The notes below the pieces were generated by a model, which saw nothing but the letters and a program-made list of their open reading frames with translations, did no database searches and was not told the origin of the DNA. A DNA stretch of 49,634 bases from a virus. Location of the stretch: the IMG/VR virus record IMGVR_UViG_3300037847_004172, positions 1 through 49,634 of that record; one strand, written 5' to 3'. The translations under genes were made by a program, and so were the position numbers. This document shows, piece after piece, positions 1 to 49,634 of the stretch (position 1 is its first letter; the number at the start of each line of letters is the position of its first letter).

Positions 1-3000
1 AAAATTACCTATTCTATAATCGTTTGAGTTAAGTGCGGACCAAGCACCACCACTGTAAGGTTCTACAGCAGAGTCTATATTCCATATATCTACGTCATTA
101 CCTATTTGCAAACTTGCAAATCCACTGTTGTTTCCGTTAGCATCGAATTGGTCTGCGAATATCATTTCTACTTGGTAGTTGTCTTTGGTAGGTAAAACCA
201 AACCAAAGTCTTTCTTTGTAAGACCATTGTTAGCATCAGCGTTGCCATCGTTTCTCATATCAGACCAAAGCAACCAAATGTGTTTGTATCCGTTGCTTTC
301 ATCTATCTTTCTGTAACGATATTGGAAATCACCGGCAGTCCATGCTCTCCTTTGACCTTTTATGTTTTGAATAGTAAAAGTCCCAAAGTGTATCTTACCT
401 GTTGCTCCTGTTGTCTTTGTGGCTACATTGTTAGGAACAAGTGATGTCATAGTGTGTCTTAAGGTTTTGAATGTTTCATTACCAGTAATATTATCGCTTA
501 GATTTACCGTTCTATTTCTCCAAACTTTAGGATAAAAGTCATCGGGGTCTTCAAACCAAGATAGGTTATTTGTAACTAATCCGGCATTCTCTTTTGGGTT
601 GCTAAACTCATCTAATTTTACTGCTACATACTTGGTATACCCCCCTCCTTGTGTATAGATACCTGTAATTTGATGAACACCATTTAAGTCATAGTCAGCA
701 AAACCAGTATGTACTACTATATCCCATATAGCAAGAGTTGCACTTGCATCTACTGCTTGAAAACCATTATACCAAGATTTGCCCTCTATTGTCACGGCTG
801 CACCGGAGTTAAGTTGTATGTAAGTCAAGTTTGCAGCAGTAGGGTCTGAGCAACCATCGAATAGTAGAGTGTTTCTTTCATTAGTTAAAGGGTCTATTAG
901 GTCTATGATACCATCCTTACCCAAGACTTGTTTGTAATACCAAATAGCGGGGTCATCACAAGTAACACTTGTTGCACTGGTGGATAATGTACTTATACCT
1001 GTAAATGTAGCAGTATCTTGAGAATATGAGGACTCACTTGCAGGTGCTACGGGTCTACTCAACAAAGTATTTTTACCCGCAGTATGGTAACACTCTCTTG
1101 CAATTATACCAAACTTACTCTTGAACCAAAGGGACTTTCGTACATCATCCATCCACTTAGTATGTAGGTTTCTATAGAATACCTTTGCTTTATTAGTATC
1201 GGTCCAAAAGTCTGTAACACTGGCATTATAGACTAACTCTTTTTGTGTAAGTCTTGCTGGTATATTATTAGTAGAGTATAATATTTGCAAACCATTACCG
1301 CTACCAAAATTAGTAGCAGTAGATGCACTTAATGTTGCTGATGTAACCTCTATGTGAAACTTAGTAGTTGTAGGAGTTGCAAGTATTTTATATTGACCGC
1401 CACCAAATATATTTTGTTCTGTCGTATCAATTTCAAAAGAACTGGTATTTACTCTCATACCAAATATGATTTCATCACCCGGACTGTAACCATGTGTTGC
1501 AGAAGTTACAAACTCAACAATTTTCTTTTTACTGTTTAGTGGATTAGTTGCAACTACTTGATAGGTGGTGCAGTATTTTTCTGCTCTCGGTAGACTGTCA
1601 TCTACTAAAAGAATTGCAACTTTCATTGAAGGTGTTTCTTCGGGGGCTTGTGATGAATTAGTTATAGTTGTAACACTGTTTATTGTTTTGTTAGAAGTTA
1701 CTGATGTATGAGTGGATGCAAGTAAGTTACTTGTTGTGTGTTGTGTATCTCCCCTAAGTAGCACACAGGTAAGACTCACTCCCTTAAACATACCATGTAC
1801 TTCTTCTAATTTCCATCTTGGTGAATCATAACCTTCCCATTCTTTTTCGGTATCATTAGGTCCATTGGTATCTTCGCCTACATACATCTGTATTGGGTGT
1901 CCCGATAACAAAGACGTTCTTTGGTTATCTGCTGTATCAAAATCAGAGTTGGTAAATCCAATTGTAGAATTATTTAGTTTAAGTTTTGCACCACCAGTAT
2001 ACAAAATGTTTCTCATGTTATCAATTAATGTTGCTCTTTTTTCGATAGCGGTGTTCAAAGCAAAGTGTCCGTCTCTATCTAACGAGGCACTTTGACCTAA
2101 CTCCCAAATAGGTAATTGTCTATCCATCAAACCAAAGTTTTCTTCTGCTGTGATTCTTGTGTTTAGTGTTTGGTTTGAAGGGTTTTGTTGATGAGAAATA
2201 GAAGTAATTGTACCCCACCATATAGGTCTGTTATAGTTTTCTCTAAATACTAAAGCAGACCATTCTGTAAATCCGGTTGATTCAAGAAGACCTACTAATC
2301 CAAATCTATTATCATCGTCAGATACAACAATGTCAATAGTGCTTAGAGTATTTACCTGCGCTCTGTATGATAATGATTCCAGTGGGGTATAGTTAGTTGA
2401 ATGTACTTCTTCTTGTAGGGGGATATAAAGTGCTACTCGGTCTATACAAGTGATTGCATCTACAAATCCCGCAGTACATCCACCATCGTTAAATACGTCT
2501 AAAGACCAACCGTATATGTCTTCGGGTTGATAACTACCCGCCATAGAACCAGTCTGATTTAATGTTCCATCAATATACACTTTGAATGACTGTGCTGTAA
2601 AGTCCATTACAATATCTATATCATCCCAATAATTATCATTGTTTGCATAAGTGTAAGTATCTATTTCTAAATCACCACTTGACAAATCTGATATTGCAAT
2701 GTTGCAAGTTATTGCCGGTGTACCACTAAAAGTCTGTGTAGATTTGTTGAAACTACCGGACTTTGGGTATCCTATTTTAATAGTATACTTTTGTCCGCCC
2801 CAACCACCAAAAGTATGTGATGCCATTCGTATGTTAAATGTATCACCAAGTCCGGAAAACTGCATTTTACCATCATAGTTTAGAATCCTATGTCTGTTAC
2901 CTCCAAGAGTGCTTGGCTCTTTTTGATGTAGTTTTGATACTAAGAAGGGTTGCCCTGCCGGTGAACGAAGTGGATATAGATGCTTTCTTGCTGTTTCTCT

Positions 3001-3669
3001 GTTTGCTCCGGCAGAAGTAGTGGTTTTATCTACTCTTTCTCCACTTAGAATACTTGCAAGTGATATAGAATGAGTGCTAATGTGACCTTCTCTTTCAGTT
3101 TTCTGATGAGAACCTGCACCATGATAAACCGTTCCGGTATCATCTCTTGCTGTTCTTGATATGATTCGAGACCTACCCATAGTAGAATCAATTTCTTTTA
3201 GAGGCGCGTAGTATACATTTCTTGTATCATGCCCGTTAGTAAACGCTTCGTAAGAATCACCGGCTGCACCATTGAACCTTTGCCTTGCACCCCTTCGTGA
3301 ATCGGGATATTGCAACTGCGCTCTGCCCTCCCAGTTATTATAACCCCTTCTTATTGTGTCTAAAGTTAGCCATTCATGTATACCATTGTTGGAAATAGTT
3401 GCAACAGAAGAAGTTGCAAATAATACATCTGCTGTAAGAGAATCGTTAGCACTATCGTAAGTTGCAACTTGAGACCTATCGGGTAATGAATATCTATAGC
3501 GTGGATTTAGTGTTGCCTCTCCGTTCATTGGGTTGCCGTGATGTGTAGCAGTGTGGTCGAGTGTCCTAACTGTTGATGCGTTACTATCATCGGGGACAGA
3601 ACGACATGACATAAAATCATCATAGTAGCCCGCAAGCCACACGTTTACATCGTTAGTAGTGGTTCTCAT
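1..3669 (-). CDS. Very large tail/baseplate-type protein, C-terminus cut by window edge
   Basis: An uninterrupted reading frame of at least 1223 codons runs leftward off the window. Its ATG overlaps the tape-measure stop in an ATGA junction, so translation is probably coupled. Around residues 270-390 a stretch rich in beta-type residues (Phe-Gly-Gly-Trp-Gly, then Asp-Asp-Ile-Asp-Ile-Val-Met-Asp-Phe and Val-Tyr-Ile-Asp-Gly) looks like a concanavalin/LamG-type carbohydrate-binding fold. The rest is Thr/Ser/Asn-rich. In siphoviruses the gene after the tape measure usually encodes distal tail or baseplate hub proteins, so a tail-tip, possibly host-binding, role is likely. I recognise no specific family and the C-terminus is not visible. 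Confidence 0.85.
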   Translation of the reverse strand, partial: MRTTTNDVNVWLAGYYDDFMSCRSVPDDSNASTVRTLDHTATHHGNPMNGEATLNPRYRYSLPDRSQVATYDSANDSLTADVLFATSSVATISNNGIHEWLTLDTIRRGYNNWEGRAQLQYPDSRRGARQRFNGAAGDSYEAFTNGHDTRNVYYAPLKEIDSTMGRSRIISRTARDDTGTVYHGAGSHQKTEREGHISTHSISLASILSGERVDKTTTSAGANRETARKHLYPLRSPAGQPFLVSKLHQKEPSTLGGNRHRILNYDGKMQFSGLGDTFNIRMASHTFGGWGGQKYTIKIGYPKSGSFNKSTQTFSGTPAITCNIAISDLSSGDLEIDTYTYANNDNYWDDIDIVMDFTAQSFKVYIDGTLNQTGSMAGSYQPEDIYGWSLDVFNDGGCTAGFVDAITCIDRVALYIPLQEEVHSTNYTPLESLSYRAQVNTLSTIDIVVSDDDNRFGLVGLLESTGFTEWSALVFRENYNRPIWWGTITSISHQQNPSNQTLNTRITAEENFGLMDRQLPIWELGQSASLDRDGHFALNTAIEKRATLIDNMRNILYTGGAKLKLNNSTIGFTNSDFDTADNQRTSLLSGHPIQMYVGEDTNGPNDTEKEWEGYDSPRWKLEEVHGMFKGVSLTCVLLRGDTQHTTSNLLASTHTSVTSNKTINSVTTITNSSQAPEETPSMKVAILLVDDSLPRAEKYCTTYQVVATNPLNSKKKIVEFVTSATHGYSPGDEIIFGMRVNTSSFEIDTTEQNIFGGGQYKILATPTTTKFHIEVTSATLSASTATNFGSGNGLQILYSTNNIPARLTQKELVYNASVTDFWTDTNKAKVFYRNLHTKWMDDVRKSLWFKSKFGIIARECYHTAGKNTLLSRPVAPASESSYSQDTATFTGISTLSTSATSVTCDDPAIWYYKQVLGKDGIIDLIDPLTNERNTLLFDGCSDPTAANLTYIQLNSGAAVTIEGKSWYNGFQAVDASATLAIWDIVVHTGFADYDLNGVHQITGIYTQGGGYTKYVAVKLDEFSNPKENAGLVTNNLSWFEDPDDFYPKVWRNRTVNLSDNITGNETFKTLRHTMTSLVPNNVATKTTGATGKIHFGTFTIQNIKGQRRAWTAGDFQYRYRKIDESNGYKHIWLLWSDMRNDGNADANNGLTKKDFGLVLPTKDNYQVEMIFADQFDANGNNSGFASLQIGNDVDIWNIDSAVEPYSGGAWSALNSNDYRIGNF

Positions 3670-6600
3670 ATTGGAACACCTTGCCCTCTCATCTCCGTCA
3701 TTACACCTTCTGTAACTTGGGAAATCATTTCGGGCAGGGTCATACCATTGAAGTGATTATGCTGAATAATCTCAACTCTATGCAAGACACTTTCTACTCC
3801 ACCCTGCGTTATTTGTTTGTATATTGCCCCTTGAAAGTTTGCTTGATTACCAAAGAACAACTCCTCTCTTGCATTAGCAAACTCGTTTATATCATCCAAA
3901 GCATCGGTTATTACACCCATTGTATCGCTTACTGCGCTTTCTGTAGTATCTAAAATACTACCATAAAGTAATTCGTATGCTTCTTCAATATCTGCACTCT
4001 TATCAGTTATAATTGCTGCTTGTTCGCTCATGTATTTTTCTCTTGCAGCAAGCATTTCTTCTTCTGTTGCAAAGTATTGAGTTTTCATTCCTTCTATCAT
4101 TAAGTAAAAGTCACTATAGTAAGTACCAATTTGTGTCGTTGGGTCTCCTGTGGGGCTTTCTCCGGGCAATAATGTATTTAATATAACATTTTCACCGGAC
4201 ATAACACTTCTTTGCAACTCTGCCATTTCTTTATCTACGAAACTTGCTGCTGCACCCGCAGCACCAGTATGAGCAGCAAGTATAGTATCTACTTCTCTCA
4301 ATGCTTGAGTTGCAATGCCACTTGCTTCTTTCGCAGATAGATAAATTGGGTCAGTGGATGACTCATCGAACTCATCCATAACACTTTGATAACCGTCAAG
4401 ACTCTGTTGCAATGTTTGCTGTGTTTCTAATGTTAAGGCTCTTGATTGTCTAAGGTCATTGTATGAGGCATCAACTATTCCACCAAGAATACTCTCATCT
4501 GTTTTCATACTCAATTCTTTTGTTACACCGAGCAAATCAGAAAAGTGGTTAGTCATATCTGCTGTGCTTGAGGAAAGGTCTTCAAATGAACTGTTTAAGT
4601 CTAATACATTTGCAATCATTTTACCACCAATATAGGCGGTTGCTGCAACTATTACACCATAGAATACATTTGTTGCCATCTTTGCCATGATTGCTCCTTT
4701 AGTATAATTTTTCTGAGCAAGATTTGAAGCATACAAAGCACCTTGATAAATACCCTGTGCTAAAATTACACCATACAACGCAGCCTCCATTTGCTCACTA
4801 TTCTTAGTAGTCATAGCATATAGACCAAGTAAACCACTACCGGCTGTTACGGCTTTCCTCATTGTTTTTAGATTTGCTTCTCTTGAACCATGCAGAGAAT
4901 CAAGGGCCATCTTAAGACTACTTGTTTCTACTTTCTCTCTCTTTATATTCTCAATTCTCTTTTCATCTGCTATGAGTGTTGCTTGGCCCATAGCAATTTC
5001 TTGACCTATATTTCTTAGATGTTCTTCTTCTGCTGCTATTAATTCTCTTAACGCTTGTGTTTTTTTATCAGTTAAGTTTTCTGTTTGTAACCTAAGTCTG
5101 TTTTCACTTAAACTTAGTTGTATTTTTACAGCATCAACTTGCAAACTATCCATTCTTGTTTGTAGATGTTCTTTCTCGGTATCTGTCAAGGCTCTGAAAA
5201 CTACTACTTCTTTAGCCATATTGTTGAAAGTATTTTGTATAGCACCCGACAAAGCACTTTGTTGCTTAACTTGATTTGCTCTCTGCCCTACACTCATATT
5301 GTAGTAGGCATTCATACCTTCTTGATAGGACATTCTTTGTTGAAATATAATTGAGTCTGTTTGCAACTCTTGTTCCTTCAATCTTTTTTGTTGCAAGTGT
5401 TGTGATATAAGTTGTTTATTTCCTTCTATCTGTCTTTGTATTTGCAAACTCTTTGTTACATCTTTACCAACAGTCATGTTTAGTTGCAACTGTTCATTTG
5501 CTAAATCTCGGTTTGCTTGTCTTAGTTTTGTAATTGATGCCTGTTCACCTGCTATTTGTGCTTTTCTTACAGTAACACTTTGCTTTCTTCTTGCCATCAT
5601 ATCAAAGTGCGTTTGTCTATACGCATCATCTATTTTGTAAGCAGTTGCTATTTCCATCTGTGCTGTTTGTTCAGCCATGTAGATTCTACGGCCATAGGCT
5701 TCGGTGTGGAATGCTTGCATCTGTGCTGTTTGTCTGTTTATCGCACCAAATGCTTTCATAGAGATTGCTATGTTACCAAGACCCATTACAAAGTTTAGTG
5801 GTAAAGTAAGTTGTTCAACAACTGCACCAAGAAGCATAATGTTTTCGATGGTGGATTTGACACTGAAACTCAAACCACCTAACGATGCTGAATATCTATC
5901 TGTTTCATCTGTCGCTGCACCTAACGCTTTGAGGAATCTATATTGTGGTTCTAATGAATCAACATAGGCTTGGGCTAAGTTTTCACCGACTAAAGCCCTT
6001 TGATTCTCAATCATAGCATTGGCTTTGTCTATCTTGAACTTCATAGATTCCTGTCTGTTTTCAAACTCCTCTACTGCGGGATACGCACCGGAGTAAGCCA
6101 TACCTGTAAGTGTGATGAACCTTTCGTGATTCTCGATAACCTTTTGCAACTTTACATAGTGCCTATTACCGGCTATTGCTTGCGTTAATCTAATCTTTTC
6201 AATATCATTTAGTTGAACATAGTAAGGTATTAACTCCTCAAGAACACTGCTTAGTGACATGGTGGATACAGTAGTAGCATCAAGGTGTGGGACTACCTCT
6301 GCAATTGCTGTCGAAGCGTCTCCACCATCTACTGCTAATCGTGAGAATATCATTCTCAGACCTGTTCCGGCTCTGCTTGTTTCTTCACCGGCCTCAAGTA
6401 GTAACGCAGCAAATGCGGCCATAGTAGCCATTGATTCACCGGCCAAGTTACCCTGTGCTGAGAACTGGTTAAGAACGAAAGTCATGTCTTCCATAGTTGC
6501 AACAGACGAGTTTTCAATTGTGTTAAGTTGGTCTAACACTCTCATTGTATTTCCACGAACAAGGTTTGCCTGTGTTTCTGCTTCGAGATTATCATATTGT

Positions 6601-7112
6601 GCTTGAGTCAAACCACCTAAAGCAAACCCAGTTTGTTGCATTAGGCTTGTCATTCGCTTCATAGCAAGTTGAGTATCCATATTACCTATTTCAGCAAATA
6701 GTAAACCCATTTCTGTTCCAGCAATAACTGCTTCGGGACTACCCAAAACAGTTTTCATCTGAGCCATTTGTGCTGCTGCTTTCAATGCTTCTGCACCACT
6801 AAAAGCGAAGGTCTCACCGAGTCTCATAGAAGCATCGGCAAACTTCTCAATGTCTTCATCTACACCTTGATAGAACTTTTTAACTTGAATTAGTTGTTCT
6901 TCGTATGCCTCGAATGATTCTATGTTTTCTTCTACAAGGTCTCTAATACCATCAAAAGCAAACTCAAAGGCTTCGATGATACCACCGGCTGCATCAAGCC
7001 AAATAGCCTGTGTTACTACAGCACTGGCTTCTGCATCTTTGAGTAACCTCTCGGCTTGAAATTGTCCTACAATCTCGAAGAATACACGTGCCGAGCCGGT
7101 CCTTGATGCCAT
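3666..7112 (-). CDS. Tail tape measure protein
   Basis: This 1148-residue protein sets tail length and is threaded through the tail tube. Residues about 85-330 match the TP901-type tape-measure core: an Ala-rich helical stretch with Phe-Ser-Gly-Ala-Glu-Ala-Leu, then Gly-Thr-Gly-Leu-Arg-Met-Ile-Phe. Residues about 500-720 are Gln/Glu/Lys-rich and predicted coiled coil. Residues about 760-840 are hydrophobic (Ala/Ile/Val/Gly) and could insert in the host membrane. It lies directly downstream of the chaperone frameshift pair and upstream of the large tail protein, the canonical order. ATG start at 7112 follows the chaperone stop by two bases. Confidence 0.93.
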   Translation of the reverse strand: MASRTGSARVFFEIVGQFQAERLLKDAEASAVVTQAIWLDAAGGIIEAFEFAFDGIRDLVEENIESFEAYEEQLIQVKKFYQGVDEDIEKFADASMRLGETFAFSGAEALKAAAQMAQMKTVLGSPEAVIAGTEMGLLFAEIGNMDTQLAMKRMTSLMQQTGFALGGLTQAQYDNLEAETQANLVRGNTMRVLDQLNTIENSSVATMEDMTFVLNQFSAQGNLAGESMATMAAFAALLLEAGEETSRAGTGLRMIFSRLAVDGGDASTAIAEVVPHLDATTVSTMSLSSVLEELIPYYVQLNDIEKIRLTQAIAGNRHYVKLQKVIENHERFITLTGMAYSGAYPAVEEFENRQESMKFKIDKANAMIENQRALVGENLAQAYVDSLEPQYRFLKALGAATDETDRYSASLGGLSFSVKSTIENIMLLGAVVEQLTLPLNFVMGLGNIAISMKAFGAINRQTAQMQAFHTEAYGRRIYMAEQTAQMEIATAYKIDDAYRQTHFDMMARRKQSVTVRKAQIAGEQASITKLRQANRDLANEQLQLNMTVGKDVTKSLQIQRQIEGNKQLISQHLQQKRLKEQELQTDSIIFQQRMSYQEGMNAYYNMSVGQRANQVKQQSALSGAIQNTFNNMAKEVVVFRALTDTEKEHLQTRMDSLQVDAVKIQLSLSENRLRLQTENLTDKKTQALRELIAAEEEHLRNIGQEIAMGQATLIADEKRIENIKREKVETSSLKMALDSLHGSREANLKTMRKAVTAGSGLLGLYAMTTKNSEQMEAALYGVILAQGIYQGALYASNLAQKNYTKGAIMAKMATNVFYGVIVAATAYIGGKMIANVLDLNSSFEDLSSSTADMTNHFSDLLGVTKELSMKTDESILGGIVDASYNDLRQSRALTLETQQTLQQSLDGYQSVMDEFDESSTDPIYLSAKEASGIATQALREVDTILAAHTGAAGAAASFVDKEMAELQRSVMSGENVILNTLLPGESPTGDPTTQIGTYYSDFYLMIEGMKTQYFATEEEMLAAREKYMSEQAAIITDKSADIEEAYELLYGSILDTTESAVSDTMGVITDALDDINEFANAREELFFGNQANFQGAIYKQITQGGVESVLHRVEIIQHNHFNGMTLPEMISQVTEGVMTEMRGQGVPI

Positions 7113-7114
7113 AG

Positions 7115-7746
7115 TTACTCACCTTCTTTATTATCAAAGGTGTCTTTTAACAATTCCCCTAAGCCTTTTCCATCCATACGCCCTCGTCTTTCGACTGCTT
7201 TACGGGCTTTGCGTGACTGTGAAGCAGGGGAATTGCGTGAATCTTCTGTTTGTTCGGTGATTCTATCTGCTATTTCACCTGCTACTGCTAAGTCTATTTC
7301 TAACAAATATCTGCCCCCTGCACCACCGTATCGCATTCGTAAATCGCTCGGAAGAACGCCTTTGAATGTTGAACACAATGCCGGTGCTACTAAGAGGAAC
7401 TCGATAAAGGGACACTGCCCTCCTCATCGTCTCCTCTAACGAATGATAGTATCTTCATCAATTCAGCACTTGTAAATGTATTAACGTCTACGTCTTCTGA
7501 GAGAATACAATTCGGAATCCAATCCCGCATTTGACTTTGTGGACCTGCATCTGCTTCTTCAATAAGATTAGCAAACTCCTCTTGTTGTTCGTCAGACCAT
7601 TCCATCGGGTTAGACCCAAAGTGCCTAACCTTTCTAAAGACTTTGGCTTGTCTTGCCTCAATCTGTAATTTTTCCATTCCCGATGCTTGGCGCACAAGGA
7701 TTTTACTACCGTCATCTAATACTATTTCTTTTTGCAATACTGGCAT
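7115..7746 (-). CDS. Tail assembly chaperone, -1 frameshift fusion (gpGT-like)
   Basis: If ribosomes slip back one base at CCCTTTA (7405-7411), the first 114 residues of the short chaperone continue into 96 more, starting Ile-Glu-Phe-Leu-Leu-Val-Ala-Pro-Ala and ending Asp-Asn-Lys-Glu-Gly-Glu, 210 in all. The second segment has no good start of its own. Only a TTG at 7378 with no clear ribosome site is available, and the frame is open well upstream, to a TGA at 7424-7426 just before the heptamer. In lambda and many siphoviruses the long form recruits tail tube subunits to the tape measure. The fusion is inference from frame structure and gene order. Confidence 0.8.
7390..7746 (-). CDS. Tail assembly chaperone, zero-frame product (gpG-like)
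   Basis: A 118-residue acidic protein between the tail tube gene and the tape measure gene, the usual place of the short tail assembly chaperone. This class coats the tape measure during assembly and is absent from the finished virion. The zero frame ends with Pro-Leu-Ser-Ser-Ser-Ser shortly after a slippery heptamer at 7405-7411. The frame one base back is open across the heptamer and continues into the next coding segment, so this is probably the short form of a two-product gene. The family is assigned by position and architecture rather than by a sequence motif. Confidence 0.85.
   Translation of the reverse strand: MPVLQKEIVLDDGSKILVRQASGMEKLQIEARQAKVFRKVRHFGSNPMEWSDEQQEEFANLIEEADAGPQSQMRDWIPNCILSEDVDVNTFTSAELMKILSFVRGDDEEGSVPLSSSS
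7405..7411 (-). promoter_or_regulatory. -1 ribosomal frameshift site (CCCTTTA)
   Basis: The heptamer reads C CCT TTA in the zero frame (codons 113-114 of the chaperone), the X XXY YYZ pattern on which both tRNAs can re-pair one base back as CCC TTT. The zero-frame stop lies 13 bases further on, and the -1 frame is open from 7423 to 7115. I did not identify a definite downstream pseudoknot. Confidence 0.75.
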
Positions 7747-7786
7747 ACTTTTCTCAACTCTATTCTATACTATACTAATCTAACTA

Positions 7787-8845
7787 TCACGATGATAGGC
7801 TATCTATATCTACTGCACCACTGCCTTTTAGTTTGGTGTCTTCTGATGAGAAGGTAATCTTTACCATCTCTGTTTCGGTCTCATCGTAAAGACCTATGAA
7901 ATTAACAGTCATTGTCTGCGAATCCCTACCACTAACACTTGTTTGTGGTGCTTCGTAGTGGACTTTGTGGAAATCAAATCTAATCTTGTTGTTTGCATCA
8001 ATGTAGAAAAGAGCAGAGATAGCAGGGTTTGTTTGTGTACCATTGTGGAAAGAACCAGTCCTAATTAGGTCCAAGTAATCCGGCTCATCAACTGCTACAT
8101 CACCTGCGAGAACGGCTTTACTGAATGTAATTGAACCGCTAACTTCTCGTAGTTGCTGTGGTGGTGCGCGTACACAAGTATCTGAACCAAGAGTGTATGA
8201 GTTATCCATGTCTCTGTTAGTGCTGATTTCAAAGTCAATTGACTGAACCAACTTAGAGAATGCTGTGTCTGTTGCTTTGTCCTCGAAGTTGACGAAAGCA
8301 CCTACGAAGTGAGCAGCATCTCCTGTGTATGTGTATGAAGGAGTTGCAAGAGCAGCCATAGCAATGTTGCTACTATCTGATGGTTTGAATTGAGCCTTTG
8401 CTCCTGTAGTGTTTACAGTCATCATAGCGTATTCTCCAACGGATGAAGATATGCTGATTGATTCTATAACTTGACCTGCAAATGTGTATTCGTTGTCATC
8501 TCTACCAACTCTAAATGTGTAAGAAGGAAGGGCTGCTGCTGCGGACTCTGTAATGTTATCGTTTTCTCCGGCTGTGCTACCCGGAGTGTGAACACCAAAT
8601 ATACCGTGTAGACAAATCATAGTAAAGAAATCCGGTTGTAGTGGCATTGAAAAAGAACCGGAAGCCATGTGTTTTGAATCAACGGCTTTTTGTGCGCCAT
8701 ATCTATTCATATCCGGTCTTTGTAGTACATCAAAAGTCTCATTAAAAGACTCCTCATCAATTTCTCCGTAAGCGTCTGCGGTCTGCGCGTCTCCGTAAGC
8801 GTGGTCTACGGCAACCGAGACATATCTGTTTGCAAATGTAGTCAT
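7787..8845 (-). CDS. Major tail (tube) protein
   Basis: A 352-residue protein located immediately before the chaperone pair and tape measure and after the tail terminator, the standard position of the tube subunit. The sequence alternates short beta-type segments with Ser/Thr turns and a repeated Phe-x-Gly-x-Val-Ile-Glu-Ser-Ile-Ser-Ile pattern around residues 125-140, consistent with the tail-tube beta-sandwich fold. No sheath gene lies next to it, which argues for a non-contractile tail. Start ATG at 8845. The assignment rests mostly on position and size. Confidence 0.78.
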   Translation of the reverse strand: MTTFANRYVSVAVDHAYGDAQTADAYGEIDEESFNETFDVLQRPDMNRYGAQKAVDSKHMASGSFSMPLQPDFFTMICLHGIFGVHTPGSTAGENDNITESAAAALPSYTFRVGRDDNEYTFAGQVIESISISSSVGEYAMMTVNTTGAKAQFKPSDSSNIAMAALATPSYTYTGDAAHFVGAFVNFEDKATDTAFSKLVQSIDFEISTNRDMDNSYTLGSDTCVRAPPQQLREVSGSITFSKAVLAGDVAVDEPDYLDLIRTGSFHNGTQTNPAISALFYIDANNKIRFDFHKVHYEAPQTSVSGRDSQTMTVNFIGLYDETETEMVKITFSSEDTKLKGSGAVDIDSLSS

Positions 8846-8894
8846 AGTGTATCCCCTACGGCTATATTACATAAATACCGATATTTAACGGTTC

Positions 8895-9968
8895 TTATGC
8901 CTCTCTACGAGTCATGTTTACTTTCTTCATGTAAGTTAGGTTCAATTGATGCACACATATAACTTCGTCATCATCCATCTTTGTATCAAACACCAAATTA
9001 TACCCGATTAGGCTATCTATTCCCGCATCTAAGCCAGTGTTTGTATACAATTCATCAAACACCTCACCGGCTATAGATAAACCAAGACGATAGGAGTTTT
9101 TGTAATCTGTTCCTCTTGTGGTTATATAAACATCAACTGAGTAGTCTTGGTCTGTTCTTGAACCGGATAATGTATTAAACTCCGGTGAAGAAGTGTTTGT
9201 TATTACAACGTGTATAGTAGGTGGTATAAGCCTACTTATCATGTTAGATGATAAATCATAACCATAAACTATAGAAGAATCACCAACATGGTTCTTTAGG
9301 TGGAATCTTTTGGAGTTTTTCAATACTTCTATTATTTTAAGTGCGGTTCGTATAAATGCAAAATTAACGAAGTCGCTTGCATCTAACTCATCGGGGGAAT
9401 ATGAGCCTTGACTGGTATGATATACCATACACCAGTCGAGTGTCCCTGTTGTGTTGCCCCAGTAAATACCTTCGCTTGATGAAGACGCGCCTGTTACAGA
9501 AAGATAATGTGTATTAGCATCATCGTCTTCTATTATCTCATCAATGTATAGTTTTGCATTACCGCTTGAATCCATTGTAAGTCTAAGTAAAACCGGAACT
9601 GAACCGTCTTCTGTCACTGCTAAATCTAACCCACTTTTAGTAGCAGTAGTTGCACCAACCAAACTTATTGAATCTAAAGAAGCAGTTATTTGTACTTCTG
9701 CTCTATGTGTACCATTATCAATAACCATAATTTCACTTGATGTATTAGGTTTTGCAACTATTTTGCAACTTGCAAGTAATGTGTTGCTACTTCCATTTGC
9801 AACTTTCCAAATCTGATTGGTTGTTCTCCAATTGTCTCCATTGACAGAACCACCACCGCCTGTACCAGTGTTTAGAGTCCATGCTTCATTGTTAGAACCT
9901 TTAGGTGCAGTAGGGTCTGCTAAGTTTGTTCTCGAAGTCCAAAAGTGGTTTCTGTTTGATACTGCCAT
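8895..9968 (-). CDS. Tail terminator-like protein with N-terminal lectin-like domain
   Basis: This 357-residue protein appears bipartite. Residues about 1-185 resemble a LamG/concanavalin-type sandwich (Trp-Lys-Val-Ala-Asn-Gly, Leu-Tyr-Ile-Asp-Glu, Leu-Asp-Trp-Cys-Met-Val-Tyr). Residues about 195-357 look like a tail completion/terminator domain: a helix Phe-Ile-Arg-Thr-Ala-Leu-Lys-Ile-Ile-Glu-Val-Leu, then Pro-Thr-Ile-His-Val-Val-Ile and a final strand Gln-Leu-Asn-Leu-Thr-Tyr. Position between connectors and tail tube fits a terminator. A surface lectin fused to this normally small (about 130-residue) protein is unusual. Its stop shares one base with the upstream reading frame. Confidence 0.65.
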   Translation of the reverse strand: MAVSNRNHFWTSRTNLADPTAPKGSNNEAWTLNTGTGGGGSVNGDNWRTTNQIWKVANGSSNTLLASCKIVAKPNTSSEIMVIDNGTHRAEVQITASLDSISLVGATTATKSGLDLAVTEDGSVPVLLRLTMDSSGNAKLYIDEIIEDDDANTHYLSVTGASSSSEGIYWGNTTGTLDWCMVYHTSQGSYSPDELDASDFVNFAFIRTALKIIEVLKNSKRFHLKNHVGDSSIVYGYDLSSNMISRLIPPTIHVVITNTSSPEFNTLSGSRTDQDYSVDVYITTRGTDYKNSYRLGLSIAGEVFDELYTNTGLDAGIDSLIGYNLVFDTKMDDDEVICVHQLNLTYMKKVNMTRREA

Positions 9969-10699
9969 TATATCCTCTCCTTAAATCCATATATATTACC
10001 CAAAAACTCAATTCGACTAACCATGTGTTCCTTAAATCGGTTCTCTCTTATACTCTTTGACATATACTCTACATAATCAAACTTTTGGTTGCCCTTGAAA
10101 CCCGGATGTTTCTTCTTTCTCTGCATACCTATGGATGATGCAACACCGTATGTTGCTCCTTGCCCTTTGATTCTGTGGCCGAACTTAATACTGGACCTAA
10201 CATTGGGTGGTAAAGACCTGTTGTATTTACGGCCTCCCGATTTCCTGTATACAAACGGCCTCATACCTCTTTTGACTATCTGAGCAATCGTTTTCTTTGT
10301 ATTTTTTGGCTGTCTTTGTCCGGCTACACCAAAGGGGAATGGCTTAGAACCTGCCTTTACTACATCACCATCTATCTCTGCATCAAGAGAGTCTGCTACT
10401 CTCCTGTAGATACTCTTAGAGCGTTTGAATCTACGTGTTGCAGGTAGTGTTTTATCGAATGTCTCCGGTTGTTTATCCCTTAACTTCTCTTTTGTTTCCG
10501 GTATAATATCTACTTTTAGAAAAGCGTATATTTCATTTTGCAACCACTTTCTTGTATCAAACTCTGTTTGTATACCCTTGAGTGCTTTCATCAAGCCCCT
10601 ATCGTAGTAACCAACTCTAAATTGAACGGCTGAACCCTTGCTATCTCTGCCTCCTCCCGAACCGGGAGTATACGGTGCAAGTTGACGTATATAGGCCAT
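9968..10699 (-). CDS. Neck protein (HK97 gp10-like), probable
   Basis: A 243-residue, very basic protein (many Lys/Arg/Gly, e.g. Arg-Arg-Phe-Lys-Arg-Ser-Lys and Gln-Arg-Lys-Lys-Lys-His-Pro) between the connector and the tail terminator. HK97 gp10-type neck proteins occupy this slot and are likewise basic. An N-terminal Gly-rich segment precedes a helix at about residues 33-75. No definitive motif is visible, so the function is by position. The start shares one base with the stop of the preceding gene. Confidence 0.6.
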   Translation of the reverse strand: MAYIRQLAPYTPGSGGGRDSKGSAVQFRVGYYDRGLMKALKGIQTEFDTRKWLQNEIYAFLKVDIIPETKEKLRDKQPETFDKTLPATRRFKRSKSIYRRVADSLDAEIDGDVVKAGSKPFPFGVAGQRQPKNTKKTIAQIVKRGMRPFVYRKSGGRKYNRSLPPNVRSSIKFGHRIKGQGATYGVASSIGMQRKKKHPGFKGNQKFDYVEYMSKSIRENRFKEHMVSRIEFLGNIYGFKERI

Positions 10700-11238
10700 T
10701 AATCTACACTTCCGAGATGAGCAAGACGATAAAGATTCTCTTTACCTCTTGAACCTAAAGTATTACTTCTTAGGCCACTCTCTCTCATACCACCTTCTTG
10801 AAACACCGAGTCATCTTGCAAGTAATAAGAACCTGCAAGGTCTGCACATATCTCTCTTAGAACGTGAGCAAACTCACCTTCTTGAACAGCCACACCGCTT
10901 GCGTGGTCGAATGATAGACCAGTAACACCAGTAAGGTCATTAGAAGATTTGCCGGTCCATGCGAAGGAATCACCATCTACATTACCGTTACCTGCACTGC
11001 TAAATCCAGTGCTACTTGTTAAGGTAATAGTAGTAGCACCTGCGCTAACAGCACCGTTCAGAGTGGTATCTTTAAGGCTTTTACTGGGGGAATCACGACC
11101 ATAATCTCTAAAGATTTGGTCTATCTTTATTGTAGCCCTTCGTATAGCACTTGTAATACGACTGTTAGCCCTTGTTCTTTGTGCAGAATCAAGACCTAAT
11201 CTTTGCCCTACATCGGCAACAGAACAGTAGTAAACCAT
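10699..11238 (-). CDS. Head-tail connector protein, probable
   Basis: A 179-residue protein. The N-terminus (Tyr-Tyr-Cys-Ser-Val-Ala-Asp-Val-Gly-Gln-Arg-Leu-Gly-Leu, then a helix with Ile-Thr-Ser-Ala-Ile-Arg-Arg-Ala-Thr-Ile-Lys-Ile-Asp) resembles gp6/gp15-type head-tail connectors that begin with such helices. A Thr/Gly-rich beta insert follows (about residues 60-120), then a C-terminal helical part. It starts the connector-terminator-tube series, which supports the role. Confidence 0.62.
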   Translation of the reverse strand: MVYYCSVADVGQRLGLDSAQRTRANSRITSAIRRATIKIDQIFRDYGRDSPSKSLKDTTLNGAVSAGATTITLTSSTGFSSAGNGNVDGDSFAWTGKSSNDLTGVTGLSFDHASGVAVQEGEFAHVLREICADLAGSYYLQDDSVFQEGGMRESGLRSNTLGSRGKENLYRLAHLGSVD

Positions 11239-11248
11239 TTTATTAACC

Positions 11249-11605
11249 TCAGTTGTTCTTTATCCTTTCAATCAATTCAGATTTCTTACCGGATACCTTT
11301 AGTCCTTTTGACTTTAGTATTTCTTTTAGTTGTGCTACGCTTCGAGACTCCAACGCTTCGTCAATAGTCTTCAACTCAGCCTTTGCTTCCCCTACCTTTT
11401 CTTTGACATCATCTATTGAATCAATAACTTCATCAAGAGTTATTTTTCCATCAGCGTTCAAAGACTTGTACTTATTCATAGCCCATACTGCAATACCTAT
11501 CAGTGCTGCAATAGCAACCAAAATTACTTCTAATTCATCTAATAGTCCGGATGATTCTTCCAAACAATCTACTAAACATTCTGCGGTTGTGTTATTATCT
11601 TGCAT
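11249..11605 (-). CDS. Small membrane protein with C-terminal SAP domain
   Basis: A 118-residue protein with one strong hydrophobic segment at about residues 25-45 (Val-Ile-Leu-Val-Ala-Ile-Ala-Ala-Leu-Ile-Gly-Ile-Ala-Val-Trp-Ala), a charged helix, and a C-terminal SAP motif (residues about 86-116: Leu-Lys-Glu-Ile-Leu-Lys-Ser-Lys-Gly-Leu, then Gly-Lys-Lys-Ser-Glu-Leu-Ile-Glu-Arg-Ile). SAP domains normally bind nucleic acid, so a membrane-anchored one inside a virion operon is odd. It could link DNA to a membrane or to the virion. The start overlaps the end of the upstream 59-residue gene. Confidence 0.75.
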   Translation of the reverse strand: MQDNNTTAECLVDCLEESSGLLDELEVILVAIAALIGIAVWAMNKYKSLNADGKITLDEVIDSIDDVKEKVGEAKAELKTIDEALESRSVAQLKEILKSKGLKVSGKKSELIERIKNN

Positions 11606-11774
11606 AATTTTCTATCTCCTTATACTCTATTTGTTTTACTGCTGAATGGGGAATGACTGTAAATGGCCTTTCCTCTCCTATTCTATATACTCTAAATCCG
11701 TGTTTGGTTTCTTCTAACACAACTTTTGTATAACATCTTTCGGGGGGCGTAAACACTATCTTACCTTCTCTCAC
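11595..11774 (-). CDS. Small protein, 59 residues, unknown
   Basis: A GTG-initiated frame whose stop overlaps the start of the next gene. An in-frame TAG directly before the GTG fixes the start. The sequence (Phe-Thr-Pro-Pro-Glu-Arg, Gly-Phe-Arg-Val-Tyr-Arg-Ile-Gly-Glu, Val-Ile-Pro-His-Ser-Ala-Val) looks like a compact beta-type domain. No function is recognised. Confidence 0.6.
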   Translation of the reverse strand: MREGKIVFTPPERCYTKVVLEETKHGFRVYRIGEERPFTVIPHSAVKQIEYKEIENYAR

Positions 11775-11811
11775 CTACTCACCACTGTTCAAATTACAGC
11801 GTGTGTGCCTT

Positions 11812-12174
11812 TTAACCGTTATGTGGTATTAAAACCCCTATATTTTGCAAGTCTTCAATTTGTTGCAAGATGGCTTCATACTCGAATATATCACACACTA
11901 TTTTCTCGTATGTGTCTCCTTCTTCAAAGGAGTTGTAAGTATTATTAGAAACATAGACTATACTACCTTCCCACTCAGTTGCAACAAAATATTCCACGTA
12001 GAGTTTATGCCCTTCATCATCATGCTCCTTCAAAACTACTGACCCCTCAATCTTTTTACAATCAAATGGATTTACGACACCATCAGAAGGACCGCTTGGT
12101 ATGTTAGGGGATAGGACTATCGCTACCATCAGAATTAAAAAAACAAAGAAGGCTCCGCCTAAGTCATCGGACAT
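11812..12174 (-). CDS. Membrane-anchored small protein, unknown
   Basis: A 120-residue protein with an N-terminal hydrophobic anchor (residues about 8-24: Ala-Phe-Phe-Val-Phe-Leu-Ile-Leu-Met-Val-Ala-Ile-Val-Leu) followed by an acidic, probably exposed domain rich in Glu, Asp and Tyr. No family recognised. It sits between the oxygenase and the SAP protein in the leftward block. Confidence 0.6.
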   Translation of the reverse strand: MSDDLGGAFFVFLILMVAIVLSPNIPSGPSDGVVNPFDCKKIEGSVVLKEHDDEGHKLYVEYFVATEWEGSIVYVSNNTYNSFEEGDTYEKIVCDIFEYEAILQQIEDLQNIGVLIPHNG

Positions 12175-12205
12175 AGATGACTATATTTATTTTTGCTTAG
12201 TCAAA

Positions 12206-12769
12206 CTATCGCCAACGGGGTCCTTCAAACCACCCTACAAGACTTGTTCTCGAACCGCTTGTTATAGGTGATACACCGTGTTCTAAATAAGACGGAAATA
12301 AAAGTACAGAACCTCTCTTGATAAGAGCCGTAGGGTCGGGGTTTTCTGTGTGTGCAAATGATAAAACACCACCTTCATAATCTTCGGGGTCTGTTAGTTG
12401 CACAACAATACTTAGTTTTCTATGCTTTCCATCTTGCCTGTTCCAATCTATATCATGGTGCATTCCATAATGATGACCTACACCTGCATACTCAGTAAAC
12501 TGCAAAGGTGGTAAGTTAGTCAAAGTTAGATTAAATACATCATTTGCATCAAGAGCAAGTTTAGTAAGAAGCGTGTGCATTTCTTGAAACTCGCCTGTGT
12601 TTGCTAACCATCTAATATCTGTTTTACGATGAGCGTCTGTTTCTCCTTTACCTGTTCTAAATGTAGTTGCTTTTTGCAACTCTGCTTTTCTACCTAACTC
12701 TAACCATCTATCGCAGGTTTCATCATCAAGTATTCCTTCGTATAATAACCACTGGGGATGTGTAATCAT
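12206..12769 (-). CDS. 2-oxoglutarate/Fe(II) oxygenase, prolyl-4-hydroxylase-like
   Basis: A 187-residue protein with the 2OG-Fe(II) signature. The iron ligands are His104 and Asp106 (in Tyr-Gly-Met-His-His-Asp-Ile-Asp) and His164 (Leu-Glu-His-Gly-Val). Arg174 (Gly-Ser-Arg-Thr-Ser-Leu) should bind the 2-oxoglutarate carboxylate. The core strands Leu-Ser-Ile-Val-Val-Gln-Leu and Gly-Ser-Val-Leu-Leu-Phe-Pro match the prolyl-4-hydroxylase branch, and the length is normal for a complete viral enzyme. It lies 1.2 kb downstream of the collagen-like fibre gene on the same strand, so hydroxylation of fibre prolines is the natural hypothesis. The substrate is inferred. Confidence 0.88.
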   Translation of the reverse strand: MITHPQWLLYEGILDDETCDRWLELGRKAELQKATTFRTGKGETDAHRKTDIRWLANTGEFQEMHTLLTKLALDANDVFNLTLTNLPPLQFTEYAGVGHHYGMHHDIDWNRQDGKHRKLSIVVQLTDPEDYEGGVLSFAHTENPDPTALIKRGSVLLFPSYLEHGVSPITSGSRTSLVGWFEGPRWR

Positions 12770-12809
12770 AACACTACCAAGTAGTGTTGCCTAATAAGGA
12801 TTAAGAAGT

Positions 12810-13379
12810 TTACCAAGACCAACCACTTATTTCAGTAACAAAAGAGCCATATTTGTTATTGATTCTTGTTTGATAGGAAGATAAAGACTCCTCATGTGTA
12901 AGCCAAGTATCAAAGAAACCGACATCCCAACTACTACCTTCGGGTATTTCCCATGTATTTACATCAGCGTGAATCAAAGTAAATCTATCGTCTTTGCTAC
13001 AGTGTTCCCAAACCAAATCTATAATATCTTGTTCCTTTTCAATAATAGTAACACTTCTAACATTGCTTTCTGCTAAAAGACCTACATTTACTACCCCAAG
13101 ACCAAGCCCACCAATTATTATATCACCACTCATTCTTGACATAAGCCAATCATGCTCTGTATATTCGGCTTCTGTATCTTGCATTATATTAATCCAGTTT
13201 TCTCCCCAAACACCTGTGTATTTTCTATACAAAACTGTGTAAGGCCCACCTGTTAAGCCTTTATGCTCAACATAAGTAAGCCAAGATTGCTCACCACTTG
13301 TAGTCGTATTACTTTCTATTTTATAATCACCGCTTTCACCAGCAGGTATGTCAACCACCCATCTACTCATATCAACCAC
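12810..13379 (-). CDS. SAM-dependent methyltransferase-like protein
   Basis: A 189-residue protein with a Rossmann-type SAM fold at residues about 85-165: Asp-Ile-Ile-Ile-Gly-Gly-Leu-Gly-Leu-Gly (glycine loop), Val-Thr-Ile-Ile-Glu-Lys-Glu (acidic residue after strand 2), and Phe-Thr-Leu-Ile-His-Ala-Asp-Val, then Trp-Asp-Val-Gly-Phe-Phe-Asp-Thr-Trp. The pattern resembles spermidine-synthase-like or small-molecule/protein methyltransferases, not DNA methyltransferases (no DPPY or PC motif). It is in the fibre-oxygenase block, so modification of a virion protein is possible but unproven. Confidence 0.68.
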   Translation of the reverse strand: MVDMSRWVVDIPAGESGDYKIESNTTTSGEQSWLTYVEHKGLTGGPYTVLYRKYTGVWGENWINIMQDTEAEYTEHDWLMSRMSGDIIIGGLGLGVVNVGLLAESNVRSVTIIEKEQDIIDLVWEHCSKDDRFTLIHADVNTWEIPEGSSWDVGFFDTWLTHEESLSSYQTRINNKYGSFVTEISGWSW

Positions 13380-14004
13380 TTCCCTCTAATTCTATTGTCA
13401 ATGTTGGTGCGGCAGTATCAAGACCTGTTCCATTTGATGCCGTACAATCAACATCAAACTCTACTACCTCAGTGGCTTGCCAAGGTAAATATCCTCTACC
13501 ACCACTTACACCATTGAAACGTACTTCTATAGCAGCGTTACTGGTTCGGTCTTGCGCTAATGTTCCACTTGCTTCTGATACTACAGTAACGCTACTAACA
13601 CCACTTGAACCATTACTTACTAATGTAAAGTCCCAAGTAAACTCAGTAGTACCGGGGATATTACCACTTGTTACATTGCAATAACCGAATATCTCAACTT
13701 TGGTAAAACCCGATGTGCCGTTTGGATGCACACCATATTCGTAGGCGTTTGATGTAGAGAAATTAGTATCTACTACTATTTGTAAACTATAACTACTAAA
13801 ATTGCTACCGTCTTCGTTTATCCAAACAGGGGTTGTGCAAAATGGTGGACTGGGGCAAGGGTCATCATTTGCTATTTTACAAGCATGGTTATAATTAGGG
13901 CTACCAAGCGGAGTGTTGGTTGAGATACTAACACCACTGGGAGCAGAACCACCCGATGCTGATGCTGCTTGTACTACACCAACAATACCAACTGCAATTG
14001 ACAT
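13372..14004 (-). CDS. Probable virion surface protein, unknown
   Basis: A 210-residue Ser/Thr/Gly/Asn-rich protein with alternating beta-type segments and several Cys (Cys-Lys-Ile-Ala-Asn, Pro-Cys-Pro-Ser, Phe-Cys-Thr, Gly-Tyr-Cys-Asn). The N-terminal 15 residues are hydrophobic (Ile-Ala-Val-Gly-Ile-Val-Gly-Val-Val-Gln-Ala). Starting five bases after the collagen-like gene and overlapping the methyltransferase gene by eight, it is probably a fibre-associated or surface protein. No family recognised. Confidence 0.65.
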   Translation of the reverse strand: MSIAVGIVGVVQAASASGGSAPSGVSISTNTPLGSPNYNHACKIANDDPCPSPPFCTTPVWINEDGSNFSSYSLQIVVDTNFSTSNAYEYGVHPNGTSGFTKVEIFGYCNVTSGNIPGTTEFTWDFTLVSNGSSGVSSVTVVSEASGTLAQDRTSNAAIEVRFNGVSGGRGYLPWQATEVVEFDVDCTASNGTGLDTAAPTLTIELEGSG

Positions 14005-14008
14005 TCAA

Positions 14009-17000
14009 TCACCCTATCGCGTGCCACTTACCATTAGAGAAACATATAAAGGATTTGGCCGATTCATCATCAATACTTCCGGTATATCCTGTAGCAAAGG
14101 AGTTGTTTGTTCCAGCACCAATAGTCTTAGTAGCCCCACTGTCGTTTACAATAGTAAATTGCTGACCTGCTACGCAATCATCCGGTAGATTTACGGTAGA
14201 AGAACCGCTACCGAGACTAACGTAAAAACCGGATTCCGTAGCAAGTAATGTTACAGGAGTTGAAGTTATTATCTTTGTTCGTATTTTAGGCGCGGCAACA
14301 CCAGTGGAGTCACCATCTAACCAAAGAACAACACCTGCTCCGTCACCAATTTTTAATTGACTATCTGAGGTAGCAGAATCAACGGGCCAATCGCCTATAA
14401 CAACATTTCTTGAGCCGGTTGTAATGTTATCACCTGCACCGTAACCAACACCAATATTAGAATCTCCGCTTGTAACATCATTCAACGCCTGTCCTCCAAT
14501 TGCTGTGTTTTTATCTCCGTTGTTCAAAGCAGCCGATAACGCGCTTGCACCTATTGCTACGTTGTCATCACCATCACCTGCATCCATAGCCGCGTAACCC
14601 ATAGCAACATTACGATTACCTGTAGCGTTTGAGTGTAAAGTCTTGTAACCTACTGCGGTATTGTTATCTCCGCTTGTGTTTTCCTGTAAAGATTCGTACC
14701 CTATACCTACGTTGTAAGTAGCACCGCTTGCGTTTCCGTTAGTGCTTTCTAATGCCTTGTAACCTATACCAATGTTATAACTACCGTTGTCTTGCGCTCC
14801 GTATCTAATAGCGTTGTACCCTATAGCAACATTGTATGCGCCTGTTGCAGTTTGTCCGTAAGCACCACCCATTGCTTGTGTACCTATACCAATATTACCA
14901 TTCTCTGTAGTATTTCTTTCTAAAGCATTTTGACCTATAGCAACAAGACTGCCTCCACTTGTAGTATATTTCAATGCGTTGACACCAAATGCTACATTAG
15001 CATCACCACTCGTCAAAGAACTAAATACATCTTTACCTATACCAACATTCCAATTTGCGCTACTTAGTGTTCCTGTTGTGGGTGCTGAACCATCACTATT
15101 TGTTTGTACTAAGAAAGCATCTGTAAAGTTGGTGGCATCCATAAGGACATCTGTTAAATCACCAATACCACCCGACCCTCCGCTTGGTCCGGTAGGCCCT
15201 GTTGGTCCAGTAGGTCCTGTCGGACCTGTCGGCCCTGTAGCACCTGTCGGCCCTGTAGGACCAGTAGCCCCATCACTACCATCACTACCATCTGAACCGG
15301 CAGGTCCAGTTGGACCGGGAGGACCAGTCGGTCCTGTACCGCCACTTGGTCCGGTAGGTCCTGTAGCACCTTGAGGAATTGAAAAGGCGAAAACTTTAGC
15401 AGTGTTTGGTCCACTTGCTGTTACACCGATAGGACCTGTAGTAGCAGTAGGTGTACCAAAGCCCGCAGCAGGGCCAGTAGGTCCAGTAGAACCATCAGAA
15501 CCATCAGACCCCGCAGGGCCAGTAGGACCTGTTGGACCAGTAGGACCTGCTGGACCATCCGGACCCGTTGGGCCATCCGGCCCTGTTGGACCTGTTGGAC
15601 CGGGCGGACCGGCTGAACCACTCGGACCTGTAGGTCCTGTTGCACCGGGAGGAATTGTAAAAGCGAAGACCTTTGCTGTGTTTGGACCACTCGAAGAAAT
15701 AGCAAGTGGGCCGGAGGCTACAGTGGGAGTGCCAAATCCGGCTGCTGGACCTGTAGGTCCTGTTGACCCATCTGAACCATCTGAACCGGCAGGGCCGGTA
15801 GGTCCTGTAGGCCCTGCTGGTCCGGTAGAACCACTTGGCCCTGTAGGACCAGTTGCTCCGGGCGGGATAGTAAATGCGAATACTTTAGCCGTGTTAGGAC
15901 CACTTGCACTTATTGCAAGAGGACCGGAGGCTACTGTAGGTGTACCAAAACCGGCAGCAGCACCGTCACTACCATCACTACCATCAGAACCGTCACTACC
16001 TGCCGGACCTGTAGGTCCGGGTGGACCCGCAGGTCCAGTAGAACCATTTGAACCCGCAGGGCCAGTTGGTCCAGTGGGTCCAGTAGGCCCAGTAGGTCCG
16101 GTAGGACCAGTTGGGCCTGTGTCTCCTTGTGCAGCCAATACGTTCCAATAAGATGTATTAGTTGGTAAAATAGAACCGGATGATGTGTGAGCCTGTATAC
16201 AAATGTATGAAGATTCTTCAACGGAATAATAAACTGCGTCATCTACCGCGTATGATGTTGATGTGGCCCAGTTACCTTTCCAAACTAAACCTTCCGGACC
16301 TACTGAACCTGCCGGTCCTGTCGGTCCAGTTGGGCCTGTCGGTCCTGTCGGACCTGCCGGTCCTTGAGGTCCTGTTGGTCCTGTAGCACCATCACTCCCA
16401 TCACTTCCATCTGACCCTGCGGGACCTGTCGGTCCGGGTGGCCCTGCGCTTCCGGTTGGTCCTGTCGGACCTGTTGCTCCCGGTGGAATTGTAAACGCAA
16501 ACACTTTGGCAGTATTGGGACCACTTGAAGCGATTGCTAAAGGACCACTTGATACTGTAGGAGTACCAAATCCGGCTGCTGTTCCGGTTGGACCAGTTGG
16601 TCCGGTAGGTCCGCTTGGTCCTGTTGAACCGTCTGAACCATCACTACCTGCCGGTCCTGTTGGACCAGTTGGTCCTGTTGGACCACTTGGGCCAGTTGGA
16701 CCAGTCGCGCCCGGTGGGATTGTGAAAGCAAATACCTTAGCAGTGTTTGGTCCGCTTGAAGAAATTGCAAGAGGTCCGGAAGATACAGTCGGTGTTCCAA
16801 ACCCTGCCGCAGAACCAGTTGGACCAGTTGGTCCTGTTGAGCCATCACTACCTGCCGGACCAGTAGGTCCATTAGGACCAGTTGGACCTGTAGGCCCTGT
16901 AGGGCCAGTAGGACCGGCTACTGTTGAATCTGCACCTGTAGGACCAGTTGGACCTGTCGGTCCGGTAGGACCTACGGGACCTGTCGGTCCAGTTGGACCT

Positions 17001-18727
17001 GTTGGTCCAGTATCACCTTGTGCAGCAAGAACGCTCCAATATGAAGTGTTAGTAGGTAGTATAGAACCCGATGAAGTATGTGCTTGTATGCAGATATAAG
17101 ATGATTCTTCAACAGAGTAGTATACTGCATCATCTACTGCGTAAGAAGTAGATGTAGCCCATGTACCCTTCCATACAAGACCCTCCGGTCCTGTACTACC
17201 CGCAGGTCCGGTTGGACCTGTAGGCCCAGTTGGTCCGGTAGGACCATCCGGACCAGTAGGACCAGTAGGACCAGTAGGTCCTGTTGGACCTGCAACTGTA
17301 GAATCAGCCCCCGTAGGACCTGTGGGTCCTGTAGCACCAGTAGGGCCTGTCGGACCTGTAGGTCCAGTTGCGCCAGTTGCGCCTTGTGGAATAGAGAATG
17401 CAAATACTTTGGCAGTAGAAGGTCCGCTTGAAGTCACACCAATAGGCCCTGTAGTTGCTGTGGGTGTTCCGAAACCTGCTGCTGCTCCTGTTGGTCCTGT
17501 CGGTCCAGTTGGCCCAGTTGGTCCGGCAACAGTAGAGTCTGCCCCTGCCGGTCCAGTAGGACCTGTAGGACCTGTAGGGCCAATGCCTCCGGTGCTACCG
17601 TATGCAGCAAATCTAACGGCTAATTTAGTACCGTTACTTGGCACTGTACCATTCATAGGGTCTACATCTATTTTGAAATAACCAGTTGCTTCTGTGACTC
17701 CTGTAACAACAAAAACCATAGGAGAATCTATTGCTGAATCTCTACTTTCAAATGTTAGTGTTCCCTTCTTAGTACCTGTAGAATCATCCCATGTTCTAAA
17801 CCATGTTTGGAAATCTGTTCCCGATTCTGAATCTTCATCATCAATAAATATCTTAGTGATAGAACCAAAAGTACCATGATTAAATCTTATACCACCTGCT
17901 CCGGGGTCTGAATCAGTAGTTGTAGTTGAAAATGTAAAGGAAGGACCTAATCTAAATCCTTGCGGGCCTTGTGAACCAGTAGAACCAGTTGGTCCTGTTG
18001 GGCCTGTAGGACCTGTAGGGCCTGTCGGTCCAGTTGGTCCGGTAGCCCCTTGTGGTATACTAAAAGAAAAAGTCTTAGCAGTATCCGGACCACCAACTAT
18101 TACTCCGATAGGACCTGTACTTGCTGTGATTGTACCAAAACCTGCTGCCGCACCAGTAGGCCCTGTAGGACCTGTTGAGCCAGTAGGTCCTGTTGAGCCA
18201 GTTGGACCAGTAGGTCCGGCAGGTCCAGTTGAGCCAGTTGGACCGGCAGGTCCAGTAGGACCTGTAGGGCCAGTAGCGTTTCTTGATAGTATAGAAACCC
18301 AAGTGTTAGTGCCTACGCTTTTAATTAAACCGTGTTCATTTTGAACAATTGATGTGTCACCACTTAGAGTTACACCACTGGCTGCTGCAATAGTTACATC
18401 ACCTGCTCCTTTGTTAAATATCTTTATGTCTGTGAATGATACTGGAAAAGCAACAGAAGATGCTAAGGGGATAGTAATAGTACACCCACTTGAGTTATTT
18501 ACAATCAGTGTTTTACCTTCATCTTCTCTTACAAGTGTATGTGTTGTTCCTGTAATGTCTTTTGGTGGCCTAACGTCTACTGCGTGTCCGCCCGGATTCG
18601 AGCCATCACCCACGAAAACCATACCACTGTCGGTATCACGAAACATTTGTGCGCCATCCGGAGTTACAGCGATTCTGTTTGATTGTGTGTCCGTAAACAG
18701 ATTTCGGCTATCACTTATTGAAGGCAT
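14009..18727 (-). CDS. Collagen-like tail/capsid fibre with carbohydrate-binding and YadA-like domains
   Basis: A 1572-residue modular fibre. Residues 1 to about 150 form a non-collagen head. Long Gly-Pro-Thr/Gly-X-Y collagen triplet tracts then run to about residue 1190. They are interrupted by seven copies of a roughly 38-residue module (Ala-Gly-Phe-Gly-Thr ... Lys-Val-Phe-Ala-Phe-Thr-Ile-Pro) and by two nearly identical modules at about 513-573 and 811-871 (Trp-Lys-Gly, Tyr-Ala-Val-Asp-Asp-Ala-Val-Tyr-Tyr, Ser-Tyr-Trp) that resemble CBM5/12 carbohydrate-binding domains. Residues about 1240-1440 are YadA-head-like repeats (Asn-Val-Ala-Ile-Gly-Tyr-x-Ala). A beta-rich tip follows. A trimeric, sugar-binding adhesive fibre is likely. 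Opposite-strand frames here are compositional shadows. Confidence 0.93.
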
Positions 18728-18751
18728 ATTATCACCACATTACTACTCTTA

Positions 18752-19912
18752 TTAAACCGTTAGGCTACCAAAAACTACCTTTGAAAACAAACTTGGGCTA
18801 CTTGCAGAAGTCAAAGGCCCTATATCAATAACAGAAGAAGAACCTGCACCGGAAGAAGCCCAATACATAGCAGTACCAGTTGACGTAAGAACCTGTCCGT
18901 TAGAACCAAGAGTCCTTAATCCTGTTCCTCCTTGCCTTACACCTAATAGATACTCCTCATCTTTAGGTAAATATACTCCTTGAGAAGTTTCGTTAAACGA
19001 CCAAGAACCCTTTATGTTTGGTTTGGAAGAACATCTAATTACACAACCATCAGAAGCAGTTAGCACTACTCCTTCATTTATTACAAGTGAGTCTAAAGTA
19101 AGATTAGCACCGACAGGTATCTGAAACATAGAACCTGCCCCTGCTTGATTATCAAGGACTAAATGTCTCATTCTAAACGTAGTTATTGTTCCATTGAAAA
19201 ACGGCAACATTATAGCAGCAGTAGTATGACCTTGTAAAGTCCACTTAGATTCACCGCAATGAAATGTTGCAGAAGATATAGTTAATGAATTAGTTGCAAG
19301 ATAAAAATGTTTATCTCTATCATTTACGCTTCTACTGTTTATTGCTATTTTTTCAAGACTTGCTGAACTGTTTATAGTGAGAGCATACACATCCACTTTA
19401 CCATTAGTATTGTTGGCGTTTGGAGTAACATACTGGGTAGAAAACTTACCACTTGCAAGTGATAGTTTAGGATAAAGACCATCACTTATCTTAATCGGGG
19501 TGGATTGTGTGCTTGTTAATTCAAAAGTAAGGTTTGCCCTACTACCAGTAGAATAAGTTAAGTTATCACCAAACTCGATAAAGGTGGATTCAGAATTGAG
19601 ATTTGCACCATTACTAAATGAATATGTTATTGCAGAACCACAGTCAAGAATACCATCCTTAAAACTTGCAAACTCTAATGCAACATTAGTAGTTACATGA
19701 ATAGGTGCTGTAAAACCCACTTCAACGGTTATAGACTTGCAAGTAGTTTGGTTAAAGTTGCAAGCAGTATTTGCAGCAGAACGAAAAATTAAGTCACCAG
19801 TTGCAAGATGACTTGCAAGTGTTGGTTTTACTGAACCACCTGCATCAACCCAATTACCTAAATCATTGGCAAGTTGATTACCGTTTGCATCAGTCCAATA
19901 CCAAGTTGCCAT
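18752..19912 (-). CDS. Fibre/spike protein with beta-helix-like repeats
   Basis: A 386-residue protein with many short strands separated by Asn/Ser/Thr turns, typical of right-handed beta-helix or fibre shafts. Near the C-terminus Arg-Gln-Gly-Gly-Thr-Gly-Leu, then Gly-Gln-Val-Leu-Thr-Ser-Thr-Gly-Thr-Ala and Tyr-Trp-Ala, matches a motif common in phage fibres (Gly-Gly-Thr-Gly ... Gln-Val-Leu ... Gly-Thr ... Trp). Located between the small head genes and the collagen-like fibre, it is probably a receptor-binding or head-fibre component. Confidence 0.75.
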   Translation of the reverse strand: MATWYWTDANGNQLANDLGNWVDAGGSVKPTLASHLATGDLIFRSAANTACNFNQTTCKSITVEVGFTAPIHVTTNVALEFASFKDGILDCGSAITYSFSNGANLNSESTFIEFGDNLTYSTGSRANLTFELTSTQSTPIKISDGLYPKLSLASGKFSTQYVTPNANNTNGKVDVYALTINSSASLEKIAINSRSVNDRDKHFYLATNSLTISSATFHCGESKWTLQGHTTAAIMLPFFNGTITTFRMRHLVLDNQAGAGSMFQIPVGANLTLDSLVINEGVVLTASDGCVIRCSSKPNIKGSWSFNETSQGVYLPKDEEYLLGVRQGGTGLRTLGSNGQVLTSTGTAMYWASSGAGSSSVIDIGPLTSASSPSLFSKVVFGSLTV

Positions 19913-20301
19913 TAGGATACCTCAAGTCTACTACCTGTCTGCGTAGAATGGAAGGCGGAGCCTCCTTTCTCAGCAATCATAGACAAGAGATTGTCGGCTT
20001 GCTTCTGCATAGTATCTAACTGGCTTCTAAATCTAATGTCTTGTTGTCTAAACTCATTCTCCGGCACATACATAGGTGCGGTATCTACGAGGACTCGTAG
20101 ACAATCGCAACAAACTAATGCCTTTATAGCAGATTCTTTGAGAGTGTCGGTAACAGCGTTGTCTGCAACATTGTATGAAGAACCTCTTGCAACTTTATTT
20201 ACTTCTGCGGTTCTTATAGTAACATACTCAGTGATAGTAGCCTCGTTCAAGCCACGTGGTCTGTTTAGCATATCTCTAATTTGAGCATTTGTTACAGCCA
20301 T
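19912..20301 (-). CDS. Small head/neck-region protein, unknown
   Basis: A 129-residue, largely helical protein (Ile-Arg-Asp-Met-Leu-Asn-Arg-Pro at the start; Cys-Cys-Asp-Cys at about residues 68-71; Gln-Leu-Asp-Thr-Met-Gln-Lys-Gln-Ala near the end). Its place between capsid and fibre genes suggests a head or neck component. No motif identifies it. The stop/start junction with the fibre gene is a one-base overlap. Confidence 0.62.
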   Translation of the reverse strand: MAVTNAQIRDMLNRPRGLNEATITEYVTIRTAEVNKVARGSSYNVADNAVTDTLKESAIKALVCCDCLRVLVDTAPMYVPENEFRQQDIRFRSQLDTMQKQADNLLSMIAEKGGSAFHSTQTGSRLEVS

Positions 20302-20310
20302 ATAATCACA

Positions 20311-20640
20311 TCATTCTTCTTCTTCGTTGTAGGGTATGTCAAAAATAGCCACCCCCTCCGGTGGAACAGGGTATCTACCCATTAAAAAGAACTCCCCCGA
20401 TTTAACAACCTGTCGGGCTAAATGCCCGTTTGGTATCCAATAAAGAGTCTTATGTGCGAGTTGCGGAAAGGGAGAGTTACGAGCAGGTCTGACGCGCCTT
20501 ACTACCCAACCATTACCGGATTCCCAAAACTCAATTCGATGAAGAAGATTCTTTATCGTTGGATTTTCCGGCACTGGTATGTTTCTTTTTCTTAATTCCC
20601 TTGTTAGGCTTGCTTTGTTCTGCTTGCTCATCGTCTTCAC
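20311..20640 (-). CDS. Small head-region protein with SAP/HeH-like helix pair
   Basis: A 109-residue protein whose first 35 residues (Leu-Thr-Arg-Glu-Leu-Arg-Lys-Arg-Asn-Ile-Pro-Val-Pro-Glu-Asn, then Ile-Lys-Asn-Leu-Leu-His-Arg-Ile-Glu) resemble SAP/HeH-type two-helix nucleic-acid-binding motifs often found in phage head proteins. A Trp-Val-Val-Arg-Arg-Val-Arg beta segment follows, with a C-terminal four-Glu run. It overlaps the previous gene by 110 bases in the +1 frame. Either both are translated, or they form a frameshift fusion. Confidence 0.6.
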   Translation of the reverse strand: MKTMSKQNKASLTRELRKRNIPVPENPTIKNLLHRIEFWESGNGWVVRRVRPARNSPFPQLAHKTLYWIPNGHLARQVVKSGEFFLMGRYPVPPEGVAIFDIPYNEEEE

Positions 20641-20845
20641 TATCCTTTACTACTTCTTCTACTACTGATTCCTTATTAACTTTAGGCATAGCCTCAGTTG
20701 GTAAGGTAGAGGAACGAATATTAAAAGCCCATTCTCTAATCTCTCTCCTGTCGGATAGAGTGAGAACAAGGCTTTTTTCTTCGTTACTTAAGTTACGACC
20801 AAGTTTCCTTGCCGCGTATGAAAGAGCAAAGTCTTCGTCAAGCAT
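20531..20845 (-). CDS. Small head-region protein with low-complexity tail
   Basis: A 104-residue protein. Residues 1-50 are helical (Met-Leu-Asp-Glu-Asp-Phe-Ala-Leu-Ser-Tyr-Ala-Ala-Arg-Lys-Leu). Residues 60-104 are charged low complexity (Glu/Asp then Lys, ending Glu-Ser-Ser-Ser-Ser-Asn). The low-complexity tail is exactly the part overlapped by the SAP-like gene, so its composition may be constrained by that gene. Function unknown. Confidence 0.6.
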   Translation of the reverse strand: MLDEDFALSYAARKLGRNLSNEEKSLVLTLSDRREIREWAFNIRSSTLPTEAMPKVNKESVVEEVVKDSEDDEQAEQSKPNKGIKKKKHTSAGKSNDKESSSSN

Positions 20846-20860
20846 CTAACATCACCACGC

Positions 20861-21763
20861 TTAAGCGGAGATGTTAGTTATCTTGCAAATCCTGTTGTTC
20901 TTACCACCTGCTGCACCATCTTGGTGTTCGTGGATAACGCAACCCATGTAACCGCTTAGAATCCAATCATAACCTACACCGGGGATACGAGTCAATTCTG
21001 TCTCCATGAAGCCCGGTCCGTTGTACTGGAAGAACTCAGCAGTCTCAGCACCCGGCACTAATAGTAGTGCGGTGTCTGCGAGTCGGGAGTTGCGGCTGTA
21101 TAGAACAGTTAGGTTTGCAACTCTGCGTAGGTGGTCTGCAAGAGACTCGACTACATTTCCGTATAGAGTTGTGTTTAGTAGAACGCTTCGTGCCTTTGCT
21201 GGAACGATTAGGACAACTCCCTCGTCTCCGCTTACACGGCCATTCTCGAAAATCTTATCCATAGCGGACAAGACGTTGGACTCAGCATCTTCTGCTGCGG
21301 TGTCCCATTCCTTACCGGAAGCGACTGCAACAGACTGACCTGCTCCATCAATCAACTTCTCAAGGATTAGGTCATCAATGATGTCTGCTCTGTTTCTTAC
21401 GATAGCCAACTGCTGCCTGTCAAGAGTCTCGAAAGATTCTCCACGTAGTAGAGTTGAGTCAAGGAAGATTGTTCTACCCTGTCCTTTTGCAAGGCTTACT
21501 TCGTAGGAAGCAGTACCGATGCGTGTTGGCTCGACAACTGCGTTGTCATCAACTGGGTAAGTGAATGTACCGTCAACACCAGTGTACCACTTGAATGTTA
21601 GCCAGTCTACCGTTCTTACTCCAACAACTTGTGTTCCTACTGCAATCAAAGTAGATTGTAGTTGGATAAAGTCTCTTAGTGTTTGCTCCATTACAGCGTT
21701 ACCCGGTCCGAAAGGTCCGTTTGCTGCTTGTACGTTTAATATCTCATCTAATGTCTTACTCAT
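20861..21763 (-). CDS. Major capsid protein (HK97 fold)
   Basis: A 300-residue protein following the protease/scaffold and decoration genes, the canonical place. It has an N-terminal helical arm, an extended loop region rich in Gly/Thr (Trp-Tyr-Thr-Gly-Val-Asp-Gly-Thr-Phe), a helix at about 105-150 (Asp-Arg-Gln-Gln-Leu-Ala-Ile-Val-Arg-Asn-Arg-Ala-Asp-Ile-Ile-Asp-Asp) like the HK97 spine helix, and the P-domain-like Asp-Glu-Gly-Val-Val-Leu-Ile-Val-Pro. Size fits a processed HK97 capsid. The codons here look more GC-rich than those of the neighbouring genes, as for a highly expressed gene. Confidence 0.85.
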   Translation of the reverse strand: MSKTLDEILNVQAANGPFGPGNAVMEQTLRDFIQLQSTLIAVGTQVVGVRTVDWLTFKWYTGVDGTFTYPVDDNAVVEPTRIGTASYEVSLAKGQGRTIFLDSTLLRGESFETLDRQQLAIVRNRADIIDDLILEKLIDGAGQSVAVASGKEWDTAAEDAESNVLSAMDKIFENGRVSGDEGVVLIVPAKARSVLLNTTLYGNVVESLADHLRRVANLTVLYSRNSRLADTALLLVPGAETAEFFQYNGPGFMETELTRIPGVGYDWILSGYMGCVIHEHQDGAAGGKNNRICKITNISA

Positions 21764-21774
21764 TTTTCATCACC

Positions 21775-22230
21775 TCAAGCAATTGCCGCTCCATGTGTAT
21801 CAACTGGAATCAATGCACCCTCAGTTGCGGATGCGGTATCTCCCGAAAGTGGTGCGGAAAGTGCGGTAGCAGCGTGTGCTGAGTCTCCGACATATAGTCC
21901 GAGTTTCTTGTTTGAACCGGCAGTTGAAGTTGCAAGTCCACTTGCAGCAACGTATACTGTGTCTCCGAAGTCGAATGTTGATGCTGCATCACTCTGCACC
22001 ATCAAAACTCCTCCGAGTGGGTAGTAGGAAACTGTAGCACCGGCAGTCACAAGTGCGTGGTCTGCTCCGGCTCTGCTGGATGAAGCAACTGTTATTCCAA
22101 TTGCAACTGAACCTGCACTTGAAAGGTCTGCGTGGTTAGCAGTTGAACCAACTTTCAAGATTTTTCCGGTTCCGTATACTACTGTGCTGTCTTCTAATTC
22201 AATGTTTCTTGGTAGGGGGTATGTCATCAA
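21775..22230 (-). CDS. Head decoration protein, probable
   Basis: A 151-residue, Gly/Ala/Ser/Thr-rich, beta-type protein with a repeated Val-x-Val-Gly-x-Thr pattern (Gly-Ser-Val-Ala-Ile-Gly-Ile-Thr-Val-Ala, Phe-Gly-Asp-Thr-Val-Tyr-Val-Ala). This is like capsid-stabilising proteins of the gpD/DUF2190 type that sit directly before the capsid gene. The start overlaps the protease stop by four bases, so translation is likely coupled. Confidence 0.7.
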   Translation of the reverse strand: MMTYPLPRNIELEDSTVVYGTGKILKVGSTANHADLSSAGSVAIGITVASSSRAGADHALVTAGATVSYYPLGGVLMVQSDAASTFDFGDTVYVAASGLATSTAGSNKKLGLYVGDSAHAATALSAPLSGDTASATEGALIPVDTHGAAIA

Positions 22231-22721
22231 TAATCACCTCTAATGTCTGCGTATGAACTTGCTTTGAATGCTTCTTCGGAGCGAGATAGTGTTCTGTTCC
22301 AAGCGGATACCCACATATTGTAAGCACGCTCGTACTCTGCCTCCGGAGTCTCAATCCTTTGCTTGTTCAAAAAGTTTGCAACAACTGCTTCGTTGTTCAT
22401 GTTAGGAACGGATGGAGATTCTTCTTCATCCGGTGTAGAAGCCTTAACTGGCTTCATGTCTACGATAGGTGCTTCTTCAACGTGAGAAGCCTCCCATGAA
22501 GCAATCAATCCTTGTAGGGTCTCTGTTGATAGGTCTTCGTGGCCTTTCATACCCAACTCGGATGCTTTCTCAACAAGGGAAGTCCTTTCTGCTTCAACCT
22601 TTTCTTGTTCAATTCTCTCGAACTCAGCGACACGTGCCTCAAGCAGAACCTTCTCTGCTATTAGAGCCTCCATATCGTGAGTATCTTCTTCGTTTGCAAT
22701 AACTGTGTTTTCTTCGCTCAT
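22227..22721 (-). CDS. Nested in-frame scaffold protein (Nu3-like), probable
   Basis: An in-frame ATG at codon 675 of the protease gene is preceded by AAGGTGA about seven bases upstream, a good ribosome site. It would give a separate 164-residue acidic coiled-coil protein (Glu-rich helix at about residues 15-55). In lambda, the scaffold Nu3 is made from an internal start within the protease gene C in the same way. Separate translation is inferred from the start signal and precedent. Confidence 0.55.
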   Translation of the reverse strand: MSEENTVIANEEDTHDMEALIAEKVLLEARVAEFERIEQEKVEAERTSLVEKASELGMKGHEDLSTETLQGLIASWEASHVEEAPIVDMKPVKASTPDEEESPSVPNMNNEAVVANFLNKQRIETPEAEYERAYNMWVSAWNRTLSRSEEAFKASSYADIRGDY

Positions 22722-24743
22722 AGGTAATTCACCTTCTTCGACAACACTACCATTGTTTGAGCCATATATAACCGTAGCGGAAATCTCCTTCTTCTGTCTT
22801 TCAACAGATGTAATCTTCGCACGCTCGTATGCGGGCTTGTGAACAATAGCCAAATGGTCGAAATTGAAGTTAGTGTTGAAAGCATACATCGGTCTACCGT
22901 CTTCTGCTTCTAATGTTTCATCGGGGATACCTGTTCCACCGATACTTACGCCATAGCCCTCTCTGAGCCACAGTCCGGATTCTAAAGATGCGAACAATTC
23001 TTCTCTTACAACATCACCCGCAAAGTGAACCTCGAAAGTATCTTCGCCAGTGTAATTCACGTAAGCATCTGTAACAACACCGACAACAGCCTCATTTACG
23101 CCACCATCCATGTTTCTTGTGAATCTACCATTCTTTACCTCCGGATGATTCAAAGTAATGTCTGCGCTCAACATAGCCTCTGCCACATCTTCTGCAAGAG
23201 CGGGACTGATAGACCACCTGTTTTTATTGTATCCTTCATGGAATGCAATACCTTTGATTGTGATAACAGAAGAACCATCTTCTGCAACTACTGTAGTTTC
23301 TACAGATGTTATGTCTATGTCAAGAGTTACTGCTATTGGTTTGCAAGAACCTCCACGCATTTCTTGACCCGGAGGACACATTCTTGGCTTTTCATGTTTG
23401 TATCCTTCAACAGTATTGTCACTGTCTTTCTTTGAATCGTACTCCTCATGCGTGCGACAGGGCATATAGATTGTCCTACCGTCTTGTTCCATACTATGAA
23501 TAGACTTGCAACCTATTTCTTCTGCTCTCTTTCTTGCATCATCTGCATTATCGAACATATCTTTACCCATTGGTTCAGCAGCCTCTACGCCCTTATCACC
23601 GTCACAGCCACATCCACAGCCCATGCTTTGCAACTTTTCCTCTGTTTCATAAATCTGTTGCTCGGAGGAAGTATAATCTGTGACGGATTTACTTCTTTCC
23701 CACATCTTGCAAGACCAGTAGCGTGCTTTGGTTTTCGGGCCGGGAGAATCGCAGTTATGTCGGCTGCGGAAGTTTTTTCTCCTCTTTGGGTCGTCTCTCT
23801 TTATCTCCATGTTCGGGTCTCCGAACCTAACGATGACAACCTTACCGGATTCATTCTTTACATAAACAGCAAACTTCTTTGATTCTTTAGGTGTTCTGAA
23901 TGGTTTGTTAAGTGTTACTTTACGACCTTGATATTCTGCTGCACTCAATTCTTGTTCAGCATCGGGGTCGTTCTTACGATACCACTCAATAAACTCATCT
24001 TCGGTTTTAGCAGGGGAGTATAGTTTTGTTCCGTCTGCTAATGTGGATTCGTGTATTTCTCCATCAAACCCTATTTCTTTCGATTTCTTTCTTGCGCCTT
24101 CGGGTGTTCTGAACAAGTAGTCTTCCATTTTACTTTCTACAACAACCCCCCAATCTTCATATTCTTCCATTTCTTCACCTGCTTTCTTGCTTTGCCTTTT
24201 CGGGTGCGATTTGGGTAACAAGTCATTATCCTGTTTGTAGTTAGGGTTACTTGGTCTACCATTACGCATCAAGTATAAAAATGCCTTAACTCTTGCAACT
24301 CCCCAACCAGTGCGTGACATATTAGGAGCGTGGCTACGGCTGAAAGCACCTGCTCCCCTACGGAAAACAGATTTCAGCATACCCATGCTCGCCTTAGACC
24401 CTTTACCCTTTTTTGCAACTTTTTTGTTACTTTCTACCATCAACTTACGGATACGAGCCTCAGTCTCTTTGCTCATCTTAATTGACTTGTTAGGTTTACT
24501 TGCAGAGTCCTTTTTGTTTTTCTTTGAACCTTTGCGCCTTTCACTGGGCTTTGCAGGTGTTTTACGAGGGTCATTCTTTCCCGGCCTACCATACTGCAAT
24601 GCTTCTACTGCTGTATCATCAGCATAAGAGTTGCAAATTGCAAATCTTTGGTCGGTCTCCGGATACTCGCTCGTCATCTTATTATCACTCATACAACGCG
24701 ATATAAAATCATCACGGTCTTCACCCTTATTCCTTGTTGGCAT
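22227..24743 (-). CDS. Multi-domain prohead protease with C-terminal scaffold
   Basis: An 838-residue fusion. Residues 2-45 are an Arg/Asp/Cys motif common at phage protease N-termini. Residues about 128-180 (Arg-Gly-Ala-Gly-Ala-Phe-Ser ... Asp-Asn-Asp-Leu-Leu-Pro) and about 287-347 (Val-Arg-Phe-Gly-Asp-Pro ... Arg-Tyr-Trp-Ser-Cys-Lys) are further known phage modules. The herpes/S78-like protease lies at about 485-645, with candidate catalytic His near 531 (Leu-Asn-His-Pro) and Ser near 597 (Gly-Val-Ser-Ile-Gly). Residues 675-838 form a coiled-coil scaffold. It cleaves scaffold and capsid during head maturation. Most proteases of this class are 200-300 residues, so the long N-terminus is notable. 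Confidence 0.82.
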   Translation of the reverse strand: MPTRNKGEDRDDFISRCMSDNKMTSEYPETDQRFAICNSYADDTAVEALQYGRPGKNDPRKTPAKPSERRKGSKKNKKDSASKPNKSIKMSKETEARIRKLMVESNKKVAKKGKGSKASMGMLKSVFRRGAGAFSRSHAPNMSRTGWGVARVKAFLYLMRNGRPSNPNYKQDNDLLPKSHPKRQSKKAGEEMEEYEDWGVVVESKMEDYLFRTPEGARKKSKEIGFDGEIHESTLADGTKLYSPAKTEDEFIEWYRKNDPDAEQELSAAEYQGRKVTLNKPFRTPKESKKFAVYVKNESGKVVIVRFGDPNMEIKRDDPKRRKNFRSRHNCDSPGPKTKARYWSCKMWERSKSVTDYTSSEQQIYETEEKLQSMGCGCGCDGDKGVEAAEPMGKDMFDNADDARKRAEEIGCKSIHSMEQDGRTIYMPCRTHEEYDSKKDSDNTVEGYKHEKPRMCPPGQEMRGGSCKPIAVTLDIDITSVETTVVAEDGSSVITIKGIAFHEGYNKNRWSISPALAEDVAEAMLSADITLNHPEVKNGRFTRNMDGGVNEAVVGVVTDAYVNYTGEDTFEVHFAGDVVREELFASLESGLWLREGYGVSIGGTGIPDETLEAEDGRPMYAFNTNFNFDHLAIVHKPAYERAKITSVERQKKEISATVIYGSNNGSVVEEGELPMSEENTVIANEEDTHDMEALIAEKVLLEARVAEFERIEQEKVEAERTSLVEKASELGMKGHEDLSTETLQGLIASWEASHVEEAPIVDMKPVKASTPDEEESPSVPNMNNEAVVANFLNKQRIETPEAEYERAYNMWVSAWNRTLSRSEEAFKASSYADIRGDY

Positions 24744-25081
24744 TATCTCTTACCTCCAAAGTATTCTACAGCGTGGCCTTCTTCTATCAAAGTAGCGTTT
24801 ACATTTACTGAGCCAACCTTTAACTCACCCAAACATCTACCAAACTTACCAACACCATGTGATTGTAAAACAACAGTTTTGTCTCCGACTAACTGTTCAA
24901 GTCTTTCTTTTGCAGCCAAGCCACGTATCTTTTCTTCTTTATCTCGCGTGCGAGACTCCGGAGCGTTCAAACCGTGAAGTCTAACGCGGACATTGTAGTG
25001 AACCTTGAAACCCAAGTCTACTCTAACATCTACGGTGTCACCGTCAACAACTCGTAATACTTCTGCTTTGTATTCCCACAT
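24743..25081 (-). CDS. SNase-like thermonuclease
   Basis: A 112-residue staphylococcal-nuclease-fold enzyme (OB fold) that hydrolyses DNA/RNA with Ca2+. The Asp-Gly-Asp-Thr-Val motif gives Asp15 as a metal ligand. Arg34 and Glu42 (Val-Arg-Leu-His-Gly-Leu-Asn-Ala-Pro-Glu) and Arg82 (Phe-Gly-Arg-Cys-Leu) match the catalytic Arg-Glu-Arg set. Asn39 replaces the usual second Asp ligand. No signal peptide is present. It lies between head genes and joins the protease by a TAATG overlap, so it may act in packaging or DNA turnover rather than as a secreted enzyme. Confidence 0.87.
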   Translation of the reverse strand: MWEYKAEVLRVVDGDTVDVRVDLGFKVHYNVRVRLHGLNAPESRTRDKEEKIRGLAAKERLEQLVGDKTVVLQSHGVGKFGRCLGELKVGSVNVNATLIEEGHAVEYFGGKR

Positions 25082-25176
25082 TAAATAATCACCCCTATAA
25101 ATCTAAGAACACAAACCCACAACGGATGACCGTCATAGGTCATGCTTAGTCCTCTTTTACCGGACTCATCAAGCAT
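25081..25176 (-). CDS. Possible 31-residue peptide
   Basis: An ATG at 25176 inside the end of the upstream gene opens a 31-codon frame whose TAA overlaps the nuclease start (TAATG), the same coupling used between its neighbours. The product has a hydrophobic end (Leu-Trp-Val-Cys-Val-Leu-Arg-Phe-Ile-Gly-Val-Ile-Ile). GGAG lies only three bases before the ATG. Without it the gap would be about 90 bases, unusual in this block. Tentative. Confidence 0.35.
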   Translation of the reverse strand: MLDESGKRGLSMTYDGHPLWVCVLRFIGVII

Positions 25177-25474
25177 CAACTCCGTCTGTGAAACCGTCTT
25201 GTGTTTTTAGATTCAGATAACATAACTTTAGTAAATTGTGTTGGTTAGCATCTTCACCAACAACAAGATTAAATGCGTAGTTGAAACCGGCAACGGCTGC
25301 TTTACCTGCATTATACATTGCTTCATTCATAAATACTCTACCTTTGTAGGATATAACGAATACCTTATTTCCCGAAGCATCGAGTCTTTTTTCCATCTGA
25401 AAATCCTTTATCACAGCGTGGCCGGACTCAAAAGTCATACCTATGCCTGTATCCATACTAACTGTGAGAGCCAT
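25169..25474 (-). CDS. Small virion-block protein, unknown
   Basis: A 101-residue protein preceded by AGGTGA at a good distance. Beta-type N-terminal half (Gly-Asn-Lys-Val-Phe-Val-Ile-Ser-Tyr-Lys-Gly-Arg-Val-Phe) and a helical Ala-rich centre. No family recognised. It sits between the portal cluster and the nuclease. Confidence 0.6.
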   Translation of the reverse strand: MALTVSMDTGIGMTFESGHAVIKDFQMEKRLDASGNKVFVISYKGRVFMNEAMYNAGKAAVAGFNYAFNLVVGEDANQHNLLKLCYLNLKTQDGFTDGVDA

Positions 25475-25478
25475 TTAA

Positions 25479-25547
25479 TCACCTATTGATTTCACAAGAA
25501 GAACAGTCACCATTCACACAAAAGTTGCACCATATTGAAGTATTCAC
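25479..25547 (-). CDS. 22-residue zinc-knuckle-like peptide
   Basis: A GTG at 25547 overlaps the stop of the upstream membrane protein (GTGA) and follows GGAGGTGA at ideal spacing. The frame encodes 22 residues with Cys7, Cys10, Cys15 and Cys18 (Trp-Cys-Asn-Phe-Cys, then Cys-Ser-Ser-Cys), a minimal four-Cys metal site. It ends four bases before the next gene. The strong ribosome site and tight fit support translation; function unknown. Confidence 0.5.
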   Translation of the reverse strand: MNTSIWCNFCVNGDCSSCEINR

Positions 25548-26035
25548 TTCTTCACCTCCTTCTTACCACCTTTAGTAATTTGAAATGCCTCCATGTCAAG
25601 ACTGTGTTGTTTTTGCATCTTTTCCATGTCAAGGTCATGTTTTAGTTTCATTTCTTCTAACAAACGTGTGTGTGCGTCAAGTGCTTCGGCTGCTGCAACA
25701 TCACCTGCAAGTTGGTCGGGTAATACATTTATCTTTGCGCCTTCTTTACCCTTGAACAAATCAAGAACGCTTGTTATGATAAGTAGAGCCGGACCACCGA
25801 GTAAACCGATAACTGTTAGTTGACTATCTGATATTTCTCTTTCTTCTACTATTGAGAAGTAGGATGCAGTAGCAGCAATGATAACCCATGCTAACACTAC
25901 GCCCAAACCAAAGACTAACATCAGTTGTTCATTGGGATTTCCCATCTTTAGGCGTGGCCTCATGGGTCTTAAATGGCGTATGCGACTTATCAATGCTACT
26001 ATCATTATGACTGCTTCAAGAATCATCTGTGGCAT
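25544..26035 (-). CDS. Membrane protein with C-terminal coiled coil
   Basis: A 163-residue protein with probable membrane segments near residues 4-18, 38-60 and 72-93, followed by a Lys/Glu/Met/His-rich helix (about 105-160) likely to form a coiled coil. It overlaps the portal gene end by 20 bases. A holin or membrane-scaffold role is conceivable, but nothing in the sequence proves it. Confidence 0.65.
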   Translation of the reverse strand: MPQMILEAVIMIVALISRIRHLRPMRPRLKMGNPNEQLMLVFGLGVVLAWVIIAATASYFSIVEEREISDSQLTVIGLLGGPALLIITSVLDLFKGKEGAKINVLPDQLAGDVAAAEALDAHTRLLEEMKLKHDLDMEKMQKQHSLDMEAFQITKGGKKEVKK

Positions 26036-27419
26036 CTTCCTGTCCGGGCTGAGAGTCGCGTCTCGGTAGCCTACCCGTAGTGTTGGATGTTGATGTCTTT
26101 CTTTCGTTTCCTTTCCTACCGGCAGTAGGTGCGTTGATTATTTCCAATGATTGATTTAGGTCAAGTATTCCGGAGTTGTACCCAAGTGCTGCCCTCTGCA
26201 TCTTTACAGACGGGGATTCGTCTTCTACTGGCGCAAACTCTAATTTTGGTAAATCTTTTCTTTGATGCTCTATACCTAACAACTCAAGGTGCTTTGAAAA
26301 CAAATCCGTAGTTGCTTGTACCAAAACCTGTTGTAGTCTTCGTATAGCAGTCAAAGCCCAAACATTAGCATTGTATGTTGCGGCAAAGGTAGAACCACGC
26401 TCTTGACCTGCTGCCACACGCGGTACTTGCAAAACCGCAGCAATGTCGGCATTTACAGTATCCAAGAACCCTGTGTTATCGGGTATTGTGTTTCTTGTGT
26501 CAGTGTGATGTATCTTTATGTAATCGGGGAAAACAGGTATTTGGTCTCCTCTTAGTGATTCAAGAGTCTTAACTACCTCATCCATTATGTAAGTAAGTCT
26601 TGATTTTTGTTCTTCGGGGTCTGTAATGTGTTCAATCGCAGACTTGTCTATTGTAATGAATTGTTTTGTCATAGACTCCTCTAATGCTAATCTGTGGTTC
26701 ATCGTGTTGTATTTCACACGGATAGCCTGTTCGAGAGAAGAAAAACGAGATGCACCCCAAACTCCGTATGTTTGGCGGTTTTCGTTATCTACAAACCAGT
26801 AACTTCGATAATCAATTCTAATGTGTAGTATTTCGTCAGCATTGAATCTTTCTTCTGTTGTATCACCCTCACGAAGAATGTAATCTGTTGCTTCTATGAT
26901 TGGGTTTAGTCTGTCGGTAGTTTGTGTATCGGGTCTACCATCTGTTATTGTTATTTGCGCTACAGGTAAAGATTGTACTTCTGTTATACCTACTCCGGTT
27001 CTACCAACCAGTTTGTTTATGTCATTACCATAAACCATCAGTGAGCGCATACCGTTGATTAGCAAATCATCAAACTCAAGTGTTTCTTCTACCAAAAGTC
27101 TGATTGCTTCTCTGATAGTAGCGTTCTTTGCATTCCTGTAGTTGATGCTGTAGTTGTTTGCAGTTAGTGATACTGCACGTACTGCCCCATTCAATTCGGG
27201 GTCATAGTTTACCATGTCATCATATCTGTCAAACTTCGTCTCATAGTTTGAGTTAGAGCGTAGTTTGTCCGTGTTTTCCATTATGTCAGTTAGACCGGCT
27301 GCTGCTCTCACAAGTAGAGGGTTCTCGCTTGGGTCTGCCCTCCTCGCACCCGCCCATGCACGTGTGAAGTCCAATTCGGATTTTTGTGGCTGTGAGCGAA
27401 ATCTATCGAATATACCCAT
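26016..27419 (-). CDS. Portal protein
   Basis: A 467-residue protein that forms the dodecameric DNA-entry ring. It opens with Met-Gly-Ile-Phe-Asp-Arg-Phe, common in phage portals. It contains Tyr-Asp-Pro-Glu-Leu-Asn-Gly-Ala-Val-Arg near residue 70, a beta-rich wing with Glu-Ile-Leu-His-Ile-Arg-Ile-Asp-Tyr, and a helical C-terminal stem with Val-Leu-Gln-Val-Pro-Arg-Val-Ala-Ala-Gly-Gln. Size and position before the protease and capsid genes fit. The C-terminal 30 residues are Gly/Ser/Thr-rich. No strong ribosome site was seen before the ATG. Confidence 0.87.
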   Translation of the reverse strand: MGIFDRFRSQPQKSELDFTRAWAGARRADPSENPLLVRAAAGLTDIMENTDKLRSNSNYETKFDRYDDMVNYDPELNGAVRAVSLTANNYSINYRNAKNATIREAIRLLVEETLEFDDLLINGMRSLMVYGNDINKLVGRTGVGITEVQSLPVAQITITDGRPDTQTTDRLNPIIEATDYILREGDTTEERFNADEILHIRIDYRSYWFVDNENRQTYGVWGASRFSSLEQAIRVKYNTMNHRLALEESMTKQFITIDKSAIEHITDPEEQKSRLTYIMDEVVKTLESLRGDQIPVFPDYIKIHHTDTRNTIPDNTGFLDTVNADIAAVLQVPRVAAGQERGSTFAATYNANVWALTAIRRLQQVLVQATTDLFSKHLELLGIEHQRKDLPKLEFAPVEDESPSVKMQRAALGYNSGILDLNQSLEIINAPTAGRKGNERKTSTSNTTGRLPRRDSQPGQEDATDDS

Positions 27420-27445
27420 ATTTTCGACAGATATTTGCTATTTAA

Positions 27446-27754
27446 TTAACTTTGGCCTACAATTAGCATATATATTGCATAAATTAAGATTCCCGCACCA
27501 CCAGTTACTTGAGCAACGCGCTTTGTTATGAACCTATCAAGGCTGTAAATCGGACCGTTCATTATCATATCTTGGCTTTCTTCTATATTCTTGACTGTGT
27601 TTTCAACAGACAACAATCGCTGTGAGTGCGAGTGGTGTGCTTTTGTGTGTTCTCTCATTTCTGCTTTCATCTCGCTAACGTCATCTCTCACAAGGTCAAG
27701 ACGAGCCATGACTGCGATAGTAGTTTCATCCATGTCTGCAAAAATGTTCTGCAC
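27446..27754 (-). CDS. Small membrane protein heading the leftward virion block
   Basis: A 102-residue protein (GTG start at 27754; an ATG at 27733 would shorten it by seven residues). A charged helical region at about residues 20-65 (Met-Lys-Ala-Glu-Met-Arg-Glu-His-Thr-Lys-Ala-His-His-Ser-His) is followed by a C-terminal membrane segment (about 83-100: Gly-Gly-Ala-Gly-Ile-Leu-Ile-Tyr-Ala-Ile-Tyr-Met-Leu-Ile). The topology resembles phage gp-type membrane or haemolysin XhlA-like proteins. The role is unknown. Confidence 0.6.
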   Translation of the reverse strand: MQNIFADMDETTIAVMARLDLVRDDVSEMKAEMREHTKAHHSHSQRLLSVENTVKNIEESQDMIMNGPIYSLDRFITKRVAQVTGGAGILIYAIYMLIVGQS

Positions 27755-28004
27755 GATATATCAACGCTCGTAATTAATTCTGTTTCTGTCTAATTCTTTT
27801 TGGAAATATTACTTGCTTGCAGTGATGCGGTTTTCTAATTCTTTTTATTCCCTATAAGGTATTTCAGTAATAGACTACAAAAAATATCCCATAGTGAATA
27901 GAATTAATAAAAAAAACGTGATACTGCGAGGCTGTAATTTTTCCGGAAAGAATTGTTCACTTACTGAACGAATGGTTATAAGATAAGAATTATTACAAGA
28001 GTCT
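27755..28004 (+). promoter_or_regulatory. Divergent control region with duplicated inverted-repeat element (copy A)
   Basis: This AT-rich 250-base gap separates the leftward virion block from the rightward terminase operon. At 27846-27859 lies TATTCCCTATAAGG and at 27885-27900 TATCCCATAGTGAATA. The second is an imperfect reverse complement of the first. The block to about 27939 (including TACTG, GAGG and TGTA) recurs at 45504-45599 upstream of the rightmost operon. A shared promoter/operator is the simplest reading. Confidence 0.65.
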
Positions 28005-29198
28005 ATGGGACAAACATACGACCTTATCAGAAAGCACATAAATGTAGCAAGTACATTTCCAAACTCCGCACAGTTTGCCAAGTACCTACACGGTATTGAT
28101 AACAGTGTAAAATATCCATCATGGAAAAAGCGCGTTGAAAGGTATCAACATGAGTTTGGGGCTATAGAGTTTGCAGAAGTAAATCCATACGAAGACCTAC
28201 CGGATGAGTGGGAGGGTACATGGAAATCTCTTGCAATAGACTTACACGCGCGAAGACCCGATATTACCTTGAAAGCATGGGAGAATCGAATACACGAAGC
28301 CAAAGATAGAGGTTTAATCAAAAAGAAACAACGCCCTAACTTTATCACTACTACTTTTGGTGGTGAACCTACAGACATTTCAGATGTTTGGGGTGCTATA
28401 GAAAGTGCAACAGGCGAAAACATCCGTAAGGCTGAAAACTCAAGATGGGCTGAAATAAGTTTCACAGGTGATAAATACATCGGTATTGCTCTTGCAAGCG
28501 ACCAACACATAGGTAACAAGTATACAGACCATGAGCGAATGAGAGAAGATGCAGAAATAGTTGCAAACACTCCTAATTGCTACGCTATACACGCGGGCGA
28601 CTTTATTGACAACTTCATAATAGACAAGCCTCGACCAAGTATGAAGGCAACGATTCCCCCCAGTGTTCAATGGAAACTATGCGACCACTACCTGTCTATG
28701 TTTGAAGATAAGATTCTTGCAGTAGTTGCAGGTAATCACGACCTATGGACCAGTGGCATGACAGATTATGACCCATTGAGCCGACAGGTACTCGATAGAG
28801 ATATACTATATCATCCCCATGAGTTAAACATTAGAATAATGAACGGTAAGATACCTTACAACTTTGCTATACGACACAAGAGGCGTGGTAACTCAAATAT
28901 CAACCCATCTCGCGTAGTTAAGAAAATGTGGGAGGATGGTGAAAGTGATTTCGATATTGGAGTTGTAGGTCATCATCATACACCAGTTATTGAAAACTTC
29001 ACAAGACATGGCCTTGAAAGATGGGCTGTGAGGCCGGGTAGTTACAAAATTATAGATGGTTACTCAGAAATGATTGGATTCCAAAACGAAAGACCAACCT
29101 GTCCGTTGGTTATACTTAATCCAAAAACAAGACATATACAAGTGTTTGCTGACTTAAGAGACGGTATTGAAACACTTAAGGTATTAAATGGTGAGTAA
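28005..29198 (+). CDS. Calcineurin-like metallophosphoesterase
   Basis: A 397-residue protein with the dinuclear-metal phosphoesterase motifs in order: Asp166-x-His168 (Ala-Ser-Asp-Gln-His-Ile-Gly), Gly-Asp199 (His-Ala-Gly-Asp-Phe), Gly-Asn244-His245-Asp246, His291 and Gly-His323-His-His325 (Val-Val-Gly-His-His-His-Thr). The first 110 residues are helical and may form a DNA-binding or adaptor part. Located directly before the terminase gene, it may act in DNA processing or packaging. Nuclease and cyclic-nucleotide phosphodiesterase roles are both possible. First gene after the divergent control region. Confidence 0.85.
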   Translation: MGQTYDLIRKHINVASTFPNSAQFAKYLHGIDNSVKYPSWKKRVERYQHEFGAIEFAEVNPYEDLPDEWEGTWKSLAIDLHARRPDITLKAWENRIHEAKDRGLIKKKQRPNFITTTFGGEPTDISDVWGAIESATGENIRKAENSRWAEISFTGDKYIGIALASDQHIGNKYTDHERMREDAEIVANTPNCYAIHAGDFIDNFIIDKPRPSMKATIPPSVQWKLCDHYLSMFEDKILAVVAGNHDLWTSGMTDYDPLSRQVLDRDILYHPHELNIRIMNGKIPYNFAIRHKRRGNSNINPSRVVKKMWEDGESDFDIGVVGHHHTPVIENFTRHGLERWAVRPGSYKIIDGYSEMIGFQNERPTCPLVILNPKTRHIQVFADLRDGIETLKVLNGE

Positions 29199-29200
29199 GT

Positions 29201-29443
29201 ATGGTAGATGAGTTTTTTCTTACAGAAACATGGAAATCTGATTGTGAGGAGTTTATGATAGGCTCTCTGATAGATGATACCGATAGTTTATTATTTTGCT
29301 TAGAGATAGGAGACTTTGAAGTTGCAACTATTGTTCTTGATAGGGCTAACATAGAAAGTCTCGTTGATTTCCTCGCTGAATGGACTGGCTTTCCAATGTT
29401 TGTTGACAGCAATCCATTAGGTGTATCAGATGAAAAGCAATGA
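29201..29443 (+). CDS. Small acidic protein, unknown
   Basis: An 80-residue acidic protein (Glu/Asp-rich; Phe-Glu-Val-Ala-Thr-Ile-Val-Leu-Asp-Arg-Ala-Asn-Ile) filling the gap between the phosphoesterase and the terminase and overlapping the terminase start. Position suggests a packaging accessory, for example a small terminase, but there is no helix-turn-helix to support that. Confidence 0.6.
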   Translation: MVDEFFLTETWKSDCEEFMIGSLIDDTDSLLFCLEIGDFEVATIVLDRANIESLVDFLAEWTGFPMFVDSNPLGVSDEKQ

Positions 29444-30935
29444 CTTAATTACTAATTTCAATCTACAAAGAAGTAGATACGACCATAGACACTTCTATGA
29501 GTGGTTAGGTTATACTTGGGGCAACCATATAGGAGAATGGTTTGACTTATTTAACGATAGGCAAGGTAAAAGTGTTCATAGGGTTTTACTGATTGCTCCG
29601 CGAGACCACTCCAAATCCACCACATTGAGGATAAAGGCTTTACACAGTCTACTTTTTGAGAGATGGCGCAACAAACCTTTCACTACATGGTTGTTCTCTG
29701 CAAGTAAAGACTTGGCAGCAAACCGTCTTGAAGAAATCAAAGAGGACTTGAAAAGACATCCGGAGTTATCACGGATGATAGATGAGTCTAAATCTAACAA
29801 ATGGAAACTACAACTAACCAATGGTGCGTGGATTAAGGCATCATCAGTAGGTTCTGCTATTCGTGGAGAACACCCTGCAAGGATTATTCTTGATGACGTA
29901 TTAGATGATGGTGGTGATAAGACCGATGAAGACATCAGACAGTGGTTTAGAAAGAAACTAACACCTATGCTTTCCCCCCAAACATCTATCTTTGTTGTAG
30001 GTACGCCTCTATCTCTTACAGACTTATACCACACTGAGATGCTTGAGAACATAGCATGGGTATCATGGAAAAAGGGTAGCGTGTTAAACTATGATGAGTG
30101 GGTCAAAAACCCCGAAGAAGTAGAGCCTATCGCTCTTTGGAAAGAATATAGACCGATTGAGTTTTTGTTAGAGCAAAGAGATGCTATGGGTGAATTGGCA
30201 TTTTCACAAGAATACCTTTGCCGTGTAGTTGATGATGCTTCGGCAGTGTTCCCCCAACACATTACACGTAAACATTTGCAAATGGAAACCTTCTTAGAAA
30301 AGGAGAAGTTGCATGAAGGTAGGTATGTGATAGGGTTTGACCCCTCACACGGTATAGGTAAGGACTATTCTGTTATGGTTGTTATGAGACAAGACAAAGA
30401 AGGATTCTTACACGTTGTAGATATATGGAGAAGGAATGACTTTGAACCAAGTAAACAGGCACAAGAAATAATTAGATTGTGTACTACATACAAGAATCCT
30501 ATCTTTGCTGCGGAGTCAGCAGGTTTTCAGAGGCTATATCATTCTCTTTTGCAAAACATGGGTGCGAATGTAGATTATAGACCAAGCCCAGTATCTAACA
30601 GGGTTCTCAAACAAGGACTGCTTATGAGAATGCGAGCATGGTTTGAACAGGGTAAAGTAGTATTCCCCTATGGAGACCATGAAACAAGAACAGTAGTCAA
30701 TGAGTTGTTGCATGAATTAGAGACTCACGCATGGGATGGTGGCCTTATTGTGGATAAAGGTAAGCATAACGATATAGTTATGGCTCTTGCACACGCGATA
30801 GACCAATTCAAGAATAAGACTACTTCGTCTGATTCCCCTATGGTATCTAAGGGTGTATCACTAAATAGTTGGAAAGGTAAGGCTTCGCCTCGTAATCCAA
30901 CCAGTAATGGTAGGTTTGTATCGTTTAGACCTTAG
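29430..30935 (+). CDS. terL: Terminase large subunit
   Basis: A 501-residue packaging motor. The ATPase has a variant Walker A at residues 56-64 (Ala-Pro-Arg-Asp-His-Ser-Lys-Ser-Thr, with Asp59 where Gly is usual) and Walker B Ile-Ile-Leu-Asp155-Asp156. The RNase-H-like nuclease has Asp304 (Phe-Asp-Pro-Ser), Glu362 (Ala-Ala-Glu-Ser-Ala-Gly) and Asp448 (His-Asn-Asp-Ile-Val). The ATG at 29430 is preferred over the GTG at 29421 because AGGTG precedes it. The gene ends against the oppositely oriented virion-type gene with a four-base overlap. Confidence 0.94.
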   Translation: MKSNDLITNFNLQRSRYDHRHFYEWLGYTWGNHIGEWFDLFNDRQGKSVHRVLLIAPRDHSKSTTLRIKALHSLLFERWRNKPFTTWLFSASKDLAANRLEEIKEDLKRHPELSRMIDESKSNKWKLQLTNGAWIKASSVGSAIRGEHPARIILDDVLDDGGDKTDEDIRQWFRKKLTPMLSPQTSIFVVGTPLSLTDLYHTEMLENIAWVSWKKGSVLNYDEWVKNPEEVEPIALWKEYRPIEFLLEQRDAMGELAFSQEYLCRVVDDASAVFPQHITRKHLQMETFLEKEKLHEGRYVIGFDPSHGIGKDYSVMVVMRQDKEGFLHVVDIWRRNDFEPSKQAQEIIRLCTTYKNPIFAAESAGFQRLYHSLLQNMGANVDYRPSPVSNRVLKQGLLMRMRAWFEQGKVVFPYGDHETRTVVNELLHELETHAWDGGLIVDKGKHNDIVMALAHAIDQFKNKTTSSDSPMVSKGVSLNSWKGKASPRNPTSNGRFVSFRP

Positions 30936-31255
30936 AATGCAAGGATAGCAACGATTGCATCATTACCGGGGTCTCCGGAAAACACTACAGTTACAGCGTT
31001 TGCTCCGGTAGCCTTTGCGGTTTTGATAGTTACGTTGTTGCTTCCATCATCCTTTAGGGTTGCAATAATCTTAGATGCAGTAGTTACACCTGCAACAGTC
31101 AGTGCTTCGCTTGCAGCACCTCCGGCAGTAGTGACTTCAACAACCTTGTCAGCGAGAACGTCTGTGACGCTGCTGGAAAGGTCTGCGGTGTCTACTCCAC
31201 CGTCTCTTATGTGGTGTCCCATGATTACATCTTGCAATTGTCGGTTCTTTGGCAT
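30932..31255 (-). CDS. Small virion-type protein, isolated leftward gene
   Basis: A 107-residue Ala/Val/Thr/Gly-rich protein. Thr-Ala-Asp-Leu-Ser-Ser-Ser-Val at about residues 23-30 resembles the start of many fibre or head-spike proteins, and beta-type alternation follows (Val-Thr-Ile-Lys-Thr-Ala, Ala-Val-Thr-Val-Val-Phe-Ser-Gly). It is cut off from the main virion block by the terminase operon and converges on it. No ribosome site precedes the ATG. A TATA-like box at about 31295-31310 with a short leader would fit leaderless or near-leaderless expression. Confidence 0.7.
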   Translation of the reverse strand: MPKNRQLQDVIMGHHIRDGGVDTADLSSSVTDVLADKVVEVTTAGGAASEALTVAGVTTASKIIATLKDDGSNNVTIKTAKATGANAVTVVFSGDPGNDAIVAILAF

Positions 31256-31294
31256 GAATAAGACTAATTACTTCTGTTTAATTAAGATTATTAT

Positions 31295-31312
31295 GTATTT
31301 ATAAAATATATA
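31295..31312 (-). promoter_or_regulatory. TATA-box-like promoter for the isolated virion gene
   Basis: Read leftward, the AT-only stretch contains TTTATAAATA about 40-55 bases before the ATG at 31255. A box placed 25 bases before a start site would give a leader of roughly 15-25 bases. The sequence matches the archaeal TATA consensus (TTTAWA), but in an AT-rich stretch this may be chance. Confidence 0.4.
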
Positions 31313-31363
31313 GTGTTTTTCTATAAAAAAATAAAAAATGAAAAAAAAATAAAAAAATTACGA

Positions 31364-31388
31364 GAGGGGGTTGGCGTGTAACCCCCTC
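31364..31388. repeat. Perfect 9-bp stem-loop beside A/T tracts
   Basis: GAGGGGGTT and AACCCCCTC enclose a seven-base loop, with long A runs on the left (T runs on the leftward strand). It looks like an intrinsic terminator for leftward transcription, yet no leftward gene lies to its right. It may insulate the isolated gene, or mark an origin or the cassette border. It is the first of the dense inverted repeats that continue to 36052. Confidence 0.65.
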
Positions 31389-31426
31389 CGCCACTGGCTG
31401 AATTATTGGCACAAAAATACTTGCAA

Positions 31427-31442
31427 TTTAGGGCGACCTAAA
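31427..31442 (+). promoter_or_regulatory. Palindromic operator-like box, copy 1
   Basis: TTTAGGGCGACCTAAA: a 6-bp inverted repeat around GCGA, preceded by TTGCAA and followed by CAAAAC, 70 bases before the ATG at 31512. The same arrangement occurs at 32679-32694 before the next gene. Confidence 0.6.
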
Positions 31443-31511
31443 ATCGCCAAAACCGTTGCACTGCAAGCCAGTTGAATAGTTGCAAATCCTCTTAAACTGG
31501 CATGGTATCCG

Positions 31512-32000
31512 ATGTTCATGGTGAAAGTACCATTTGAGAACGATGACGAACAGCCCGAAAACGCCAACAGCATTGACCCTATAGGGTCAATGGGTTCAGA
31601 AAAGGAGGTGTGGATTGATGGCAATTTTTCTGACCCTATCAACTTCTGCTTCTATCCGGTGTCGAAATCACAAATCGGCCTCCCTCAGATTGAGCAATTA
31701 GATACCTACGGTATCTTTACTCCTCAAATCGTCTATATGTCGGCTATCATTCCGGCTGATGTTGAAGATGATGAGCCGTTGAAGGTGTTTGCAATTACCT
31801 ACAACCAAGGATACGAAATGTACTCCACCAAGACCACAAAAACAGGCTTGCAGTCCCTCATTCTTGAGTCTGAATTGGAGTTTATGGAATTGGAATATCT
31901 TGAGTCTTGGGATGAAATCGAAATCGGCATTTCAGCATCATTTTGCCCTGCTGAATTGCAAGCCGAATTAGGGCTTGAAATGTTGCAAATTATGGAGTGA
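31512..32000 (+). CDS. Acidic protein, first gene of hairpin-rich cassette, unknown
   Basis: A 162-residue acidic protein (Glu/Asp/Leu/Ile-rich). The C-terminal half is Glu-rich and helical (Leu-Glu-Phe-Met-Glu-Leu-Glu-Tyr-Leu-Glu-Ser-Trp). The middle has beta-type segments (Val-Phe-Ala-Ile-Thr-Tyr). No family recognised. A perfect 22-bp palindrome (31571-31592) lies within codons about 21-27. ATG at 31512, or 31518, has only a weak ribosome site. Controlled probably by the box at 31427. Confidence 0.6.
   Translation: MFMVKVPFENDDEQPENANSIDPIGSMGSEKEVWIDGNFSDPINFCFYPVSKSQIGLPQIEQLDTYGIFTPQIVYMSAIIPADVEDDEPLKVFAITYNQGYEMYSTKTTKTGLQSLILESELEFMELEYLESWDEIEIGISASFCPAELQAELGLEMLQIME
31571..31592. 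repeat. Perfect 22-bp palindrome inside a coding region
   Basis: The 11-base half-site CATTGACCCTA is followed at once by its reverse complement. It lies within an open frame, so the codons must satisfy both the palindrome and the protein. Confidence 0.9.
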
Positions 32001-32152
32001 AATAAGGGAGCAGTGCAACGATTTCAATTTTTTTTTCGGTGGTGAATCTTGATGAAATCCGAAATCAGTTTGGAGTTGAAGCACTTGACAAATCCCCTAC
32101 TAAATCGAAGATTTAGTGTTCGGTTGAAATCCGGCTAAAAGTTGCAAAAATT

Positions 32153-32203
32153 GAGAGGGGCTGACTGACCTACGGTCAGCCTCTCTCTCTCTCTTTTTTT
32201 TTA
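32153..32203 (+). terminator. Intrinsic-type terminator
   Basis: A GC-rich hairpin (left arm GAGAGGGGCTGAC, right arm GTCAGCCTCTC, two G bulged) is followed by CT repeats and a run of nine T. It lies about 150 bases after the 31512-32000 gene and would end its transcript. Confidence 0.7.
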
Positions 32204-32326
32204 ACTTATCAGAATTAGTCTTCGACTATTTGAGATAAGGTAGGAAACTTCTCCGATTTTTTTGACTTTGAGAAGGTCAATCTTGATTGACACCAAGTGA
32301 TTTCAGTCCGGCTAATAGTGCTAATA

Positions 32327-32346
32327 GGTATCAACTCGTTGATACC
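32327..32346. repeat. Near-perfect palindrome between TCCGGCTA repeats
   Basis: GGTATCAAC, two bases, then GTTGATACC. It is flanked on both sides by TCCGGCTA repeats about 20 bases away, which looks like an iteron or operator cluster. Confidence 0.75.
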
Positions 32347-32394
32347 GTAGTCCGGCTATTAGTTGCAAATGGTCGAAAAAAAAACGATAAACTC

Positions 32395-32468
32395 GCGCAC
32401 CGGACTTCACGCAGGGAGAGTCATCAGAAGTCTCTCATGCCAAGTCCTTGACAAGCGCGTAGGTGCGC
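32395..32468 (+). ncRNA. Candidate structured RNA (three nested helices)
   Basis: GCGCAC (32395-32400) pairs with GTGCGC (32463-32468). Inside it GGACTT (32402-32407) pairs with AAGTCC (32442-32447). Inside that GAGAG (32416-32420) pairs with CTCTC (32432-32436). The region has no supported protein gene. It could be a leader element or small RNA upstream of the AAA+ gene; no known class is recognised. Confidence 0.4.
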
Positions 32469-32678
32469 CTCTAAGTGGTCGGTTTTTTCGATGGACTTCA
32501 TGTGCGAATCCGCCCGGAAATAAGCAATATATCTACGATATTTGCTTCATTTCTCATGCTGAGATTACACACTGGCCTCTGTATGTTCTGAATGGATAGA
32601 ATATCCAGTCAGAATGTATCCGAGCGTCTGTTTTACCAAACTATACTACTGAGTATTGTTTGGAAAAATTGCAAAAAA

Positions 32679-32694
32679 ATTAGGCCGACCTAAA
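32679..32694 (+). promoter_or_regulatory. Palindromic operator-like box, copy 2
   Basis: ATTAGGCCGACCTAAA, preceded by TTGCAA and A runs and followed by CAAAAC, 70 bases before the AAA+ gene start. It matches the box at 31427-31442 in sequence, flanks and distance to the start, suggesting co-regulation of the two transcripts. Confidence 0.6.
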
Positions 32695-32764
32695 CTTGTC
32701 AAAACTCAGACGGTGTGCATAATGCGAGAAAGAGTCTTAAGTAGGTGCGCCTCCGATTAGAGTG

Positions 32765-34576
32765 ATGGAGTCCGAAATTGGAAACCTGTTTGGAGCGATA
32801 ATGATGATTGCCTTCGGCTTAGATGCCACCAGTCTAAGCCACTTGGAGGTCTTTGGTGGACTGTATGGAGTAGCACCCATCCTTTCTTTGATAGGATGTG
32901 CGGTACTCAGCGTTCAGTCAGCAAAGAATATCTCGGTGGATGACTTAGAAAAAGTCAGAAGGAGGATAAAGAGGCTCGGTGCTTGCAATGTCTATAGACA
33001 AACTGCTTCCCACGACCAACTTTGCCCTTGTTGTGGAGAATCTACCAAGGGTAGAGAAGTTGCAAACTTCTTGTCTGATGGGTCTTCGACCCACATCTTC
33101 GGGAACAGAACGTCAAAGTGGCTTCACTTTGAATGTGGTGTTCAAGCAGGGTTTGCCGTAGGAGCAAAGAGGACTGCTAAGTCCCGCAAGACTCCTTCTG
33201 CGGAAACTGGAAAGACGATTCACTTTCAGCACCTTTACTACGACACTCCTCTTGACTTCAAGAGGATATTCAAAGTAGCAGTCCATGACCCTGCATTCAG
33301 CGACTCATTCTATACGAATGAAGCAGAGAATGATATATTGGCTTGGATTCGCAACAGTCCTCAGAGTCTTCACTCAGTGGCTCAGAGTGAGCCAAAGACC
33401 AAAGAACCCGTAAATGAACCAGTAATTTCTGAGCCAGTTGAGCCAGTTGCAACTAAAGTTGCAAGCAACAACTCTGCCGTTGGTCTAATAGAGAATGCTA
33501 TCCGAGAGATAGCAGGTCAAGCACTGGATGAATCCACTGTAAGAAGGATTGCAAAAGAAACTGCGGATTCCCAAATCGCACAGTTTAGCAAGTCCTTTGC
33601 TCCGGTAAGAACCCTTCAAGTAGTGAAGGGTCAAGAAATAGTTTCATCTTCCGATGAAGTCTATCATCCTCATTTCCCAACTGCGTTGGGAATTATGACT
33701 GCTGGACTTGCAACAAGAGGATTCCCTAACCCAGTCTTTATGACTGGGGATGCCGGTACTGGAAAGTCTTACGCGGCGAAGATGTTTCACAACTTGTTGC
33801 AACAAGTTGGTTTGCTATCTTCTGAACAAGACTACAAAGAAGTTGTCTGCTTCGCAGATATGGAGAAAGGCGACTTGATTGGTCGAGTTTCTTACAACAT
33901 AACCGAAGGTTCGATGGACTGGAATCAGAGTGGTCTTACCACTGTTCTGCTCAATGGAGGCATAGCCTTCATTGATGAATTGGATAAGGCCGACCCACAA
34001 GTTGCAACTTTGTTGAATGGTGTTCTTGCTTCTCGTCAATTGGCTCACCCAGTGACAGGCGAAGTATTGCAAGTCAGCAATAATGCTTACATTATTGCAG
34101 CAGGTAATACCACTGGCTTCACCAAGTCACCAAAGTTTGTGAGTGCAGTAAGACAAGACGCTTCGCTTCTTGACAGATTTGCCGGTGGCTTTGTGTCCTT
34201 CGGACACTCAGACCGAATCATGGCTCATATTTGTGGCATTGGAAATGCCGGTAGAATGGAATCAGAGGAGTCACCCGAAGGGAATCCCGCTTCTCCTCAA
34301 GAAGTCTTTGACGCTTTCAAGGCACTAAAAGACTTGAGCGATAGCAGTAGAAGCCCTATCCCAATGTCCTATAGGGCATTGGAGGTCGGTATCAGTCTTG
34401 CAAATGCCGGATGGACTATGCCAAGCATAGTAGGTCGTTGGATTCTACCTTTCAATGATGAATTGAAAAGACAAGTAGTTGCAAAATCAATCGGTGGTCT
34501 AACATCACATGAAGAATCTGCTTCGCTGATTCCTCGCAATGTTGAGCCAATAACAGTAGTAGGAGGAGCAGTCTGA
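32765..34576 (+). CDS. MoxR/CobS-type AAA+ ATPase with membrane and zinc-like N-terminus
   Basis: A 603-residue protein. Residues about 8-50 contain two hydrophobic segments (Ala-Ile-Met-Met-Ile-Ala-Phe; Val-Ala-Pro-Ile-Leu-Ser-Leu-Ile-Gly-Cys-Ala-Val-Leu). A Cys-Pro-Cys-Cys cluster at 87-90 with Cys124 may bind metal. The AAA+ domain (about 300-600) has Walker A Gly-Asp-Ala-Gly-Thr-Gly-Lys-Ser (328-335), Walker B Ala-Phe-Ile-Asp404-Glu405-Leu-Asp, sensor-1 Asn448 and Leu-Leu-Asp-Arg471-Phe. MoxR ATPases remodel partner proteins, usually with a VWA protein encoded beside them; the next gene is the candidate. Its coding sequence is packed with perfect hairpins. Confidence 0.85.
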   Translation: MESEIGNLFGAIMMIAFGLDATSLSHLEVFGGLYGVAPILSLIGCAVLSVQSAKNISVDDLEKVRRRIKRLGACNVYRQTASHDQLCPCCGESTKGREVANFLSDGSSTHIFGNRTSKWLHFECGVQAGFAVGAKRTAKSRKTPSAETGKTIHFQHLYYDTPLDFKRIFKVAVHDPAFSDSFYTNEAENDILAWIRNSPQSLHSVAQSEPKTKEPVNEPVISEPVEPVATKVASNNSAVGLIENAIREIAGQALDESTVRRIAKETADSQIAQFSKSFAPVRTLQVVKGQEIVSSSDEVYHPHFPTALGIMTAGLATRGFPNPVFMTGDAGTGKSYAAKMFHNLLQQVGLLSSEQDYKEVVCFADMEKGDLIGRVSYNITEGSMDWNQSGLTTVLLNGGIAFIDELDKADPQVATLLNGVLASRQLAHPVTGEVLQVSNNAYIIAAGNTTGFTKSPKFVSAVRQDASLLDRFAGGFVSFGHSDRIMAHICGIGNAGRMESEESPEGNPASPQEVFDAFKALKDLSDSSRSPIPMSYRALEVGISLANAGWTMPSIVGRWILPFNDELKRQVVAKSIGGLTSHEESASLIPRNVEPITVVGGAV

Positions 34577-34590
34577 GTATACTCAGACTG
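34569..34590. repeat. Perfect 22-bp palindrome over the AAA+ stop codon
   Basis: Half-site CAGTCTGAGTA followed directly by its reverse complement; the stop TGA (34574-34576) lies within it. It sits 27 bases before the next start, whose AAAGGAGGTGA ribosome site follows. It could attenuate transcription or balance expression of the two products. Confidence 0.9.
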
Positions 34591-34616
34591 TTCTTGCAAC
34601 TAAAGGAGGTGAAAAG

Positions 34617-35543
34617 ATGTTGAAGAATGACAAAACCGATATTCACGGTGTCCGAACAGGACACTTTAGGCATGGAGGTCAGACTGTGGATTTCATTTAC
34701 GCACCGTCTCACTCTGCCATGATTCGAGCCATCGAAGATGGTGAAAGAAATGAGGGCATCCAAACTCTTGCTGATGGTAATAATTGGCATGGTCGGAATG
34801 TATCTGCCAAGCAGATAAAGATAGAAGGGAAAGAAGGCGCAGGGTACTCTGCGGATTCTAAAGCAGTGAAAAAGCATGAAGGAGCAATGCTTGACGCATT
34901 GTCTCAGTATACCTCAGAAGTAGTTGCAAATGTCAGATTGTGGACTGATAGTCCACGCTCTGTAAATGCAATCTCAGTTGATAGACTAATGCGAGGCGAA
35001 GCCGGCTTCAAGTCTAAGAAGCGCGTAAGGGTGAAGGATGAAGTGATTGCCGTATTCGTTCCAACGAATGCTTTAGCAGACATTGACTCAGAAATCGTAC
35101 AAATACGCTCATCCGCCGCTTTAGCGGCGGCGGAGATATTAGAGGAGAATGGATACATGGTCGAGATTTACGGCCTTGCTTATAGCAAATGGGTGACAGG
35201 TGATGCCTCCGGTTGTGCAGTGACTTGCATCAAGCGTGCTGATGAAGTTTTCAACTTAGCACAATCGGCTTCGGCACTATCCTCATGGGTATGGAGAACG
35301 GTCACATTCTCTGCACGTTCTCTCGGAGCAAGGAGAGCAAGGAACAAATCATCTTCGGGTAGCGGTTCTTCACAAGAACCGGACAGGGAGTTTTGCGACA
35401 AACTTGCAAGTATCCTAAACTGTGACCGATTTACTGCGGTAAATCTTATCCCACGAAACAACAATGTCAAAACACAAATCAACAAAGCGGTTGATGCAGT
35501 GATAACTGCACTTGAGGAGGTGTTGGTTGATGAATCCCAGTGA
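34617..35543 (+). CDS. Probable partner of the AAA+ ATPase (VWA-like position)
   Basis: A 308-residue protein translated from an excellent site (AAAGGAGGTGA). The central segment (Val-Lys-Asp-Glu-Val-Ile-Ala-Val-Phe-Val-Pro-Thr-Asn-Ala, a long helix Ala-Leu-Ala-Ala-Ala-Glu-Ile-Leu-Glu-Glu-Asn-Gly, then Met-Val-Glu-Ile-Tyr-Gly) has the strand-helix-strand rhythm of a VWA or Rossmann-like domain. No clear Asp-x-Ser-x-Ser metal site is present. Residues about 245-260 are Ser/Gly-rich. Pairing with a MoxR-type ATPase supports a partner role. Function inferred from context only. Confidence 0.7.
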   Translation: MLKNDKTDIHGVRTGHFRHGGQTVDFIYAPSHSAMIRAIEDGERNEGIQTLADGNNWHGRNVSAKQIKIEGKEGAGYSADSKAVKKHEGAMLDALSQYTSEVVANVRLWTDSPRSVNAISVDRLMRGEAGFKSKKRVRVKDEVIAVFVPTNALADIDSEIVQIRSSAALAAAEILEENGYMVEIYGLAYSKWVTGDASGCAVTCIKRADEVFNLAQSASALSSWVWRTVTFSARSLGARRARNKSSSGSGSSQEPDREFCDKLASILNCDRFTAVNLIPRNNNVKTQINKAVDAVITALEEVLVDESQ

Positions 35544-35820
35544 TTTCGCAGAGTTTCTAACTCTGCCTACGGAGGCGGTTGTTGATGTTATCAACTGCCT
35601 TGTAGGTGGAGACGAGGAGGAGCGTAATGCTCATGCCTCTGCACTTCTTGCAATGCTCATTTACAATGAGGGTGTGGAAGATGAGGACACCGTTGTATCT
35701 CTTGCTCAAGACATAATGCACATGAGAGAAGCAGTTGCAAGACTCGAACAAATATCCCAAGAGGATATTGATGACCTACAGAACCGATTGCATGAAGCGA
35801 GAGGAGGTGGCAAACAATGA
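35530..35820 (+). CDS. Small acidic helical protein, unknown
   Basis: A 96-residue protein. The ATG at 35530 is chosen because GAGGAGGTG lies 8-9 bases before it, inside the end of the previous gene. Acidic and mostly helical (Ala-Ser-Ala-Leu-Leu-Ala-Met-Leu; Glu-Ala-Val-Ala-Arg-Leu-Glu-Gln-Ile). No family recognised. Confidence 0.65.
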   Translation: MNPSDFAEFLTLPTEAVVDVINCLVGGDEEERNAHASALLAMLIYNEGVEDEDTVVSLAQDIMHMREAVARLEQISQEDIDDLQNRLHEARGGGKQ

Positions 35821-36002
35821 GCGAAATTAATTTGAATAATGCTCAAATTAATTGTAATTGTTGCAAGTCATACCCGAAGGCTTGCGATAGTTGCGGGATT
35901 GAACCCGCTTCTATCGTAGGTTGGGATGCTACACATTCCGCACTGAACAGGAAAGGAACGCTGTTCCTTTGCGATAGTTGCTACTTTGCAACTTTTGAAT
36001 GA
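35817..36002 (+). CDS. Small zinc-ribbon-like protein
   Basis: A 61-residue protein with Cys pairs Cys-Asn-Cys-Cys, Cys-Asp-Ser-Cys-Gly and Cys-Asp-Ser-Cys-Tyr, enough for one or two zinc sites. It starts in an ATGA overlap. Within its 186 bases there are an 11-bp perfect stem (35825-35853), a nested stem (35885-35916) and an 8-bp stem (35952-35970). Confidence 0.65.
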   Translation: MSEINLNNAQINCNCCKSYPKACDSCGIEPASIVGWDATHSALNRKGTLFLCDSCYFATFE

Positions 36003-36295
36003 TGGTTCGGTGGTTATCCAGTGAATGAAATTAAGGCTAACCTGCGGTTAGCATTTTTGCAAAACCGCGCAACCACAAGCACAGCGCAAGCCCTCCCTCG
36101 CCCATGTGAGGGAGAGAGAACGGGAAAGACAGGAAAAGACGAGATATTTTCCGCAGATTTTGAGGGGTCGAGCGTGTACTGGGGCATCACACAGGTATGT
36201 CGCAGATACACACACAGCCCCGCCTATGCGTGCGAGTCTACCGTTTTCGATGGATTAGTTAATATACCGAGTGTCGAGACGAGGGGCTGAATCAC
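36003..36295. other. Intergenic gap with terminator, no supported gene
   Basis: After the hairpin at 36036-36052 the 240 bases to 36295 hold no good start signal. An 89-codon GTG/ATG frame from 36021 begins inside the terminator hairpin, lacks a clear ribosome site and has no domain-like sequence. The stretch probably holds the promoter for the small-gene operon. Confidence 0.5.
36036..36057 (+). terminator. Terminator-like hairpin ending the AAA+ cassette
   Basis: GCTAACC, TGC, GGTTAGC, then ATTTTT. A perfect 7-bp stem with a triloop and short T run, 34 bases after the stop of the zinc-ribbon gene. Confidence 0.6.
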
Positions 36296-36661
36296 ATGAC
36301 GATTGACGAATTGACGAACAGACTGAAACAACAGATGAATGTCCCACAGGTGGATGAGCCTACAGGCAGTGAGCCTACAGGCAAGTCCCTGCGTAGGGTC
36401 AGACGCGAGAAGGCAGAGAAATATGACGAAATGGTTTTGCAAGTAGCATCCTTGCAGACATCACTTGCTCGCGCTATTAGACACAGAGAGGACATTGCCC
36501 TTGCGGTTGAATCTTTCTTCGATGCAAAACAGAAATTGCAAGACGCACAGTGTGCAACCCCACCCACTCATCCAACAGACGTTGCCGTACTTGGTGAGCG
36601 TGTCAAAGAGGCACGCTTTGCTTTGGGTGACTTGGTGGATGACGCACTTGGAGGTGAATGA
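36296..36661 (+). CDS. Coiled-coil protein, unknown
   Basis: A 121-residue charged protein with a probable coiled coil across residues about 35-80 (Arg-Val-Arg-Arg-Glu-Lys-Ala-Glu-Lys-Tyr-Asp-Glu-Met). A short repeat, Glu-Pro-Thr-Gly-Ser/Lys, occurs at residues 21-29. First gene of the small-gene operon. Function unknown. Confidence 0.62.
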   Translation: MTIDELTNRLKQQMNVPQVDEPTGSEPTGKSLRRVRREKAEKYDEMVLQVASLQTSLARAIRHREDIALAVESFFDAKQKLQDAQCATPPTHPTDVAVLGERVKEARFALGDLVDDALGGE

Positions 36662-37255
36662 ATGAATAAAGACGATACAAAAGAATTGACAGTGAATGCG
36701 AAGATGACTACACCCCCGCCTATGGGTGATGGGCTTATGGCCTATATGCAACAAAGGCACATGGAGCAGAAAGTGCCGATGCCTACAACGGTGCAGTTTG
36801 ACCCAAGCGAGATGGTAATGAGTGTACCCGCAGGTATGATATTCCTACAAGACGCATGGCAAAAGAGCGTGGTAAGTACAATTGCAACTATTGTCGGGCA
36901 TATTCCTAAGAATATAAGCAAAGAATTGACTGCCGAAACCATAGGCGAACACATGGCAGATGACGGAGACCTATTCTTCCGCGTTTGTGCTTTCACAGAC
37001 TTGCAATTATTCAAAAACTCGGAGAATGAAATGGGCTTTGAAGATGAAGTCAAGCACCAACTAAACCTACTTGCAAGAGATGTGTGCGAGTATGCGTGGG
37101 ACTGGGTACATACACACAGGGATGACATAGAAGAAGAAGACGGCCAAATAAAAATCCATAACAGAATGTACGATTCTGACGGCAATCTAAACGTCCCAGT
37201 TGCAACTAATGAAAATGAAGACTACGATGACGCATTTACAGGAGAGTGGGTCTGA
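36662..37255 (+). CDS. Unknown protein, 197 residues
   Basis: Acidic protein with Met-rich N-terminus (Met-Ala-Tyr-Met-Gln-Gln-Arg), a hydrophobic helix near residues 58-85 and an acidic tail. ATG lies one base beyond the previous stop region. A helical domain around residues 95-150 (Phe-Phe-Arg-Val-Cys-Ala-Phe-Thr-Asp-Leu) may be the core. No family recognised. Confidence 0.62.
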   Translation: MNKDDTKELTVNAKMTTPPPMGDGLMAYMQQRHMEQKVPMPTTVQFDPSEMVMSVPAGMIFLQDAWQKSVVSTIATIVGHIPKNISKELTAETIGEHMADDGDLFFRVCAFTDLQLFKNSENEMGFEDEVKHQLNLLARDVCEYAWDWVHTHRDDIEEEDGQIKIHNRMYDSDGNLNVPVATNENEDYDDAFTGEWV

Positions 37256-37842
37256 TGCGTGACGATGAAACGCTATACGAGTGGGGGGATGCAAACGGGA
37301 ATCCACCCGCAAAGGAGGGTTGGTATCAAACCCTGTGGGTGTGCCGTACAGGTGATAAGGAGGTTTTCTATACTCTTTATCAGACTCAGTGGTACAAAAG
37401 CAAAGACCCAAAGACAGGTAAGTTGCAAACTTGGTTGAGAAGTGGGTTTATTCAGAACCTTTCACACACGCTCAATGAAGCAATTGCAAAAGCCGAAGTC
37501 ATGCGAGAAGGCACACTGGCTCGCTATCCGGACAAGGCACACGTGAGAATCAGATACTCCGAAACCCCACGAAAGAAGGTTGAACCTTACTTCGACATTG
37601 GTTTAGGAGATGATTTCCGTATGCACATGAACAAGAGGCAGACGATGTGGTATGCACACCCCAATGAGGCGTTTTGGGACTATTGGAGAGAGAACAAAGC
37701 CGACCTAAAGGAGAATGGTATTTGGGTATCCAAGATAGACTATCAATGGTTCGTATTCAGAAAAGTTGCAGAAGGTGAAGTCATGTGGTTGGATGATGAC
37801 GGATATGATGTGAACGACATGGATGTGGAGGTGAGCGCATGA
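37255..37842 (+). CDS. Unknown protein rich in Trp and Tyr
   Basis: A 195-residue protein starting at the ATG of a TGATG junction. Many Trp/Tyr residues (Gly-Trp-Tyr-Gln-Thr-Leu-Trp-Val-Cys; Glu-Ala-Phe-Trp-Asp-Tyr-Trp-Arg) and an acidic C-terminus. The opening segment resembles a small beta domain. No function recognised. Confidence 0.62.
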   Translation: MRDDETLYEWGDANGNPPAKEGWYQTLWVCRTGDKEVFYTLYQTQWYKSKDPKTGKLQTWLRSGFIQNLSHTLNEAIAKAEVMREGTLARYPDKAHVRIRYSETPRKKVEPYFDIGLGDDFRMHMNKRQTMWYAHPNEAFWDYWRENKADLKENGIWVSKIDYQWFVFRKVAEGEVMWLDDDGYDVNDMDVEVSA

Positions 37843-38009
37843 ACAAGATAGGAGCATTAGCAGAAATAGTCGAAGAAACACTCTTGCAAGAAAAGAAGAA
37901 CCTTGAGGCGTATGACCCAATGCACAACGACCCCGATATGCACAATTGCGAGGGTTGGTGTGAGGCACTACAATTTGTGCTAAGGCAAATAGAGGTGATT
38001 GTAGAATGA
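37839..38009 (+). CDS. 56-residue acidic protein, unknown
   Basis: Starts in an ATGA overlap with the previous gene after GGAGGTGAGC. Helical and acidic, with Cys-Glu-Gly-Trp-Cys near residue 42. A later small protein (41197-41355) has a similar C-terminal helix (Ala-Leu-Gln-Phe-Val-Leu-Arg-Gln-Ile here; Glu-Met-Val-Leu-Arg-Arg-Ile there), hinting at a duplicated family. Confidence 0.55.
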   Translation: MNKIGALAEIVEETLLQEKKNLEAYDPMHNDPDMHNCEGWCEALQFVLRQIEVIVE

Positions 38010-38197
38010 GAAGCCTACCTACGAGAGTCACACGCAACGGTAGACGTGTAGTTGCACGCTACGGAGGGGCTACGGCTACCTACCTATGCACAAGCACACG
38101 CTCTGCCCGCAGACTGGTGCATAGGCTTGAGCAGGGGTACAACGAGAAGGTTGATTTCGGACAAAATGTTTATGTACCAACCATCGAGGAGGAGTGA
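38006..38197 (+). CDS. 63-residue basic protein, unknown
   Basis: Starts in an ATGA overlap. Arg-rich N-terminal half (Arg-Val-Thr-Arg-Asn-Gly-Arg-Arg-Val-Val-Ala-Arg-Tyr) that could bind nucleic acid. Ends Ile-Glu-Glu-Glu because GAGGAGGAG is the next gene's ribosome site. Confidence 0.55.
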   Translation: MRSLPTRVTRNGRRVVARYGGATATYLCTSTRSARRLVHRLEQGYNEKVDFGQNVYVPTIEEE

Positions 38198-38199
38198 TT

Positions 38200-38562
38200 A
38201 TGACGGAAACGACATGGATAAGAGTGCCAGTAGATATGACAGAAGATGTGAGCATCCTACACAGGGGGGAGAATGCGGATGACATTACACTTGCACAGTT
38301 GCAAGAGGGTGTGGGTGGACTCATTGAGTACGCACATCACGACTTAACTGATGGCGAGGAAATAATTGTGAACGAAGAAGGACTATGCTTCAACGACCCA
38401 GTAGTGAACATCCGCGCGATAACTGCATCGGGCATTAGGCAGATATTAGTGGGTGATGCAATCTTGCAAACACCTACCCACTTGGAGGACACGCACTTGA
38501 TGGCAATGGGATTCATTACGGAAATCATACGCAACAAGTTGCAACTAATGGAGGAGGAGTGA
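38200..38562 (+). CDS. DUF3846-like protein
   Basis: A 120-residue protein. The ATG at 38200 is used because GGAGGAG precedes it at normal spacing. Residues about 35-95 follow the DUF3846 pattern known from mobile elements: Val-Gly-Gly-Leu-Ile-Glu, then Ile-Val-Asn-Glu-Glu-Gly-Leu-Cys-Phe-Asn-Asp-Pro-Val-Val-Asn-Ile-Arg-Ala, then Ile-Leu-Val-Gly-Asp-Ala. The molecular role of that family is not established. Confidence 0.65.
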   Translation: MTETTWIRVPVDMTEDVSILHRGENADDITLAQLQEGVGGLIEYAHHDLTDGEEIIVNEEGLCFNDPVVNIRAITASGIRQILVGDAILQTPTHLEDTHLMAMGFITEIIRNKLQLMEEE

Positions 38563-38564
38563 AT

Positions 38565-39065
38565 ATGGATAAAGAATCGCTCAAGAAAGAATTGCAAGAA
38601 AAACTTGCTTCACAAATTGATACTCAACGGGGGGGTGGTGCGGACAGGTCACGTCATTTTCGGGCATCTGTCATTCATCAACAACCTGCCTCTCCGCGTA
38701 AAGTGGTGACGCGAGGTGAGTTTTCATCTCTCCGCCCCTCACGCGGATTCCGCAAGCCCTCCCAACTTGCACTCCTACCTACAAGCGGGGACTTCTCGCT
38801 AATTGCAAACAAAAGAGGATTCCCTCAACTTGATTTCGTTATCTCATGTGGGTCATGTGGTGCAGACGCATGGACTCCATGTATAGGCGGTGGAGTTTGC
38901 AAGTCCCGCAAGTTTGACTGGATTGCAAGAGCCAATGCCTCTGAGAAACACCGAGAATGCTACAAGAAATTATCCACTGCTTCACGTAGATGGGTGAGGG
39001 AAACCAAGCCCGAATATGTGCCTCCTTGGGAGCGTGCTGATTGGATGAAGGGGGTAGGCGCATGA
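38565..39065 (+). CDS. Zinc-finger protein of phage type
   Basis: A 166-residue protein. The N-terminal half is Arg/Ser/Pro-rich and probably disordered. The C-terminal half has Cys-Gly-Ser-Cys-Gly-Ala-Asp-Ala-Trp-Thr-Pro-Cys and a following Cys-Lys-Ser-Arg-Lys-Phe-Asp-Trp-Ile ... Lys-His-Arg-Glu-Cys, a zinc-binding arrangement seen in many phage small proteins. Nucleic-acid binding is likely; role unknown. Confidence 0.62.
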   Translation: MDKESLKKELQEKLASQIDTQRGGGADRSRHFRASVIHQQPASPRKVVTRGEFSSLRPSRGFRKPSQLALLPTSGDFSLIANKRGFPQLDFVISCGSCGADAWTPCIGGGVCKSRKFDWIARANASEKHRECYKKLSTASRRWVRETKPEYVPPWERADWMKGVGA

Positions 39066-39391
39066 CTAAGATAGGTGGATATGTGAATATGTATATTTCA
39101 GACCAGTGGGTTGACTGTCATAATTGTGACGAAGAAGTAATGGTTGCAAGTATCGAGGAGTTGGAAAGTATTTCACCAACAGACATGGGTATCCATTTGT
39201 ATTGCAACCCATGCCCCAAATGTGGGATTGTGAATGTGTACGAGTACATTGCAAATCCACGATACTCGAAGCAAATGACGCGAGTTGCAACTAACGAACA
39301 CTTTGAGCAGACAGGTGATGAGCGTGGTAGCGTGGACTTTTACGAGACAGGCAAGACCGTATGGTGTTTTGCAAATGAGGAGGAGGAGTGA
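39062..39391 (+). CDS. Zinc-ribbon-like protein
   Basis: A 109-residue protein from the ATG at 39062 (ATGA overlap). Cys-His-Asn-Cys-Asp-Glu-Glu near residue 17 and Cys-Asn-Pro-Cys-Pro-Lys-Cys near residue 48 suggest a zinc ribbon. Ends in four Glu that encode the next ribosome site. Confidence 0.62.
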   Translation: MTKIGGYVNMYISDQWVDCHNCDEEVMVASIEELESISPTDMGIHLYCNPCPKCGIVNVYEYIANPRYSKQMTRVATNEHFEQTGDERGSVDFYETGKTVWCFANEEEE

Positions 39392-39392
39392 A

Positions 39393-39566
39393 ATGCCTTC
39401 ACTAATACAACAGGTACGCCAATTGCTTGAGTTTGTTGAACAACAATACCGCCAAGACCGCAAGTACATTGAATGGTTAGAGAACACACACAGACATCTC
39501 TATCCCGACCAAGACATATACACTGCGTATGAGAAAGCAACAGGGCAGTATGAGGAGGAGGAGTGA
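39393..39566 (+). CDS. 57-residue helical protein, unknown
   Basis: Begins at the ATG two bases after the previous stop, after GAGGAGGAGGAG. Gln/Glu/Tyr/Arg-rich helix (Leu-Leu-Glu-Phe-Val-Glu-Gln-Gln-Tyr-Arg-Gln-Asp-Arg). Ends in four Glu. Probably a small coiled-coil protein. Confidence 0.55.
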   Translation: MPSLIQQVRQLLEFVEQQYRQDRKYIEWLENTHRHLYPDQDIYTAYEKATGQYEEEE

Positions 39567-39568
39567 AC

Positions 39569-39895
39569 ATGGATGAGGACATATACTACAATCAAGGCGA
39601 CTACCCACGTGAAGACCCATTCGGACACACAGTAGGCACTGTTGATTCGAGAGGAGTCATAGACATGGGGGATGGGACATTCTTTGCAACTAAAGATTAC
39701 AAGACCATAAAACTCCCCGAACAATTTGGAGGACACTTCACTCCTGTAATTGCAAGAACATCAATCCCGTTTATGGGACAGGTAGCCGTGTGCTACCTAC
39801 TTGTAGGCAAGGTATCAGTAATAGTTGCAAATAATGGCTTCAATTGGGTATCTACTGAAAGTATACAACAATTCTTCGACACGGAGGAGGAGTGA
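39569..39895 (+). CDS. 108-residue protein, unknown
   Basis: ATG at 39569 preferred over the in-frame GTG at 39563, which overlaps the previous stop. Acidic N-terminus, then a beta-type domain (Val-Ala-Val-Cys-Tyr-Leu-Leu-Val-Gly-Lys-Val-Ser-Val-Ile-Val-Ala). Ends Glu-Glu-Glu. No family recognised. Confidence 0.57.
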   Translation: MDEDIYYNQGDYPREDPFGHTVGTVDSRGVIDMGDGTFFATKDYKTIKLPEQFGGHFTPVIARTSIPFMGQVAVCYLLVGKVSVIVANNGFNWVSTESIQQFFDTEEE

Positions 39896-39897
39896 GT

Positions 39898-40035
39898 ATG
39901 AGTGAGGTTATGTGGGTGAGTGGTATCATTTGCAACAGATGTGGGAACACATTGCCCCCGCACACTGCGGAGGAACACCTTGACGTAGACCATCCAGTGC
40001 ATATATGCCCGCATTATATCGAGGTGGTTGAATGA
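39898..40035 (+). CDS. 45-residue zinc-finger peptide
   Basis: Starts after GGAGGAGGAGTG at good spacing. Cys-Asn-Arg-Cys-Gly, His-Thr, His-Leu, His-Pro-Val-His-Ile-Cys-Pro-His form a likely Cys/His metal site. Overlaps the next gene in ATGA. Confidence 0.55.
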   Translation: MSEVMWVSGIICNRCGNTLPPHTAEEHLDVDHPVHICPHYIEVVE

Positions 40036-40214
40036 CTAACAAGGGAATTGTAAAAGATATGCGTTATCAACTGAGTAAAGTTGCAGGTGCAATAGCATAC
40101 ATTGACGGGTTGGAAGACTTAGGGGACTTCGAGTATTTCAAATGGTTTATATTGAGATACGGAGACGAGAATGCAATAAGAGTTGCAGGTTTAGAGGAGG
40201 ATGAAGAAGAATGA
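40032..40214 (+). CDS. 60-residue acidic protein, unknown
   Basis: Starts in ATGA. Helical (Tyr-Gln-Leu-Ser-Lys-Val-Ala-Gly-Ala-Ile-Ala-Tyr-Ile) with an Asp/Glu tail that encodes the next ribosome site. No function recognised. Confidence 0.55.
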   Translation: MTNKGIVKDMRYQLSKVAGAIAYIDGLEDLGDFEYFKWFILRYGDENAIRVAGLEEDEEE

Positions 40215-40483
40215 GTACAGAAGTGAAAGATATAACTCAGTTGGAGTTTTCCTTCGAGTGTTGGATGCCAGTTGACGTGATGAATGACTTGGACAACGCA
40301 GACTTGTGGCGTACAGGTAAGGTCAAGAGATTTTGGCTCAAGTATTGCACACTCTGCATGGAGTTGCAAGATGGTACTATCGTGGAGGAGGACTTGTCCG
40401 GTCTTGAGACAATCGAGGACTACAAGTGGCCTATCAAAACTATGGTCGAGGTAAATGATAACTGGGAGGAGTGGAAAGAATGA
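40211..40483 (+). CDS. 90-residue acidic protein, unknown
   Basis: Starts in ATGA. Contains Cys-Thr-Leu-Cys-Met near residue 46 and a beta-type stretch (Met-Glu-Leu-Gln-Asp-Gly-Thr-Ile-Val-Glu-Glu-Asp). The preceding segment Phe-Trp-Leu-Lys-Tyr suggests a small beta barrel. Unknown. Confidence 0.57.
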   Translation: MSTEVKDITQLEFSFECWMPVDVMNDLDNADLWRTGKVKRFWLKYCTLCMELQDGTIVEEDLSGLETIEDYKWPIKTMVEVNDNWEEWKE

Positions 40484-41025
40484 ACATATTTGTGTTAGAC
40501 GAGAACCCAATACTTGCAGGTAAGATGTATTGCGACAAGCACGTGCCTAAGATGGTCGTGGAGTTGTATCAACAACTTGGTAGCGCAGTCATCAGACACG
40601 GTGCTACACCCGACCAACTCCCGCTTACAAAGGCCGGAACGCCACTACGCGGTGGCTACCACAATCACCCCGCGACTCGTTGGGTGGGAGATTCACGCGC
40701 AAACTTCCTGTGGGCATCATATCACGCGGCAGTTTTGTGTGAGGAGTACAACAAAAGATTTGCAAAAGAACATTTTTGTGAGTTGGGATTGGAGCAACTT
40801 TACACACTGAGTTATCTCATACCCGAAGGAGACCTTACACCATTTGCACTATGTATGCCGGATGAATACAGGCCGGAGAACGTAGACGGGGATGAGGTCA
40901 TCTACCATGCAACAGGTGATGTCGCGGTGCAAGCATACAGAGACTACTACCATAGCAAAACATTTGCAAGATGGGACAAAGGGCGAGACGCACCCGCTTG
41001 GTGGAAAGGTGCAAGGGAGGAATGA
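40480..41025 (+). CDS. Widespread phage protein (Asn-Ile-Phe-Val-Leu-Asp type), unknown function
   Basis: A 181-residue protein from the ATG at 40480. It opens Met-Asn-Ile-Phe-Val-Leu-Asp-Glu-Asn-Pro, then Cys-Asp-Lys-His-Val-Pro-Lys-Met-Val-Val-Glu. It continues His-Pro-Ala-Thr-Arg-Trp, Asn-Phe-Leu-Trp, Cys-Met-Pro-Asp-Glu-Tyr and ends with Tyr-Arg-Asp-Tyr-Tyr ... Trp-Trp. This pattern recurs in many phage genomes. A relation to pyrimidine-dimer glycosylase-like proteins has occurred to me but cannot be shown here. Confidence 0.65.
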   Translation: MNIFVLDENPILAGKMYCDKHVPKMVVELYQQLGSAVIRHGATPDQLPLTKAGTPLRGGYHNHPATRWVGDSRANFLWASYHAAVLCEEYNKRFAKEHFCELGLEQLYTLSYLIPEGDLTPFALCMPDEYRPENVDGDEVIYHATGDVAVQAYRDYYHSKTFARWDKGRDAPAWWKGAREE

Positions 41026-41028
41026 AAA

Positions 41029-41196
41029 ATGAATGGTATGTTTAACAGATACGAAGGATATGAAAAGGAAAGCATTTTGCGAAAGATAGACGAAAAGAAA
41101 AGAGAGATTGTTTATCTCGATGCAGAGATAAGCAGTGCAGAAGAAGATTTGCAAATGCTCGAATTGGAATTAGAACGCATAGAGGAGGAGGAGTGA
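41029..41196 (+). CDS. 55-residue coiled-coil peptide
   Basis: A short frame between two overlapped genes, preceded by GGGAGGAATG. Strong heptad pattern (Ile-Leu-Arg-Lys-Ile-Asp-Glu-Lys; Leu-Gln-Met-Leu-Glu-Leu-Glu-Leu-Glu) and a terminal four-Glu run encoding the next ribosome site. Confidence 0.55.
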   Translation: MNGMFNRYEGYEKESILRKIDEKKREIVYLDAEISSAEEDLQMLELELERIEEEE

Positions 41197-41355
41197 ATGA
41201 CATTGGAGAATCTAAGAGAAGAAATGCAAGCAACTTTGGATGAGGAAGTTAAAAGGTCAAGATACGATGATTGGGATTATGACGTTGATACTTGGATTGA
41301 AGTCCTTGAGATGGTGCTAAGACGGATAGACCATTACATAGGTGAGGAGGAGTGA
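41197..41355 (+). CDS. 52-residue acidic peptide
   Basis: Starts directly after the previous stop, with GAGGAGGAGGAG before it. Tyr-Asp-Asp-Trp-Asp-Tyr-Asp-Val-Asp-Thr-Trp in the middle and a helix Glu-Met-Val-Leu-Arg-Arg-Ile like that in the 37839-38009 product. Unknown. Confidence 0.52.
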   Translation: MTLENLREEMQATLDEEVKRSRYDDWDYDVDTWIEVLEMVLRRIDHYIGEEE

Positions 41356-41357
41356 GT

Positions 41358-41441
41358 ATGACTACGAGAATCTTCTGTCCCCGATGCGAACATTCAATAG
41401 CATACTGCGCTTCGTATGGTTGCAAGGAGTTGAAAGCATGA
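41358..41441 (+). CDS. 27-residue zinc-knuckle peptide
   Basis: Begins after GAGGAGGAGTGAGT. Cys-Pro-Arg-Cys-Glu-His and Cys-Ala-Ser-Tyr-Gly-Cys give four Cys and one His for metal binding. The stop overlaps the next start (ATGA). The tight fit supports translation. Confidence 0.5.
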   Translation: MTTRIFCPRCEHSIAYCASYGCKELKA

Positions 41442-41632
41442 GTGAAGAACCATTCGTACAAACAAAGAGATGTTGCATTTGCAACGAATTGTTAGACGTG
41501 AAAAGAACAGATGAAGGCAAGGTATACTGGACTAACGGACACAATGCCGAACCTGTTATGACAGGTAGGTGTTGCGATGTTTGCCAGTGGGGGAAAGTAA
41601 TGCCCGCAAGATTAGAGGCGGTGTTCTCTTGA
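41438..41632 (+). CDS. Zinc-finger protein, phage type
   Basis: A 64-residue protein from the ATG at 41438. Cys-Cys-Ile-Cys-Asn-Glu, then Thr-Asn-Gly-His-Asn-Ala-Glu-Pro-Val and Gly-Arg-Cys-Cys-Asp-Val-Cys. This is a pattern (Cys pair, Gly-His-Asn-Ala-x-Pro, Cys-Cys-x-x-Cys) common to small phage zinc proteins. Function unknown. Confidence 0.65.
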   Translation: MSEEPFVQTKRCCICNELLDVKRTDEGKVYWTNGHNAEPVMTGRCCDVCQWGKVMPARLEAVFS

Positions 41633-41751
41633 TTTTCGATTTGTTAGAAGAAATGTACGAAGACCCGTTGGAAATCGTAGCCACGCTCTTGCAAGTTGCA
41701 ATCGGTTGCGTGGGTGTAGCCCTTTGTGTGATAGTGGGGGCATTCCTATGA
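41629..41751 (+). CDS. 40-residue single-span membrane peptide
   Basis: A frame beginning at TTG 41629 (TTGA overlap), or at ATG 41653. The C-terminal 22 residues are a membrane segment (Leu-Gln-Val-Ala-Ile-Gly-Cys-Val-Gly-Val-Ala-Leu-Cys-Val-Ile-Val). A holin-like or membrane-regulator peptide is possible; the start is uncertain. Confidence 0.45.
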   Translation: MIFDLLEEMYEDPLEIVATLLQVAIGCVGVALCVIVGAFL

Positions 41752-42101
41752 GAACAGAACGAGAAATAGTCACAAGAGTTGACGATAGGAACGATGAGGT
41801 AGACTCATTCGTGCGTTGGCTTGCAATTAATGTAGGTACTGGTATAGTGGAGAGAGCATCCATGACATCATACAGAAACGAGGGCGCACTTGCAATGATT
41901 AAGGTGCGTCTATGGGGGATGTCTGAGGTAATCAGATACAACATACGAACAAGCACACTTACAAGAACAACATACGAATTGATGCAGACATTGTGGTTGT
42001 GCGGGGATGACTTTACGATAGAGAAAGAGTTAGCCTTGCAACTACAAGATATGTATGGTGCGCCAGTGGTGGAGGTAGATGGCAAGAACGAAGGCGCATG
42101 A
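41748..42101 (+). CDS. 117-residue protein, unknown
   Basis: ATG at 41748 overlaps the previous stop. Mixed alpha/beta (Arg-Trp-Leu-Ala-Ile-Asn-Val-Gly-Thr-Gly-Ile-Val; Ala-Met-Ile-Lys-Val-Arg-Leu-Trp-Gly). The C-terminal 23 bases overlap the next gene in another frame. Confidence 0.57.
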   Translation: MRTEREIVTRVDDRNDEVDSFVRWLAINVGTGIVERASMTSYRNEGALAMIKVRLWGMSEVIRYNIRTSTLTRTTYELMQTLWLCGDDFTIEKELALQLQDMYGAPVVEVDGKNEGA

Positions 42102-42282
42102 CCGAGCAGGTATACAGACTTACAAGTGCTTCACTTGCAAGCGTATAATGAAGAAGCAAGGTTGTGACGATAAGATTAAAAACTGCGCTCGGTGCGTTAG
42201 AAGAAAGCGAGAAGCGAAAGAAAAGGCAAAGAGGTTGAAAGAATATGACAAGGAAAGAAAAAGACGAGAAGCCAAGAATTGA
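42079..42282 (+). CDS. Small basic zinc-finger protein
   Basis: A 67-residue, very Lys/Arg-rich protein. Cys-Phe-Thr-Cys near residue 17 and Cys-Ala-Arg-Cys near residue 37 form a likely zinc site, followed by a basic helix. Nucleic-acid binding is likely. It overlaps both neighbours. Confidence 0.6.
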   Translation: MARTKAHDRAGIQTYKCFTCKRIMKKQGCDDKIKNCARCVRRKREAKEKAKRLKEYDKERKRREAKN

Positions 42283-42961
42283 GACATTAGAAGACGCAGG
42301 TTTCCTGTTTGCATTCCTGTTAGACAAAGGAATAGATTTTGACAGGGACATGGGTTTGCAAGACATCGAGGGTGGTAAACTTGTGTGGAACGCATTTGCA
42401 AAACACCACATAAAGGCAGATGCAATAACACATATCCACAACAATGTGATAGAGGCGTATGAGATGTTTGACGATTACAAGTACAGTGCCGAGTGTTTTG
42501 TTGCAATTATGCAACTACGCAGAGTGGTAAGGACAGTGTGTATGGAACACGGAAAAACACCAGTGAGCGAAGACAAACTCTATGGTTTCAGCGAACAAGA
42601 CTTGCAACACCCTATTGGAACACAAGAAGCAACAGTCCTATTCCCGTTGGTGGAGATGTCCGTATCCCAACTTGCATTGTGTGGAGTTGAGGGGTATGTG
42701 CAAGATGGGCGTGGATTCGTGGGCTTAGATATGGATGTTGTAAGAAAAGCACCCAAAGAAGTGCAACAATTGACAGACCTCCTATTGAGAATAGACTTCG
42801 AGACCAATCCAAACCCAACAGGCCATAGGTATGAGGCAAAGAACAAAACTATGGCGGAGGCAGTCACGGATGTTATGCAGAAAGTGGATGGGTTCGATGA
42901 AGAAGACTTGCAAGACATTGACAACGATGAAGACTATGACGACTCGGTGGTGGACTGGTGA
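42245..42961 (+). CDS. 238-residue acidic protein, unknown
   Basis: Mostly helical, with a long acidic C-terminal tail (Asp/Glu run of about 20 residues ending Val-Val-Asp-Trp). Middle part has Leu-Phe-Pro-Leu-Val-Glu-Met-Ser-Val-Ser-Gln-Leu-Ala-Leu-Cys. Its length makes it one of the main genes of this block, but no family is recognised. The acidic tail could mimic DNA or recruit basic partners (speculation). Confidence 0.6.
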   Translation: MTRKEKDEKPRIETLEDAGFLFAFLLDKGIDFDRDMGLQDIEGGKLVWNAFAKHHIKADAITHIHNNVIEAYEMFDDYKYSAECFVAIMQLRRVVRTVCMEHGKTPVSEDKLYGFSEQDLQHPIGTQEATVLFPLVEMSVSQLALCGVEGYVQDGRGFVGLDMDVVRKAPKEVQQLTDLLLRIDFETNPNPTGHRYEAKNKTMAEAVTDVMQKVDGFDEEDLQDIDNDEDYDDSVVDW

Positions 42962-43446
42962 AGTTTGGAGTTGAGTTGATTCCCCGCAACACATGGGGGA
43001 GTAATCTACGCACACTGCTACGTGGTGCAACATGGGACAGGCTACGCAAGGACTGCTATGAGAAGGCAGGTCATGTATGTGAGGTATGCGGACACACTGG
43101 CCTTGAGCAAGGCCGTAGGCACGCAGTAGAGGCACATGAGAGATGGGAGTACGATGACGATACGCTCACTCAGAAGTACAAGGGCTTGATTGCTCTATGC
43201 CCGCGCCATCACGAAGTCGCGCACTTGGGTAGAGCATTGGCAACAGGCAAGGGTGGCAGAGCATTGCAACTACTTGCAATTACAAACGATTGGAGCATGG
43301 AGGAGGCATTCAGACACGCGAATGAAGCCATGATGCTACACGAAATACGCTCCCTGCGTGGAGAATGGTCTCTCGATTTGCAAGAATTATCCAAAGAGGA
43401 GGCTCTTACAGATTGGGATAGAAAAAACAACAAGGTGATAACATGA
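42958..43446 (+). CDS. HNH endonuclease-like protein
   Basis: A 162-residue protein starting at GTG (TGGTGA overlap). Cys41-x-x-Cys44, then Val-Glu-Ala-His60-Glu-Arg-Trp-Glu-Tyr, and Leu-Cys81-Pro-Arg-His84-His85 ... His89 outline a zinc-supported HNH/beta-beta-alpha-metal nuclease core. The C-terminal half is helical. Free-standing phage HNH proteins of this size act in DNA cleavage, sometimes with the terminase, though this one lies 12 kb from terL. Confidence 0.75.
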   Translation: MKFGVELIPRNTWGSNLRTLLRGATWDRLRKDCYEKAGHVCEVCGHTGLEQGRRHAVEAHERWEYDDDTLTQKYKGLIALCPRHHEVAHLGRALATGKGGRALQLLAITNDWSMEEAFRHANEAMMLHEIRSLRGEWSLDLQELSKEEALTDWDRKNNKVIT

Positions 43447-43700
43447 GCAGAAAAAGAGACATAAACATACAGAGAGGCTTTTTGTTGGGCGAGTTTCCAA
43501 CAGACACAGGACAAGCAATGATACGAGCAGACGATGTAAGCGCAGTAGTTGCATTACGCAGACCAAACACGTGTGATATACACATGACGAGTGGAACGAT
43601 ATTCACCGTAGAAATGAGTTTGCATAATGTTTTGCAAATGTTGCAACTCGAAGTCTGTTGCGTAGCAGAGAACAAGGACGAGGAGGACTACGGAGAATGA
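43443..43700 (+). CDS. 85-residue protein, unknown
   Basis: Starts in ATGA. Beta-type core (Ala-Met-Ile-Arg-Ala-Asp-Asp-Val-Ser-Ala-Val-Val-Ala-Leu; Cys-Asp-Ile-His-Met-Thr-Ser-Gly) and acidic end. Unknown. Confidence 0.57.
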   Translation: MSRKRDINIQRGFLLGEFPTDTGQAMIRADDVSAVVALRRPNTCDIHMTSGTIFTVEMSLHNVLQMLQLEVCCVAENKDEEDYGE

Positions 43701-43999
43701 GTCGTAGACAACTCAACGGCAAAAGCATATTTCGGTACAAAGGATACAAAGAGTTAGTCTTGTGTGCCGAATACCTGCGTGATGTAATGTCTGTTGCAAC
43801 TACACATGAGTTGCTAAACAATGTGAGATACAAGAACGGCAAGCGTCTCAACCAGTCCACACGCCACCTATCCGCGCGTTTGCAAAGGCACAGGTCATTT
43901 GTAGGGACAAGGGATGCACAGAACCCGCATCACCCTACCGTATGGAGATTGGCAAACCATGATATATTCGATGAAGCACCGACAAGAAAGGGTGACTGA
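43697..43999 (+). CDS. 100-residue basic protein, unknown
   Basis: ATG at 43697 (ATGA overlap) with GGAG just before. Arg/His/Asn-rich (Leu-Asn-Asn-Val-Arg-Tyr-Lys-Asn-Gly-Lys-Arg-Leu-Asn-Gln; Ala-Arg-Leu-Gln-Arg-His-Arg). Resembles small DNA-binding proteins in composition only. Confidence 0.57.
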   Translation: MSRRQLNGKSIFRYKGYKELVLCAEYLRDVMSVATTHELLNNVRYKNGKRLNQSTRHLSARLQRHRSFVGTRDAQNPHHPTVWRLANHDIFDEAPTRKGD

Positions 44000-44500
44000 A
44001 TGAACGAATGGCACAAGTTTCAATGCGAGATAATCACAACGCCACACTACGGGAAATGCAAACTCATACACAGGCGCACAGGTGATGTTTGGTTAGAGTT
44101 GCAACATCCTACCGGAGAGAACCGTAAACTGACAGTCAAGCGGGATTATTTCAGAAGCCCAAGAGGAAAAGACTTGGATGAAATCTTCGACCCGATAAAC
44201 AATGAACACCATAGGCACTTTTGCAACATGACTGGTGTATGGTTTTATGTAAACACGCTACGATTGGGGATGGATATAGAGCCGATGGAGTGGGGATTAG
44301 CACACAAAGACCAAGCCTTGCAACTTGCAGAATGGATGAGTAGGTCTCCCTCCTTCTTTTTCGTTGTGGCTATGTATGAACCAAGAAGTATTAAGGCATC
44401 AGATTTCTTGCTAAATATACCGGAGGGAATCAGACCTCCAATAGACCCGAAGGGAGTGACATTCTATGACGACCCGTACTTGCAAGGATTACAAGGGTGA
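44000..44500 (+). CDS. 166-residue protein, unknown
   Basis: Starts right after the previous stop (TGAATG). Mixed alpha/beta with Trp/Tyr/His-rich segments (Trp-His-Lys-Phe-Gln-Cys-Glu-Ile-Ile; His-Phe-Cys-Asn-Met-Thr-Gly-Val-Trp). Overlaps the following zinc-ribbon gene by 35 bases. Unknown. Confidence 0.6.
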   Translation: MNEWHKFQCEIITTPHYGKCKLIHRRTGDVWLELQHPTGENRKLTVKRDYFRSPRGKDLDEIFDPINNEHHRHFCNMTGVWFYVNTLRLGMDIEPMEWGLAHKDQALQLAEWMSRSPSFFFVVAMYEPRSIKASDFLLNIPEGIRPPIDPKGVTFYDDPYLQGLQG

Positions 44501-44693
44501 GATACCCGTATTGCACGCCTTTGAGGGCTTTAGCGAGAAGGCAGTGTGTGGATACGAGTACCCTGTGCAAGAACACCACACAGACCCCCCTGTATTCCCC
44601 GCGTACTTCATGGATGACGCGAACACGCATCTAAGGCCGAGATGCAAAGAATGCTTTGCAACTATTGATAAAGCCAAAACAAACACGCGGTAA
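44466..44693 (+). CDS. 75-residue zinc-ribbon-like protein
   Basis: Cys-Lys-Asp and Val-Cys-Gly-Tyr-Glu-Tyr, then Arg-Pro-Arg-Cys-Lys-Glu-Cys-Phe, with His-Thr and His-His residues nearby. A likely small metal-binding protein, last of the small-gene operon. Followed at once by a hairpin. Confidence 0.6.
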   Translation: MTTRTCKDYKGEIPVLHAFEGFSEKAVCGYEYPVQEHHTDPPVFPAYFMDDANTHLRPRCKECFATIDKAKTNTR

Positions 44694-44748
44694 TGTAGAA
44701 GAAGGCGGGCATTCCTCCTGTCATTCATTCCTCCCGCTACCTTCTACA
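44694..44748 (+). terminator. Long hairpin after the small-gene operon
   Basis: TGTAGAAG (44694-44701) and GCGGG (44705-44709) pair with CCCGC (44733-44737) and CTTCTACA (44741-44748), leaving three-base internal loops. No strong T run follows. Probably a transcript end or processing structure. Confidence 0.6.
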
Positions 44749-44771
44749 CCCAATTATTCATAACACGCAGT

Positions 44772-45482
44772 ATGCTTGCAAGATACATGAGGCATCCTGT
44801 TCTTATCGCTGGTAGATACTTATTTGCAAAACCGGAGAGACATATAACAGTCACAGATTTTCAAGCATGGCGTTTGATACAACGCGGTGATAGGAGAAGA
44901 AGGCGATTCAGCCCGAAACTTACACTGGATATACAGGGTTATACCGTAGTCTTGCAAGGATACAATGCGGTTTGGGATTTCCTCGACTGCTTACATAGTG
45001 GATTGTTGAGGAGAAACCTCAACTATCTGATGAAGGGTTATGAGTGGGGCGCGAGTGAGGAATTGCAAATACTAATAGAGGAGAGTAGTAGGGATTACAT
45101 TTGTTTTGACTTGGTAGAAAGTGGATTTGCAAAAGCCGATACTCGCAAGAGGCTGCTGCTGCCAACCAAACAAGGAGACAAAGATTGTTCAGTGTCATTT
45201 GTAAGTGGAAAGAACATCGTTTTTGCTGTACTTGCAAGTAAAGAAGAATCGTTAGTGCTGCTCTTAGGAGAGGGTGGTGTGAGACCGAGAACAGGAGTTG
45301 TTGTAAGAAAGAAAGGAGGAGTTGCAGAGTTTATCAGCGAGAACCTTGAGTTGCAATGTGGTGTAGTCGGAGACTACAAAACGAAACTGAATATGTTTGA
45401 AGAAGAAGTAGATGAGTTGGAATATTTACAATATCTTCAATTGATTCAGAACCCCGTAGGAAAAAATACAGGCTCGCAGTAA
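44772..45482 (+). CDS. 236-residue protein, unknown
   Basis: A stand-alone gene between the hairpin and the duplicated control element. Basic N-terminus (Arg-Gly-Asp-Arg-Arg-Arg-Arg-Arg-Phe), then alternating strands (Tyr-Thr-Val-Val-Leu-Gln-Gly-Tyr; Asn-Ile-Val-Phe-Ala-Val-Leu-Ala) suggesting a clamp-like or beta-rich fold; this is a guess. No ribosome site is obvious before the ATG at 44772. Confidence 0.6.
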   Translation: MLARYMRHPVLIAGRYLFAKPERHITVTDFQAWRLIQRGDRRRRRFSPKLTLDIQGYTVVLQGYNAVWDFLDCLHSGLLRRNLNYLMKGYEWGASEELQILIEESSRDYICFDLVESGFAKADTRKRLLLPTKQGDKDCSVSFVSGKNIVFAVLASKEESLVLLLGEGGVRPRTGVVVRKKGGVAEFISENLELQCGVVGDYKTKLNMFEEEVDELEYLQYLQLIQNPVGKNTGSQ

Positions 45483-45503
45483 AGCGGTTTGTTGCAATAA
45501 TTC

Positions 45504-45599
45504 TATTCCCTATAAGGCGTTGAATGAAAGGGAGAGAAGAAAAATATCCCATAGTGAATAAAAAGAATAGAGAAAGACGCTTACTGAGAGGTTGTATTC
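45504..45599 (+). promoter_or_regulatory. Duplicated inverted-repeat control element (copy B)
   Basis: TATTCCCTATAAGG at 45504-45517 and TATCCCATAGTGAATA at 45545-45560, then TACTG, GAGG and TGTA at the same distances as in copy A (27846-27939). Arm spacing is two bases longer than in A. About 26 of 40 bases after the right arm agree. It precedes the rightmost operon, as copy A precedes the terminase operon. Confidence 0.7.
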
Positions 45600-45636
45600 T
45601 TTCAGAATTAATACTTTCAGACCCAAACTATATGCT

Positions 45637-46023
45637 ATGTTTATAGGGACATTGGATTACGCTAACTACATGGAGCAAAAGAGACGGCCAAAAACAGGGG
45701 CGCGTGTATTAGACGCGACCTATGAGATAGTAGAGGAACGAGGAGGAGTAGGAGACATTAGAGAGGTGTACGACACAGTTGTAAATAGGAGAGTTTGGTC
45801 TAACATAAGAAACAAAGACAGTCAAATGTGTTTTGCAGACTTCGTGCAAAAGATACAGAAAAGTAGAATCATGCGTTATGAAGATGGATTCATAATCAAC
45901 AAAGACTTGCAACAGGAGGCAACGAAGTATCTTTCTTACACGCACCCACGAACCAAGAGAAGCCGTCTACCTAAGTTGCTACTCAAGGAGGTGGAGAGAC
46001 TTGAACAACAGCGTTCAGAATAA
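45637..46023 (+). CDS. 128-residue protein, unknown
   Basis: ATG at 45637 is preferred. The frame is open upstream to a TTG at 45592, but that lies inside the control element. Charged, helical protein (Val-Leu-Asp-Ala-Thr-Tyr-Glu-Ile-Val-Glu-Glu-Arg-Gly-Gly-Val; Arg-Ile-Met-Arg-Tyr-Glu-Asp-Gly-Phe-Ile-Ile), possibly a winged-helix regulator. ATG 45670 is an alternative start. Confidence 0.58.
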   Translation: MFIGTLDYANYMEQKRRPKTGARVLDATYEIVEERGGVGDIREVYDTVVNRRVWSNIRNKDSQMCFADFVQKIQKSRIMRYEDGFIINKDLQQEATKYLSYTHPRTKRSRLPKLLLKEVERLEQQRSE

Positions 46024-46774
46024 TACGGAGACCGACATACACTGGTTGGAAACACCTAATGAGAAACCTACAAAGTTAATCGTGTTCTCACCACAAGAAC
46101 CATGCCCTACACCGAATATAATATTCGGAACAGTAGCAGAGGATGGAAAGAAAGTAGGCGTTCTTCTTTCAAAATTATTGAATGTCAAACCGTTGCAAAA
46201 GGCACACTCTACGGAGGACTTCATTACCATTTACGAAAGTAAGAATGCAAATGCTGTGATAATTTCTATTGCGGGTTTGCAACAAATAAGTCCGACCAAC
46301 TCTAACCATTGGTTGTTCGGCTATCCACTTGTAAGAGATGCTTTGGTCTGTACGCTTCTAAGATACAAGAACATAAACGAAGTTATTTTTGCAACTACGG
46401 ATATGTATTCTGATTACAGGTGGAAAAAGGAGGACTTCAAAGAAGAACCTGCTTGCAGACTCTATCAGTACGATGAGATACCCGAAGACCTTATGTTACC
46501 TATGTTTGTCTTCGCGGGTTTGAGGATTTGCAAAACATACAATCAAAATGCTATGGTGATGTGCTTTTCTGCGAGTGTTGAAAGACCTTTAATCAAGGCC
46601 GCGTTTGCCGATGGTATAGGTATGTTGCCCTTCATGCAACTCGATATTGACTTGGATTACGCAAAAGAGTTATATGCCGAATGGGAGACCGCAACAAAAG
46701 AAGCCGAAGGGGTCATATCACGTGTCATGGAGGAGATGGGTGGTCGAGAGTATGTTGGCGTGGAATCGGTGTGA
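46001..46774 (+). CDS. 257-residue protein, unknown
   Basis: Translation from TTG 46001 is supported by AAGGAGGTGGAG seven bases upstream. Alternating strands and helices (Lys-Leu-Ile-Val-Phe-Ser; Ile-Ile-Phe-Gly-Thr-Val; Ala-Val-Ile-Ile-Ser-Ile-Ala-Gly; Glu-Val-Ile-Phe-Ala-Thr-Thr) give a Rossmann-like impression. A distant likeness to archaeal PAC2-type proteins crossed my mind but is not demonstrated. It overlaps the previous gene by 23 bases. Confidence 0.6.
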   Translation: MNNSVQNNTETDIHWLETPNEKPTKLIVFSPQEPCPTPNIIFGTVAEDGKKVGVLLSKLLNVKPLQKAHSTEDFITIYESKNANAVIISIAGLQQISPTNSNHWLFGYPLVRDALVCTLLRYKNINEVIFATTDMYSDYRWKKEDFKEEPACRLYQYDEIPEDLMLPMFVFAGLRICKTYNQNAMVMCFSASVERPLIKAAFADGIGMLPFMQLDIDLDYAKELYAEWETATKEAEGVISRVMEEMGGREYVGVESV

Positions 46775-46783
46775 GGTGAGATA

Positions 46784-47704
46784 ATGAATACAGATTTGAG
46801 ATTGGGCGATTGTTTAGAAGTAATGAAAACTATGGAGGACAACTCCGTTGATTCTATCGTTACCGACCCACCATACGGACTACATTTCATGCAATCTAAA
46901 TGGGACTATGATGTTCCTTCGGTTGAGATATGGAAAGAGTGCTTGCGTGTGTTGAAGCATGGCGGTCATCTATTGGCTTTCTCCGGCACAAGAACCTATC
47001 ATCGAATGGTAGTCAATATCGAAGATGCAGGGTTTGAGATTAGAGATTGCATACAATGGTTGTATGGGACTGGATTCCCAAAGTCATTAAATGTCGGTGG
47101 TGGTTGGGGAACACAATTGAAACCCGCCAATGAACCTATTTGTCTTGCTCGTAAGCCATTGATAGGAACGGTGGCCGAGAATATTCTTGAGTATGGAACA
47201 GGTGCTATGAATATAGATGGTTGTAGAGTAGGGGAAAAAGGCCGTTGGCCGTCTAATGTGATTCACGATGGTTCAGACGAGGCGATAGAGCATTTGCCCG
47301 CCCGTTATTTTTATTGCGCCAAAGCCAATCAAACGGAAAGGAATGCGGGGTGTGATAATTTACCTCTTAAATTAAATGAAAACTCGACCTACGGAATACA
47401 CACAGATGAAGGGTTGAGGAACAATAACCGCAACCCCGAAAACAGAACAAGAGAACAAAGGAACAATCACCCGACAGTAAAGCCCATTGATTTGATGCGG
47501 TATCTATGTCGCCTAATCACACCGCCCGAAGGTGTAGTCCTTGACCCATTCATGGGTAGCGGTACGACTGGCATATCGGCTTGTCTTGAAGGCTTTAATT
47601 TCGTGGGTATCGAATTAAATGAGGATTATTTGCAAATTGCAAGTCATCGAATAGAACATTGGGGTGATTATGAAACCCAAAGGCAGATAACGGAATGGAT
47701 GTGA
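46784..47704 (+). CDS. DNA methyltransferase (DPPY type, N4-C or N6-A)
   Basis: A 306-residue amino-methyltransferase. Catalytic Asp28-Pro-Pro-Tyr31 lies near the N-terminus and the SAM-binding motif Asp-Pro-Phe-Met-Gly-Ser-Gly-Thr-Thr-Gly near the C-terminus, the beta-class order, with a target-recognition region between (about residues 95-225). It is preceded by GAGGTGAG. No restriction gene lies next to it, so it is probably an orphan used for protection against host nucleases or for epigenetic control. The motif does not tell N4-cytosine from N6-adenine. Confidence 0.9.
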   Translation: MNTDLRLGDCLEVMKTMEDNSVDSIVTDPPYGLHFMQSKWDYDVPSVEIWKECLRVLKHGGHLLAFSGTRTYHRMVVNIEDAGFEIRDCIQWLYGTGFPKSLNVGGGWGTQLKPANEPICLARKPLIGTVAENILEYGTGAMNIDGCRVGEKGRWPSNVIHDGSDEAIEHLPARYFYCAKANQTERNAGCDNLPLKLNENSTYGIHTDEGLRNNNRNPENRTREQRNNHPTVKPIDLMRYLCRLITPPEGVVLDPFMGSGTTGISACLEGFNFVGIELNEDYLQIASHRIEHWGDYETQRQITEWM

Positions 47705-47713
47705 GGTGAGATA

Positions 47714-49006
47714 ATGGATATATTCGATAAATTGCAAGACTTCTGCGACAGAAATCATTACGTGAATGTGCAAGACAAAGTACCCATATTCCTGTGTAGC
47801 ATAGGGGCGCATATATTCAACACGATTAACAAATGCAGTCGTTGCGACTTTGACCCTGCTAATCCTATAGATGATTACTTCTCTATCCCCGATTGTCCTA
47901 TGAGGCACGATAACCTACCTATCTACACGCCAATGTCAAGACTTGCAGATACACGTATACACATACTCATGCGAGGGCAGAAGGGTTCGGGAAAGAACGT
48001 ATTGATTGATTTATTTCTTGCAGAAGGTACAGGTCTTCTTTGGAATCCGGATGGATTCAACGGAGTTGGGTTTAGGACAATGATGGGCGCACAGTCCGTT
48101 ACAGAGGCGGGTATGTTCGGCAGTATTAATGAAGACGGTTATGTCGGAGGTAGACCACTTGCAAGAGAGATGTGTGGTGGATTCTTGGGCTTCGAGGAGT
48201 TTTCCTCTATCACGGATGCAACTCGCAAAGAACACAGTATGGATATGAAAAACCAAATGCTTACTTCTCTCGACTCCGGTAGGGTACAGAAAGGTATGCG
48301 TAATGGATGGGTCAGATACAATACACGATACACAGTATGGGCGGGAACACAACCTGCTCGGTTTGAGTTAGTGTCCGGTCTTGACCGAAGGTTCTTCATC
48401 ATTGACATTGAGATGAACAGAGGCTTGGAGTTGCAATACAAGAAAGCACAGAATGCACAGGCAAGAATGACTCCGGCACAAAGAGCCGACTTAGCACAGT
48501 CCGCCATTGAGATGCGCTCTTGGTTCATCAACAGGATGTTAGATGCAACTTTGAAACCACCTCTCGGTGTAACTTTTACAGAGAAGTTTGAGGAGTGGGT
48601 TCTCAGAGATACTGTTCGTTCTTTCGAGAGCGACCTATTTAGAAGACTTGCAATTGGTTACGCAATGATGCAACCAAACTGGAAAGGCGGTGATATACTT
48701 ACAGTAGATGTTGACGACAGACTTGCAAGTATACTTGCATCTTCTTTGAAGATGAGAAGAAATGTTATGGATGCAGATTTGGCTCTCATCAAAACTACTT
48801 ACTGGAATGAGGATATGCCTCGCTCGAAACTTGTAAAAGAGATAAGCAGAGCGATTACAAATGGAGACTACCAACAGGCAAAGCGTTGGATAGAGGAGAA
48901 CCTAATTGGTGAGGATTGGTACAGAGAATATGTGCCTCACACTCATGGTAAAAGAGGTAGGCGGGGTGTCATGTGTCGCATAGGTATGCCGGATGGTGAC
49001 GAGTGA
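47714..49006 (+). CDS. MCM-like AAA+ replicative helicase, divergent
   Basis: A 430-residue ATPase translated from GAGGTGAGATAATG. Cys41-x-x-Cys44 and Cys61 near the N-terminus could bind zinc. Walker A Gly-Gln-Lys-Gly-Ser-Gly-Lys-Asn (88-95) ends in Asn instead of Ser/Thr. Walker B is Leu-Gly-Phe-Glu161-Glu162. A Ser-Gly-Arg-Val-Gln-Lys-Gly segment (188-194) resembles the MCM pre-sensor hairpin. Thr-Val-Trp-Ala-Gly-Thr-Gln precedes Leu-Asp-Arg225-Arg226-Phe-Phe (arginine finger). A winged-helix-like C-terminus follows. It likely unwinds viral DNA; it is shorter than cellular MCMs (600+). Confidence 0.72.
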   Translation: MDIFDKLQDFCDRNHYVNVQDKVPIFLCSIGAHIFNTINKCSRCDFDPANPIDDYFSIPDCPMRHDNLPIYTPMSRLADTRIHILMRGQKGSGKNVLIDLFLAEGTGLLWNPDGFNGVGFRTMMGAQSVTEAGMFGSINEDGYVGGRPLAREMCGGFLGFEEFSSITDATRKEHSMDMKNQMLTSLDSGRVQKGMRNGWVRYNTRYTVWAGTQPARFELVSGLDRRFFIIDIEMNRGLELQYKKAQNAQARMTPAQRADLAQSAIEMRSWFINRMLDATLKPPLGVTFTEKFEEWVLRDTVRSFESDLFRRLAIGYAMMQPNWKGGDILTVDVDDRLASILASSLKMRRNVMDADLALIKTTYWNEDMPRSKLVKEISRAITNGDYQQAKRWIEENLIGEDWYREYVPHTHGKRGRRGVMCRIGMPDGDE

Positions 49007-49269
49007 TGGTTAAACATCGTAGATTTATGGATGCGGTGTTTGAACACATAAGGTTGAACGGTGCTAAAACTGTTGCCGACCTTGTTTACGATGTGGAAAT
49101 AGTTGTAACTAATAACAGAAGAACAAAAAGGCATTATCTAAATGCACCGAGTAAGGGGCAACTTACAAGATTAATTACAATGGATTCTCGATTTGTGCAA
49201 GTAAGACAAGGAAACAAAGCATCCTTGTGGACTGTTGATGATAAATATTTGCAAGAAGAAGAAGAATAA
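49006..49269 (+). CDS. Small winged-helix-type protein, unknown
   Basis: An 87-residue protein from ATG 49006 (TGATG junction with the helicase). Val-Phe-Glu-His-Ile-Arg-Leu-Asn-Gly-Ala-Lys-Thr-Val-Ala-Asp-Leu-Val, a second helix, and Phe-Val-Gln-Val-Arg ... Ser-Leu-Trp-Thr-Val resemble a winged helix. Ends Gln-Glu-Glu-Glu-Glu. May act with the helicase. Confidence 0.6.
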   Translation: MVKHRRFMDAVFEHIRLNGAKTVADLVYDVEIVVTNNRRTKRHYLNAPSKGQLTRLITMDSRFVQVRQGNKASLWTVDDKYLQEEEE

Positions 49270-49311
49270 TGGTATAGATACGGTTAAAAAAGGGAGTATT
49301 GAGGATTATAT

Positions 49312-49634
49312 ATGCTCTACGAAATAGAGGATGTACTGGAAGCCCTTGATTTATTTCAAGCACAGGTGGCCGGTGACTTCTCATTAAGTGATTTTACAAG
49401 AGGAGAACTTGTAGGTATCATAGAGGATATGCTAAACGCTATGCCTTGTGATTATTGTGAAGCCCCATCCACTGACGAACTAATAGACAATTGCTACTTT
49501 TGCGAGGAGTGTCTTGAAAAGGCAGTCCGTTGTTATGTTTGTGAGATGTTGGTTATGCCCGAAGAAGCAGTCTTCGATTCAGAGGCTATGGTATCTATTT
49601 GCGACTCTTGCAACAAAAACATTCAAGCGGACAG
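49312..49634 (+). CDS. Cys-rich zinc protein, cut by window edge
   Basis: At least 107 residues. Acidic helical N-terminus, then Cys-Asp-Tyr-Cys, Cys-Tyr-Phe-Cys-Glu-Glu-Cys, Cys-Tyr-Val-Cys and Cys-Asp-Ser-Cys, a series typical of treble-clef or LIM-like double zinc ribbons. Ribosome site AGGGAG lies 14 or more bases before the ATG. The end is not visible. Confidence 0.62.
   Translation, partial: MLYEIEDVLEALDLFQAQVAGDFSLSDFTRGELVGIIEDMLNAMPCDYCEAPSTDELIDNCYFCEECLEKAVRCYVCEMLVMPEEAVFDSEAMVSICDSCNKNIQAD

Follow-up and report, generated by a model that had tools for sequence, protein, structure and literature searches.

A hairpin-tiled segment at a conserved position in a family of uncultured tailed viruses, with signs of self-templated DNA synthesis

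Why should a virus genome carry perfect inverted repeats packed into one segment, inside genes as well as between them, and how are the two arms of each repeat kept alike? The question is raised by positions 31364–36052 of the window, i.e., the whole 49,634-nt stretch of virus DNA analyzed here, which a preliminary description had reported as packed with hairpins that become very rare beyond 36052. Hairpins, defined as perfect inverted repeats with a loop of 0–9, were listed by script across the whole window. The segment holds 60 with a stem of at least 6, 34 with at least 7, 19 with at least 8, and 8 with at least 9, the last being all of the window's stems of that length. Relative to the rest of the window the density per kb was 12.8 vs. 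3.5 (stem 6+), 7.2 vs. 0.93 (7+), 4.1 vs. 0.18 (8+), and 1.7 vs. 0 (9+); no hairpin with stem 7+ and loop ≤7 was found in the 3 kb upstream, and beyond 36.1 kb there is about 1 per 2 kb. The original claim of at least 25 hairpins of 7 bp or more is borne out and exceeded, and the individual hairpins that it listed were recovered to within one base (at 33247, 33611, 33674, 33790, 34077, 34415, 34940, 35054, 35113, 35363, 35428, 35548, 35751, 35825, and 35952). Dinucleotide-preserving shuffles of the segment gave on average 10.8 hairpins of stem 6+, 2.6 of 7+, and 0.75 of 8+ (maxima 23, 9, and 4), which agrees with the earlier estimate of about three expected by chance. It had also been proposed that codon choice is bent to form the hairpins. 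Consistent with this, the CobS/MoxR-type gene (32765–34576) contains 13 hairpins (stem 7+) vs. a mean of 1.3 and a maximum of 5 in synonymous-codon shuffles, and the DUF7192 gene (34617–35543) contains 7 vs. a mean of 0.7 and a maximum of 3, while the terminase gene, taken as a control, has 0 vs. 0.6. The density is equalled neither outside the segment nor in the synonymous shuffles. Derivation of the hairpins from a repeat family was considered and rejected, as the stems have no common sequence and only short direct repeats at chance level are present. Elsewhere in the window, a gene for a 1572-aa collagen-like tail fibre (14009–18727), with a G+C content of about 55% in its middle vs. about 40% around, has a surplus of 6-bp hairpins that is accounted for by codon shuffles.

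Table 1. Features of the hairpin-tiled segment and its flanks in the window.
Feature	Position	Strand	Basis and remarks
Metallophosphoesterase gene	28005–29198		
Terminase large subunit gene	29421–30935	+	phrog_38, E 6.8e-51; no stem-7+ hairpin; upstream landmark
Small gene separating the terminase gene from the boundary element	30932–31255	-	ORF; hairpin-free; conserved in L011, 89% aa in G004
Boundary element: A/T-rich tract, then ACGAGAGGGGGTTGGCG (family motif like GCGTGGTGGTAGGCG)	31291–31380	.	hairpins start here
First hairpin, GAGGGGGTT-ggcgtgt-AACCCCCTC	31364–31388	.	
Hairpin-tiled segment	31364–36052	.	perfect hairpins: 60 with stem 6+, 34 with stem 7+
Nested hairpins	31427–31449	.	arms differ in concert from near-identical L001 (GGCGA..TCGCC vs. 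GCAA..TTGC)
162-aa gene, no assigned function	31512–32000	+	ORF; contains hairpins; 48% aa in G004
Stretch with hairpins and T-tracts	32001–32761	.	probably noncoding
Hairpin, GGTATCAAC-tc-GTTGATACC	32327–32346	.	loop inverted (ga) in L011
CobS/MoxR-type AAA+ ATPase gene	32762–34576	+	AAA_5, E 1.3e-18; phrog_249; 13 hairpins of stem 7+
DUF7192 protein gene	34617–35543	+	PF23822, E 7.3e-12; 7 hairpins
96-aa gene, no assigned function	35530–35820	+	ORF
61-aa cysteine-rich protein gene	35817–36002	+	ORF
Last hairpin, GCTAACC-tgc-GGTTAGC, then ATTTTT	36036–36052	.	possibly a terminator

The limits of the segment had been described as those of a five-gene unit. This holds in the window (Table 1) but not in distant relatives. 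Relatives (L and G numbers below) were found among IMG/VR contigs with the terminase protein, at 61–92% identity once two distant matches and the virus of the window itself (100%) are set aside, and further ones with the ATPase of one contig found in this way; all are metagenome assemblies, in which alleles may be mixed. Those that contain the segment after the terminase gene were all dense or enriched in hairpins, the weakest being L010 (same contig as L013) with up to 5 per kb, and whole contigs had one hairpin segment each. In the distant relatives there are about 10–24 hairpins (stem 7+) per kb near the terminase gene, with stems up to 17 bp, and the segment is denser and longer than in the window, decays over about 18 kb and spans genes that the window lacks, which are equally tiled (L003 8458–9315, L018 12815–13867). 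Two haloviruses examined for comparison never exceeded 2.5 hairpins per kb. As the segment extends over other genes in these relatives, the unit is a position in the genome rather than a set cassette of five genes. That the cassette came from elsewhere, as had been suggested, is disfavored by the finding that the same position is dense or enriched across the relatives, unshared genes included.

That position is marked by the boundary element, an A-rich tract followed by a motif like GGTGGTAGGCG or GCGTGGTGGTAGGCG, whose place and character are conserved among relatives and over which L015 and L018 align. The hairpins start at this element even where it is separated from the terminase gene by other genes (the window, L011, L015), and the tracts fade from it in one direction. 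In G001, successive 1.5-kb intervals starting at the boundary contain 28, 28, 22, 13, 8, 3, 4, 5, 4, and 3 hairpins, with 0–4 per 1.5 kb farther on and on the opposite side. Locally repetitive and unlike the other hairpins is a noncoding run in L018 (15082–15330) built from CACATGC/TACATG-like words. A 350-aa protein from the densest hairpin zone (L018 12815–13867) is 44% identical to its counterpart in G002, while the terminases are 98% identical. Such protein divergence was rejected as proof of hypermutation; genes in the hairpin zone diverge rapidly, but rapid divergence is also seen in genes of the window that lack hairpins (36296–42961).

The hairpins share a signature at their apex. Three-base loops, which had been noted as frequent, are the commonest in the segment (21, where a stretch of the same size from the remaining window has about 2); no one-base loops occur, and in most hairpins the pair next to the loop is C-G or T-A. 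Among 624 non-overlapping hairpins, pooled, GNA (73) and TNC (87) account for 160 of 262 triloops, where chance would give 12.5% (p ~1e-75), and for 11 of 21 in the window alone (p 1e-5). An earlier pooling had C-G closing 152 of 205 triloops, two-base loops of the form T-tt-A (25) and T-aa-A (24), and CTAG at the center of 26 of 38 zero-loop palindromes. The bias is limited to the loop and the two inner pairs (a pyrimidine on the 5' side at 0.86, 0.73, and then about 0.5), past which stem G+C is near background. Stem lengths fall off in a roughly geometric manner, and no regular spacing of the hairpins was found, their distances being about random.

Comparison of relatives indicates how the arms change. 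Near-identical genome pairs are few and pair counts depend on the alignment, and within these bounds arms were seen to change in concert. L023 and L025 differ at 3 positions in 11,667 nt, two of which form a compensatory pair within one hairpin; between L018 and L019 (99.6%) the whole mid-stem of one hairpin is replaced in both arms; and the window differs from L001 (99.7%; same virus) by three compensated pairs at 31431–31449. Loops were also found inverted. Between L059 and L025 a four-base loop, CAAC, has become exactly GTTG on an unchanged 11-bp stem, and further cases include ACTG to CAGT (L052/L053), GTA/TAC, TT/AA, and AA/TT (L020/L021), and TC/GA in the window hairpin at 32327 (vs. L011). 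Inversions make up 7 of about 70 changed loops, the two-base cases being individually weak. In the noncoding leader of two genome pairs that are 92–95% identical, compensated vs. broken pairs number 19 vs. 13 and 15 vs. 3; the L011/L012/L024 group gives a weaker picture, with 13 broken and 1–2 compensated pairs. Divergence in the first pair is 0.127 in leader stems, 0.124 in spacers, and 0.141 at four-fold sites of the terminase gene, and in the second 0.095, 0.080, and 0.104, so that stems diverge like spacers and about like four-fold sites, in compensated pairs and without the slowing expected of purifying selection. If the mutation rate of a base pair is 2u, if every second change spreads to the other arm, and if each spread alters both sites, unbiased mutual copying of the arms is expected to give stems the neutral rate (our own derivation). 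Stems would on the other hand evolve more slowly if one-arm mutations were purged unless independently compensated. Templated (quasi-palindrome) mutation, one of the explanations offered at the outset, is supported by the concerted arm changes, the loop inversions, and the neutral-rate divergence of stems.

On these grounds template switching is favored, and it is on balance probable, as judged from the sequences, that self-templated DNA synthesis focused at the segment both creates the hairpins and maintains their perfect pairing. A strand would fold back on a small stable apex, presumably a GNA or similar loop with about two pyrimidine-purine pairs, and its end would be extended with the opposite arm as template. 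Later one-arm mutations would be copied to the other arm or erased, and strand switching would also invert loops. The activity would begin at the conserved A-rich/G-rich element near the terminase gene and fade one way, possibly because a process starting from this element, such as strong transcription, a replication start, or a packaging cut, exposes single strands; such exposure at the segment is plausible. It would be mostly by synonymous codon choice that the encoded proteins accommodate the hairpins. Density, boundary, loop signature, and one-way decay are counted for this reading along with the concerted changes, inversions, and neutral-rate stems. Against it are counted some swaps of both arms without a visible donor, which need two steps or recombination with another strain, the small number of loop inversions, the mostly broken pairs of the L011/L012/L024 group, and the possible mixing of alleles in metagenome assemblies. 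For RNA genes, template switching has been described as a source of perfect stems, multi-base compensatory changes, and loop inversion (PMC8794818), and homogenization of inverted-repeat arms with inversion of the spacer is described for yeast (PMC8604942). The known cases are scattered events, whereas here one bounded and tiled segment, found again in relatives, decays one way from an element that is itself conserved. Quasi-palindrome mutation linked to high transcription in yeast (PMC3820800) is similar in that locus-specific, arm-extending mutations are tied to a local process, but it was seen in reporter assays without RNase H2, while the present case is natural and family-wide. In halovirus HF2, promoters were demonstrated in AT-rich intergenic repeats (PMC8707807).

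The hairpins may instead have been selected as a functional DNA structure, cruciform or single-stranded, that serves, e.g., to initiate packaging or replication, to take up supercoils, or to control promoters, with templated changes only supplying variants. This we regard as rather unlikely, even though the position of the segment is conserved over a divergent family, the boundary element adjoins the terminase gene, and some hairpins are kept at 64% nucleotide identity with compensatory changes. The apex is of the C-GNA-G type known to extrude in phage N4, where promoter hairpins of the virion RNA polymerase need a C-G-closed GNA loop (PMC4496689). These too are small DNA hairpins, but N4 has three promoters with conserved bases, while the stems seen here number in the dozens, are unrelated to one another, and often lie in coding DNA; the N4-type loop is present and an N4-type conserved stem sequence is absent. 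What speaks against a selected structure is that stem sequence, length, and spacing look random, that stem G+C is near background and stability is not compensated, that stems evolve at the neutral rate, and that in G001 and G002 the hairpins thin out little by little across many genes. A dense tract lasting across a divergent family could nevertheless mean that the hairpins are useful. It is tempting to speculate, though we hold it doubtful, that the segment is a compartment of the viral genome in which the element by the terminase gene directs a dedicated, one-way DNA synthesis that forms hairpins, or else an array of cruciforms that is maintained, either being used by the virus, e.g., in packaging, replication start, control of early expression, or diversification of adjacent genes.

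Selection for folded mRNA, with hairpins that protect or regulate transcripts of the unit, had also been offered as an explanation. In the window the hairpin unit is an apparent transcription unit with a terminator-like hairpin at its end, and its codon choice is bent, as would be expected. Stems with a single mismatch, pooled from eight genomes, however contain G-U 26 times vs. A-C 21 times, i.e., no excess of G-U; an early test on the window alone had favored G-U (5–7 vs. 1), a lean that vanished with more genomes. The loop preference is the same on both strands, loops invert freely, dense tracts occur outside genes too, and an Rfam search of 31000–36500 gave no match. Selection for stability was likewise rejected, as G+C does not trade off with stem length. 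Together with the near-background stem G+C past the apex these results disfavor the folded-mRNA reading, which we consider improbable, and by the same statistics the hairpin signature is one of DNA rather than of mRNA.

Short-tract recombination among strains with different hairpin alleles, the hairpins having arisen long ago, would explain block swaps such as the L018/L019 mid-stem replacement (L016 resembles L019) and the multi-base remodelling between L053 and L054, both of which need a multi-base donor. It yields neither loop inversions nor the loop signature and leaves origin and location unexplained, and no imported differences were found nearby in the flanks of the swapped L018/L019 hairpin; it is very improbable as an overall account. 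An artefact of assembly or amplification, conceivable where all sequences are metagenome assemblies and contig G002 ends within the segment, is hardly credible when the same place is affected in many independent contigs with differing stems and nowhere else in them, and reading frames stay open through the hairpins.

Template switching is usually inferred from rare and scattered events, and compensatory base changes are the usual proof of a selected RNA structure. With hundreds of hairpins at a single defined position, in genomes ranging from near-identical pairs to wide divergence, the family offers a natural laboratory for the questions of how perfect stems originate, how the likeness of their arms is kept up, which apex primes the event, and what localizes it. 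The compensatory changes seen here appear to be due to DNA copying, and this has consequences for the interpretation of covariation in other cases. A literature search limited to openly accessible papers found no description of such a hairpin-tiled segment. A survey of perfect inverted repeats in 118,019 genomes (PMC13155455) covers arms of 10+ that are perfect and have short spacers, as here, but viral spacers were 0 or 4 with a preference for intergenic DNA, in contrast to the 3-nt loops and many intragenic hairpins of the present segment. Perfect inverted repeats within protein genes are also described for nematomorph mitochondria (PMC6649704); unlike those of this viral segment, they are up to 284 bp long and belong to mitochondrial genes of animals.

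Judged by gene content, the host of these uncultured tailed viruses (Caudoviricetes) is likely archaeal, since the relative G001 encodes an ERCC4-HhH nuclease and a PolB closest to that of halovirus HCTV-5 (23% identity). The genome of HCTV-5 has an AAA gene at a short distance from a von Willebrand gene. A host search in the form of one scan of genome contigs for terminase relatives found none, and a search of phage records by DNA similarity gave no match. The structural-gene half of the window also encodes a 2OG-Fe(II) oxygenase (12206–12769). Word usage differs sharply within the family: TTGCAA occurs 177 times in the window vs. about 22 expected (8-fold) and 213 times vs. 29 in G004, while G001, G002, and G003 have exactly 0 vs. 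22–25 expected, so that one hexamer is hoarded or banned within one family. The window carries a gene for an N6/N4 DNA methyltransferase (46784–47704) that has no tblastn match in G004, though the TTGCAA excess is found there too. GATC occurs 0 times in each of 19 loci checked, including L001, where 20–95 are expected per locus, and this absence suggests strong restriction or defence pressure on GATC.
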